64,000 nucleotides of DNA from Ascidia mentula (Eukaryota > Chordata > Ascidiacea > Phlebobranchia > Ascidiidae). Below, piece after piece: positions 1 to 64,000 of the stretch (the first letter of the stretch is position 1; the number at the start of each line of letters is the position of its first letter). The stretch spans positions 5,531,001 through 5,595,000 of the forward strand of contig OX387202.1 in the NCBI GenBank assembly GCA_947561715.1, written 5' to 3'. The notes under the pieces were generated by a model. The model saw nothing but the letters and a program-made list of their open reading frames with translations. It was not told where the DNA came from and ran no database searches. The position numbers and the translations under genes were made by a program.

Positions 1-3000
1 TGCCAGAAACTCTGTTTGTACAGTGGTTAGTTTGTGTAGCAACGTTTTGTTTTGTGATTATTGAAGGTTTTTGCAATGAATCTTGTTCTGGCCGCTGCGA
101 TGAAGGACTAAATGGTTACACTTGTTTTTGTACTCATTCGTCTACTGATGGGTGTCCTCCAGGCAAGTCCTTTACATACTTTTTTTCTCAATGCAAAAAA
201 AAATTCTGATAATCCAGAATATGTAATCGTATCATGGTCACTTTCGGATAATTGTTGCGTTTTTGACATCGCCTAATCCGGATTTTGGTACATTTCCTGC
301 ATTACTTTTGCATTTGTGTTCACAAAACCAGGTTTTGGTTAAAATTTTTTTCTTTTTAAACTGATATTGTGGTTTACTTGTTGCGCGTGTGACGATAAAG
401 CATTTTAAATCAGAAACTACACTCAACTTTGTCATGTTTTAAGGCGCACCGGTGACAAGAGATTTAAAAATTTTGTGGAAAACTCACAACAGTGCCTTTG
501 TCACGTGGGAGGCAAGCAACGCTAATTGGGCTTACCCTTCAATAAACGGTGGAATATTTTATCACTCCAGTGGCACCAGACAAGCTGGATTTTTATACCT
601 AAATTCTGACACTAAATACTCTGTAACGTTGACTCTTCACAACAGTTTAGGTTCAACTACATCCCTCCTACAATTCGAAACACGTAAGCTTCGACAACCG
701 TTTATCCTTTTAACTTTGGATTTTATTTTACTACTTAAATTAAGTTAATCTGCTCACAAACTAAAGTTCTGGTTAGCCACTTAGTTACTGAAATACCGAC
801 AAAAATACGTAAAACGAACATAAACAGATGGTCTTGCTGTTGAATTAAATATTTTATCCTGTAATTTATAACTACTTTCGAAACTTACATATCGCCCAAG
901 TCCCATCATATGTTGACCCCACCACGCCCCCTCCTACAAACTCCAATTGCGTCAATTCTCCACTAAACTGTTGCCCTGGTTACACAACATCCGGGTTACA
1001 GTGCATTGGTAAGTCTGTCGACATTTAACAAATATGAAAAAGAATGACGCGTGTTTTCATTGATAAATTGAGGATCGTTTATATCGTAACTTTTCGCTAC
1101 CAGGCTCCCGCAAATCGCTATGACATCAATTTTACCTAAACTACTTTTCACTGTTAAAGATTTCTACAAACAAGGCTCTACAAGGCTACACCCCAAAAAA
1201 TATGGAAGTTATGCTAACTTATTTCTGACAACAAAAAAATTAAATAATCATGCAAAGTTGCAATATAAATTTGCGAAAACCAACTTATCCTGTTTGAAAT
1301 ATATTATGTGAAATGTAATAATTAAAGCTGTGGTGTTCAATCCTTAACACGGCCATCAGCTCCTGGTAAACCCAGTTAATAGGTTTAATAGCGTCAATAG
1401 CGCCGATATCGCCAATGAGCATTTTAGAAACACCATTTTTTGGTATCAAATCCAGTTCCAGTATGCACCAGATGACTACACAAGTAACTCTAAAAACTCA
1501 CTAAGAAAAAAAACTAGCATAAACCAATTTGAACATCAAAATGTCAAAACTACCCCTTCGTTTCCAGACATTGATGAATGCACAAACGGCTCATCAGGTT
1601 GCCATTCAAACGCTCAATGCAACAATACCGATGGTGGATTTATTTGTTCTTGCAACGAATGCTATGTGGGAAATGGATTTATTTGCTCACGTATGTATGT
1701 TAGCTTAGTAAAACCAATGTGGTGATGAAATGTTATGCAGGTGATAAAAAAATAGTCCACAAGCTTCGTTTAAGAACGTAAGCGAATAAATAACTTTTAA
1801 CAGTTAGATTTCTTAAATTCAGAACATTGTGGAGGTGTAAATTGCCATGACCGTGGAAATTGTTCGGGATATATTGGATTTTCGTCAGCTACTTACTGTA
1901 TGTATAGTCCACGTAAGGTATATCTTTAACTAACAAACACAATTTTAGTTAATCCTCCTTCTATTTCCAACCTTACATTGCTATGGAGATCTAGCACTGG
2001 TCTCAGTTTTTCCTGGGAGCGCAAGAGAGTGACATTTAGCACAACGTTTTTGATTGGTGCATGGGTTTCCTATGACCAGCACATAGACGGAGAGGCTGGA
2101 TTTTCTTACCTTCAACCCGCCATGACGTACAATCTTACTGTAATTGTTTACAACTCGATCGGATCGTCCCATGCAAGTATTGTGGTTCAAACAGGTTGGT
2201 TTCTATTAACAACAACATTATTTTATCCAAATACATATAAAGCAGTTTCACTTGCAAACAGAACCTGATGTATTTCCTTCGACCCATCCACATTCTACAA
2301 GCTCAAGCATTGGTTGTAGATATGGATATCATTTAGTGGATTCAAAGTGCACAGGTACTTTATATCAATTATCATCCTACTTTAGTCCCGGATGAGGGGA
2401 TATTTGGTCTTTTCAGATATTGACGAATGTTCCAATGACTTGCATGTGTGTCACCCCGAGGCGCAATGTATCAACTCCAATGGAAGTTACAGCTGTTCTT
2501 GTAACTTGGGTTATTTCGGTGATGGTGTAATGTGCGTAGGTTAGTAACGTTTTGGGAGGATTTTAAATTAAACAGGAAATTTATTCCCGTCTTGGCCAGG
2601 TATGTGTGGATCAACGTCCATTTCAAAATGTGCAAACGATGGTATCTGTTCAGGGGGTGAATATGGCAGCTTGTGTTTATGTTATCAGGATAGATGTTTA
2701 TCAGGTAATTTTCTGGGCGCTTATTTCAGCCAAATACTTGTGTCAACATCTTGAATCTCACAGAAAATAAAAACATCACTATAAGTGTCGTGAACAAAGG
2801 TCCAAACTTTGTCATCATCTCGTGGAAGAAAAAAGTCCCCTCATTTATCGAATTCTATTATGACGTCACGCTCTGGGAAGATGGAAGTCAGGTCACCACC
2901 TACAGCTCTCTAGCAAATAAACGTGCAGCATTCGGAAACTTAAAACCAAGTACACAATACCAAGTCACTGTCGATATTCGCGGGACAAATGCTACTCACA

Positions 3001-3087
3001 GTATTGACTTTTTTACTGGTAAATATTCAATTTGCGAGATAATAGCGTATATCTACTGTTGCTTGTACTTTCGCAGAAAACAATTGA
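1..3087 (+). CDS. Secreted EGF / fibronectin-III mosaic protein
   Basis: Eleven exons: 1-162, 444-683, 901-1008, 1568-1690, 1823-1897, 1949-2194, 2262-2354, 2417-2539, 2600-2704, 2764-3018, 3077-3087. Every junction is phase 1. Bases 1-2 (tg) read in frame as the end of an ATG lying one base before the window, followed by about 24 hydrophobic residues (signal peptide). Domain order: EGF-like; FN3; half-EGF linker; calcium-binding EGF (DIDEC, 1570-1690); short EGF-like; FN3; Ser/Thr linker; calcium-binding EGF (DIDEC, 2419-2539); EGF-like; FN3. The four-exon block EGF-like/FN3/linker/cbEGF occurs twice, then EGF-like/FN3 again, so the gene grew by block duplication. If the last exon is spliced as shown, the product is 513 residues and ends four residues after the third FN3 with no membrane span. 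Intron 1 has a GC donor (AG|GCAAGT). Reading through the last intron would instead add a short hydrophobic/basic tail. The protein is likely extracellular adhesion or matrix; its ligand is unknown. Confidence 0.8.
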
Positions 3088-4079
3088 AATTTGACAACAG
3101 TAGAGGCAGTAAAGTTTTAAGAAGCAAAATATTCAAATGTGGACTTCGAATGGATTCTGATTGTTATCCTGTCCTGAGTTTGTAAAGCGGCTTTTGTGTG
3201 TAAAGTGATTGTAATCACTGTTCCTTGTCGTACTCTTCAACTTATTTTGGTTAAAATTCTGTTTGAATAAGTGGCACTGGTGATGCCTCCAAGCACACGC
3301 GAAATACACACATGTTTATATATCCAGGAAAAACGTCTTCTTTGGATTACTTACAGTCGTTGTTTAAAAAAGCTGTTGTTCAAAAATTAGGATTATGTTT
3401 TAGCAACAAGAGAAATTTCGTATTTGTAGTGGACCGGATATTTTCCAATAGGCTGAACATATTAATATGCTGAACAATTTTTACCACCTTTGCAACAATT
3501 TGGACCACCCAGTTATTTTTGACCATATACTTCGACTCAATACTGCTGTAGTTAAATGCGACTAATATAATGAACATAAACCCAGGCAAAGAGCGGTCAA
3601 ACAACTCGTATCGAAATATGTAAGAAGCCTGGAATAACTTTCAAGATAGCAAGCTTGATGTATGATTAGTAATCAGGTCCCGCACAATCTGAATACTTGG
3701 TACAAATTATCTTGAATATGTGTTTGTTAAATAGTTGCGTTATTGTCTGATGCAGACAAGTTGTTGGTTTGCTTCTTTGAGTTGGAAGCATTCTCCACTT
3801 TTGGGATACTGTTAAAACCAACGGTCAAGATTTAAAAAAATTGCTCATTCAAAAACATTTTAGGATGCCTTGTATGGTATAAAATACATAAAATGTCGTT
3901 TAAGTAAATTAATTAAGTTTGTTTGATATTCTTAAATAATAGGTCTTCATATTTCTTTACTGTTCGTTGCATACAGAGCCTCAAATTGAACCATTGTAGT
4001 CCGATCATCCGAAACGTCTAATAATGTAACGGTGTCTACACCTTATCATACTGAACCAATTGATTGTATTGATCATCGC
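3088..4079. other. 3' flank without recognised gene
   Basis: AT-rich sequence after the EGF/FN3 gene. No coding exon with good splice signals, no structural RNA and no clear repeat was seen. No canonical AATAAA was found close to the predicted stop. Confidence 0.5.
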
Positions 4080-5390
4080 CGAGGAGAACTCGCCTGTTGC
4101 TCCCAATAGGTGCGAGCGAACTTGGTCTCATCTGAAAGGGATAACGTTTTCGAAGCCAGCGTATAATGAAGTGTGGCTTTTGATTGGTTTGGATGTTCCC
4201 GAAGTGTTTTGGGTTGATGAGGAGTGAAGAGGCCGGCGCGAAGATGCCAGTGCTGTGAAAACGATTCTGGGTTGGTCCCTGCATCATCTCTTGCTGTACA
4301 GAACGTCCAGGTACATCATTTTTAATTGTCGTGTAACTTATTGCATGAGCAGGTAAAACACATGTGGGAAACAGAGTTTAGGAAATTGAGTCTGCAGCAG
4401 GAGGAAGCTGCCGTAAGCCCTGTAGGGTATTTGCCGCATCATCCGGTTGTTTATTCGCAAAAGCCTGGGAAGGTAAGATTCGTGTTTGATTGTGCGACTA
4501 AGTTTGCAGGGTAGTCACTGGACGAGCAATTAAGGACCTGATTTGATGAACAGTCTGGTAGGGGTTCTTGTGTGATACCGTCAGGAGTCGATCGCATTGG
4601 TTGCCGATGTGGAGGCCACGTTTCACCAGGTTAGGTTTGACTAAGCAGACCAGAATTGTCTACGATTCGTATGGTGGTCTCAAGGGGTCATGACAAAGGA
4701 GTCGGTTGATCACAAAATTTTGGTGCACTTATTCGGCGCGACGTCATCGCCGTGTTATGCAAGTTATTGTTTGCGACGAACCGCTGAAGATAATTGCCAT
4801 GACTTTAATGCAAAGATCATTTCAACTGTCAAACGCAATGTTTACGTAGACGACTGTTTGAAGTCAGTGACAACCATTACCTCAGAACGATTGGAAGTCA
4901 TTCGCAAAGAGCCTGACTAAGTAATTAGGAAATCGGTATTCTGGACAGATTCAACAAGTGTATTGAGATGCATCAATAATTCGTCTAAACGATTCCCTGT
5001 TTTTGTGGCCAAAGGTTAAATAAAATTGATAAGGGATCGAGTCCAGCGCAGACCTGAATCCAGCAGATGACGCCTCTCGATGATTAAGTGCAAGGACCAT
5101 GTTCGAATGCCATCGCTGGTATACAGGAACGAAGTTTCTGAGTGAAGCCGAGGACGCATGGCTTGCGGACCCGTTGGATCGTGGTGAGCAGCCTGAAGAG
5201 TTTGTAGCACCGACGGTGGGTGGCTTGGACAGAAAATTTCAGCGCTGCTCGTCACGGTGGAAGTTGGAGAAGGCAATAGGATGGTTTGCTGCGGTTGGTG
5301 AGTTACATTCGAAGCAGGAAGAAAGCGCAAGTGACTACTCCGCTGAGCCTCGACGAGCTTTAACAGAATACAATGCAATCAAATAGAATT
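4080..5390 (+). pseudogene. BEL/Pao LTR-retrotransposon pol relic
   Basis: Broken plus-strand pieces of a BEL/Pao polyprotein in the normal order. About 4155-4290 holds the peptidase/linker signatures LLIGLDVPEVFWV and, after a TGA, ILGWSL. 4326-4514 holds the start of reverse transcriptase ([12 protein letters not shown]). 4585-4640 holds ADVEATFHQV. 4690-4917 holds HLFGATSSP followed by the catalytic YVDD box. 5050-5080 holds the family motif NPADDASR, followed by tryptophan-rich sequence to about 5386. The frame changes several times and contains stops, so no product can be made. No LTRs were found on either side. The family assignment rests on these short conserved motifs and their order; I consider it secure, but the copy is old. 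Confidence 0.75.
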
Positions 5391-6376
5391 GAGATTGAAT
5401 AGACTAAAATGGAATCGAATGGACAGAACGACAGCGTAACCGTAAAAACAGACAGTCACGCGATATGCGAGAGAAGCAGGGACTCGTAAATATCACGTGG
5501 ATATAAAAAATTTTAGGCATTGGAAGAAACCGTCCTGATTGATTTGATAGTAGATTTGGTACATCGCAAGTGCGGTGAATCTGTGTGTCACGAGTAACAC
5601 TGGTTAAAACTTGCCCAAAAGTATTTATTCTGACGTAGTTGATAATATATAGCCTCCAACATCGAACGAAAAGCAGACTTAACATTTTTTTTTAACTTTA
5701 ACATTAAAACGTTTCAATGGGTGCCAGTAAAGGAAAATGCTTGATATATTTATGACGTAACAGTCAACAAAGCAGCTGTACTTGACTTCATTTTGATGAA
5801 AGGCTTCTATAAGCTAATAATTACTTGACATCGCCTAACTCAAAGATCGCGCTTATCTACCAGTGTAATTTGGCATGTTCGTTATTTTGTACCGTATTAT
5901 TCATGGTTTCGATTACGCATCATCAATGGGTCTGACGTCACAATGCTGCAGGTACAGATTGGTTGAAAATGCATTGGTTTGAAATAGGAGTTTTTCAATT
6001 AAACGAGTGTAACACTGCGGTAAACCATTTTGTGAAAAAAAATACGTTTAAGCAAAGCAGAAACTGTAGAAGAATGTGAGTACCCAAGCACCAAAAACGA
6101 AAATTTCCGCTTAGACGAAGAAAAATCTTTGGAATTAATGACAACTAGCGCGCCTGGCAAAAATTTTGTCTGTTGTGTGCGTTTTTACTGCGGCGAAAAG
6201 TCCTGATGATAACTAACTGCAGACGGACACTAAAGCTTATCAAATATGTTTTTTGTCAGAGCGTAAGCTAGGAAAATTTCGTAAATTATAATATATTTTG
6301 CAGAACTTTATAAAGTGGCCTAGAGAATTAGGAGAACACGTTTGTAATTGATTTAGAGCCTTTTATATCATATGCT
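5391..6376. other. Non-coding, nothing recognised
   Basis: AT-rich sequence with only short random ORFs on both strands. No splice-flanked coding segment, structured RNA or repeat was recognised. Confidence 0.4.
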
Positions 6377-7180
6377 GTGATTTTAAACACTCCCGAAACA
6401 GTAAACGTTCATATCAATGCAATGCAGCTGCCAGACACGCTAGATGCGGTTAGTTCCAGATTTAGTTCTTCGGCTAAACGTATTTTTTTGTTTTGGGGTG
6501 TTTGGCACATATATTCGAACCATGAATACCAACAAAGTGATTTTAAAAGATATATTAGTGCGGAAAGTGTTCAAAACGTTTGTGCAATTCGTTTCGTTGG
6601 TAAACGGCGCTTGTCACCATTTGATTTCGACATAAGCATCTAACTAATATTGTTCTCTACCCATAGAGAGAGAACAATATTAGTTAATTTTTTTTTTAGA
6701 AAAATATTAGTTCCGGAAAGTATTTAAAATATAACCTCATTGCTATTAGCTCTAGTTCATTTTAAGTCCATGACAGTGGAAGCTCGAGTTTAATGCGCCT
6801 ATGACATAACAGTATCTGTGTTATCCAAGCCAAAATATTGTTGTTACATTAAAAGTTATTTCGTTGGTAAACGGCCCTTCTATGCCAATCACTTTTGATA
6901 TGAGCGTTTAGCTTATGCTGTACTCTAACTATGGAGCGTTTTTTTGAAAAATATTAGTCCCGAAAGTGTTTAAAACGCAAATAGAATTTTCGGCGCATAC
7001 ATTATTTCTGGTTCCTATTGTTAACGATAAAAGTCATATCGTTGGAAACGACGCTTCTCTAACATTTTATTTTGATATGAGCGTTTTGCTTATGCTGTAC
7101 TTTGGCGATTTTTGTAAAATATTAATCCCGAAAAGTGTTTATAACGTCCATTGAATTACCATCATTTTTTCTCGGATGCT
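6377..7180. repeat. Diverged tandem repeat, about three units
   Basis: A block of roughly 170-240 bp recurs with heavy divergence. Each unit has, in order, an A-rich run and ATTAG(T/C)..CGAAAGTGTT, then TCGTTGGTAAACG, then GATATGAGCGTTT.GCTTATGCTGTACT. Copies of the first motif lie near 6552, 6705, 6953 and 7120; the second near 6595, 6860 and 7038; the third near 6898 and 7073. Short ORFs here follow the repeat and are probably not genes. The unit may belong to an old satellite or a retroelement tail. Confidence 0.55.
6641..6686. repeat. Perfect 18-bp inverted repeat
   Basis: Arms 6641-6658 and 6669-6686 are exactly complementary (taactaatattgttctct and its reverse complement) around a 10-base loop. 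It interrupts a unit of the diverged tandem repeat and could be a small foldback insertion. Confidence 0.8.
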
Positions 7181-8563
7181 CTGTAAAGTGTTGTATGAAG
7201 AAATGTTTGGTTTGACATCGCATTTAAAATGATTTTCTTTCAGCCAGATAGACGTTTTGGCAATTTGTTTGCCGAACAGGAGCAAATTACTGCAACCAAG
7301 CAGTAACGACTCAAATCATTATTTGAAATTTGTTGCAAATCATGCGGAACGCTTTTTTAAAACATTTTTTATTTCGACAGAATGACAATAGTACAAGTAG
7401 CAGCATTGTGTCACGTTGTGTCAAACGCATTTATTGTCAAGAATACATGTTTCGCTCAAAAAAATGCGTTTGACACAAGGTAATTTTGTATTGTAATTCT
7501 GCAAACGTGAAGTTTCCACCTGTGTCACGCACAACAAGTGGCGTTAGAAAAGGTCGATTTCGGAATGAAAATATTGAATATTGTTCGTCACGTCACAGCT
7601 CAGTCAAGCAAATAAATTTAGAAACAGTTTTGGGTTAAAATTGATGTTAGATAAAACCTCGCTTAACCTGTAGATCACAGTAGCCTTAACGTTTTCGCGT
7701 TTTACTTACACTAAAATGCCCTCAAAAACGTGTTAATATTGTTATGCGTTCCTTGTGGGTCCGTTTTTTGAGGTCATCGTTCAGGTGATTCACAAGTCTG
7801 TGTGTGAAATTTATCGCCGGAAGAATTGTTTCACCAACAAATAAAGTGCAAACGGGGAAACCACTTTGGCCCTAACGCGTTGTTACTTATAACGAAACTG
7901 TTAAAAGAAGACGGGCCCACATTAGAACACCAGTGAGAAATAGTGATAATGAACATTATTAACTGCGATTGCTGTGGAGATCAAGTGCTTCTAACCAATG
8001 AATAGTTTGTGATTGGAAAATAATTGGAAAGTAAAAACAACAGTTAATTACTGACGTGAAGAGTGATGTTTCAAGTGCGACGAAACGGTTCCGGAAGATA
8101 GCGCTGTTTGGCACCGGTTGCATTATCCGGTAACACACCGGCAGAAACCAGGAAAGGAAAAAGCTGTCTTTATTTGGTGGCCTGACGACGATTTGTCGCG
8201 CGAACCTAATGACTACCATTTGCTGGTATCTATATTTGGCGCAACCTCGTATCTATGTGCTGAGATTTTGTTTTCGAAAAATTGCTGAAATTGCTGAAAA
8301 AATCTCAGTTTTGACGTTTGTTTGAAATCCGAAAGAAGACGTTGGCTTGACATGCTTCTAAGGAGCGTTGTTTGTTTCATGGTTTGATTTACAAATATTC
8401 ATGAAAAAATCATAAAAACCAGACACGAAAATTTAAGTGTGACGTAATTGAAACTAGTCTGCGGATCGCTGCTTTATGTCTAATTCACTGTGAAATCATA
8501 ATCAAATACCCGACTAATCGCCATTATTTCTGTGCTTATTTAAATGTCATGTTTATCTCACAA
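7181..8563. other. Non-coding stretch
   Basis: No gene recognised. The only structure seen is the inverted repeat at 7416-7478. Confidence 0.4.
7416..7478. repeat. Perfect 17-bp inverted repeat
   Basis: Arms 7416-7432 (ttgtgtcaaacgcattt) and 7462-7478 are exactly complementary around 29 bases. No coding context. Possibly the ends of a tiny foldback element. Confidence 0.75.
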
Positions 8564-8578
8564 TGCTTTCTGGGTATT

Positions 8579-8724
8579 AGGTTTGCAGGCTTGGCAGCCC
8601 AGGCATTGCAGCCTAGCTGGATCATCCACTTTTTCCTGACAAGTCGGAGCAAGATTTGAAAAATCAAGCAAGGACCTGCGCAGTGGGGCGATCCTGCCAA
8701 TCATGCCATTGCATGAAATATTAC
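8579..8724 (+). mobile_element. SINE-like short interspersed element
   Basis: About 146 bp, beginning aggtttgcaggcttggcag and ending atgaaatattac. It is flanked by an exact 15-bp direct repeat, tgctttctgggtatt, at 8564-8578 and 8725-8739, as expected for a LINE-type target-site duplication. Further copies or pieces lie at 11885-11945 (-), 11976-12040 (+), 12087-12230 (-) and 24251-24332 (-). I see no convincing A/B boxes of a pol III promoter, so the SINE label is provisional; a MITE is the alternative. Confidence 0.6.
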
Positions 8725-8739
8725 TGCTTTCTGGGTATT

Positions 8740-9318
8740 CTGTAAGTTCGCCGAATGTTCATCCAAACCCGAATGTTGCCCATCATGTTGATTTTGCACA
8801 AAAGTACTTGAACGCACATGAACAATAAATATAAAAAAGTAAAAATGCCATGGGCACCGATAAAACCATAAGTGTTATCCAGTCAAGAAGCTAACATTAA
8901 ATTTGCCAGACTGGCAGGCGAGGAGCGCCGCGCACCAAGCTATCAATCAACTTGCAACCATGATTGTGGAAATATTTAAATGCTCAGCAGAAAATCAGTC
9001 TTCAAGCTGTTGAAAAGGGAGACTGAGAGTTGAAACAAAAATCTGCGGGAAAGCGGAGCGGGAACTCCGGCAAGGTTAATGTTTTTTTTTAAAACATTTC
9101 AACAGCACAAGTTTTTCAACATTATCCTTTTGAAGGGAAGAAGTCAACACAACACTCTCCGACTGTTTATTCCGCGATATTCTATCACCATCTCCTTCGG
9201 ATATTTACTTCATGTCTAATTTGGTTCAGTATTTGATGCGTGCATCTCAATGTACACATATTACAGCACTCTAGTATACGAACGAGGTGGGCTTCAGATA
9301 AAGATATTTGGATTTTCA
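8740..9318. other. Non-coding, nothing recognised
   Basis: No coding exon or repeat recognised between the SINE-like element and the microsatellite. Confidence 0.4.
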
Positions 9319-9342
9319 ACATATATATATATATATATATAA
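9319..9342. repeat. (AT)n microsatellite
   Basis: An uninterrupted run of about twelve AT/TA dinucleotides, just upstream of the minisatellite. Confidence 0.9.
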
Positions 9343-9403
9343 CGTCGTATCAAATGTATCAAGATGAAGAATACCGTTTCAACAATATAGTAATATGATG
9401 ATC

Positions 9404-9769
9404 GCAAGTAAGCAAAACACAATGGACGATCAAGGTAAGCATGACACAATGGATGATCGCAAGTAAGCAAAACACAATGGATGACCGAAAGTAAGCAAAA
9501 CACAATGGATGACCGAAAGTAAGCAAAACACAATGGATAATCGCAAGCAAGCTAAACCTATTGGACGATTGAAAGTAAGCAAAACACAATGGACGATCGC
9601 AAGCAAGCTAAACATAATGGACGATTGAAAGTAAGCAAAACACAATGGACGATCGCAAGCAAGCTAAACACAATGGACGATTGAAAGTAAGCAAAACACA
9701 ATGGACGATCGCAAGCAAGCTAAACATAATGGACGATTGAAAGTAAGCAAAACACAATGGACGATCGTA
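9404..9769. repeat. 28-bp minisatellite with 56-bp higher-order unit
   Basis: About 13 tandem copies of a 28-bp unit (aagtaagcaaaacacaatgg plus gatgaccga or gacgatcgc). In the right half (about 9543-9768) two variants alternate, one with aagcaagctaaaca and one with aagtaagcaaaaca, giving a 56-bp dimer repeated about four times. Early monomers and later dimers suggest growth by unequal exchange. Three minus-strand ORFs of about 70 codons with FAYF repeats arise only because the unit has few stops. Confidence 0.9.
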
Positions 9770-10234
9770 CAAAAATACCACACAATGCTAATGGCAGAGC
9801 TTGACTGACAACAGAGAGATAACTCTTAGCGTTACGCAAGGTTACAACATCATATCAGACAAAGTCGTTAAATTCTGGTTACTTTGGGGGGATTTGTTAA
9901 ACTGAAACTGATCACAGGAAGGATTTAAGACGGATCAGGGGAGTGTCCGACGGACTAAAAATGGGACCAAGGTTTGTGAGCTATTTAAATTTTCTACATG
10001 GTGGAAAATAGCAACAATTTTGACGGAAAAACAATTAAAAGGCATAATATATTCGCGTGATAATAATGAACATAAACACCTTTCCGCGTGTAACTAAGCG
10101 TGGACATTTTTAACTATAATCTTGTTATTTCTATGCAAAGTCGTAACATGATTGGAGCTACGGTTTATAGAGTTAGGTTAAAGTAGGTCTAGTCTGTGAT
10201 CTAGTTTACAGGTGTCATTAACTTGTACGGTGTC
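9770..10234. other. Non-coding, nothing recognised
   Basis: Ordinary AT-rich intergenic sequence between the minisatellite and the MITE. Confidence 0.4.
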
Positions 10235-10237
10235 TTA

Positions 10238-10372
10238 GGCCGGGTCCACACTCACGCTTTGCGCCGGCGGATTCTTTGTTTGTTTTAATGTCCCGAGCGT
10301 ACGCCCGCACGCCGGCGTATAATGAAACAAACAAAGAATCCGCCGGCGCAAAGCGTGAGTGTGAACCCGGCC
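10238..10372. mobile_element. 135-bp foldback MITE with TTA target duplication
   Basis: Terminal inverted repeats of almost 50 bp start GGCCGGGTCCACACTCACGC and end in the near-exact reverse complement, leaving a GC-rich centre of about 35 bp. The element is bordered on both sides by TTA (10235-10237 and 10373-10375). A 3-bp TWA target duplication is typical of PIF/Harbinger-type MITEs. It has no coding capacity. A few arm mismatches (for example C/T at 10245) show it is not brand new. Confidence 0.75.
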
Positions 10373-10375
10373 TTA

Positions 10376-10823
10376 CGCTTCGTCAGTCGCTTTTTAAGCC
10401 CGGGATGAAATTTTGGTCCGTTATTATGCTTACAATATTTGCCGGGCCTTTGTGAGAGATGGAAACACGACAGATTAAAATCAGACATATAGTTGAACCA
10501 GTGTGGTGATTAAACCTTTGTTTTTAAACTTTTGAGTATGATGGGTTCTGTGAGCTGTCGAGATTTGGCGAAAACTACTGAATATTTCTTCTAAGCGTTT
10601 GATCAACAAGCGAATGAGAGTAAAGATAAAAAAGAAAAAAAGTAACGACAGTTTATATAAAAAGCCAATGAAATTATGGCGGTTAAATAGCTAGCTTAAA
10701 TAACCTTGCAATGTTTCTTAGATATAAAGTTTGGAAAACTTCACTAGAAGCAATGATGGCGCCATTCCCCTGAGTTAGAGAAATATATCATTGTAAGATA
10801 CAAACTCTTTGTGTTTTTATCAG
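10376..10823. other. Presumed 5' flank of the LDLa-GPCR gene
   Basis: No exon with a start codon in the right phase could be found, so the first coding exon of the downstream GPCR gene is either here but unrecognised or lies further upstream. An SL trans-splice acceptor at 10822-10823 would not help, because no in-frame ATG follows it. Confidence 0.35.
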
Positions 10824-13800
10824 GTATTGGTTTAAGGTGGTTGGAATCCTGCTCTCCTTCATCACAATTACTTTGGCATTGTATGAACCTGGCGAAGGTA
10901 AGTATTTTGTTACAAATTATAAACTACCAATTATTAAATGTATTGGTTACTTTTACAGATTATGAATGATTTCACATCGATTTACGTTCATGTGTTTTGT
11001 GCAGCGTTTACTTGCGATGATGGGAGGCGGGCCTTGGCCGAGAGGTTTTGTGATGGTTTTCCTCGCCCCGATTGCAGGGACGGAAGTGATGAGAAACCGG
11101 CCAACTTTCCCACTTATCCTGAAAACCTCACCAGTCCTCACATGAGGTGAAAGCACTTAAATATGTTCCACACATTAGATGGTATTGACCAACCTATAGA
11201 CGATGTTATCAGGGTTTGACTTTAATTAGAATAACGAATTTTGAGCAGTTTATTATAAAGAGAAAAAAAGACAGTTTTAAATCCCGCGCGTTCAGAAGTG
11301 TTTTTACCTTAATATTTCAAGGGAATTATTGATTACGAAACACTCACACGTAACAATAATGTTGTTGAGGTAAGTGGCCAGTGGAAGGCACAAAGAGTGA
11401 ATTAAGATAAGGTTTATATCAGGGGTGGCAAAACACGTCTTACGTATCACAGTTTGCGTTGACTTTACAATATTTTAAATAAACGTAATCGTCAATCTTT
11501 TTGCATAATTTACCGAGAAAACTAAAAATTTCATGTTCGCCAGTAAAACATATTGTTTTTAAATTGAGCTTTGTTACCGAACACGTGGCACATTATTAGG
11601 TGCACATGGCATTATTACTACGCATGTGGTATTATTCGGCAATACAAAGAAGCAACATTCTGTGCCTTTATTACTAGTTTCTATTGACTATTATAGCGCA
11701 CGAAAGTGTACACCCACTTACAACCACCGCTTATTTAATGTTATTCTGATTTACTTCTTATAAATTCAATACCTGGCGCACATACCAAAGTAAAAGCTTT
11801 TGTTTGTGAAATGCGCACCACTTTAGTTCTTTGGCAATTCAACACAACTACGTAAACTACCTTAAATGCGACGCCGCAGAAACCCAGTAATATTTCATGC
11901 AATGGCATGATTGGCAATATCGCCCTAATGCGCAGGTCCTTCCTTGGCGATCACAGCTAACGTATCGCTATCATGAGGTTTGCAGGCTTGGCAGTCGAGG
12001 AATTGCAGCCTAGCTGGATCAGCGCACGACTTGCCAGGCAACCTTCACCTATACGTAGGGGATCTCTACCACCGTATCAGACAACGCAGTAATATTACAT
12101 GCATGGGCTTGATAGGCAAGACCGCCCCACTGCGCAGGTTTGATTTTTCAAATCTTGCCCTGTCCTGTCAGGAAAAAGTGGCTGATCCAGCTAGGCTGCT
12201 ATGTCTGGGCTGCCAAGCCTGCAAACCTTATGGCCACAGAAACCCGCGTATGTTTTCTGCCCAACTCGAACTCAAACAGCAAACATGGTTCTGCGAAAAT
12301 ATACAGAAAACTTCCCCAAAATACGACCCACCTTTTAAATATTCCCGTCACACGATTATTCAGAAGCTCGATTGCTTTCGCTAACAAGTTGGCCTCCCAT
12401 CCATACCAATAAAAAAAAACGGAACACACCTGCTACATAATATTAAAATTAAATTGAAAGAAAAATGTGGAAGAAGAGTTAACAGGATAGGAAAATAACA
12501 CCAGAAAGAGTAACTTATGCTAAACGTGAAGAGCAAAAAAAAAACAAATTAATTAATGGTACAGGATTAAGTTTTTCGGATTTAAGATTGGAGTGGAGAG
12601 AAGTTTGATTAATTTATATTTATTGAGTGTTTGACATCGACTAGGACACCTTCAGGAATGGTGTTGTCCCTGTTCCGCTGAACAGCGAGCTTAAAGTTTA
12701 TACACTTTTTGAGGGACTGGATGAGGTGTTGGGGGATGTTGTTCAAGGGGCGGGGGTCATTGCGGATTCAGTTACGGGTTTTCCTAATGGTATGGCAACA
12801 TAGAGGTGTTCAAAACAGCAACAAAAGTACAAGATATTTACTGCTCTTTTTGCTGCCAGGTATAGTAATTAATGAAAATTGTGCACTTAAGTGAACAATG
12901 CAAACAATGAAAATTGTGCACTTAAGTGAACAATGGTTTTAAATAAACCTCATAATAACAATGCACTTAAGTGGCTCTTCTGCCATTTAAGTGCATTGTT
13001 AATCACACATTTGCATACCTAGTTGTGTATGACTAGTTGGCATTAATGAGGTTTATTTAAAACCAAACCTAACATTTACAGATTATCAGCCATGACGACT
13101 CTTCATGTTTAAACATTTACAAACACAAATCTCGCGAAACTATTGTTATATGACGTAATACATTACTTTTGTTACAGTTGTGACAACAAGTTTGACGTCC
13201 ACAATTCAAATAAAGTTTGCGCCCTAAGAGTGGTGGAGTTTTGCAAAGGAATAATCCAATGTGTTGGAAAAACATATTGTGACTTTAGCTGCCCCTCCCA
13301 TTTCCAGTGTCCCAATTCAGCTTGTTGGGAACGTTCGACTGTTTGTGATGGCAATCCTTGCAATGACTGTCCAGCTTTCCAAAACTGGAATAACGGTCAT
13401 GGATTCAAATGTGTTCGGAATGGCAGGAATTGCAATCTTCCGCAGTTGTTTCTATGGGACGACATTGCCGATTGCGATGATAAATCTGATTTGTGTTACA
13501 CCTCGGAGAATGGAGATGTCAGGTATTTTGTTTTTGATTGTTTTTTTTTTGCATATGCATACTTGCCAGCTCTGCCCCGGACTCTCCTCTCCCCCTGTGC
13601 TCCTAATTTTACTATTATTCGGCGTCGCTCTTCCTATTGCTGTGAAAACGAAAAAAATGAAACGTTTGCAAAGATGAATATAATTTTAGTCAAATGAACT
13701 TTGTTTATATTAATGGTGATAAATGTTAAAAAAGAACGGCAATAACTGCTTGCTTCTGGTAAAATATTGCATCCATAAACAAATTTGTTATTGCAGAGAT

Positions 13801-16800
13801 ATTGGTACTTCTTCATCCCTGAACGAACGATTGTGTTTCCAATGTACAAATGATCCCATGATCATCTCAAGGTCAAGTGTATGTGATGATTTCATAGATT
13901 GCCCTGATATGAGTGATGAATGCAGTTGTAATGGGAAATTCCATGAGCAGTGCAGCCATAACAATAAAGGGTATTTTGTGTAGTTTTGAAAAGACCTTTT
14001 ATTTAATTGATGCAAATAAACTATTAATTTTATTTAGTTCAAAACCACGTTGCAATTGTTTCGACACTAATGTGGTTTGTTACAACACATTGGATCAAGC
14101 CAACATTTCCTGTAACTCAAAAAATGAAATCTGCGACAAGCTTGCTCATTGTCTGGGGAACTCCCCATGTGAGTACAACTGCCCCTCCTACTTCCAGTGT
14201 CCGAATTCAGCTTGTTGGAAACGTTCGACTGTTTGTGATGGCGATCCTTGCAATGACTGTCCAGGTTTCCGACACAGGAATAATGGTCATGGATTCAAAT
14301 GTGTTCGTAATGGCAGGCAATGCAATCTTCCGCAGTTGTTTCTATGGGACGGCATTGCCGATTGTGATGATAAATCCGATTTGTGTTACACCTCAGAGAA
14401 TGGAGATGCTAGGTATTTGTGAACTGTTGTGGTTGGTAAAAAGTACTTTTCAGTTAAGATAAGACAGAATTGACATATGCCATTTGTAGAGACGTTCGAA
14501 GTTCTCAGCCATTTAATCATCGTTCATGTTTTCAATGTAAAAATGACCCCATGATCATCTCAAGGTCAAGTGTGTGTGATGACGTCATCGACTGTCCCGA
14601 TAAAAGTGACGAATGCTTTTGTCAATCTGGGAAAACCAAAGATTGTGGCAAGTTTCATTAGTAAGTGATAAAGTATTAGTTTGTTCTTTGGATTGAAACC
14701 ACTGACATCCAATGCGATACCAGAAATCGATGACTTGCAATAGTGTAAGGTGTGTTAAGTGTCAGTAAATACATTGTTACTGACGCTGACAGGCATGTTT
14801 TATTGCTGAATGCTGCTCTTCTGGCAAACTTTATTTCATTGACGTTTCTCGACGTTTCGGCTGTTATGCAGCATTTCTCCTTGTGGTTGTTTACGTCCCT
14901 TTGGTGTTCTTTCAACCTCGTTTTTAGTGCACGGCCGGTTTCCCCAATGTACACAAGCCGCTGCACCAACCGCAGGTAATGCTGTAGACAACACCCCTCT
15001 TGTCGAGCTTATCATGCATGCGGTCTTTCGGGTGAGATATGAAGGAACGCATGGTAGCGGCCGGCCGTTCAAAATCCTGAATGTTAAAGTCGCCAAGCAG
15101 TCGTTTTAACGTTTCGTAAAGTCCAGAAATATACTATAATACAACTATACCCGCGGGCTGCCCCGCATCACTTCTCCGCATAAAGCTTCGATTATGCCGG
15201 AGAAAGGAACGGGAATAACCGTTAGCAAGAAGCGCTTCATCAACATAACCCACCTCTTGCTCTCGTTCAGCGTCATCAGTTATCAACGATTCGGCACGAG
15301 TACATAATGAGCGTACTACCGCCCTCTTGTGTGAGATCGAATGCACCTAACGAAACGAAAGATACCTGTTGGAATGGGTGGCCTTGCGGTACACCCTTCT
15401 AGAGAGAGTCCCCTCTTCTCTTCGAACCACAACATCTAAAAATGTCAACTCACTCCCTCGCTTGCGCTCCATGGTGAAACCGATGCTCGGTTCAATGGAA
15501 TTGAGATACGAGAGAAGTGACTGTACGTCATCCCGTTGCACGACCACGAATGTGTCGTTCACATAACGCCTCCAAAATCTAGGAGGGTTAACAAACGTTG
15601 CCAACACCCTGTTTTCAACTGATTCCATGACAATGTTCGCGACCACAACGGAAAGTGGGGATCCCATGGCAGTATCGAAAATGTGTTTGTAAAATTTACC
15701 TCTAAAGGTAAGGTAGGTTGCATCCAGGCTGGCAATGCACAATGTCCGTACAGTCACTGCTCTCATATCTCAACTCCATTGAACCGAGCATCGGGTTCAC
15801 CATTACTACGTTTCCATGGCCACATTCGTACATAGCCCGAAAACATGGCCCGATCATATACTAGGCCCGAACGAACAGGCGCAAAACGGCTTGCGTTTCC
15901 ATGTCCGTTTCGCGACCGTTAAGACCTGTGCATATTGTGGAACATATAACTGTTGAAGTCCTGATAAACCACACAAAACTTTGTGATTTTATTTATTGAA
16001 TTGTAACAAAAACATAATGCACAAATTCATTCACAGAGCATTTGTATGATGAGAAGTTTCTTCAAATACAACTTGAATTCTGAAGTTTCAAGCCAGTAGC
16101 TACATGACAAAAAAGAATTAAATTGCAAATAATTAGTCATAAATGGTGAAGCTGTGACAACCTGCTGTACAGTGAGTCTGTCACAATCCGGTTCATAGCA
16201 TTTTTGCAAGGTGGCTTTTGTCTCCCTGCAAGGATAATATTTTCAATAAATTGTTACTGGTCTAATTCTTATCACCACACGACTGCACAGTTACAACGTC
16301 AACGAAACCGAAATCCGTCGGGCCGAGTATACTACGCCTCAACTCGGTCAGGCAACCCCTTCTAGATCGCCCGACCGATCGGCAGTTGAGGCGCAACAAA
16401 GCGCCTTGTTTTGCTACGTCACTTCCGTTTTTCGGCCTTCGGGCCGAGTACTGCGCCTGAAAAGTGGCCATGGAAACGTAGTACATGAAGCGCGAGCAAA
16501 GAGTTGAGTTGTCATTTTTAGTTGTTCTGGTTCAGGGGACTCTCTCTACAAGGGTGTACCGCAAGCCCATCCATTCCAACTGGTATCTTTCGTTTCGTTC
16601 GGCGCATTCGATCGCACACAAGAGGGCGGTAGTAGGCTCATTATGTACTCGTGCCGAATCGTTGATCTAATGACGCTGAACGAGAACAAGAGGTGGGTTA
16701 TGTTTATGAAGCGCTTCTTGCTAACGGTTATTCCCGTTACTTTCTCCGGCTTAATCGAAGCTTATGCGGAAAAGTGATGAGGGGCAGCTCTTTGTCATCA

Positions 16801-19800
16801 TGCGTCCGAAACATGTCATACGGTGGACTTTACAAGAACGATCATTTTGCAACGCGAGTCGGACAAGTGCAAGAGGATGTTTTTAGAGACATTGAACATT
16901 AATACGCAAGCATCATCACTCAATGACAAAAAGCAAACTCTGTTTCCCCCAGTGTATCGACACCTGCTACGAAATTCTTCCGTTAAACCTCGCGCACCCC
17001 ATGAACCATGATATCCCGTGTGGTTACTGATAATTGTACAGTGCAGGCGGGTTCGCCCCTTTCTTGTCGTTTTTTCACTTCTTCTTTTCTATTGAAGCCC
17101 TTTTTCTTTGTTTATGTGCCACAACATTGTCCACATTGCTTGATTTACATTTCATACCTCCTGATGAAGGCTGCTGCATAACAGCCGAAACGTCGATAAA
17201 ATAAAGTTTGCCAGAAGAGCAGTATTTAGCAATAAGTCTGTAAATACTACGTGACTTGTTTTCATTGGCATGATAAACTAATGCAGATGTTAAGGATGTG
17301 TTTCGCCGCTGCAGGAAAATGCCCATTCCTTTACTATCGAAGACGTTTTTGACCTTGAATACAAAGTATTGTAGTCGAAAAAGACTTTAAATGCAAGTCA
17401 TCGCTTATCTCAGCACTACAAGCAAGCAACCTTTGTGGCGCAATAGTGTTTCAATAATGGGCGACCAAGCATAGGAAATTTGCTTAATGCTAAGTTGACA
17501 GTTTTAGTTGTTGGGTTGAAGCGGTTCCAATATGTTTGTTTATTCTTCAGCTACCGTGGTTTAAAACCAATTGGGATACAGCGAATCTTTGGTATTGTTT
17601 ATATTTCTTGACACACTATTGATGTTATGACAAGATGTTGTAGTAATTTTGGGTCAATTTTGAGCTCAATTCCCATGTATGGGTTTTAAAGACGTTTGAT
17701 TAATTACTACATGTGTCGCAAGTAAATATCATCTGCATTCAATTTGAGTTTGTATTTATAAAATAAACGCAAAACATTCAAATGTTTTCAGTGTTGATGA
17801 GGAAGTTATGAACGACTGCTCAACAACAACAACCAACTACACACAGGGGAAGTGGAGATGTGAGGTAAGAGGGAACACATAACTTATTGTTTAGTCGGAA
17901 ATAAGTGGTTTCTAGATGATTACGTACGTTTGTAGGTTCTTGCCAACACAATGTACTTACTCACTTGCTGGACAAACTCCAGTTTAAAAAAACGTTTGGA
18001 ACAATGCTTAAGCAGTCGAACGTAATTATTACACGAACTAACAAAGATTTTGACTTACTCCGCCAAACGTGAATATTTGTTACCTCAATCGTTTGGTTTC
18101 TGTAATTTTGTAAACTACTGTTGAACAAACCAACACTCAGAGACATGAAGCGAGTTACAGGAACGTCACACTGCGCAGAAGATTACGTTGTACAGACGTT
18201 GTTATATACCGGTGGGAAACATTCAGTGACACCATACAAAATATCCACACTACACCTAATTCGTTGCTACAAAACACATTGTTCAACTAATTCCTCCAAA
18301 GCGCGTTGGATTAGGTTGCTCTAGGGTGGGTATGGTTTCCGCCACATCTTACTTTCCAATATCTTCATGGACGATATACGAACCCGGTGCCTCATGAGGT
18401 TGAGCCACTTCGTAATACCAAACTTCACCGTCGTAGCGGACAAAGATTCCCGCAATATCCTTACGGATTCGTTTGAATACTTTTATCGCGAGTTATAACC
18501 TCTTAGATATTTTCAATAAGATTCCTTATCATCATGGAAGATTGTTCGCTCTCTTTGACATATTGCACATTTGTCAACTGTTTGTAATGTACCTCTCAAA
18601 AGCTCGAAGATTGGAATTCCATCCCATTGTTTAAAACCAACTAGGGGCGAGTAAAACCAGCTTCGCATGCAAGATTGTTCATTCTGAATCATTAAAAAAA
18701 CATTTCAAAAGTTTTATTTTGCAAACATTGGAACAATTATACGTGATGACAATTAGTTACAAAATCCTATTAACTTACAAAAGAAATACCTTCAATGTCG
18801 TTAACAGTTGGAATTCGTGCTTGTATCGAGTTCACCAGACGTTTACTGTGCAACATTGAAATGTGTTGAATTAAGGTGGTATTTGGGTTGCACTAAACCA
18901 CCCAACATGGCATGTAGTACTGACTTGTGATACCTACATTTTTAACAATTTGCACAAAAATGACAGCAGACATATCCCTTTTGTGGACACTTAAAGTACT
19001 GCGACGACCACGGCGAGAGTTTATGAGAAGAGTTGCATGAATAGTCAATTTTGTCGTCACATTCCACACGTTTAAGAGTCAATTCTCGCTTTCGTCACAA
19101 ATTGTATTTGTTCGTCAAGGTTATTTTGCTATTTTCTTGTTTTTTAACTAGTTAATAAAAAAAACTTATAATTATAAAAAAGTAAACATCTTATAATGCA
19201 TGACAGGTATAAAAGTCTCGAACAAGTTTGCTGTCAGGACGTCTGTTGCTGTCGATGTGTTGTTAGACGTTTCTAGGTGTCCCACATGGGCACTGTTACC
19301 TGAAAAATTGAGTTTGTAAGCAAAAAGTTTACGGTCACTGCTGGTCTGTCGCCACCGGATTCACAGATTTTGTTGCAGAGAAATCTGTTTCAAAACTTAT
19401 TTATGATAAAACCTCATGTAACAGCCACAAAATCATACTAAGAACCACGTGACGTGTTTTACACAGGAATGGAGGAGCTCGAGGTGGGAGATGTTCGACA
19501 ACAAACTACTGTGCGATGGGAGACAGGACTGCGTTGGTCTAATCCGCAATCTTGACATACCTCGACTCTTCGACCACGATGAAGATCCTCAAATTTGCAA
19601 ACATCGGAAATACTGCGAAACAATTGAAGGACTTCTCAATATTCCTTTGTCCAAGGTCTGCGACGGTTTTATCGATTGCAAGAATGAAAGTGACGAATAT
19701 CCAGAATTGTGTACAAAGGAAGGAAGATTCTACTGTCCAACGTTAAATGGAGCCAAAGTAAGTTATTTCGTCAACATATTCACGAAAAGTTAAAGACACC

Positions 19801-22800
19801 TTAGTAAAATCACTGCAAAGCTGTATTTTAACTGTAAAAGGCAAAAAGGTATCGGTGTCTGTTGTTCATTATTGTTTGTCATAATGCTCTTTATAGAATC
19901 TTTCGCACACAGTTAGCCACGAATACGGTTTAAATATTCACCAGATTCTTGTAACAGATCTCTGTCAACGAATCGGATGTTTGTGACCTCACAATTAACT
20001 GCGATGATCAAAGTGACGAAATAAACTGCACAAAGGACGGAAGGTTTTACTGCGAAAACGAAAATCCATTGTTCGTTAAGAAGGAGAAGGTTAACACATA
20101 TTAATAATATGTAAAGTTTTGTGTCCTGTGGCAAAGATGTTTTGAATCTGCACATGTTACTATTGTGACCGAAATTAAGTCTGCGATCCCGAATTCGTTG
20201 ACGGACTTGTGGGTGAAAATGTTCACTGGGTGAAGTTACTTCACTTGAGCGGTGTTTTCGGTGCACACACTTCACTCGGTGCAGTAACTTCGCAGTGACA
20301 TCACTGAAAAGTGCTTGCCCCTATAATACATGCACGTCACGTCACTCTGGTTTGATTGCGTACAACATCAAATGCAAATCAAGTTTATTTAAATTGTTTG
20401 CAAAAGATGCAACAGAAACTTCTTTTTGGAGAGTTTGGAGCACATTTCATGTGTGTCCATGTCTTGCAAAAATCACATGAAATCTATGAACACAAAAACA
20501 GCATGAGTTTTGAATTATGAAAACAGACAGTGAAAATATGCCAAAAACACATATTTGAGTAGTATCTTCAATTTTCAAATGTTTTTTTTTACCCCCGGTT
20601 ATAATGTGTCGATGAAAGACCTTAGTAGTTATTTAGAGTATACAGCATTTCAAAAAGCAAATAACAGTGATGGGTGCAGTTGCTTCACTCGGTGAAGTTG
20701 ATTGAAGTGACTGCACCGAAGCGCACATTTTTACACACAACCCCTGTTGCGAATTCGGACTAAAGTTATTGGGAGGGCGGGTATGGAAGTTTTAGAACCG
20801 ATTTAGAAAGACCTTTTCTTCGTTTTCTAGCGCTTAATTTCCTAACCCTAACTATGGTAAACGCTCAGTTCACACTGCACTAAAGGCTCAACGTCAAAAC
20901 AAAAGTTGGGAGCTTAACTACAGAGGCGGCTACTTTCAAAACTAAATAAAATGATGTGATTAGTAAATCAAATCTGGATCCAAAAAACCAAAGGCCCCTG
21001 GCAGGCTGTCGATCGCACACCGTATCAATAATAATGTATTAAAATCCAAACACAGCGATCTTCAGACAGCTCAGATCGATTTATTTAGAGAAAAATATAT
21101 TTCGCCTAAAACGGCATCATCAGTTTCTCCATTTACCAAAACTTATTCAAATAGATTTGAATAAGTTTTGGTAAATGGAGAAACTGATGATGCCGTTTTA
21201 GGCGAAATATATTTTTCTCTAAATAAATCGATCTGAGCTGTCTGAAGATCGCTGTGTTTGGATTTTAATACATTATTAATACTAAATAAAATGACGTCAA
21301 TATGAATAAAACTTTTGAAGCGCCCAATGTTAAAAGAACGAATACCAAACAATTGTGCGACCCACTGCACAAATCTAATTTTGAAAAGTGCGACCCACTG
21401 CACAAATCAGGTTCTTTACAAATATGAGAACTGCTAGTTCACCTTTCTAGTCAATTAGTGCGTCACACGCCCTTCCCGTACCCAAAACTACACGTGCATA
21501 TTGCAGTACACATTTTTTGCCCAATTACCTCAGTCACGTTGTTTAAAAATTACACACAAAACAGTAATTTCGCATTATGCTGTTTACGGATGCCAATATG
21601 ACCAACTTAACTACAAAGATTATTTTAATTACCTCCATAGAAATTTAATGGAGTCGGCGACTGCTCTGATTGGTCAGACGAATGCCCAACAAATACAAAA
21701 GTGATCAACGAAAACATATTTTCATCACGATACGAGTTGATTGCGAACCCATTTCTACGAGCCATTGTGTGGATAATGGGGATGCTCGCCATTGCCGGAA
21801 ATTTGGTAAATTAAACTAAGTTTGTTTTTTCTTGGTTGCAATAAGATAATGTGTTATATTCCTCCAATTTGTTTTGAGGTTGTCATGGTGATGGAAGGCA
21901 AAACGTTGGCGACAGGAGAATCACAATTTGCTGCATTTCGCACAAACCATCTGCTCATTTTGAATCTATCCGTATCTGATCTACTCATGGGAGTTTATCT
22001 GATCATGCTAGGAGCCGCTGGTGTCAGATATTCCGGAAATTATTGTGCCAATGACCTTATTTGGAGATCAAGCGGAAGTTGCACCACAATGGGGGTATTG
22101 GTTTTGCTTTCAAGCGAAACATCGGTGTTTACAATGGTTCTGTTGACCATATTCCGACTGTATGCTGTGAAAACCGTAAGTGAAACAATTGTAGTTGGTT
22201 ACGTCAGTAAACCGGTGACGGCCCTTTCCAAAATGTTATGTGACAACTTGCTCTCTGGAAATCTTATATCTCCGGAAACCTATTTATTATCACTCTCACA
22301 GCTATCGCTAGATTCTAAGCCTGACATGAGAAACGAAAGAGGAAACAATTTCCACTCCGATGGAATTCGATCTGCCAACTGCATTCCCCGTCTCTCGATT
22401 TGAAATAACCACCGAGCTTTCAAACTTATTACTTTTAATGAAAACACGTTAATGTTCTCTTTTGTTTCAGCCACTCAATGCATCCTTGAAACAGGAATTG
22501 AAAACTGTCATCCTTTCCATTATCCTCTCCTGGGCATTCTCGTTTACCATTGCTTTTATTCCTCTCACAACTCAACTTCAACATTTGTTTGAAACCAAAG
22601 CTTGGATGAATGAGAATCTGTTTTTTGACAATGTTGCAGTCGACTTTTCTAGTAAGATATTGTCGTAGATGTTGGTGGTCAAACCAGTTTCGAATGACTT
22701 TAAAGCGTTGCGTATACAGGCATGAATAACTTCATGAATCGATTTGTAACTTTCCAACACAACTTTACAAGCAACGATTCCCAAGCACCAAACAATGCCC

Positions 22801-23537
22801 TCATGCGTGTGAATGATGCTAATTCCTGGATGGATTTTATGGAGATTCTTGAGGATTACAATTACACTGAGCTATTTAACATTTCTGGATATTTGGGGTT
22901 CGTTTGTATTCGCGCATAATGTTCAATTTTATCGCCGAAATTGTTTATGTGTAGATATTACAGTAGCAGCAGTGTTTGCATCAGCAAAGTATATGTAACA
23001 ACCAAAGACAAGGCATGGGGATATTCAATCGCCATTATTACTCTTAACTTTCTGGCCTTCATGTTTGTGGCAATTGCGCATTTTTGGATATACAAGAAGA
23101 CAACTGCCAGGCAAGTGAACGAGAGACCAAGAGATGGAAGGGCAGCAAAACAAAACAAAGGTAAGAACAATCGTATTTGAAGACATATTATTCCATTATT
23201 GCTGTTTGTTTCGGCAGAAATTCAAAAGAAAATCCTTCGACTGATAATTACCGATTTTCTTTGCTGGGTTCCAATTTCCGTCATGGCATTTGTTAACTTC
23301 GGTGGAGTTCCTATGCCTTCAGTGATGTACGCTCTGTCAGCAATTATCCTACTCCCCATCAACAGCTCTCTAAATCCCCTCATCTACTCCAACGCACCGA
23401 AACTGCTTAATGATAGAATCCGGGATGGCCTACGTGCCGTTTTCAGGCGTCAACCACAGAAAGAGCAACAGGAAATTGTTTTTGTAGTTGCTAACCTAGA
23501 AAACGTACATGTGGTTGAATCAGAAACCACTCTGTAA
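10824..23537 (+). CDS. GPCR with LDLa/Cys-rich ectodomain, LGR/relaxin-receptor-like 7TM
   Basis: Fifteen exons found: 10824-10897, 11005-11146, 13178-13522, 13797-13970, 14038-14412, 14490-14660, 17792-17864, 19467-19757, 19958-20089, 21641-21805, 21879-22175, 22471-22651, 22720-22897, 22955-23160, 23218-23537 (stop TAA). All phases agree, giving about 1,040 residues; the exon with ATG is missing. Exon 1 holds a signal-peptide-like hydrophobic run. The ectodomain has about eight LDLa modules (CDG..DC.DGSDE, DCDDKSD, DECS and others). A Cys-rich exon plus LDLa exon pair (13178-13970) is duplicated at 14038-14660. TM1 carries GNLVN, TM2 NLSVSDLLMG, TM6 DFLCWVP and TM7 LPINSSLNPLIYS, typical of the LGR/RXFP and GRL101 group. 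The TM3 end reads FRLY where others have ERY/DRY. No leucine-rich repeats were seen, unlike RXFP1 or GRL101. Probably a plasma-membrane receptor for a peptide or glycoprotein; ligand unknown. The 22898 donor (GTTCGT) is weak. Confidence 0.82.
11885..12230. mobile_element. Rearranged SINE-like copies in intron
   Basis: Three pieces of the family seen at 8579: 11885-11945 in minus orientation, 11976-12040 in plus orientation, and a near-complete minus copy at 12087-12230. Their head-to-head arrangement makes an imperfect foldback. They lie in the intron between exons 11005-11146 and 13178-13522 of the GPCR gene. The short ORFs here are shadows. Confidence 0.6.
12871..13064. repeat. Nested direct and inverted repeats in intron
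   Basis: Two exact 30-bp direct copies (aatgaaaattgtgcacttaa...) lie at 12871-12900 and 12906-12935. An outer perfect 19-bp inverted repeat, ggttttaaataaacctcat, occupies 12935-12953 and 13046-13064. Inside it is a second inverted pair at 12956-12974 and 12983-13001 (18 of 19 complementary). All use the cacttaagtg motif. This looks like a foldback transposon in the GPCR intron. Confidence 0.75.
14800..15750 (-). mobile_element. Penelope-like element, 3' half, inactive
   Basis: Minus-strand reverse transcriptase remnant at 15766-15140 with the PLE signature GSPLSVVVANIVMES, then WRRYVNDTF, FLDVVV and THSNRYLSF. The catalytic box is YVND, not YVDD, so the copy is dead. A C-terminal GIY-YIG endonuclease lies at about 14955-14840 (LVYIGETGR followed by LKEHQRDV). 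Frames break between these parts. The 3' tail carries a hammerhead-like remnant with the second core box and stem III (14841-14858) but no CTGATGA. It lies in the GPCR intron between 14660 and 17792 and is joined head to head to the next element near 15745. Confidence 0.8.
15804..16483. mobile_element. 680-bp DNA transposon inserted in PLE RT
   Basis: Begins TACTACGTTTCCATGGCCAC and ends with its exact reverse complement for about 20 bp. Both ends are bordered by CAT (15801-15803 and 16484-16486). Removing the element and one CAT joins the PLE frame exactly at T-M-K-R-E, which matches the sister PLE copy, so the boundaries are secure. No transposase was recognised; a 60-codon minus ORF at 16027-16209 has no assignable similarity. 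A 3-bp duplication suggests, but does not prove, a PIF/Harbinger relative. Insertion is younger than the PLE. Confidence 0.75.
17161..17215 (+). ncRNA. Hammerhead-ribozyme-like motif in PLE tail
   Basis: CTGATGA (17161-17167) is followed by a stem-II hairpin (ggctg 17169-17173 with cagcc 17182-17186) and GAAA (17187-17190), then acgtc. These are the two conserved boxes and stem II of a hammerhead ribozyme, in the place where PLEs are known to carry such motifs. Compared with the sister copy, about 11 bases of stem III and the cleavage site appear lost (the second acgtc is missing), so this copy is probably inactive. Stem I is not obvious. Confidence 0.55.
18351..18493 (-). other. Short unassigned ORF in GPCR intron
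   Basis: About 45 codons on the minus strand between stops, with a protein-like composition (VRYDGEVWYYEVAQPHEAPG). No start codon, no clear splice sites and no recognised family. It could be a retroelement fragment. Listed only because its residue pattern looks less random than its surroundings. Confidence 0.2.
20163..20770. repeat. Intronic region with repeated foldback motifs
   Basis: The motif cactcggtg(a/c)agt(a/t) and its complement recur at about 20220-20310 and 20675-20730 (for example gaagttacttcac and gtgcagttgcttcac). Copies of cgaattcg lie near both ends (20190 and 20752). This resembles a decayed foldback or MITE. It sits in the intron between GPCR exons 19958-20089 and 21641-21805. 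Confidence 0.4.
21029..21278. repeat. Perfect 250-bp palindrome (124-bp arms, 2-nt spacer)
   Basis: Arm 21029-21152 and arm 21155-21278 appear exactly complementary over all 124 positions, with only 'ag' between them. The sequence would extrude as a cruciform or form a very long hairpin in RNA. Each arm holds, read outward from the centre, CTGATGA (21184-21190 on +), a 3-bp stem II (gcc/ggc) and GAAA (21204-21207): a hammerhead-like core like those in the PLE tails of this window. It lies in a GPCR intron. Arm identity means the structure is recent, recently converted, or an assembly fold-back artefact. Confidence 0.9.
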
Positions 23538-23542
23538 ATAAA
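23537..23542 (+). promoter_or_regulatory. AATAAA overlapping GPCR stop codon
   Basis: The hexamer AATAAA begins on the last base of the TAA stop of the GPCR gene. If used, it would give a 3' UTR of only 15-30 bases. Such overlap is unusual but possible in compact genomes; a later signal may be used instead. Confidence 0.35.
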
Positions 23543-23892
23543 CCTTGCACTCAGCTTGTTCAAAATATGAAGTGCTTTTTTCTGGCATCGAATTGACAGA
23601 ACCGATTCATTATTTGACTCCATACGTTTAGCTTCTATTTGTAGAATTATATTTGTGATGGCAGAGTAAATCGAACAAAAAAGTGATATTACAAATGTCT
23701 TTCTAATCCAACGTCTCTCAAGTGTGACAGAGTAACATTATAGACGCCAGATCTAGTATGCCCAAACCGTTTGGTGGTTTCCCTGTCTCTATTAATGCCC
23801 GGTCATGCTTTTTGGTTGTATTTTTTGAGTCATCATTTTATGTACCATAGTATATGAGTGACGTGATGAGTTGGTCGGACTTGTCGTCCACG

Positions 23893-24790
23893 TCACACGT
23901 CATCCAACACCAGGACATTCTTATCATGCGTGAGTGTTGGAACGCTTGACATCAACTTGGGTAGAATCACATTGGACATTTCAATGATGCGGTGATTCCC
24001 TTGCTTCCAGTGACTTCCCCACTTTATTTTGCTTTCTATCGAATTGGAGAAATATTTTAGTGCATTTCTGGCGTGCAAAGTACTATCCATCGCATGAGAT
24101 GAAATATGACGAAGTTGGAACTTAATTGGGATAAAATCAATGTGTTTGACGAGGATATGAACTTATTGTGTTGCTGGATGATAGTTCACTTGTAAACACG
24201 ATGTTATGATATTGGAAACATTCCATGCAACAAACCTATGGAATACAAACTTGATTTTTCAGATCTCGCTCCGACTTGTCGGAAAAAGTGGCTGAACCAG
24301 CTTGGCTGCAGCTGCGAAGCCTGTGAACCTTAAACCAATAAGAACTACGTTTTATCGTTAACGTTGCATTAAACGTGCTGCAACAAGATCTCTGTTTGAA
24401 GATTTCCTTCTTACTATCAATTACCGTTTGGTACACAGTAGCGGCTAGTTTAATCCCTTTAAAAAATTTTCACTCAAAAATATTTAAACTTTCACCAAAA
24501 TATAACAATTGTTTTGTCAAATGTTTGTTGATTGTCAATATATTGTGCCCTTATTCTCGTCATCAATAAATCCAGTCTTGAGAAGGTAAATGTTTAAGAT
24601 AGAAGTTACAACCATACGTGGTGAGTTTGTAAAGGAATCTGAATCCATTCATCACCCGTCTCGCCTGAATTTCGTCTTCATCGGCGCCACATAGTGCTAA
24701 AGCAATGAACATCAACACTTTTCCATCATGACGTGATCGGTCCTCATTCCGTTTGGTTTTGCATATTTATTATTCATACAGGTTCAGTTC
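23893..24790 (-). other. Two unassigned minus-strand coding-like segments
   Basis: Segment one (about 24780 to 24563, stop TGA) reads about 70 codons including DGKVLMFIALALCGADEDE and RRVMNGFRFLYKL. Segment two (24090 to 23893) begins MDSTLHARNALKYFSNS and reads 65 codons to a stop. Both have protein-like composition, but neither has convincing splice sites or a family I recognise. They may be remains of one gene or of two, or chance. A SINE-like piece lies between them at 24251-24332. Confidence 0.25.
24251..24332 (-). mobile_element. SINE-like element, partial copy
   Basis: Matches the first half of the 8579-8724 element in reverse orientation (ttgatttttcaga...aagtggctgaaccagctt...ctgtgaacctta), about 80 bp and diverged. 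The other half is missing. Confidence 0.55.
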
Positions 24791-24799
24791 TTTTTGTGC

Positions 24800-25792
24800 G
24801 GAAATAAACTTGAATTTAATTCCATTGTGGAAATTCAGCAACTAACTGTGGTGGTATTGTGTGGATGAGAAATTGATCTTGCATTGAACCGCAGTAGATG
24901 GGATACTTAAACGACTAATTTTTTGTTGCTCTTTTACCATAAATAATGTCCAACCGGGGGACAACAAATGCACCCAGGGGTCATAAACACGACGTCCGAC
25001 AAGCAATTTTGACTAGAATGCGTAGAAGATGGATGTATCTTGCATAAAAAAAAATAAAGCCTTTTTCGTCAGATTTATGCCTTTTTAAACAAGTGTTCGA
25101 CACGCGACGCCACTGTTCGAAACGGATGGCGTGAATAAATGTTAAGTTAACGGTAAGCAGTAGTACGAACAGACAAACGCTATTGTTATCCACAAATGTC
25201 CATAAATTAAATTACTATAATAACTTAAAGTAAGACAAGTTGGCCGCACCAGCGTAGGCATTGCGGGCTGTTTGGGGGAACTGTATTTGCGAAAACAATA
25301 GAAACCAAAGACAAAAAGTTACAACGACAAACTTACTGCTTCGACCACGCAAGCATTTTTATGTTTCTGTTTTTTTAAGTTTAAGAGTTTTTTTTAGGCC
25401 TCGTTTATAAATTTTACAGACAATAATCTGTCACAACTTAATCTATTTATATGCAATACTTCAGATTGAGTTAATTCCACATATTTTTCGAGTGTCTACA
25501 TGGGGAATATTATGTGAATACTTTGTTTTAGCAGCATAGCGCCATCTACTGAATTATTTATCTTTGCCGGTCAGTCTGCACATGCAGTACCTTGCTCGTC
25601 CGTTTTGCGTATTGGCGTTCGGCTATTATGGAGTTTGTTTATTTAACGTGCGCATGTACAAACCAACCTTTTCTTATCAACTAGTATAAACGGCCAATAT
25701 ACGAATGTTTTAAAAGCACAGTATGTTGCTGTCCTTGGAAAACACAACAAGCACTTTAATATTTCTGCAGGATATTTGGCGTGAGATAAGCC
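24800..25792. other. Non-coding, nothing recognised
   Basis: AT-rich intergenic sequence with no supported exon, RNA gene or repeat. Confidence 0.4.
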
Positions 25793-25977
25793 GTGAAAAG
25801 TAGCCTCTCAGAAATGATCAAGGAACATTTTCTCTTTAAATATCCAAAAGCTTTTCCAAACTTGCAAGCTGTAATTCTCGTCATAAAAAATCCCTTCCGT
25901 GCTTTTGTTGCCCTGGGAAATTTTGAGACAGGTGGACAATTCGTTACTCTGTCCGAAAAAGGTTTGAACAAAAGTAG
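25793..25977 (+). CDS. Possible sulfotransferase-like exon
   Basis: An open segment with FPNLQAVILVIKNPFRAFVA and then GGQFVTLSEKG resembles the 'I.L(I/V)(R/K)NP..A..A' block of WSC-domain-containing (WSCD-type) carbohydrate sulfotransferases, which contributes to PAPS binding. A fair donor site follows (AAAAGTAG|GTAACT at 25978). The ATG at 25793 would start only a fragment. No partner exons were found upstream or downstream. It could be a single exon of a larger gene, a pseudogene fragment or a false match. I claim only motif similarity. Confidence 0.3.
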
Positions 25978-26855
25978 GTAACTTTTATATTAGCTCAAAA
26001 ATTTCTGGTGATTGAAAATGATTGTTAGGAGCGAAAAAGTAATTGTTACGCATTAAAGGAAAATCATTTAACGTATCCAATTTGACAAACACAACTTATG
26101 GATGTGGAAAGCCAGTGCTAATACGCTATCATAATCACAGTAGAGCAAACCTTTTCTAATACCGCGATTCTGTGCGCGTCTACTTCCAACTCAGTCACCG
26201 CACAGCACTGTTGATGAGCACGGCAGTGTTGGAAAGACTTGTCCTACTATGATTAGCATACTAGCTCTTTTTATTCAATGTAAATAACTGGTAGTTTTTC
26301 GCAACTTCAAATGGTTTAACAATCGTCTAAGTGCAGATACCACCTCTCGATACACAATAACCATTCCTTAACTATTCAATCAAGACTGCTTTAATGGTAT
26401 AACAATTGGAAATCGGTGTTTTCTCTCATTCTAAAAGCCCACGTGACGTGTTAATTACTTCGAAGACATGGTCGCCGGCCAAATTTCCAGTGCGAGGAAG
26501 ATGGTTTAATTCATTCCCATCTCCCTACATCATTCCCACGACCTCGAGGGGCGACTAGCTTGTTTAAGTCAAGACACGCCTGGGTTGGCTAAACGCAAGT
26601 CCAACTCACTCCGTTTAATCTGTTACATTTCTAGTATCCATTTATACATTTTCATGAATGTTTTGACGTTTCAACAAAACACCCGCAGATGAATTGAAAC
26701 CAAAAAACAAAAAATACCACAAAAATTACATTAATCATCGTGACAAAATGAAGCATCATGTCCAGTTTAAAAAAACATTGAAAAAGTCATTTTTTTTTCG
26801 GTGAAATTCGTTTCCGTATCACCCAGTTACGTTTGATATATAACTCCTGTTGGAT
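25978..26855. other. Non-coding, nothing recognised
   Basis: No supported exon in this stretch. It includes the 3' flank of the Toll-like receptor gene, which is on the minus strand. Confidence 0.4.
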
Positions 26856-29800
26856 CTAGCACGCCAGTGCGGTGCGTAGAGCTTCAAACAACAGTTGCTC
26901 ATCGTCTTCTTCCGCGTTGAAAGCCAGGAAGTGATGGGGACACGTCACTTTCCTTCTCTGCCAGAACAATGGAAGTGGAATGGTTGATGCGCCGTCCGCA
27001 TAACTGAGCACAACCACCTTTCTTTGTCCTTGCGAACATTCAGCTTCTTCAATGGCCGTTATTGCAAATCTTAAAATTAAATAATTGCAGTTTGGTTTGC
27101 TATTGACGATTTATTGAAACAACATGCATTTCGCTATTAGCGTATCAACTTCGGATCACTATTAACAGACTTGTCCATAATTATGATAACAATACATATT
27201 ACTGTTGTTAGGCAAACAACGGAATTTGATTATTGCATATTTACAAAACCATCAGTTATGTTCCTAAGGTGTATGATTGAATTGATGATGACATGAATTA
27301 TTGACGGAACGTTTAAATAAATAAAATATGTTTTTTAACGCAATTATACGTCTGCTAATTTTTTTTGCCACGCATGATGCAAAAAGTAACCTCTGCAAAC
27401 CGAACTTACCGACACGTTCCTGTAGCCAGAAAATCGCGGGAGAGCAAGAGAAGAGTTTTTCGACAATTTCCGATATTCTCCGCAATCTGGCGAACCCGAC
27501 CCACTCCACACGACACATCTCTACCCAACAGTTTGAAATGGAATCGAGGAGTTTTTCTGAGCATGTTCGGAAGCAGTTGATGGTCGACCCAAACCCCAAC
27601 CCCGTCGTTGTAAGTATCGAATATGAGGAAAATATCGGAGTCTTCTGGATCGAAGTTTCGCTGTTGTGGTATTCTTTCTCGTGATATCCAGGTGGCGCGC
27701 AATTCGCTGTGAATTCCGCGGAAAATCGCTTCTTTGAATCGCTTGCTGTTAACCACCAGCCCGACAACGAGGAAAGTAAAAACAGCCGACGAAAATGCAA
27801 CACAGTAATTTGTCACAAGTAACAGATCGCAAGAGGTGATGAAGCTTTCAGTCATTGGTGAAAGGCCTGAATAAGCAACAGGGGATTGACAAGATACACA
27901 CCCGCCATAATAATCATCAATCAACTGTGAACATTTGGGATATAATCCAGGCGTAGTAGCTTTACATTTTGTTGCATACCAGTAATATAGAATGTCCCAC
28001 CTTCCACAAGAGCATTCGAACACATTAAATCTGATATCCAAGTACTGGAGTCCGGATAGAACATTCATGGGTAATACCAGCGTCACGAGGCGATTGTTAC
28101 TAAAATCTAAATACTTTAAATGAGTGGATACGTCAAAATATCCAGGTCGAATATATGTGATTTTGTTTGATGAGATTGTGAAAGTTTCCAGTCCTGGCAA
28201 CCAATGAAGAAGGTCATCAGTAAGGCGTGAAATTATATTATGATCCAACTTGAGCTCAACTAACGCTTCGAGATATCTAATTTCCTGTATCGGAACCTCA
28301 ACAAGATTGTTGTGAGTCACATCTAAGCGAGTGACCCCTTCCGCTCCTTGAAAGAAGTTGTTCGGAAACTGTGAAATTTTGCAGCCGCGGAGAATGAGCT
28401 TTTTTAGTCCTGTGAACATCTTCAGGTTTTTATGCTTTGTATACGCAGTGTTGATGTCGTTTTCAGCCAAAGAAAGTTGATCGATTTTGGCCTTTTTGGA
28501 CGTTTCTAACGAGTTTGCCCGAAAAATAAATCCAAAAGCACTGGTAGATGAACTTTTCATTGTCAGTGAAATGGGCAAATCCTTTTGCAAGTTAAAGGCG
28601 AATGATATGTTGAAGATTTCCCCGAGAGCTTTGCTCATGTCTATTACTTGCAATCTTCGCAATTTCATAAATGCACCAGGATCCACGGCGGATAATAAAT
28701 TGCCTGAGAGAATTAATTGAACCAAATTCTGCATATTGTTGAAATCAAAAGTACTGATGTCATTTATTTGGTTGTTGGATAAATTTAGAATAGATACATT
28801 GGGAAGAAATAGTCCAATTGTTTTTCCTAAGTCTTGTATTACGTTACCTGCATAGTCGTTTATTGCAACAGGGTTATCTTTGTGGAGATCTTTGTGGTGC
28901 GTTTTACTACTTATTGCAAGGGAAAATAACGTTGGTGTTTGAATGACTTCTTCACCAATAACGTTGTGGAAAACGTTCACGTAATCTCCTATATTATTTC
29001 CGTTCATAAGAATAGACTTCAGTCCCTGCAAGCCTTTCCACGTGCCAGGATGAACGTTTTCAACACCGCTGTATGCCAAGCATATTTCCATAAGATGTGG
29101 CAGTGATCGCAATGATTTAAAACTTTCACTGTCCAAACTTGTGTACTTAACTGGAACAATGCCAAATTCTTTCTGATAATTTTCCCTGCTTGGACCAAGG
29201 TAGAGTCTTTCTAGTGAAGTTAAATTCTTGTAAACATTACCAAGGCGGATTTTTTTATAGATGACTCCATGGGTATGCTTCTGACATTTCAAATTGTAGT
29301 AGAAATAGAGGGTGCGCAGATTAGATAGATACATTAGAAAACGTGGCTCCTCAATGTATGCATGCAGGCAGTTCATACTTAAATCCAAAACTTTTAGTTT
29401 TCTGTTATTTCGGAACAAGTTGTCTGGAATATACTCAATTAAATTAGAGTGCAAAAACAAGTACTGCAAATTGGTAAGTGGGACAAACACTTCTGATTCC
29501 AACTTTAGATGTGATAAAAAGTTCAAATAATTAAGTCTCAAGTGCACTAAAGACCCAACATTATTGAAATCTCCATTTCTTAAAGTTGCTATGGGGTTAT
29601 AGCCTAAATCCAGATAAAAAAGATTTGAAGAAAGCAAATGCCTGGGAATTTGATTCCATGCATTACCATTTAAATCTAAATACTGTGTGGAATTTGGAAG
29701 ACCTTTAAAGGAAAAATTGCCTGAAGGGCAATATTCTAAATAAACAAGCTTTAAGCAGTTTCCATCGGCCCTAAATGCTTTTAGATTTGGCAAATTTGTC

Positions 29801-30339
29801 GCAAAGTCAAATGACAACTCTCCAAGGCCAACAAATGATACGTCAAGATACTGCAAAGACTTGGACAAACGACGTGGAAATTCCAGCAGAAAGTTGTAAC
29901 TTATGTCTAAGAATTTTAAGTTTAAGTAGTCATCTAATTCAATTGTCAATGCTTTAGTGCATATCGGGGCTCGAAAGAATAACAAATTTCTTAAATGACT
30001 GTTACTTTTCACACAGTTTCCTTTCAAAAAAACCACCAATAAATGGTGAAACTGTTCAAGGTCTTTTGATTCTATTCTTTTTATTACATTCCAATTTAAA
30101 TCAAGAATTTCAATGTCCAAATTAAGATTTTTAGGCACAACCTGAAGACCCTTCATGCTGCAGTTAATGAAAAGGTAGCTCCGTTCAATTAATTCTGACT
30201 TTAGTGGGAGCTTTGTGTATTCCGACAAATAATTTCCTTTCATTTCTCGAATTCGATCACATGGGTTCGAAGCATCGCATCCACCAAAACTATTAAACCA
30301 AATAAGAACAAGTATACAGCTCCACAAGTGCGCAAGCAT
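26856..30339 (-). CDS. Toll-like receptor (LRR-TM-TIR)
   Basis: Two exons, 30339-27410 and 27069-26856, joined phase 2 (CG|GTAAGT ... TTAAG|A), giving 1,047 residues. The ATG at 30339 begins a signal peptide (MLAHLWSCILVLIWF). Leucine-rich repeats fill residues about 45-765, then an LRRCT with CSC..W (about 775-830), one membrane span (about 838-863) and a cytoplasmic TIR domain (about 897-1040). TIR box 1 is FLIFDTYND, box 2 is LLGRDVSCG and box 3 is PLPLFW (W1013). Box 2 normally reads RD..PG; here the BB-loop proline is Cys944. Role by family: pattern-recognition receptor signalling through TIR adaptors such as MyD88, at the cell surface or in endosomes. The intron falls inside the TIR domain. 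The large first exon is intact, without stops. The ligand cannot be told from sequence. Confidence 0.93.
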
Positions 30340-31976
30340 ATTTTCTTCCGATTACAATGTTAGCTTGAAAATATTTCTGCTGGCAATATAAGGATATTAG
30401 CTCCTTCAACTTAAAACATTTTGTCACAACTAATGTAAACAATAAAAAATGGCTTCTGATCTGACGTCATTTAGACATCACAATGACTTGAAGAATAGGG
30501 TTTGCCTCGGGGAATTCGAATCTCCAGTGTAATTCATATTTGCATAAGGAATAATTGAGGTGTTGTTGTAGATTCTTTGAAGTGCTTGATTTAGACCATT
30601 ATTTTAATTTCGATTCATATGAGTAGTTGAAGTGAAGCGTGATCACGTTTGCAGTATAGGCTGCACGATTTGCCTGAGTTCAGTCGAGGTTGCCAATAAA
30701 ACTATTCAAATAAACATGCAAATACGTCACGAAAAAGGTTAGCTGGTGGGTGTTTTTATCAGAAGAAAGATTTACGACAGTGTTTGATTTTTGTGAACGT
30801 TTTAAGTAATGATGAAAAGGCTACTGTCAAACACAAAATCAATCATTTATACATTATACATCATCAACAATTGCACGACGAGTTCGTAGCATCACAAAGT
30901 ACATGCAAAATCTGGCACTGTTAACATAAGGCCACACACACACAATAGTGCTTGTCTATTACACAACCCTTTTACTTTCTGTGTCTCTCTTGGTATCTTA
31001 AAATGCCTCTAATAATCTTTTCAAGTTTGATTTTATGCAAAGGGCATGTGCGCTTATATGGAAAACAACTGAAATGGTCACCGTGGTGAAAAGAAACTAT
31101 GAACTGTTTTGTCACAGACTCGCTTACAAACATTTCAATGTTGTCAAATACTGCAGATGCACAACACTGAATCGACCTGTTAATGAACTGATGCTCTTAA
31201 TCCGGTCCGATTCGCCCAACAAGGAGCCACACACTGTATAAGGGAAAACGTTCCGCTTCATGGACATTATCGAAGAGCCATGTCACTGCAGCGCACCGGA
31301 TCATTGTTGCTGCGGTGCGACTTTCTTTGATCGCCCTTTTTTCGTTTTACGCGTCCCTTGTCTTTTGTTTTGCTTCATTAATTTTGTATTATGATTTCTA
31401 CAACTTCTCATTTTAAGGGCAACGTCAGCATATAATCGCGACCTTTTCATTTCATTTTATTTCATTTTATTTCTTAAAACGCGTACAAAAGATAATCACA
31501 TAAGGCATTTTTGTTATCAACTGTAGGTGACGTGTGTTTATTTATTCGTTACGTTATTTTCTTTGCGTTTTATTCTCATTTTTCAGTTTCCACATTTCTC
31601 AAGAATACAAACAATTTATGAAGAGTGATTTGTGCGTTTAGAAACAGACGTTGATTAAAAGCAGTGAATTTTTATTTTTCTTCTGTGGCAGGGGGCCTTC
31701 TGGTTGTGTTGCGCTGCCACCGCAACACCTGATAACCACTGAAATAAGTCATCAGTGAGACGTTAAACCAAATTATGATCCAACTTCAGCTAAACTAAGC
31801 CGGGGAGATTTTTATTGCTTATATCGGAACCTCAATACAATGAATTTTCTTCTAGTTGTCGACCTATGAGGTAAATGGTGGTATCATTTTCTTTAATGAG
31901 GGAATTCAGTGATGCATTCTAATCGTATTCGTTGTTGACGTTAAATTGCTGACGTTGCCTTTCGTTGTGTGAATAA
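30340..31976. other. TLR 5' flank; non-coding with short microsatellite
   Basis: Presumed promoter region of the TLR gene on the minus strand, without a recognisable TATA box in a convincing position. A short (tttcatttta)n run lies at about 31447-31475. No gene recognised. Confidence 0.4.
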
Positions 31977-32262
31977 ATGTTGCTGATCAATTGCATCAAG
32001 CAGCTTCCGGCTGAGAGCATCCGCGTTTGAATCCTCCTTTCCGGGCCGATAATGCAGTTCGAAGTTGCATCTAGCCAGATCGATCACATGCTCTTTACCG
32101 TCGATTTCCTGACCGAGAACAAATCCTAATACTGTATCTGAGGATTGGTGTCTACTATTAAGCTGGAAAAACGCCTGAAATCTTTCGTCCAGACGAAACA
32201 ACGTCTCTTTTCTGTTAGTTTGTGTAACAGCAAAGCGATGCGAAAACAAAATTTGACAAACT
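31977..32262 (-). pseudogene. Ty3/gypsy RNase H relic
   Basis: The minus-strand ORF contains VLGFVLGQEIDGKEH and then FELHYRPGKEDSNADALSR, the well-known end of the Ty3/gypsy RNase H/connection region (YRPGK.N..ADALSR). The stretch normally between these motifs is missing, so the copy has an internal deletion. No neighbouring RT or integrase was found. Confidence 0.75.
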
Positions 32263-33013
32263 TTCGGTCATTCCGAGAGACACACGAATTAACGTAAGCC
32301 TTTTGTAGATTTTGGTACTATGTTCCCTTTAACTGGTTGTACATTATCCGGGTCGCATCGTATTCTATGTTATGTAAAATATCGTACTTCTTCTTTGAAA
32401 AGGTTGCACTTGGTATGCTTTAGTGTAAGTGCAGCCTGCTCCAGAATGATGGATATTTTTAAGGCGCTTCATGTGCCACTTGGAATTTCTGCCATAAACA
32501 ATCACACCGTCAAATCATGCGAGTGTTCCTTGCCACTTTAAATCCTACAATACAATGCGAGTTAGGCGCTGTAAGCTCGCCGTACAGCTGCACAATCCCA
32601 TAGGTATTACGGTGAATTTAAACAAGCCCAGGTGACTGGCAAAAGCTGTTTTTCCTTTCATTGTTCATCCATAAGGTTCTGCGGCCGGATTTCAGGTCGA
32701 TGGTGAAGAATACATGGACCGGGAATTTCAGTGAGACTGTTTCATGTAATTTAATTTGCAACGCATCAACAACAATCAAACTCACAACGAAAGGTGGATT
32801 TCAAGGTCGTGTAACACTGAAAATTTTTACAACAGACGTTCGGTTTTATTGCGTGCACTGAAAGTAAGAAGTTAAGAGTAACTGAAGATTCTCTTTTTTT
32901 TAAATACGTTTGCGCCACGATGTGATTGTTCGAAATATTATGCATTCTGCAAATAATGAAAATGTGTATATAGCTAAACACTAGATCTACATAACAAAGA
33001 ATGGATGTTTCCA
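32263..33013. other. Non-coding, nothing recognised
   Basis: No supported exon or repeat. The short ORFs do not resemble known proteins. Confidence 0.35.
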
Positions 33014-33630
33014 TTAACTACTGTTTGTTTTTAAACAACAACTGCCGAACATTCCGTTAAGACTGATGGCAACAGCCTCATCAAAGCAAAACCGAAGCAA
33101 GAAAAACCTCAAAACAAAATTAACCATGTCCACTGTTGTCTGTATTTCTGTCATCAAAATGTTCGCCAGCGATTCATCCATTGGATAAGTCATTTGGGTG
33201 ATCATCTCAAGAAGCATTACAAGAAGTTTGTATCTTTTGTAAACGTTCACCGCATTTCCGCACTAATTAAACAACCAATGCTGTAGGTGTTCATGCTGTA
33301 GCCGCAAAGCTTCTGTGGTGCAGCGTTTTCTATGTGATCGTGAGCCAGCTTAAAAAAACACGACAAAGAATATTGTCGCCAGTACAGACAAAAGCAACAA
33401 AAAAACATACATAAACGCAACCGATGTTGCGACGGTTTAGTGGTCGTCAAACCACAGTTTTTTGTCCGTTTGGTGAATTCGTTTTCCGAAAATACAATGT
33501 TGGAGGGCAGAAGGCAACCGGGGCCGTCGCCGAAGTACAACACGATAATATTTACTGCGATTGCGGTCCCTACCTCGTTTTCGGGAAACCGGAGCGCTCA
33601 CTCCCACGACGTCTCAACAAATGAAAATGG
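33014..33630 (-). other. Unassigned minus-strand ORFs, possibly paralogue remains
   Basis: Two ORFs (33543-33247 and 33250-33014) plus a short segment at about 33611-33570 reading DVVGVSAPVSRKR before a donor-like site. The last shares gagacgtcgtgggagtg exactly with the W-S-W-S-G-D-V-V exon of the adhesion GPCR ectodomain (39803-39850). A hydrophobic stretch of about 25 residues (FMYVFLLLLSVLATIFFVV) appears in another frame at about 33420-33345. These could be the eroded 3' portion of the paralogue whose first exon lies at 34192-34230. No firm model can be drawn. Confidence 0.25.
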
Positions 33631-33729
33631 ACGGTTGCATCCAACTACAACGGTGATCATTTAAGTTTATGGACGATATTTGTAAATTGACCACTATCGC
33701 ACATTTTGATTTATACGGAAAATTTATTT

Positions 33730-33845
33730 TCGATTTACTATTTTTGTTGTGTGTTTCTATGCGTAATTTTCTTGCGTGTTTCTGTTTTGCTTTTATGTGT
33801 TTTTTTTTGTGTGTTTCTGTGTGTGTTTCTCGAAGTTGTGTATTG
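33730..33845. repeat. Low-complexity GTGTTTCT-rich stretch
   Basis: Degenerate repeats of gtgtttct/tgtgttt. A similar but shorter stretch lies at 40315-40350. Confidence 0.6.
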
Positions 33846-33961
33846 TGTAGTTCTGAGATAAATTATGGGAAACGTTGTCAATTGAAGACCTAAAATTTTA
33901 ACAAAAATATTTTTGTTTATTTCCAGATACCGAGAATGAAATTCAGATATCAAACCTTTTT

Positions 33962-34035
33962 TTATTGCTGAATAATGCCCTTCTGGCAAAAGGCCACGAA
34001 GAAAGGTTTGCCAGAACTGCATTATTCAGCAATAA
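33962..34035. repeat. Foldback of PLE-tail sequence
   Basis: Arms 33962-33990 and 34007-34035 (29 bp each, one or two mismatches) begin ttattgctgaataatgc and contain cttctggcaaa. The same tail (agcaataa ... ccagaagagcag) ends the PLE copies at 14800 and 17235, so this is a PLE end inverted on itself with no body between. Confidence 0.7.
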
Positions 34036-34191
34036 ATATGCCTGGCAGCATCAGTAACAATTCATGTTTTTATTTCCAACAGAATTTACCACAACGTGAT
34101 GTCACAACAAAATTTGTGACCCTTGTTTGCGATTAACGTCACAATTAAAAGTGACAAGCATTTTACTCACTACAAAAGTAAAAGGATGTAA

Positions 34192-34230
34192 TTAATAATT
34201 TGCTGTAAACAACAAAAGTAGAATTGACAT
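34192..34230 (-). pseudogene. Dead signal-peptide exon of adhesion-GPCR paralogue
   Basis: Reads M-S-I-L-L-L-L-F-T-A-N-Y then TAA. It matches the first exons at 40939-40879 (MSFLLVLFTATYQ) and 44643-44583 (MSLLLLLFTATYQ), where the reading frame continues. The upstream sequence is also conserved (caccggttaaacggcaaaac at 34260-34285), so this is a duplicated promoter plus first exon that has lost its frame. Confidence 0.65.
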
Positions 34231-35840
34231 CACAGCAATGACGTGTTGTGGTGACGTCATGCCACCGGTTAAACGGCAAAACTAACAGTGAAAATGTCAT
34301 TATTACGATACCCTATGTTTGATATTTCAATAATTGCTTTACTTTTGCCCTGAACAGACTAAATTTCCCTTTTCTCGTAAATATTACTTTTTCATCACAG
34401 AATTCTTTGGTGGCTATCGCTAGACAAGGCACAATTGCTCCCTACAGCAGACCCTACTTGGAAATCACATCCAGCCGATTGAGATCATTCGATTTTCTGG
34501 CTAAACAAAAATTTCAGCCATGCCTCCAGATTCTATTGTTGTTAAAGCGACGATTATAGCAGTTATGTTCACATACTGCTTGCTGATTTGGCGACAACTT
34601 GGTTCAAAAAGGAGCATATATGGCGCATTACCCAAATCAAAACTTACACAAGAAAACTAATACATAACAATACTCTTTTCAAATGCACCACTTGCACATT
34701 TTGATCTCCCACTTCACTGGGCATCAAAGCCATCCACATTCTCTACACACACCAATATAACGACGCGCTTATATTTAACATCAATTTGCAAAAGAAGGAC
34801 GAAGTTTGTGGTGTTGCAAATAAAATGCAATATATTATGACGTGACGTCAATACATGAAAATATAATTACACAACTCAATGGCGCACGTTGCGGTTTCAG
34901 TTAATGCAGAAACAGAGCGGTGTTATGGCATCATTTTTCTTCCGTAAATTAAACAATTAACGTGCAAATAACCATGATAAACTTGTGAGGATATTTTCAA
35001 TAAACAAATTTGCGAAGAATACTACAACACATTTGTAGCAGTCGATTGTCAAATGCAGTCGAGCCTGCTTCAAGCGAATAGTTTTATATAAACGGAAGTG
35101 GGTATGTGGAAATTTCTTCATGAACTAAACAATCTCGGGACGCTTGAAACACCGATGCAACACTTGACAAAGTTGAATAGAATTCGTTTGTGATAAAAAC
35201 ATCGCAAACCTATGGTAAAATGTGTGAAAATTATTTTCAGTTTGCAGCATTTTGTGGCACCGAAAACATTTCATAACGCCGATTAAACCAACCCCTCAGC
35301 GTCTCCCGAGAAAACAGTCTAAATCAAACGCGACAATAATAATTCCACACACACTAATAGAGATTTTTGTTGAATTCATGACAGCATGCGCATTTACCCA
35401 ACGTTCATTTTCACCGAACGTTGTGATCAAAACACAGAGAAGAGCGTTTTACCTACGCACGGCAATATCCGGAATAATTACAACGGTCTTACTGAGGAAC
35501 CATGAGTGTGAGCTTCTATTACTTTGCTAATGTTGCCTCACATTTACTAGTTGATAAGATGCTTCATTACTATTTGGTGTGTGAAGTTATTGAACACAAC
35601 CAGGCACACAAAGTTACTATGCACTTATGATCAATTAATTTGATGCATAAATTTGCGTGGCCATCAAAATACCATGAAGGTTATCGAATGGGATGCCATG
35701 TGAAGGTGATCTCCTAACAGAGAACCACTGTCTGTCGTAGGATCGCACCCGGTCGCACTGGGGGAGTGATGGGTTGCGATAACTGCACGGCTCCAAATCA
35801 TGAACCTGTCATCGCCATTTTAATGTGACAAGCATCTGCA
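34231..35840 (-). repeat. Segmental duplication upstream of dead first exon
   Basis: About 34231-35235 matches 44644-45290 plus 46310-46430 (shared stretches include gacgtgacgtcaa.acatgaaaatataattacac and aacacttgacaaagt). 35690-35840 matches 46470-46620, the block ggatcgca.ccggtcgcactgggg. In this copy about 450 bp (35236-35690) separates the last two blocks. The shared region covers promoter and 5' flank, not coding exons. Confidence 0.6.
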
Positions 35841-36883
35841 ATTGTTTATTGTTTCGTTCGCATAATCACAATTCCATAAAATGTGATGGAATATCATGGC
35901 TGCAAACAACAGCATTCGTTTCCATCGTAATAGTGAATGTAGAATATTTACAACGAACGCAATGAACGAAGCAAGAGCTTCCTTTTACTAAACACCTTAA
36001 CACAAAGACACTGTAAAAATGTTTCCACTGCAACAGTATTGTTTATTTCGTTTACGTCATCATAATTCAACAAAAATTGATGGAAATGTTCAGCTGCAGC
36101 CATAACAACATATGCGCTTAGCCAACGTTCATTTTCACCGAACGTTCTAATCAAAACATGATGACGAAGACTCGCGCTAAACCTATGTGCCATGTCCGAA
36201 ACAGTTATTACGAATTTACTGACGAAATAGCTTTTATACACATTCCATTGCTGCCTTGAATTCAACTGACAGTGGCGTGTGTTAATAATGCATCAATATT
36301 TGGAATGGGTATATTGCAAAATGTGATAGTTGCATGAAAATTGATCGATCAATTTTTCTTCGGTTTACTCACAAAGAAAGAGTGATTTTTCGGGCAACAT
36401 TAATTTATATAAACTTATATCACTACATCTCGAATTTTCAGAAAAAATACTCTATTCTTGTTAACTTGGTGATACATTCGTAACTATTACTGTATTATGG
36501 AATGTTTCTACCTTATGAGAAACGTAGATAACGGAATGTAATCATACTTTCATTGACATTTAATGAGTCTACACAAAAATTGATCAAAAAAGTCAAAACA
36601 AGGAAAACACATTGTACGTTCAAATTATTATAATTTTTAACATTCAAGCAACATGCAAAAACATTTTATGTACAAATGAAACATAATTGACTCGACAGAA
36701 AGTTACAAAAATAAGCATTTTCGAACAGAGACGACTGTTATGTGTTTTGGCTGATCCAGCTCAGTTGCGATGCGAATAAGTCTAACACAAAACTATAACA
36801 TACCGAAATTTACAGTTTCAAATTCCACAACCGATTGACAAAATACGGTAGGGTACAAATTTCTATACACACTCATATTAAAT
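35841..36883. other. Non-coding; short duplicated block
   Basis: The block gcgctta.ccaacgttcattttcaccgaacgtt (36115-36150) also occurs at 35389-35425. A short, uncertain SINE-like trace lies near 36748-36780. No gene recognised. Confidence 0.4.
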
Positions 36884-39800
36884 CTACTCACTGTTAATGC
36901 GTTGCATCACCTTTAAATGGACATGCCTATCTTCCATAGCAACGTTTCCTCCACTTCTATAACAACGTGTCTGTCTCTTTATGTCGGACAGAAACCTCAT
37001 TCTGATAACGTCATCCATGACGCAGTAAATGAGGAACAGAACGAATCCTTGCATTCCGTTCACCAAGCTGTGAATGTAAGTGAAAACCTCGTTCGAGATT
37101 TCGTTTCCGATTCCTGAAACAGATTAAGATTTTTTTTTGGCAGAGGGTGAGCATTTCATAAGACGGATTCAATTAGAGCAAAGTTAACGATAAAGTATAT
37201 TTATCGTAACTTACCAGTGAAGAATGCCAAGCTCCAGGTTCCGCCGAGCATCAAGAAGAGGAAAATGAACGTCTTTGCTGCTCTCTTTGCATCTTGTAGA
37301 TCAACGTCGTCTCCTCTGTTCCGCATCCTTTGGGAGGTTAATGCTATGTATGATGTTTTGGCGATAATGAGGAGGTTAATGACGAGGACGAGAGCAAGAG
37401 GAGTGATGACGGAAATGTAGAAAACCGGAGTGTTGGGAGCCAACCAGCATCTGTCGTACTTGGGAATTGGTGTAGTGTTGTTTTGATAATGGTGGCACGC
37501 CTCGTAATAAGGCTGTGGTTTCATGTAGACGCCGAAGTGGAATCCCACGGGTGCGGATATTCCCACAATCAAGACGGGAAGAAGCCATCCAAAGGTCATA
37601 AAGTACTTGAGTCGATCTTTTGAATCCCAGGTTTGGAAGTCTATTGGATTGGAGGTAGCCATGAAAAGTCGTATTCCCTCGATCAGAAACCACATTCCTG
37701 TAGCAAAGAAAAACCTGTGCAAATATTATGAACATTGTTACCGTAAAATATTCACCTGAACACATCAAGAAGAAATGGTTGATCACTGTAAAAGCCATGC
37801 AAGACTGATCATGCGAGACCATAATATCGTGCAATAAGTTGACGACATGAAGAAACAGAAGTGATAACGTCAAACATATCTGGATGTAAATTCTGTCTCC
37901 GCCCTCATTGAAACAGAGTAGGATGATTGCGGTGAGCAGGAGGAAGAAGACGGATGTTGATTCTGTCACGTATGTTGTGATCTAGAAGAAGAAATTTGAA
38001 TATATTTCACGTTTTGGACAGAACTGTATGCAAGCGCCATGACATATTCATAAAAAAATGTATGTGTACTTACCTTAACACCTTGGGGAATGGCGATGGA
38101 TTTTACCGCCAGGAGGACGGAGAAAACAGTGAGGTGGTTGCAACTGCACGTCACGTGACCAGGGTTTGCTTCGGTGGTACAGCCCTCATCCGAATATAAA
38201 GACGCTGCTCCGTCGAAGAATGTGCATCTGGGCGAAAGTTGGGAGATTTTCTGGTTGCTTCCGTTTTTCTTCATGTTTTCAATTTCGTCGCAGGCTGATT
38301 GTGTTGACGTGGTAGGAAGGTCGAATCTCACAGTGCCTTGCAGTTGATTGTTATGTTTTACTTTCCCAATAGGTAAAAGTGTAGGAATTTCGTTCACATT
38401 CAAACCCACAATAACAAAATGGCTCGTATTATTGTTGGCTATGTAACGTGTTGTGACGAGGGAGCCAACTTGGTCAGTCGGACCATCGACCTTCACATCC
38501 TCTGGAATCATAAACTGGAGAACTGAAAATGCGACTTGGTTTGCTCCGTTTGTTTCCAACATTAAGTCAATGCGAGTTGAACCAAGCAAGATATTGGCAG
38601 TGAGTTGAGTCTGAGGACCATTCAATGTTGTATGATTGAAGTATAATTGGATATCACCATTGTGAAAAGTCATTTTGATTGTAGTTTTTGAGCTTCGGGT
38701 GATATTCTCGATAAGCTGGTCCATATGTATCAAATCTGCCGGGCTCGCCAGTTTTATGTTCATCACATTAATTGGCAAACCTGCGCGTATGTGTTTTGAG
38801 TTTTCATAAAATGTTGTTTAATTTTGATCATTTCTAAACAAAGAAAACAAGTCTTTATTTCGAATATTACATGCTATACAAGAAAACAAGTAGGCAAAAC
38901 TTCTTATTGTGTATTTTCATGGACTTAAGCTTACTGTGAACAAGTTCATTCCAGATGTTGTTTGTAGTTAGCGTGGTCGTCAGTTGTTTGGTTGTTGGGG
39001 TGGTTAAAATATTTTGTTCGTTGGTGCTTTGCGATGCTGGCGTTTGTTTTTCTGGATTGGTGGATATCGTTGCCGCTTGTTGAATGGTAGTAAAGAATTT
39101 TGTTGGTTGTAAGGGTTTTGAATCTTCTGGAATTTTATAATTACAGATCAGTTGTTACATTTTTGTTTGTGCCAGTGTTTCTAGCATAAATGTTTATTTA
39201 ATTTCCCTTTTTACTTAATCTTAGGAATTTGTATGGCAGGTATTCACTTACTGCAGTATATTGACAGATTAAGGCAGGTGTTTGTTTCTGTAATTAATTT
39301 TTCTGCATTTCCACCTGGATCACATTTTTTTATGAATGGTTCTGCATACATTTTGATTCAAACAAAGTATTGCAACGAGGTGTGCAAAAAGTGCCTTCAC
39401 CAAATTTTTGTTATTACGATTTTAAGAAACTCACTTACATTTTTCGTATCCTACTATTGTGAATTCAAAATTTAAGCCAGCAACTGATGGTGTTGGTCCT
39501 GCACAAAACTCATGTTGGAAAAACGAAAATCTCACACAAAGCAAATCTAGTTGTTCAACATAAAAATATACAAAAAAATATAGGGTATGACACATTCCAC
39601 CTGGTTGAAGGAATTGAATCTTGGCATTAATAGATGACGAAACGATTGACGTCATACAACAATCAGATGCGTTGCAGTTTTTTTCTGAATATTAATGTAA
39701 TGACCTTTGCAAGTTTTTGTTTTATAAGTGTAAAAACTGCAAAACAGGAAAATTATTTATCTCACTACACAGTAATTAAACAATTTATTTATTTTGTGGA

Positions 39801-40939
39801 ACCTTTGATATAAATGGAGGTCACTCCCACGACGTCTCCTGACCAGGACCCTACAAATAAAACCAAAGTTCAGATAAATCAAAATGTTAGTTAAAGAAAG
39901 CAGCAAAAAGATTAATATCTTCTCGTTTGAGGAAAGTGTAAAGATGTTATTAAGTTTAAAAAAAGTCAAACAGAAATGCAGCTACTTTTTGTTTGTAAAA
40001 AGACTTATTGGCAGTAAAAAAAAATATTTTTCATATTAATCTGAGTAAACTCACATCCTCCACCCGATCCAAAGTAAACTGGTTGTGATTGATTGCGAGG
40101 GGCAAAAACTACAACACAGAAAACAAATTTTGATGTATTTTATTCAACCGTAATTCTACAACGAATGAAGACGGAAGATTGGATTAAATTGACGACTAAC
40201 ACATATCTTGAATTTTACGATAAATTGTTTGTCATTGTCAGCTTCAGATAGCTGTAAAATCTTATCGGTGCATCCCGTTATTTACTATTTTTTTCTTGTG
40301 CTTGTACGAGTTTTTCGTCGTCATGTGTTTCTGTGTGTTTTTGTTGTTGGGCAACTCTGACGCGTGATTTTTTGAAAACAGTTACCACTTAAAGAGTTGA
40401 AAGTTTCACAAAAATTATTTTATTTAATACAAGATACAGAGATAGTAAGGTAAAAAAGCACAAACTTATTTATCAAATACTTCGGTATTTTGTTTGTAAG
40501 CATGGACGAAGAAAGCAGCAGACAATTGGCTTTTCTGTATACTCAAATTTGCCTTTAACTTATTATACCGAGTTATGCTACTTACCGCATGATTTCGATC
40601 CGTAGTTGCACAGAAATGTCACACAGTCACGAGGTCCACGATCTGAGCCAAAATATTTTATGTTGCTTCAGAATTTTTTTGTTTTTACCACACCTGGCGA
40701 TTTTGCTAATCGCCCGCCCTTGCAATTTTACTGATATTTTAAACGTCTCAATTTGCAAGTGCCACAAATTCACAAGTAATTTTCAGAAGCAATAAAATGT
40801 GGTGACACTTGTTTAAGATAAACGTCACAAACAAACATTAAACGTCACAAACAAGCGCATTGGTCGTATTTAGCTCACCACAATAATCAGAAGATTCCAT
40901 CTGATAAGTAGCTGTGAAAAGTACCAGCAGAAATGACAT
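36884..40939 (-). CDS. Adhesion G protein-coupled receptor (GAIN/GPS, 7TM)
   Basis: Core exons: 39126-38935 (Ser/Thr-rich stalk), 38780-38074 (GAIN plus GPS), 37981-37756 (TM1-TM3), 37697-37215 (TM3-TM6), 37113-36884 (TM7, tail, stop TAG); phases all agree. The GPS has C.FFDGA...GC...HVTC.CNHLTVFSVLL, with an intact HL|T autocleavage site. Likely 5' exons: 40939-40879 (signal peptide MSFLLVLFTATYQ), 40642-40586, 40108-40055, 39850-39803, 39684-39601, 39498-39439 and 39394-39252. All are phase 1 and encode a small Cys-rich ectodomain I do not recognise. The 39394-39252 exon is 143 nt, which does not keep phase 1, and the same exon in the copy at 62.9 kb differs by single-base indels, so the full-length frame is uncertain. 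Expected role: plasma-membrane adhesion/mechanosensing receptor, self-cleaved at the GPS with a tethered agonist. Ligand unknown. Confidence 0.85.
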
Positions 40940-41894
40940 CACTACAATGTGACGTGCCTTAGTGACGTCACGGCACCGGTTAAACGGCAAAACTAAAATT
41001 CGGAACTTCATTTTTTGTATTTCCTAATTTTGTTTACAGATGTTTTAGCGAGGAACTGTATCTTTTTTGTCAATTGAATGATTTTAAATACGCCTAACAA
41101 ATCTTAAAAATAAAAGATGGTGACTTACAAAACCAAACATTTACAAAAACAAACTTGTATTACAATTCCTCTTCCTAGCTAGCACTAATTGCCAATCGAC
41201 ATCACACTGACCTCGACACCAACCCAGACTTTGCACTTAAATTTATATTGATGTAACTGTATAAGGATGGTGGAATAAGACTGAAGCAATGAGGAAAAAA
41301 TGATAAACAGGATATTGCGTTAAACAAACTGTGACGTCATTACTGGAAACGAGTGAGAGAGTATATATGCTTAACTGCGCCATGCAGTGGCCGAAGTTGT
41401 TTGCTTTCATATTAGCAAATGAACATTGTTACGTCGTTTTGTCTCTGCCTTGATATAGTCCACTATAATAAAGTGTTAATGATGAAACAAAAGAAAAAAA
41501 ACATGAGTGCATGTCATATGGGATTATCATGGATATAACTTAGCAAATTCAATGCTATTTTTGGTCATCAATGGTAGAAAAATACCTATATTTTTTACAC
41601 ATTCTGAACACAAAAACTAATATTGTTTGATAACGCAGGTAAGTACTGTAAAGTAATTAAATAATATTTTGTATCAAAACAATGTAATTTATATACAAAA
41701 AAATTGAATGAGAGTAGCTGAATGGACCAAATTAACTAAAATAGCAGTGTAGATGTATCTTGTTTTTTTGCTGATCATTTCTAATCATTTAGTTGCATCA
41801 CCCAAAACCGAATTATCCTAATAATATCTTAATGAAAGCACTTCCACAGCTCAGTTTTCCAAATTACGCGAAATCTTTGACTAGTTGATGATTT
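40940..41894. other. 5' flank of adhesion GPCR gene
   Basis: Shares gacgtcacggcaccggttaa at about 40970-40985 with the flanks of the two paralogous first exons (34.2 and 44.6 kb). A TATA-like tatatatgc lies at 41361. No other gene. Confidence 0.45.
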
Positions 41895-43070
41895 TAAAAA
41901 TGTACTGCTCTTCTGGCATATACTTACTGTATTTTACGACGTTTCGTCTGCCATGCGGCGAGACTTCATCAGGTATAACGCAACAATTGAATCACACTGA
42001 AACACGCAGGGGCACAAAAGAAAAGGAAAAAAAGGGGAACGTTGACACCGCTTGTAAACTCACGTGCTGGAGGCAGAGGCACCAAACATTGCGGAAGACA
42101 CAACCATCACAACAAATTATTGTAAACTGCCGAAAAGAAAACACATTGTTATTGACGCAACCACTATTTTTGGGGATGTGCAACGAGTCAAGAAATGACC
42201 GCTTGGCGTGGTCCAGCTCCATTTCCAGGACTTGGGCTCTATCGAAGTCAACTTTATGTCGCAATGTTACCGCATGATTGGCCAACGCAGTCTTGCTGGC
42301 ATCTTTCGATGCGACATCACGGCGATGCTCTTTCTGTCGCGTTTTGAAAGCCCTCCCGGTTTCGCCGTTGTATACACCACTGCAATCCTTGCATGGTATC
42401 GAATAGACCACCCCCTTTGGTTCGAAAGCCTCCGTAGCAATGGGTCATGAAATTAGATTGCCAAGCGTTGTATGAGGCTTCGTGTAAACTTTTATGCCGT
42501 AATCCGACAATGTTTCGGTAAGGCCAGGTACGTAGGGAATTACAACTGTTCCGCTAGTGGGCGTTTCATGCTTCTGGGTTAATGCCGTTCTCGCGCTTAA
42601 CATCCAGGCAGGATATTGTTTGTTCGCAGCGCATTTTTTACGACACTAATCTCTTTTGCTTGGTCTTCTAGCCTTGAAATGTGGGTCTTGGCTCTATCCA
42701 TAAGCGATCTTACAACCGCCCTTTTATGTTCTATCGGGTGTGCCGAAAGAAACGAAAGGTAGCGATTCGTGTGTGTTGGTTTTCTATGAACACGAGTATT
42801 GATAACTCCATCCTTGCCCCGGTAAACTTCTACATCCAAGAAGGGTATTTTGCCACCACTCTCCTCTTCCAACGTAAACTTGATGGAATCCTCGATGCTG
42901 TTAATGTAGGTCAGGAAGTCTTGCACTTTTGCTGTATCAAGAATGGTAAACGTATCATCCACATATCGTCTCCAGTAACGCGGAGGATGCGCAAAAGTGG
43001 TAAAGGCTCTCTCTTCGATAGTTTCCATAACAATATTAGCCACTACAACGGATATCCGGGTTAGCAGGTT
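41895..43070 (-). mobile_element. Penelope-like element, 5'-truncated, YVDD intact
   Basis: Minus strand. RT palm from 43043 (MANIVMETIEER, WRRYVDDTFTIL, FLDVEVY, THTNRYLSF), 148 codons, with the catalytic YVDD box intact. A GIY-YIG-type endonuclease follows at 42411-41992 (VYSIPCKDCSG, NGETGR; the usual YIG Tyr-Ile is changed to YN). Linker at about 42597-42412 with a stop. The 5' end stops abruptly at about 43070 inside the RT, so thumb, finger and N-terminal regions are missing: a typical 5' truncation. The 3' tail (41972-41895) carries a hammerhead-like core and ends agaagagcagta. It has landed where the GAIN/7TM exons of the dead adhesion-GPCR paralogue would be expected. Confidence 0.85.
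41905..41985 (-). ncRNA. Hammerhead-ribozyme-like motif, PLE tail
   Basis: On the minus strand CTGATGA (41972-41966) is followed by a stem II with gtct/agac and gcc/ggc pairs around gcat, then GAAA (41945-41942). Upstream tatac can pair with gtata about 20 bases after GAAA as stem I. Stem III would be only about two pairs (ac/gt) with a large loop, and the cleavage triplet is not clear. The conserved boxes and stem II are strong; activity is doubtful. Confidence 0.6.
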
Positions 43071-43265
43071 ATATACACTTCACCCTATTTTCCAATCCTG
43101 CGCAGATTGTTCCATTATTTCAGGTTTCGGTGGTAAGAAAGGATTTGAAGCTTTCATAACAATGCTTGTGTCAAAATTGTACCATTGTCTTAAGATATCT
43201 TGTGTGGTCGATTGTTGGTATTACACATGCAAAACCACGTTTAAGTCAGTTACTATGTTTACAAA

Positions 43266-44643
43266 ATTTTTTGATCGGATTTTGCAACCTACTACTCACT
43301 GCGAATACTTTCAATCCAGCTGGCTTTTGTTGTGGTCGATGGTTGGTTGGTTGTCGTTGCTTGTAGAGTTGTCAGTTGATTTTGGTTGTTTGTGAATTTA
43401 GTTAAAAATCTACAATATTGTAAATGCTGAATAGCCGTGAAAATTGCATTGCTTCGAAACCACCCCTTTAAAATCCAATTATTTGCATTTTGTGTCTTTG
43501 GAAATCACTTACTGCAGTAAATTGTTAAATTAAGGCAAGCGGTTGGTTGTAGTGATAAGGAAACTGCGGCAAATGGGTCGACTCAATTTTAAACTTCATG
43601 TAAGAAATAGATGTAAAATAATGACATCTCGTTTCATCAAAAATATGGTCTTTTTGCATTACATATAACTTAAGTTAACGGATAGATTTGTTAAAAACAC
43701 TGCTTCTAAACCTTAATATCCATGAAAACATGAGTGGAAACACTTGAAATAAGAAGTGACGTATTCTGAAAATATAAAAAAATTATGGGTAGTTTGTATT
43801 TGGGAAAGCAACCACGAATATTTTACCCATTGTCAATTACTTACTTGGGGTTTTCCCGACCTAAGCGCGTGCTTGTTATTGGAAAATTCCGTGATAAATT
43901 TTAATATATTTTAGGTGTGATTTTTCGACCTTTATGATCAACCGATAATAATTTTATACCTTAATACATGGATACACATAGGGATAACACTTTGAAACAT
44001 TGTAGTGCTTATTTCACTCATGGTGTTTGTGTGTTGCCACTGTAAACTTGTTATTGGCAATATTTCCAATTTAAAGATCTCGTATGATCTGGTCGAACTA
44101 TATTTGTACGGAGATATTTTGTTGAACTAGTTTCTTCTGTTGACATATATTCAGAAATTAATTGCCTAACTCTGCAGCATGAAAACTCACTCACATTTTT
44201 TGTATCTTATACCGAGACTGTAGCCTATAATCCAAACCTGGAATAGAGGGAGTTGATCCTGCACAAAAAAAAAACAAGGTGAAACAAATGAAAACTCAAG
44301 ACTTCTATGAATAGTATGATTAGCGATAAAATTGAAAAAAAAATTAAAAGTGCAACAAATTTCACCTGGTTGTAGGAATTGGATCTATATGTTAACAGGT
44401 GGGGTGGGGAATGCAAATTCACAAATTTTTGCTTTCCTTGCACAAAAATATCACACAATCTTTCGGTCCACGATCTAATGCAAAATAATTTTGTTTTAGA
44501 TTGAAGTTATGCGAACATTGTTTATCTTCAAAAGATATCCTATTTCACGTCACAATCAATGCGACCAATATATTAAACTCACCACAATAGTCAGAAGGAT
44601 TCAATTGATAAGTTGCTGTAAACAACAGAAGCAGAAGTGACAT
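43266..44643 (-). pseudogene. Decayed paralogue of adhesion-GPCR 5' exons
   Basis: Recognisable pieces in order on the minus strand: first exon 44643-44583 (signal peptide MSLLLLLFTATYQ, still with GTGAGT donor); second exon near 44477 (DRGPKDCVIFLC, then a stop and no donor); remnants of the fifth and sixth exons near 44395-44350 and 44256-44190 (frame shifted); seventh exon near 43560-43510 (one base longer); stalk exon near 43400-43280 (Thr-rich, TTTNQPSTTTK). No GAIN or 7TM exons follow; the PLE at 41895-43070 lies there instead. Clearly non-functional. Confidence 0.7.
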
Positions 44644-46620
44644 CACTGCAATATGACGTGTTGTGGTAACGTCATGCCACCGGTTAAACGACAAAACTAG
44701 CATTGAAACTGTCATTGTTACGATACCCTATATCTGATATTTCAGTAATTGTTTTACTTTTACCCTGACTTCTCAATTGTCTTTTTTTCCTAAATGCTGC
44801 TTTTCCAACGCAAAACTCTTTCGTGGTAGCATGACAAGGCAGACATGCTCCCTAGAGCAGCACTTACTAGGCAATCACACCCAGTCAATTGAGATCATTG
44901 CATTAACCTAATCAAAACTTACACAAGAAAACCAATAGATCACAATACCCTTTTTAAATGTACCAATTGCATATTTTGATATCCCACTTTTCTGTGCATT
45001 AAAGCTATCCTCAGACTCTACACGCAACAATATAACAACGCGCTCATATTTATCATCGCGTTACAAAAAGAAGGACGAAGTTTGTTACATTTCGTATAAA
45101 ACAAAATATATTATGACGTGACGTCAACACATGAAAATATAATTACACGACTCAATAGCGCCACCATGCGGTTTAGTTGATGCAGAAACGAGAGGTGTTC
45201 TGGCATCATTTTTCTATAAGTTAAACAATCACTGAGCAAATAACCATGACAAAATTATGAGGATGATAAAAATGAAAAGTTATGAACAATAAACACAAGA
45301 AATAATAAGCCAAGGATCGACAGCTATCCGGACAACAATTTTGAAACCAAGAATATGAATTGAATGCTGTTACGTTGCTGGTTGTGCAAAGATGACAACA
45401 CTCCGCCGAACATCAGAAAAAATATAACACTAAACACATTGCTCTTGAACTTAAATATGTTCTCGCTTTAGTTATGTAAAACTTCAACAACTATCTACAT
45501 GGCTGCTTCCTCAAATGCATTAGAATCTAGTCCTCGATAAAGCAATATCTTCATACCATCGATATCAATGTAATAAGATATGAATTTAATTGTTGGAAAC
45601 AAAATATTTCACATTGAAATGAGCTACAGTTTAATAATACCTATTAAAAAATCAATTCGTCTGCCTAGTCACAATCGATCCCAAAAAACATAACAATTCG
45701 TTTCTCTCATCTTGACAACAAAACGCAAACGATGATGATTCCGATAAACCAGAAAAAAAGTTGGTGATTCTATTTGCAGTCCTGCTAAGTCGAAATATAT
45801 GTGAAATGTTATATCGACAAATATATTTTCACCACTAGGTCAATCTTGTGCGAATTATCTGTAGCTTCCAGACATAGTAAATAAACTATTCTCGCTGCCA
45901 GGCATAGTAAATAAATAGTAAACCAATGAAGTTCCGCCGGATGGTGGACGAAACGTAGTTACAATAAAAAACACTTGTAACTTATGTGCCAGAAGAACAA
46001 TTCTTATTAATTGTGTTCCTGTCTTAGTAAATTGGTGTCGTTGATATTAAGACAATGCACAATCGATTACCGATGAGCTACAATTAAGAAACACGTCTCA
46101 ACCTACATAATACATGTAATATCAATCAAATAGTTTTACAAAATTAAGTATGTCTTTGTTATTTGTTTTTCTAACGTTGTATGCGTCGGATAAATCCACA
46201 AGCGTAACTGTTTCAACCGTTAGGTACCGCACAAGAACACATTTGCAGCAATCGGCTACCTGCTTTATGTAAGTGGCTTAGACGAAACTAGGTACATGGA
46301 AATATTCTTTATAAAGTTAAAAAGACTTAAACACTTGAAACACGAATGCAACACTTGACAAAGTGAAATAGAATTCGTTTGAGAAAAACCTATGGTAGAA
46401 CGTGTAAAAATTATTCTCTGTTTGAACAATAGTTTGGATGTGTAGAGCGGCATGGGCACTGAGAAACCATAAGGCGCCCATGTGAAGGTGATCTCCTCTC
46501 TGAGAACCATTGTCTTCCTTAGGATCGCAGCCGGTCGCACTGGGGTAGTGATGGGTTGAGATAACTGCACGGCTCCAAATCATTGACCGGTCATTGCGAT
46601 TTTTACATGACAAAAAATTG
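44644..46620. repeat. Duplicated 5' flank with PLE-tail insertion
   Basis: 44644-45290 and 46310-46620 match the flank at 34231-35235 and 35690-35840. The intervening 1 kb contains a PLE-tail-like segment at about 45925-45995 (gacgaaacgta..., hairpin agttacaa/ttgtaact, gccagaagaacaa). A 210-codon minus ORF (46949-46317) runs through the conserved block (SRAVISTHHYPSATGCDP); it is unassigned. Confidence 0.5.
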
Positions 46621-47997
46621 TCAAAAACACATTTCAATTCTGTACTTTGATTGAAGTAGTGGTGACAATAAAGCTGACTACATTCTTGATCGAACAAACA
46701 AACATTACACTTCCTATACCTTGAATTTTTTGGTGGATGGTTAAATTTTGATGGATGGTAAAGTAGACGGATAGACCTTCTACACGATGCATCAACCGAC
46801 CCTATGGGGTCCCTACTTTTCACGCTACGACCCAACGAATATGTGGTGCTAAAAGTACACATGGTCAGTTTCGGCCTTTTTCGTGAAAACGAGCGAATGA
46901 GGTGGGGGTCTTTGATGGGGTCCCAACTCAACAGTAAAGGTTGCTTCACGTTGAAATTTGATACGCTTTGTCACAAAGGACATGTCATTCGATCGATGCA
47001 AGTTTTGATTCGATTAGTAGTTTGCTTGTGACGTCACAATGTCCTTTGTTGTAAACGACATTAGGTGTCGTACAATTGAAAGATATCTTTAAAATTAACT
47101 TAGGTGTAAAGGAGAGTGTGAGGCCTTTCTGAAAATGTCGCAATAGATTCAATTGGAGCAATGGTTTTTGCTGTATAATCCTGACAATTTGTCGTGGTAA
47201 GAATAGTAGGCTACATGTTGTTTGTTGTGTTTTTTTCTCGTAAGAACTGCGAGTTGCTTTGGCGTGTTTGTGTTAGAAGACATTTAACCAATCAGTGAAG
47301 ATCTCACGAGGCAAGGCAGGTTACTTATGGGACGTGTAAATTTTCATAAAATAATATTTTGGTTTTTTGGGTGTTGTACCTTATGGAGTAGGCCATTGCA
47401 GTTCGTTGTCGGGCGTAGCGCGTAAAGAGAACAAAACTTCAGAGTCTTGTAAATTTCGTTACGTCATAGGTGATGGCGTCATTTTATTTTGCATAGGTAC
47501 TCGTAAGGTGTCATTTAACATCTGTGTAAAGTTTCAAGTTTGTAGTGCTAGGGATAGCCGAGATATTAGGTGTGGTGCTAAAAGTACACCAGACACTCTG
47601 CCCCTTTATTGAGCATTTTAGTTCCCGTCAACAAGTGATGCATAGCGATTTCATTTGAAACATTTTGTATTGTCTCTATTGTCCGACAATGTTTGACTTA
47701 AATGGCACAAAACGCCAGCAATAAAAGTCTAAATGTGCTCTTGGTTATTTAATTGATATTTAAATTTATTGATGATATTCACGATATTTCGTTTGTGCTC
47801 ATAGATCGATCCAAATACATCGATTTACAATATTATTATAAGAAACATTTCTGAACATGAAAAATAAAGCACAGTGTAAAAGTATGTGAACAATCTTCGG
47901 AAAATGCAAAAATGAATATGGAGTAAGTTTATGGTATTAGACACTGACTGAAACATTTAAAATTGTTTAATACTGTATAATTACCGATGTCCGAAAA
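46621..47997. other. Non-coding, nothing firm
   Basis: The motif gtgctaaaagtacac occurs at about 46847 and 47576. tttatt at 47765-47770 is AATAAA on the minus strand, about 230 bases past the stop of the sushi/pseudoprotease gene, and could be its polyadenylation signal. Confidence 0.4.
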
Positions 47998-50900
47998 TCA
48001 CCAATTAATTAAAAACGAGAGCAGACTGGCTGTAAAAGAAACTACCAACACCAAGACACTACGTGGGCGCAATTGACTTATGGCGTCGCACTTGTAACTT
48101 CCATCGTTGTTGAAACATTGAGCGTCACCGCAGGGATATGGTGTTTGATTGCATTCGTTTACGTCTGTTTCAAGTGAGAATAAATGCGTTGTTTTTAGAA
48201 TGAAATCCCTGAACTTAACATAATGTGAAACTACACATATTTTGACGTAGTACCTCCACACGTAGGCGATAGAGAGGACCAAACGGTTGTTCGACCAGCA
48301 GCAGTGCAAGTGCTTGTACCCGACCCATTTAATGCAAAACCGTTTGGACAGTTGAATGTAATTTGTTCTCCAACATTGTAAACATTCTTGTCCGGTGTTA
48401 AGGATGCTGATTGGACATTCGGTTTGTTGCATGTTGTACCTTAGAGCAATGTACTCCAGATAAATGTAAATGTGTCATGACAAATATGCAGAATTCCTTC
48501 AGTATCAGTACTTTGTCTCTTACTAAAGTATTGAAAACAAAATAGCAAACCGACAAACGTCGCTCTTTGCATTTCGTGAATGTTATGTGAAAACATGACA
48601 TCATCTCACAAAAGCTATATTGTTCGATGTTTCACTTGTTATCCGGCCAACTTTCCTCGAGATACTAAGAAATTTTGCGCCAGATGAGCTTTTTTGAGTT
48701 GAATTAACGTTATGCCAGACAACGTCAGCAACAAGAATATTATATTCAGAAAAAAACATGTTTCAAAAACCTATGCATATGGGTGGTGCCAGAGGATTCC
48801 AATCTCCGGTGGCTAAACAAGTCATTGTTGATGTTCCGTTCAACAGAAACCCACTTTTGCAAGTGAAATATATTTGCTCACCAAGATTGTAAATAATCTT
48901 GTTTGGTGTCACGGATGCTGAAGGGACAATCGGTCTTTCGCATATCACTGTAGAAAACAGAGATATATAATTTGTGATCGATCGCATCTCACTTAAATGA
49001 TAAGCAAACAAAAATGTACCAAGATTATTGTTTGTTAATTTATGAGTTCACCTTGACAAGTTGGTGGGTTAGGGATCCAAGTTCCTTTATTTTCAGTTGC
49101 TGTGCAAGTACTTGCTGATGTTCCGTTCGGAGGGAACCCACTTTCACAAGTGAATGATATTTGAACACCAACAGCATAAACATCAAAGTCAGGTATTATC
49201 GCACCAAACTTCACAGTTGGTTTGCCGCATGTTCTTACTAAAAAATGCACATTTGTTTGATAAAAATTGTCCATTTTAATAAATTTCATTGTGTCATACA
49301 TACACACAAATTCAAACTGCACTTACCATCTGGTTCTGGAAAGCTCAATCCAGTCACTGCAAAGTTACAAAATAATTGTATTTGAAACAAGCCATCTAAG
49401 TGCTTGGTTTTGTAGAATACAACTTCCAACTGTCGCGTGTTTTCATATCTATTTTGTAAAAGCATACAACGAGGTTGTATCGCTCACCGTACTCAATCCA
49501 TCCCGATACTTCCGTCACTTTAACGAAGAAACTTGGGCTTCTTCTACACCTGAAGTCACTAAAGCTCTTTACCCCATACTGATACCACGTGTCATTGCCG
49601 ACGTCACAGATTAAAGGACCTCCATCATCAACCTTTACATGAAACAAGAAATTATATGAAGCATTTTATCAGTTAATAAGTCTCATCGTATGGTTGCCAT
49701 TGGGTCTCTAACATCTACTTTGTCTCATTGGTAAAAGAGTCACATTTATAAATAAAATATGCTTCAAATCAGTGTTTCCAATATTTTTTACAAGGGGTTT
49801 CTTACAGTGCTAACATTATGCGTTTGTGAGTTGTTAGAATTGTGCTCTATTAACGGACTGGCGAAGATTATGATAATCTTATTACTCTGGTTATGTTATT
49901 ACTCCGGTAACTGCAGGTAACAAGACATATGCGTAGTTTCAAAATACGATTCAGTTAACTTACTGAACACGTAGCTTTGAATAATGAGCCAGCACACATA
50001 ATAGTGGAAGGCATTGTTTTTGAAGAACCGAAAAACTTGCGGTATTCGTCGTCACAGTAAGATCGACTCTTGACATTTAATGTGGTTTGCTGAAGATCAT
50101 CAGGTTTGCTGCTGTCTGAAATCACGATTTGATAAATCTGATTTCAGAGCCAGTATCTAAGATCGTTAAAAAGCTTACCATACGTTCTCCCCCACCCTGC
50201 AAAGTGGCATTTTGTCTCGGACGGTACATCATAGTTTGGTCCTGGTGGAAGGCAAATAGGCCTCACGACGTCGTTGAATTTAATGCTGATCGTTAATTTG
50301 AGTAAAGCCAAGTCATATCCTCTCAGCTGATCACTGTAAAAGTCATATATCGTTTGTTTGTGAGTGCGTAACATCATACTTTCATGGGAAGTCTCAGTAT
50401 TTCGCAACGTGAAAGCTTCGGTTACGACTCATTGTAGCCGTGAGGCTTACATAGGTTTAGTCGTTGAATGTTGGCTGACCAAATATTATTGGTTTGTATG
50501 TGATGGTCGTAACTGTAGCTGTATGTATTGTATGTATTGGTTTGTATATACATCAAAGTGCAACATTGCATCAGTTCTTCATGACGCAAATACTGCAGTT
50601 ATGGTGTAAAACATAGGTTCCCAACCGAGGATACCCATGCCAATGTGGGAACAAGATTGCATTCCAAGGGGTACTCAGTTGCTTGGTTAGCTGATATAGC
50701 AATTCCTTTTTACTTTGGTAGTGAACTGTGCAGTATTTTTTAATATTATGTACTTACGATTATTTTCTGATTTAACGAGAAAAAGGGATAGATTGCATGA
50801 TTTCATTCTTAACAAAACATCAAAGTGGTCCGGCGAATGTTTAGCAAAGGAAGTGGTTCAAAGCACTAAAATACTTTGTAAACCCAAATGTTTAGAATAT

Positions 50901-53900
50901 AAACCTCACCTAAATTTGGGATGTTCGTGTTGACTTTCGACAGCAATTTTTTGGGTGGTTGATGTCACTGAACTGTTGCGAAGATTAGTTCCAACTAAAA
51001 CAACGAGGCTAAAAAATATTTCTCAAAACTATTCTGGGTAATTCTATAAACAGCACCAGCTTGAATGCTTTTTACCTTCCAGATCCACCATACAGTTGGT
51101 CTGCACTTGTGAGAATCCATCGATCAGACAAAATGCTTCCTCCCCCCAATGTAAACTGTAGAAACGCTTGTTCCTTAATAACCATAGCCATCCATGGCCA
51201 TGAACCGTTAGGAGCTGTTGATCCTCCGTAAATTCTGGAATTCTTTTCAAATAACATGCAATCCAGTTGATTAAAACATTTAAGCCATATAAGGCATCTA
51301 AAAATGTTTCTTTGACCAACAAAACATAAATAATTACTGCTAACAAAATTAACTTACAGTCCCATGAAATCCTGATCTTTTTCCACAAGTTGAGAAGTTT
51401 CCTGTAAAAGATTGATTGCTTACTGATAACATTTTGCTGAATCAGTTTAGTCATTGAAGTTACCACAGCTGTGAAAATATGTTAAGAAAATACAACAAGC
51501 AAACTTATAACGATACTTTACGAAAAGAAAAATTATTGAAAAGAAAATGCCAAGCAGACAACTGTGGCTCTTTACATTTATTAAATATTGTGTTAAAACA
51601 TGGTATCACCTAACAAAAACTATATTGTTTGACGCTTCATTCATTATTCAACCAACTTTCCTCGAAATACTAAGAAGTTTTGCGCCAGATGAGCTTTTTG
51701 AGTTGAGTTAACGTTATGCCAGACAACGTCAGCAACAAATCAAAGATTATATTCAGTAAAAAACATGTTTCAAAAACCTATGCATGTTGGCGGTGTCAGA
51801 GGATTCCAATCTCCGGTGGCTGAACAAGTCATTGTTGACATTCCGTTCAACAGAAACCCTCTTTTGCAAGTGACAGATATTTGCTCACCAACATGGTAAA
51901 TATTCTTGTTTGGTGACACGGATGCTGAAGGGACAATCGGTTTTTCGCATGTCACTGTAGAAAACAAGGGTTTATTATTGATGATTGGTCGTGTTACGCT
52001 TCTTAAAATAAACGCTTTCCTTGGTTCTCAGGACGCTGCATTCACGGCTAACCACAAGCCTGTTCCAGCACAACCGTTTAGATAAAATCTTGTTCATAAA
52101 ACTATAAAAATTGCACCGACGAATCACAATCTCCCCAAAAACAGTCTGCCCTCGATTTTTCTTAGCGTCTCGTGTTCGTCCGGTTTTATCTTTTCTCTCG
52201 CCAGTCATTGGCCCAACCGTGTCACGTAAGAGGAAGGGAGCTAGCGCTACGAAATCAAATCAACGTGCGGTGACTGGTGCGTTCGAGACACTTAAATAAT
52301 AAATACAAAAATATAAATCAATACAAAACAATTAAATGAACAGGTGGAAGGTGAAATAACAAAAGGTGAAAAAGAACGTGGCGTAAAAGAATACGTGATT
52401 TAACGAAAGCGTGAAACTTGGAAATGAAACGCAAACAAGTGGGCAAATTATTTTGCGCTACACACTCCCCCCTCTATGTCGAGGCACTCCCGTGCAGACT
52501 TATGGGGAATAGCGCTGAGTGGGACGGCGATTTACGCGAAGGCGACTGGCAATTCCGTTGTCACCGCGAGAGTTCGGTGCCTGCGTATTTTCTTCGTTTT
52601 CGGTGATATTGGTCCAGGTCACCACTTGTGTCGTGGGGTCTCCCGTAGGTGGCAATGTCCGGACTTCCTCTTCCACGGTTGGTCGCCCCTCCGTCTTGTC
52701 CGCCCCTTCACCTTGAATTTGTTTGAGGCGATTATAATGGACGACTTTTCGGTGTCCTTCTTCGTCCTCGATCTCATACGTCACGGCTGACTTGATGTCC
52801 ACCACTTTGTACGGGCCTTTGAACGGAAGGTGGAATTTCCTCGCCATCCCTGGCTTCACCGCGGGGTCTGTTAAGAGAACAAAATCACCCACATTCAGCG
52901 GTTTGCCCCTCTTATGTCGGTCGTACTGCGACGCCATGCGCCGTCTTTGTTTCCGCAACGTTTCACGGGCCACCTCTTCAGCTAACTGGAGCCTAGCGCG
53001 TAGCCCTTCCAGTGGTTCCGGGAATGGATCGCGCTGGGCGGGAGCACCGAATAAATCTGCTGGGAGTCGTAGAGCGTGGCCATTTAACAAATAATGTGGT
53101 GACACACCTGTACTTTCATGGACACTCGCATTATAGGCGGCGACCACCGCCGACAGCGCCTCATCCCAGCACCGTTCATCGCGCTGTACGTAATTCCGTA
53201 TCATGGAGAGTATTGTTCGGTTGTTGCGTTCGCACGCACCGTTTCCTTGAGGATGATACGCGGTCGTCTGGGTCTTTCGGTCCTCCAACCGGGCCAGAAG
53301 TGTCTTTCTTCGATCTTCGAACAGGTTTTTGCCATCCCGAGATGGCCACCGCCAAGTGGTGCGTCGTGCAAAACGGACATAATCGTTTCTCTGGTGGTCT
53401 GTGGAGTGATAAGGCGGTACACACACGCGCCCGGTTGATGTAAGGAGTCACTCGTTTGATACAACAAGTTGTTTTGAACGATTAACCGCCCGAATTGCCC
53501 CCAAAGGTGTTTGGTCATCGTCGAGGCAGACCTAACAGTTCGGTAAGGTGGTCTCTTGCCAAGGTTTAACCACCTAAAAGCCGGGGAAATTTCGGGGTCG
53601 TCGTGTTGGGCTTTACTTATTTCCTCGTATGGCAGTCCAATGGAGCGACGCAAGTCCAAGGAATAAACTTCTCCTCTACCGTTGCGACGACCGTGTGTGC
53701 CGTAAGAAGTGTTGGCCCGGAATGGCAGTGTCGGTCTTTGCTGGGCTGTGTTCACCACCTGCGATGTGGGTTGTTGACTTGGTCTAAAAGGTATGGATTT
53801 GAACGTCCTATCGCCACCGCGTGGTCGACAACAATCTCTTGCCATATGGCCACGTACACCACAGTTGTAGCAAACACTTGCGGACTTACTTGGGCGCAAC

Positions 53901-56900
53901 CTCTGTGGTGCGGGTCGTTGGAGACCGTCGAGACCACGGCGCATGTCATCGAGCTCGTTGCGAAAGCTATCAATAGATCGCTGCACATTCGAATTAAGCT
54001 CGACCAAAGTGTTTTTGAGTTCGATTAGCTCGGGATTTCGGGTTAAACTTATTGATGTAACGGGAAGAGAGCCGTGTGACACATCGGACTCGACGACCAT
54101 TTTAGCCCAAACGCTGAAATTCCGCTGTGGGCACTTTTGTCTAAATGAGTCCACTAGTTGGCGGTCCTTGAGACCCCGCAATAAAGCGAGAAGCATCACC
54201 TCATTTTTAATGGCGGCCTCGGCTGCCCTCGGGTATGCACGGGCAGCTAAAGCTTCTATGGCATACACAAAAGTTCTACCGTCTTTTTGTTGCCCTTGGA
54301 TTCGGTTGACCAACTGGCTTCTCAGCGCGCATTGGCCAGTGGGGTTTACTCCGACTGCTTTGGCTTTAGTAACTATCTCTTCAAATTGCATTTCGTACAG
54401 ATTATCGGCCCCGTTTTGAATATCCCATATAAAGTCTTTGTCAACATTTGTTAAGAAAAGGTGCTTCTTAACCTCTTCGGTAGCTTTTATGCTGGCGCAA
54501 TAAGAATTAAAAACTTGTAAAAATGAGGTAAAATTGTCTCCGTTTCTGAAATGCGGGGGAGTCATGCTGATGTTAAAAGCCATCTTCCGGATCAAGAAAA
54601 ACGAACCTTAGTCCTTTCTCGTGTGACAGGAACTCTTCTTCTGTGGTTGCAGCGTCCTGGCGTGCTCGCCAATTTCGTGTTACGCTTCTTAAAATAAACG
54701 CTTTCCTTGGTTCTCAGGACGCTGCATTCACGGCTAACCACAAGCCTGTTCCAGCACAACCGTTTAGATAAAATCTTGTTCATAAAACTATAAAAATTGC
54801 ACCGACGAATCACAATCTCCCCAAAAACAGTCTGCCCTCGATTTTTCTTAGCGTCTCGTGTTCGTCCGGTTTTATCTTTTCTCTCGCCAGTCATTGGCCC
54901 AACCGTGTCACGTGAGAGGAAGGGAGCTAGCGCTACGATATCAAATCAACGTGCGGTGACTGGTGCGTTCGAGACACTTAAATAATAAATACAAAAATAT
55001 AAATCAATACAAAACATTTAAATGAACAGGTGGAAGGTGAAATAACAAAAGGTGAAAAAGAACGTGGCGTAAAAGAATACGTGATTTAACGAAAGCGTGA
55101 AACTTGGAAATGAAACGCAAACAAGTGGGCAAATTATTTTGCGCTACAGTCGCACCAAATTAAATGATAAGCTGACAAAAATGTACCAAGATTATTGTTT
55201 ACTAAATTATAGTGTTCACCTTGACAAGTTGGTGGGTTAGGGATCCAAGTCCCTTTGTTTTCAGTTGCTATGCAAGTACTTGCTGATGTTCCGTTTAGTG
55301 CGAACCCACTCTCACAAGTGAATGATATTTGAACGCCAACAGCATAAACATCAAAATCAGGTGCTACAGCACCAAACTTCACAGTTGGTTTGCCGCATGT
55401 TCTTACTATAAAATTGATTTTGTTAAACAAATCTTGTCCATTTTAGCAAATTTTATTGTGTCATACATACACACACACAACTTCAAACTGCACTTACCAT
55501 CTGGTTCTGCAAAGCTCAATCCAGTCACTGCAAAGTTATAAAATAATTGTATTTGACAAGTTATCTATAAGTGCTTGGTTTTGTAGGATACAACTTTAAA
55601 CTGTTTAAAATTCGCGGTTTTTCGTATATATTTTGTGGAGGCATACAACGTGGTTGCATCGCTAACCGTTTTCAATCCATCCCGATACTTCCGTCACTTT
55701 AACGAAAAAGCTTGGGCCACTTCCACAGCTGCTGTCACTGAAGCTCCTTACGCCAAATTGATACCACGTGTCATTGCCGACGTCACAGATTAAAGGACCT
55801 CCATCATCAACCTTTACATGAATCAATAAAGTATATAAAGCATGTTATCAATGATCCAGCCTTGTCGTATGGTTGCCCATACCTCACTAAAATCTACTTC
55901 GTCTCATTGGTAAAAGGGCCACGTAGTTTCAAAATATGATTCACTTAACTTACTGAACACGTGTCTTTCAATATTGAGTCAGCACACATAACAGTGGAAG
56001 GCATTGTGTTGGAGGAACCGATAAACGTGCGGTATTTGTAGTCACAGTAAGAATGACTCTTGATGTTTAATGTGGTTTGCTGAAGATCATCAGGTTTGCT
56101 GCTATCTGAAATCACGATTTGATAAATCTGATCTGATTTCAGATTTAGCATCTAAGATCGTTAAAAAACTTACTATGCGTTCTCCCCCATCCTGCAAAGT
56201 GGCATTTTGTCCCGGACGGAACATCGTAGTTTGGCCCAGGTGGAAGGCAAATAGGCCTCACGACGTCGTTGAATGTAATGCTGGTCTTTAATTTGAGTAA
56301 AGCCAAGTCATACCCAGTCAGCTGACCACTAAAAAAGTCATTTATATTTAGTTGTGAGTGACGTAAATCATTCGTTGGAAGTCTCTGTTTTTCGTAACGC
56401 GAAAGCTTCGGTTACGGCTCATCGCAACCGTGATGCTCACTTGGGTCTAGTCGTTGAATGTTGGCTGACCAAATGTCATTGTTGTTATGTGAGAGTCGTA
56501 AACCGTAGCTGTATATGTTGTATGTATTGGTTAACATAGTTTTCAAAGTGCAGCAGTGCATCAGTTATTCTTGATGTAAATGCTGGAGTTAAGGATTATG
56601 CTGTGGAAGAGCGGTTCCTAACCGGGGGTACTCATACCACTGTGATGAACGAGATTACATTCCAAAGGGTCCGGCGAATGTTTAAACAAAATAAAAAGGT
56701 GCAGACCACAAGAATACTTTGTAACCCCAAAAGGTTAAGAAAATGAACCTCACCTAAATTTGGGATGTTTGTGTTGACTTTCGACAGGAATTTTTTTGGC
56801 GGTTGATGTCGCTGAACTGTTGCGAAGATAAGTTCCAACCAAGACAATGAGGCTGAAAATATTTCTCAAAACTATTCTGGTAAATTCGATAAATAGCACC

Positions 56901-57725
56901 AACTTGAATGTTCTTTACCTTCCAGATCCACGATCAAGTTGCTCTGCACTTGTGAGAATCCATCGATCAGACAAAATGCTTCCTCCACCCAATGTAAAAT
57001 GTAGAAACGCTTGCTCCTTTATAACCAGAGCCATCCATGGCCATGAACCGTTAGGTGCTGTTGATCCTCCGTAAATTCTGGAACTCTGACAAAAGTAACA
57101 TGCAATCCTGTTGAATTAAACATTTAAGTTTCATAAGGCATGTTAAAAGTTTTTCTGTTGACGAACAAAAACATGCATCAAAAAATAAATAATATATTTT
57201 AACAAAATTTACTTACAATTGCAAGAAATCCTGATGTTTTTCCACAAGTTGAGTAGCTAACTGCAAAAGATTAATCATTTTTTTTCAACTTTTTCTTTTT
57301 CAGTTTAGTCATTGAACTTGCTACTGAAGTTAAAGCGGTGAAAATAGGTTGTGAAAGTATCACAATCCGGCTTACAACATTTCTTTATAAATGAAATATT
57401 AGCCTGTCTAAAAGCGACTTACTCGTGGTTTGAATTGAATCAGATAAGGAACATAAAAAAAAATCTAACTAAAACAGACCCTGGAAATATTCTTACCCTG
57501 GCAATGAGGTGTACTGTTGTCCCATCCAATATCTGTGCATTGAGATTTATTTTCCCCTACAAGTTGGTAACCAGCATTGCACGAATAGGAAACAGTTTCG
57601 TTGATGGAGTATTCCGTATTGTTCGGAATCACGGTCATATATTGTGGAACCACAGGCCGGGAACAATTGTTTGCTGCAGCTTCGTTGATAATCAACAATG
57701 CAACTACCAATATCTTATGAGTCAT
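47998..57725 (-). CDS. Anchored sushi / dual pseudo-serine-protease protein
   Basis: Nineteen exons: 57725-57497, 57260-57217, 57085-56919, 56328-56174, 56105-55954, 55811-55667, 55527-55498, 55405-55220, 51954-51778, 51401-51358, 51242-51076, 50333-50179, 50115-49964, 49632-49488, 49356-49327, 49237-49052, 48947-48771, 48439-48254, 48164-47998. They total 2,694 nt = 898 codons. Order: signal peptide (MTHKILVVALLII); sushi 1; trypsin-fold A; sushi 2-3; trypsin-fold B; sushi 4-6; EGF (DVNECN); hydrophobic C-terminus ending at the stop, so GPI anchor or tail anchor. The unit linker/protease (five exons)/small exon/two sushi is duplicated, with equal exon lengths. Both protease domains keep R|IYGG, the linker Cys and DLALLKL (Asp102) but have lost His57 (WILTSAEQ in A, WILTSADQ in B), Cys42/Cys58 and Ser195 (VDDGGP). 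Neither can be a serine protease. Haptoglobin also pairs sushi with a dead protease fold. Probably extracellular binding. Two separate genes remain possible. Confidence 0.85.
51992..52462 (-). repeat. LTR (3' LTR of the gypsy element)
   Basis: 471 bp, near-identical to 54678-55148. Differences seen include cgta/cgtg near 52227, aaat/atat near 52251 and caatta/cattta near 52329. Confidence 0.92.
52500..53300 (-). CDS. Gypsy integrase C-terminal half (fragment)
   Basis: The open frame on the minus strand starts within YHPQGNGACERNNRT (containing the last acidic residue of the DDE triad), then the C-terminal integrase region with VGDFVLLTDP and LPFKGPYKV (GPF/Y-type module). The two catalytic Asp residues are absent because of the deletion. 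It is out of frame with the upstream Gag ORF, so it is unlikely to be expressed as a fusion without frameshifting. The first part of the longer ORF (53426-53300) is a shadow of the Gag frame. Confidence 0.75.
   Translation of the reverse strand, partial: LLARLEDRKTQTTAYHPQGNGACERNNRTILSMIRNYVQRDERCWDEALSAVVAAYNASVHESTGVSPHYLLNGHALRLPADLFGAPAQRDPFPEPLEGLRARLQLAEEVARETLRKQRRRMASQYDRHKRGKPLNVGDFVLLTDPAVKPGMARKFHLPFKGPYKVVDIKSAVTYEIEDEEGHRKVVHYNRLKQIQGEGADKTEGRPTVEEEVRTLPPTGDPTTQVVTWTNITENEENTQAPNSRGDNGIASRLRVNRRPTQRYSP
53201..54595 (-). CDS. Gypsy Gag joined to integrase N-terminal piece
   Basis: 464-codon ORF. Residues 1 to about 240 are Gag capsid-like; a CCHC zinc knuckle (CYNCGVRGHMARDC) follows at about 240-255, then a basic Pro/Gln-rich region. 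After about residue 310 the sequence turns directly into the region ahead of the integrase zinc finger (GGGHLGMAKT...HFWPG). The zinc finger is cut before its Cys pair; from there the frame runs through integrase C-terminal DNA in the wrong frame to a stop. The fusion arose by internal deletion. The Gag part may still be made and could package the element RNA. Confidence 0.8.
   Translation of the reverse strand: MIRKMAFNISMTPPHFRNGDNFTSFLQVFNSYCASIKATEEVKKHLFLTNVDKDFIWDIQNGADNLYEMQFEEIVTKAKAVGVNPTGQCALRSQLVNRIQGQQKDGRTFVYAIEALAARAYPRAAEAAIKNEVMLLALLRGLKDRQLVDSFRQKCPQRNFSVWAKMVVESDVSHGSLPVTSISLTRNPELIELKNTLVELNSNVQRSIDSFRNELDDMRRGLDGLQRPAPQRLRPSKSASVCYNCGVRGHMARDCCRPRGGDRTFKSIPFRPSQQPTSQVVNTAQQRPTLPFRANTSYGTHGRRNGRGEVYSLDLRRSIGLPYEEISKAQHDDPEISPAFRWLNLGKRPPYRTVRSASTMTKHLWGQFGRLIVQNNLLYQTSDSLHQPGACVYRLITPQTTRETIMSVLHDAPLGGGHLGMAKTCSKIEERHFWPGWRTERPRRPRIILKETVRANATTEQYSP
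54678..55148 (-). repeat. LTR (5' LTR of the gypsy element)
   Basis: 471 bp; partner of 51992-52462. Equal length and almost identical sequence imply recent insertion. Confidence 0.92.
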
Positions 57726-60299
57726 GATTTGCTTTAAAAATGGTCGACGTGATATCTAAGATCGACAAAAACTGTAACTGCTGGTACACTTTTGTACCAA
57801 GAAGTCAGAAGTTGGAAATTTGGAATATTAAAGGTCTTACCGAAGTAAAAAGTACAAATAAAAGACAGCAAAGAATTGTCCGGCACTGGTCAAGTTCTTT
57901 GCCTCTAAACACTGCATCCCTTCTTACAAAGCAAAATTTCTCCCCTTCTTACAAAGCCAATCCAAAAAAAGTAATATGATACAAAGTTACGATGACCTGT
58001 TGATTTTCTTTGATGAAATTTCCAATACTAGCACCAACAATATAAGTAAAGTTAGTTTTAACTTTCATTTCGAGCATCACCCACTTCTCTTGTGTTTTTC
58101 TGCGCTACATTGTTACTTTGTTAACCCAGGACTACATTTAGCATGAAAACAAACAGGCCCTGACACACTCTAACCAATGAGTAATTGTGTTTCAGGTTCC
58201 ATTTCTGTTTACCGTTGAATCAGCATAAACGCATTGGTGTATATATTGACTCCAGACAAACAATTTGCGTCTCAGATCGCTTTAAGTTTGATGCCTTTAG
58301 ATCGCTTCCCTGCGCACGACAAGAACGGGATTCCAGGAAATCTAAAAAGGAGAGTTTTTTTGGTCAAGTTCTGTTGGCGTTTTTAACGTCTCCATAACAA
58401 ACACAGACTGTTATTAAGTCTGAGTGCCAAATAAACACTTCCATTCGAATGACTAAGCGGGAAGCAGGAAACGACCGTTGCGCAATACGTAATCAATGCG
58501 GTTGGTGGTTGCTCCATTAGCTGGGGTGGTGGTGTTAGGCTTTGGGCAATTTTATGACGCGTGTACTTTTTCAAAAGCCTAATTGCCAGCCAAGCTTGTC
58601 GACAGCGTTGATAATCTCAATAAAGTTTTTGTGATGTTTGTGCACCCCGACGAAAAACGAGTTTACGAAAGTTCGCAATTGAAACAAAATCCACACATAT
58701 TGTGTTATCTTATCCCACGTGAGGCCCGTTTGGTGCGTTCTGCCTGCACCCATTCCAAACTAGTTAAACCTTAACTCACAACAGACTTGCGAAAAACCTT
58801 AATAGTAAGTTATTGTTGCCGTTTGTCACAAGCCTATCTTATGACACATCGCTTTGCGTGGATCCTGGAAGCGTTTCTCATGCAATCATGCTTGGGTGTG
58901 CCAATAGAGAATTGTATCCTTTATTCTTCTCGTTGTAAGTAAAGCAGTGGACATGCATATTTAGTGTAGTGCTGCTTTTCGATGTATAATACAACGAGAT
59001 TACGTGCACGAAGCATTGTTGATGTGAACCTTGTTTGTTACTTTTAACGCTGTTATGAAACATAACGGCATACCAGCAAGCGAGCAGCACGTCCATTACG
59101 TCGTCACCAAACCATTCCAGTCCTAGCTATTACAACAACATCGCAATGCCCCCAGTTATAAATATCTCACCTTGAACGCAAAGCCTCATGTTTAAAACTT
59201 AGTTGCCAAAAACGCTGAATAATGTGGATATTGACGCTTTATTCAATATGTTTGTTGCATTGGTGGAAGAAATCACAACACAAGTTTCCCCCTGGTCTGA
59301 GAGGTTTGTTTTTAGTTGGGGTTGTGCCTTTTCTCTCGAAAACCCAGCACTGAAAAAAATCAAACAGTTGAGTTTTGATACGTACAGTGACGTCATGTCA
59401 GTTACAATGGGTCTCGAATATGTTGTTGTACTGAATACTTTCGAAGTAATTAACCAGGTACATTGATGCGAATTTTGTCGTGTTATTGTTGTGGGGAAAC
59501 CTCAGGTGAGTGTTGTTCGTCTGTAGAAATTTAACACGTAAATCCGTTCACGCCTCGAAAAATTATTTGTAATTCAATAATACGGCGCCAATCCACAGAG
59601 TCGTATAATTTTTTACTATTTCTCTTTTAACAATGGCGTTTGTGAAGCAAAGTTCAACATTTTCCAACCGACCCTGGGTAGAATTATTCAGTAGAGTTCA
59701 TGGATCCAAAGGACTTGTGTCAATAAAACATGGAATGGATTTTAAGTCTCGAAAGCATTTGGATTAAAGTGCATAGGAGGGTAAAAATACCTTCATGTAT
59801 TGTTTCCATTGGTATAGAAAAAACAAACATTGACAACTAGCTGCAGTCATGTGGTTACATTTGGCACGTATTTGACAGAAGAGGTTTGGGAAAAAAAGAA
59901 TTGGAGGAAATCATTAACCAGGAAGCAGATCATTTTGCCCAATTTTTTGAAACGTCTGAAGGGAAACTCTTGGACGCTACAAATAAGTGTGTCGGGCGTT
60001 GCGAACAATGTTCTGCAAAACTCTCTGAACAAATCTGCTGGTAAAAAATCTGCAACACACTATCTTGATAGGCGCAGTTTTATGGTTGGTAAACAACACT
60101 TTATCTCTTATCATCATTCGAAGGAGTTACGATTACTGGGATGCAATCTTTAAGCCACTGCTGGATAATCTAATATCGTTGTAAGTAAATATATATATAT
60201 TTTAAGTTTAATTGACTTCAATTTATTACCTTCTTCAAAGAAAGAAACATAAATTTTACAGACAAAACGTCAGACACAATCTTTTTTAACCTAAAGGTG
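57726..60299. other. Presumed promoter and intergenic region
   Basis: 5' flank of the sushi/pseudoprotease gene followed by AT-rich sequence. Several short ORFs (58583-58774, 59203-59466, 59830-60153) have no recognised similarity and no splice support. A short (ta)n tract lies at about 60189-60199. Confidence 0.4.
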
Positions 60300-61500
60300 T
60301 AGCCTACATTTGTTGTTTTTCACCAGAAGAACGTCAGATTCGTATTTCATCGGTTATCTGGTGCTCAAAACCTATTTTCAGTTTTCAGTGTTAGCACAAA
60401 ACAGAAAATCGACGCTCTTAGCGGCTCGAAGGTTCGACAAAGAAACATGCACGATTGAAATTGAGTACAGTCATTTACGGTTCATAGATGTAAAGACCTT
60501 ATGTTTCTTCCAAAAAGGTTAGAGATGACTCCTCCAAAAGGATCAACCATGCATTTAAACTTGTGAGAAACTGCAGTTGGCAATTGCTAAAATGTCGCAT
60601 TGCAAATTCTCAGCAAAAAATCGCGCAACAAAGGAAGTCATCGGAAAATTGGAAGAAACACCTTCAAATACATCTTTCCCCGAGTCTCGTGGAATCTCTG
60701 GTTTCATACGCAAACTTTCGTCGGCAAGCAGGAGCAAGTTTATGTGAAGCAAGACATGAAAACAAAATGAAGCTTTTGGATAATTTCAACAAATACAGAC
60801 TACAGGGTTCCGATGAAAAATAAATTTTGATTTAAAAACATTTCTTCCCGTGTCTTAACTAATGCAGAAAAATCAGTGTTAGAACAGGGACAAAGTTTCG
60901 CCATCACTCCACGCAATTTAACCACCATTGATTTGATCAGTGCCTCTGAAGCAGCCTCGGCACAGAGAAACAAGCGGAAGCCGACCGTGCAAGCAGCAAA
61001 ATTTCTAAAATTTTAAAAGAAGTCAAATGCCACCATCAAACTTCTCTAAAGAAGAATGGAAACCATAGAGTTTAAGGAACGAAACCAACATCATCATCAT
61101 ATCCAAGGCAGACAAAGGAAATTGCACTCTGGTCATGGACAGACAAGATTATGACAATAATGCTCTCGGATAACGAAACTCATAAGAAACTTGCCAAAAC
61201 ACCGTGTACCAGACTGGAGGCGAAACTGAACAAATTTGTGTGGAATTACAGCCAGAAGACTGCTTATCCTAACCGAAGTATCGAAGAATACATAGCAGCT
61301 GCGGGGTGCTCCCTAAGTTCTACGGGTTACCCAAAATCCACAAGGAAGGTATTCCATTAGTAGCGATTGTTTCTTTTGTTAACTCGCTAACCTACCAGAT
61401 ATCTAAGTTCATCAGTTAAATTTTATCGCCTGTAGCTGAAAAGACTAATTTTACTGTACAAAATTCCAGTGGGTTTGTCAAGATTATTTCTGTATAAAAA
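60300..61500 (+). pseudogene. Penelope-like element 5' coding relic
   Basis: Broken plus-strand frames in PLE order: N-terminal helical region at 60563-60820; VLEQGQSFAITPRNL at about 60880-60930; IIIISKADKGNCTLVMDRQDY at about 61092-61155; LSDNETHKKL at about 61160-61200; KFYGLPKIHKEGIPL and then SPVAEKTNF at about 61315-61450. These are the N-terminal and finger regions of a Penelope-type RT. Frameshifts and stops abound, and the palm with YVDD and the GIY-YIG domain are absent. Confidence 0.7.
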
Positions 61501-62839
61501 TTACTTCCGCATAAGTGTCAAGTATCGTTCGATGTCATTAGTTCACACTGAATTGACAACCAATGCAATAGCAGTGATTGAAAAAGCAACTCTTCCATGT
61601 TTAAACATTTGGCGTATGTTTTTCTGTCGCCACTGTCCAACAACTAGCAAACTATCATCAACGTGACAAATTAAGGATAGTTATCGCATGAAAGGAGGCA
61701 GTTATGGCATTTCGAGTTTTCTCCCCACCATCCAGCACGTCACCTTATGCAACGCACAGAGTGTATCAGACTTGGGTATCTTTACAGACGTCACGTTCTA
61801 ACTACCTTCATTTAATGTTCTGATGAAAAGCCGTAAATAACCAGGGTGTTTTTATTTATCATCGCAACGACTACGTCAAATTTAGATGACTTTATAAACA
61901 AAGCGCTTGTTGTTTTACTTTTTGACAAATTCACCACGGGAAAAAATGCTGCATTGTGCCATGGTTCGGCAGGGACAATAAGGTGGGAGCCGTTAGCTTA
62001 TAATACAACTGGACCATTCGATCAGTTTTTTGAAAAGTTGTTTCAAATTTTGATGCTTTCAAGAAATCGAAAATATGAAACTCAAGCGTGAGTGTTTATA
62101 TCTAACATGAAGCAAATTTTTATTGTCACTTACTTCATATTTTGGTAATCCCCATAAAAGAACATTAATTACCCAAGGTTTTCGGATCGCTTCTCGAACA
62201 GTTACAGAAAGTGTAAATTGTCTGTTGTCTGCAATTCTTCAATGATGAATAATCTCACTCTTCTAAATTATATGCTCGAATATATTCTTACGAGGTGTCG
62301 TTTTTCTGGGTACAAGGGAGGCACTAGTATTTGCCTCTTGTTACATAACGGTTGACGTGACAACCTTGAAAGATAGAATGTCAGGCACAGCACTCGCAAA
62401 AGCAAAGAAGAGAAATGAAATGAAAAAACCGGCATATCGTGGGAATAGAAATTAGAAAAAACTGCACTAAGTTTTCAACAGCGTTAGGAAACTGGTCTCC
62501 AAAACATTATAGCGTTGCAAAGTTTAAATTGATTCCACGAGTCATGGGCAAACGAAAGACAGTAATTATGCTCCACGTTTAGATCTTTGAAAAATTGAGA
62601 ATGTTCTTTTTTGCCAAACACCGGTTAAGTTAGACTTATTTTATCTTAAGAAAACAGCAGGTGTTTAAAGCGAACTTTAATTTTGCATCTAAAAAGACAT
62701 ATAGGAATAGTGCTTCATGCAAGACAATAGCGGTACAGCAATACTTTTTCAAGTTATTTATCTCGATTATGGTCGCTTGTTTTGTAACGGAACAGTTACC
62801 GACGACGGCAAAAACATACGATTAGGAAAACTACAAAAC
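61501..62839. other. Non-coding, nothing recognised
   Basis: No gene, RNA or repeat recognised. It ends at the sharp edge of the duplicated segment at about 62840. Confidence 0.4.
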
Positions 62840-64000
62840 AATTGTTACATTTTTGTTTGTGCCAGTATTTCTAGCATAAATGTTTATTTAATTTTCCTTT
62901 TTACTTAATCTTAGGAATTTGTATAGCTGGTATTCACTTACTGCAGTAGATTGACAGATTAAGGCAGGTGTTTGTTTCTGTTATTAATGTTTCTTCATTT
63001 CCACCTGGATTATATTTTTTGTAAATGGTTCTGCATACATTTTGATTCAAACAATTATTGCAATTATTGCAACGAGGTGTGCAGAAAGTGCCACCACCAA
63101 AGTTTTATTGATTACTCTTTTAAGAAACTCACGTACATTTTTCATATCCTACTATTGTGAATGCAAAATTTAAGCCAGCAACTGATGGTGTTGGTCCTGC
63201 ACAAAACTCATGTTGAAAAAAAAACATATCTAAACAAAATTTTTGATATGCTGAAAATCTCAACATATCTAAACAAAATAGCCAATACAATACTAGAGAA
63301 CTTCATGCAGACATTTCGATTGTTTTCTTTAATCATTTTCAATGCAAATCTACTTGTTCAACATAAATATAGATATAAAAATAGGGTATGACACATTCTA
63401 CCTGGTTGAAGGAAATGAATCTTGGCATTAATAGATGACGAATCGATTGACGTCATGCAACAATCAGATCCGTTACAGTCTTTTTCTGAATATTAATGTA
63501 ATGAACTTTGTAAGTTTTTGTGTTGTAAGTGTAAAAACTACAAAACAGAAAAAATGTTTATCTCACTGCAAAGTAATTAAACAATTTATTTATTTTGTGG
63601 AACTTTTGATATAAATGGAGGTCACTCCCACGTCGTCTCCTGACCAGGACCCTACAAATAAAAACCAAAGTTCAGATAAATCAAAATGTTAGTTAAAGAA
63701 AGCAGCAAAATGATGAATATATTCACGTTAGAGGAAAGTGTAAAGATGTTATTAAGTTTATAAAAAGTCAAACAGAAATGCAGCTACTTTTTGTTTGTAA
63801 AAGGTCTTTATGGCTGTAAAAAAATATCTTTCATATTAATCTGAGTAAACTCACATCCTCCACCCGATCCAAAGTAAACTGGTTGTGATTGATTGCGAGG
63901 GGCAAAAACTACAACACAGAAAACAAATTTTGATGTATTTTAGTCAACCGTAATTCTACAAGGAATGAAGACGGAGGTTTAGATTAAATTGACGACTAAC
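62840..64000 (-). pseudogene. Second copy of adhesion-GPCR ectodomain exons (partial)
   Basis: Closely matches 39155-40200, introns included, and runs off the window. Exons equivalent to the third to seventh ectodomain exons: 63908-63855, 63651-63604, 63485-63402, 63196-63137 and about 63091-62942. The first four keep lengths 54, 48, 84 and 60 with good splice sites. The last is open (150 nt, phase kept; CTPRCNNCNNC) but its expected AG acceptor reads TG. The stalk, GAIN and 7TM exons are not downstream: similarity stops at about 62840. It may be a truncated duplicate, or a short secreted form whose start lies beyond the window. Confidence 0.65.

Follow-up and report, generated by a model that had tools for sequence, protein, structure and literature searches.

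A tunicate gene for a predicted surface protein that combines six sushi modules with a pair of trypsin-fold domains predicted to be catalytically dead

Introduction

How does one gene come to carry two trypsin-fold domains in which the same catalytic residues are replaced, and what would such domains be kept for? This question is raised by a locus in a 64,000-nucleotide stretch of Ascidia mentula DNA (hereafter the window). The dead proteases of vertebrates, such as haptoglobin, HGF and protein Z, are mostly single inventions. The genome examined here contains a graded series: trypsin-fold domains with the full triad, domains in which His57 and Ser195 are lost and the Cys42-Cys58 disulfide is kept, domains in which this disulfide is lost too, and two dead domains joined in one protein. 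Such a family allows one to ask in what order an enzyme is dismantled and what stays.

Results

Gene model and protein architecture

The minus strand from 57725 (ATG) to 47998 (end of the TGA) holds a single open gene (Table 1), which in our model comprises 21 exons and 963 codons plus stop (2892 nt), with no internal stops and GT-AG borders at 20 of 20 introns. The initial annotation of the window had recognized this in-phase open gene but counted 19 exons and 898 codons, which corresponds to our model minus exons 4A and 4B (99 nt apiece, in phase; 2892-198 = 2694 nt = 898 codons). With exon 4 included, the better of the two Pfam Trypsin matches spans positions 1-220 of 220, and each of the three closest paralogs has this exon too. 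At exon 3B the acceptor (ttatttgaaaag) is weak, having few pyrimidines, which leaves room for a transcript that lacks domain B. The LTR retroelement in intron 9A/10A has two 474-bp ends that are 99.4% identical and contains zinc knuckle and integrase pieces.

Table 1. Features of the twin-protease gene, in positions of the window
Feature	Coordinates	Strand	Content	Basis
Exon 1	57497..57725	-	translation start, signal peptide (MTHKILVVALLIINEAAANN) and sushi 1	Pfam
Exons 2A-7A	55667..57260	-	dead trypsin domain A (predicted)	Pfam, family alignment
Exons 2A, 3A, 4A	57260-57217, 57085-56919, 56852-56754	-		
Exons 5A, 6A, 7A	56328-56174, 56105-55954, 55811-55667	-		
Exon 8A	55498..55527	-	10-residue linker VTGLSFAEPD	GT-AG; counterpart in B and three paralogs
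Exon 9A	55220..55405	-	sushi 2	Pfam
LTR retroelement	51989..55148	- (gene's strand)	within intron 9A/10A, outside protein	near-identical ends
Exon 10A	51778..51954	-	sushi 3	Pfam
Joining intron	51402..51777	-	hybrid intron	intron similarity
Exons 2B-7B	49488..51401	-	dead trypsin domain B (predicted)	Pfam, family alignment
Exons 2B, 3B, 4B	51401-51358, 51242-51076, 51008-50910	-		
Exons 5B, 6B, 7B	50333-50179, 50115-49964, 49632-49488	-		
Exon 8B	49327..49356	-	linker VTGLSFPEPD	also in paralogs
Exon 9B	49052..49237	-	sushi 4	Pfam
Exon 10B	48771..48947	-	sushi 5	Pfam
Exon 11	48254..48439	-	sushi 6	Pfam
Exon 12	47998..48164	-	EGF_CA-like module, hydrophobic tail, stop codon	partial Pfam match, hydrophobicity

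The encoded protein consists of a signal peptide, a sushi module, trypsin domain A, two sushi modules, trypsin domain B, three sushi modules, a truncated EGF module and a hydrophobic GPI-like tail; the order from the first sushi module to an anchor had already been proposed in the initial annotation. Pfam recognizes the trypsin domains in two stretches (E 3.6e-83) and the sushi modules in six (E 3.3e-61), while the EGF_CA match is partial and below the cut-off (23.2 bits vs 27); this module has four cysteines and lacks the last pair. Hydrophobic windows lie at residues 4-19 and 943-962 of 963, and since no charged residue follows the latter, the tail is predicted to direct a GPI-type anchor. 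The gene thus looks intact, and its predicted product is secreted or displayed at the surface and combines two dead trypsin-fold domains with six sushi modules.

Active-site residues of the two trypsin domains

In chymotrypsin numbering, domain A reads WILTSAEQ (His57 to Glu, Cys58 to Gln) and domain B WILTSADQ (His57 to Asp, Cys58 to Gln), and both share LGGGSIL (Cys42 to Gly), GYDLAL (Asp102 kept), CSVDDGGP (Gly193 to Val and Ser195 to Asp, with Asp194 kept) and SRIYGG (Arg15|Ile16 kept). The cysteines of the pairs 1-122, 136-201, 168-182 and 191-220 are present in A and B, their presumed pairing following chymotrypsin numbering. The initial description of two dead trypsin domains that retain R|IYGG, Asp102 and most disulfide cysteines and jointly lack Cys42 and Cys58 is thus borne out. 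In terms of the criteria for S1A serine pseudoproteases, the profile identifies a trypsin fold and both His57 and Ser195 are replaced in A and B, so both domains are predicted to be catalytically dead.

Origin of the two-domain gene

The intron that joins the two halves is a hybrid: over 249 bp its 5' part shows 84% similarity to intron 10B/11, and over 143 bp its 3' part shows 68% similarity to intron 1/2A. At the level of the genomic sequence, this shows that the gene arose when two related units were joined. Both come from a family of paralogs that usually have a single dead protease domain, preceded by a signal and one sushi module and followed by three sushi modules, a truncated EGF module and a hydrophobic tail. 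Among the paralogs with one protease domain, C70:5605724-5601951 has an open frame of 12 exons and 578 residues.

That two genes, or an assembly artefact, have been read as one is highly improbable. Repeats such as A and B can be wrongly joined during assembly. However, the joining intron is hybrid, no second signal-peptide-like start is found in 52050-51243, and 67 of 385 residues distinguish A from B, which is excessive for a duplicated contig end. In addition, other loci too have a pair of protease domains ahead of a single tail exon. The start of exon 1 is the only signal-peptide-like start within 58.7-57.6 kb. The original view of one gene therefore stands.

The initial annotation described the two domains as having lost the same residues, which does not demonstrate two parallel losses. 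The three closest paralogs, with one protease domain each, carry the same S195D, acid at 57, C42G and C58Q. The losses thus predate the two-domain gene, parallel loss in A and B is ruled out, and the likeness of the two predicted dead domains is one of shared descent. Nor do the introns support a simple recent tandem copy of one unit: they reject a sister relationship of A and B (AU p 4.6e-5), placing B next to C71:1637504 and A next to the two paralogs of C70. The exons favour A and B as sisters, but this preference is not significant, since the alternative is not rejected (p 0.465). Counts of shared sites follow the same pattern (A+B vs A+P2/B+P4: 11 vs 10 in exons, 9 vs 28 in introns). The difference between intron and exon signal indicates that A and B derive from different paralog lineages, with likely exchange in the exons; an older duplication of A and B with later exchange is a possible alternative.

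The paralog family

A genome search, in which 150 of 269 candidates were scored, yielded 27 family protease domains in the loci examined, a number that is therefore a lower bound. Only two of the 27 keep both His57 and Ser195, while Asp102 is kept in all 27 and Asp194 and R/K15 with I/V/L16 in 26 each. The single domain without Asp194, C71:1504013, also lacks R15-I16, and this joint loss suggests that the remaining domains keep both for a reason. The initial annotation had taken acidic replacement at both catalytic sites, together with loss of a whole disulfide pair, to point to a new binding role. Acidic replacement marks one subfamily only: all five closest domains have Asp195 and an acidic residue at position 57. 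In other branches position 57 is occupied by Gln, Ser, Gly, Ile, Asn, Arg or Asp, and position 195 by Gly, Trp or His.

Variability was ranked over 162 well-filled columns in 25 domains, the near-identical copies C71:1698702 and C71:1705048 being excluded. Column 57, with 9 states, lies at the 97th percentile, and column 195, with 5, at the 82nd, while the R15, I16, D102 and D194 columns lie at the 16th-36th. A variable column 57 is also expected under relaxed constraint, and the conservation of R15|I16 and D194 may have a structural cause. Cys42 and Cys58 are both kept in 13 of these domains, both missing in 12 and never lost singly, which does not represent 25 independent cases because one stem loss explains the joint absence.

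The 27-domain tree has gaps at exon 4, which is found at some loci of the wider family and not at every locus, and several weak nodes (31-66). Re-activation of C71:1155566, which has an intact triad inside a dead cluster, is not claimed, as the data do not reject a tree that places this domain outside the group of seven dead domains (AU p 0.288 with codons 57 and 195 omitted). A degenerate exon-7-like piece with a stop and no exon 3 at C71:1128297 was left outside the 27.

Searches of proteins from other species gave 3, 29 and 89 matches, none more than 35% identical to the query; the latter two scored 7,989 candidates sharing most words and do not prove absence elsewhere. Among the publications listed on sushi-bearing dead proteases of tunicates or ascidians, none describes this family, HrSMLP1 being unrelated according to its abstract (PMC6916515). 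In the same genome, a 451-bp COX1 stretch on contig C79 stays open when translated with the ascidian code and contains nine AGR codons, seven of them at positions where glycine is the family consensus; this mitochondrial code identifies the organism as a tunicate.

Selection versus decay

The dN/dS ratio between A and B is 0.52 for the whole unit (bootstrap 0.35-0.78) and 0.49 for the protease exons, and lies between 0.26 and 0.49 for all 10 pairings of the five closest domains. These values support purifying selection rather than free decay, in agreement with the initial annotation, and are also compatible with the keeping of the fold alone. A decaying duplicate on its way to becoming a pseudogene, with a frame open merely through youth, is very unlikely. 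The ratio of about half is not very low, two nearby relatives are damaged (the paralog C70:5730724-5734608 has lost 26 nt, which shifts its frame, and the one at C70:5600 kb has an additional last-exon pair that contains a stop), the intron holds a young retroelement and the exon 3B acceptor is weak. Against this, 963 codons are open and 20 introns are GT-AG, the bootstrap stays below 1, and the synonymous A-B distance (0.18) resembles the intron distance (0.19), yet dN is 0.09.

Discussion

As in the initial annotation, we infer a new binding role for the dead domains. With slightly better than even confidence, we regard the family as cell-surface pseudoproteases that keep the zymogen switch and use the former active-site face for binding. 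The twin-protease protein would be held at the cell surface by a GPI-type anchor, with domains A and B as recognition modules. An upstream trypsin-like protease would cleave Arg15|Ile16 of a dead domain, the freed N-terminus would dock on Asp194, as in HGF, and the former active-site face, thus ordered, would bind a partner. Loss of Cys42-Cys58 would loosen the loop that held His57, the pocket of this subfamily would now be all-carboxylate (Glu/Asp57, Asp102 and Asp195), and the doubled domain could act as a two-headed form with higher avidity. The setting may be blood-cell or body-surface recognition, which is the least supported step. If the recognition function is true, these proteins would be a new receptor type in the sister group of vertebrates. 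A bolder and rather doubtful version is that of an anchored pseudoprotease receptor panel that varies at 57 and 195 with the switch kept, in which the triad has become an all-carboxylate and possibly cation- or metal-binding site and two heads share one anchor.

Two other functions have to be weighed against surface recognition. The dead domains could act as cofactors or decoys that hold a protease, inhibitor or substrate and so tune complement or clotting-like reactions, which we consider unlikely. Protein Z, with Asp at 195 likewise, and arthropod serine protease homologs are precedents, and the combination of sushi modules with a trypsin fold is that of complement proteases (Pfam; family knowledge). 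Pseudoproteases are, moreover, known as cofactors (PMC13194640, in part). However, the EGF module and hydrophobic tail suggest a surface protein, and position 57 is more variable than nearly all columns, which a single conserved protease partner would disfavour. Distinctly less probable is an anchored haptoglobin-like or metal-binding scavenger, whose acidic pocket or surface would capture a ligand or metal to be cleared or stored. Haptoglobin does show the same set of losses behind a sushi module, all five closest domains keep the two acids, and MamO, as far as described in PMC4794232, is a trypsin-fold pseudoprotease with a non-glycine 193 that was repurposed for metal binding. Nevertheless, the metal site of MamO differs from its catalytic site, other family branches do not keep acids, and haptoglobin is a distant match whose long loop before Cys182 is missing from the tunicate protein.

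Comparison with known systems

Haptoglobin, a vertebrate plasma protein (PDB 9fnm, 4x0l), likewise has sushi ahead of a dead trypsin-fold domain in which Cys42, His57, Cys58 and Ser195 are all replaced and Asp102 is kept. Identity to the tunicate domain is 27% over the protease domain, Lys57/Ala195 contrast with the tunicate acids, and its loop 3 extension, which relates to CD163, corresponds to an 11-residue alignment gap here. It is also soluble, with one protease domain and no EGF module or anchor. The protease part of haptoglobin lies in one exon, whereas each tunicate protease domain is spread over six. Haptoglobin is not among the best 60 of 525 solved relatives, which are headed by chymotrypsinogen and tryptase. 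Internal duplication is known within haptoglobin itself, as exemplified by Hp2 (PMC3678498, in part).

As in the tunicate domains, HGF and MSP combine a dead trypsin-fold domain with a retained activation cleavage site and Asp194. HGF differs in its substitutions (H57Q, S195Y) and in keeping Cys42-Cys58, which is lost in A and B. HGF also carries kringles, for which the tunicate protein has no Pfam match at E 0.001. HGF and MSP are described as active after cleavage (PMC13194640, in part). Protein Z shares Asp195 with A and B but keeps Cys58 and has Lys57, both read from a weak second stretch of the alignment. Gla and EGF modules stand in front of its protease domain.

To our knowledge, the inactivated protease paralogs of the scabies mite have no sushi/EGF/tail architecture. 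By description only, they are likewise a lineage-specific expansion of dead S1 proteases (PMC13194640, in part). vCRL1 of Ciona is a polymorphic, sushi-rich tunicate surface protein for which the part of PMC9265791 consulted mentions no protease domain, a comparison by description only. Polyproteases of the ovochymase and polyserase type, including ascidian HrOvochymase, also have several trypsin-fold domains per chain, at least one of them without the triad (PMC9265791, PMC5683605, in part). In ovochymases and polyserases at least one domain is active and the accompanying modules are CUB or others, whereas in the tunicate protein sushi and EGF modules accompany two domains that are both predicted to be dead. 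The best reading, by analogy, is that of a protein that would work like haptoglobin or HGF, yet belongs to neither.

Structure of the Gene and Its Dead Protease Domains

We regard the window gene as a real, well-kept gene and a member of a lineage-specific family of dead proteases, whose striking aspects are the pattern across the whole family and the doubling of the dead domain. It encodes a 963-residue protein in 21 exons; each of its 20 introns has GT-AG borders, and the reading frame contains no internal stop. The 19 exons and 898 codons of the initial annotation do not stand as the full model, although they are obtained exactly when the in-phase 99-nt exons 4A and 4B (the suffix denotes the domain copy) are omitted. 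The product begins with a signal peptide and contains, according to Pfam, two full trypsin domains (A and B), six sushi modules and one partial EGF_CA module. This EGF-like module has only four cysteines and precedes a tail ending in a hydrophobic stretch (residues 943-962), with no charged residues after it, which we read as a GPI-type signal.

That a single gene spans A and B, as first annotated, is upheld by the absence of a second signal-peptide-like start between them (searched over 52050-51243) and by the hybrid nature of the joining intron. The 5' part of this intron, between sushi 3 and B, is 84% like the intron after sushi 5 over 249 bp and its 3' part 68% like the intron before A over 143 bp, the pattern expected if two units joined within introns. 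The 3.2-kb gap that had raised the possibility of two genes is due to an LTR retroelement in the sushi 2/sushi 3 intron, which holds only zinc-knuckle and integrase pieces and is a young insertion, since its two 474-bp ends are 99.4% identical. The acceptor of exon 3B (51242, minus strand) reads ttatttgaaaag, with a nearly absent pyrimidine tract, and its counterpart in copy A reads tacttttgtcag.

In chymotrypsin numbering, both domains retain Arg15-Ile16 and carry Gly42, Gln58, Asp102, Val193, Asp194 and Asp195, with Glu57 in A and Asp57 in B. Val193 is predicted to additionally ruin the oxyanion hole, and four disulfides besides Cys42-Cys58 can putatively form.

Features in the window and on genome contigs C70 and C71 (L numbers, locus handles)
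Feature	Position	Strand
Two-headed gene	57725-47998	-
LTR retroelement	55148-51989	-
981-codon open frame, many leucine-rich repeats	27409-30351	-
Adhesion-type GPCR pieces (GPS motif, secretin-family 7TM)	37204-38817	-
Reverse transcriptase/GIY-YIG-like frames	14679-15769; 42000-43079	-
Single-protease paralog 1	C70:5605724-5601951	
Single-protease paralog 2 (L024)	C70:5730724-5734608	
Single-protease paralog 3	C71:1638098-1634.6 kb	
Extra copy of last two exons (L022)	C70:5600898-5600453	
Two-dead-domain loci, one EGF/tail exon each	C71:1504-1509k; 1649-1655k; 1677-1684k; 1698-1707k	
Third Ser195 domain (L031)	C71:1504013-1505800	
Intact triad (L036)	C71:1155566-1157939	
EGF/tail exons ending other genes (L041)	C71:1497488-1497565; 1501152-1501229	

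By their motifs, these last two window frames resemble reverse transcriptase and a GIY-YIG-type end; Pfam gave no match in 42600-43079.

Origin and Constraint

A and B are identical at 318 of 385 residues and at 1047 of 1155 exon bases. The argument drawn earlier from their identical losses fails, since Asp195, Gly42 and Gln58, together with an acid at 57, also occur in all three single-protease paralogs, which otherwise have the module order of the window gene. Paralog 1 is open throughout (12 exons, 578 residues). Decay is seen in paralog 2, with a 26-nt deletion and a frameshift in a sushi exon (5733390-5733549), and at C70:5600898-5600453, where an additional pair of final exons has a stop in its EGF module. 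Introns reject sisterhood of A and B (AU p 4.6e-5) and group B with the C71 paralog, exons leave the question undecided, and shared-site counts agree with this outcome. The two-headed gene thus appears to consist of units joined from two paralog lineages, each already dead before joining, with probable exchange between A and B exons.

Relaxed selection (dN/dS near 1) had been named as a possible objection. The values obtained are 0.26-0.49 in all ten pairs among the five closest domains (A, B and the three paralogs) and 0.52 for the whole A-B unit (bootstrap range 0.35-0.78), while the A-B synonymous distance (0.18) approximates the intron distance (0.19). These values indicate constraint, though moderate, on A-B and their near relatives.

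The Family Across the Genome

A genome search with domain A, in which 150 of 269 candidates were scored so that the domain tally is a lower bound, gave many exon matches, concentrated on C70 and C71, and at least 27 protease domains in the examined loci. Residue 195 is Gly in 12 of these 27, Asp and Trp in five each, Ser in three and His in two, and His57 and Ser195 occur together only at C71:1121527 and C71:1155566. Asp102 is universal (27/27), and both R/K15 with I/V/L16 and Asp194 are present in 26, the exception in each case being the third Ser195 domain, which has Asn57 and Gln194. Once two near-identical copies are set aside, 13 of the remaining 25 domains have both Cys42 and Cys58, 12 lack both and none has just one of them, which a single ancestral loss may explain. 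Across these 25 domains and 162 columns, the variability percentile is 97 for column 57 and 82 for column 195, against 16-36 for R15, I16, D102 and D194. The domain at C71:1155566 has His57/Asp102/Ser195 intact amid a cluster of seven dead neighbours; we make no claim of re-activation, since its placement at the cluster base is not rejected.

Two-domain genes are not confined to the window: at four further C71 loci a signal-peptide-like start precedes two consecutive protease domains. Matched exons at 1649-1651k and 1698-1700k are identical, and in two of the four loci the domains are separated by a stretch that includes a hydrophobic reading frame of 26 residues, not followed directly by a sushi exon. 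The four-cysteine truncated EGF exon with hydrophobic tail, which also terminates other genes, looks like a shared anchor cassette.

The mitochondrial COX1 was located on contig C79 (19,461 bp). A 451-bp piece of it is an open frame with TGA read as Trp and nine AGR codons, seven of which, taken as glycine, match what we take to be conserved COX1 glycines. AGR encodes glycine in the tunicate mitochondrial code.

Proposed Function and Known Relatives

Loss of the triad, a retained activation switch, strong variation at 57 and a module-rich anchored architecture fit a binding protein. By analogy with HGF, cleavage would set the trypsin-fold domains into an ordered state, and their former active-site face would meet the partner; a binding protein with cleavage-ordered dead domains is thus the most likely product. 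The Ile16-Asp194 switch is set out in published work that also sorts pseudoproteases into ligands, cofactors and scaffolds (PMC13194640). The pocket in this subfamily has three carboxylates. Residue 57 is Asp in B and C70:5731384 and Glu in the other three closest domains, a distribution on the tree implying that the acid was retained through at least two changes, and a cation site is possible there. MamO, described as a metal-binding pseudoprotease of trypsin fold, is a precedent, but with the metal at another site (PMC4794232). Tunicate biology leads us to guess at recognition in blood or at the body surface, an example being Ciona vCRL1, described as a polymorphic sushi protein thought to be active in the blood system (PMC9265791).

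Limited protein searches found no protein above 35% identity; among the best 60 of 525 matches, the solved structures closest to domain A by sequence are chymotrypsinogen (E 2.4e-32) and alpha-tryptase (3e-32). The four residues that A and B have lost are also missing from haptoglobin, but this protein is 27% identical over the protease domain, does not carry the acids and possesses the CD163 loop; we treat it as a parallel case, not kin. Protein Z has Asp195, as do A and B, whereas HGF, unlike them, retains Cys42-Cys58.
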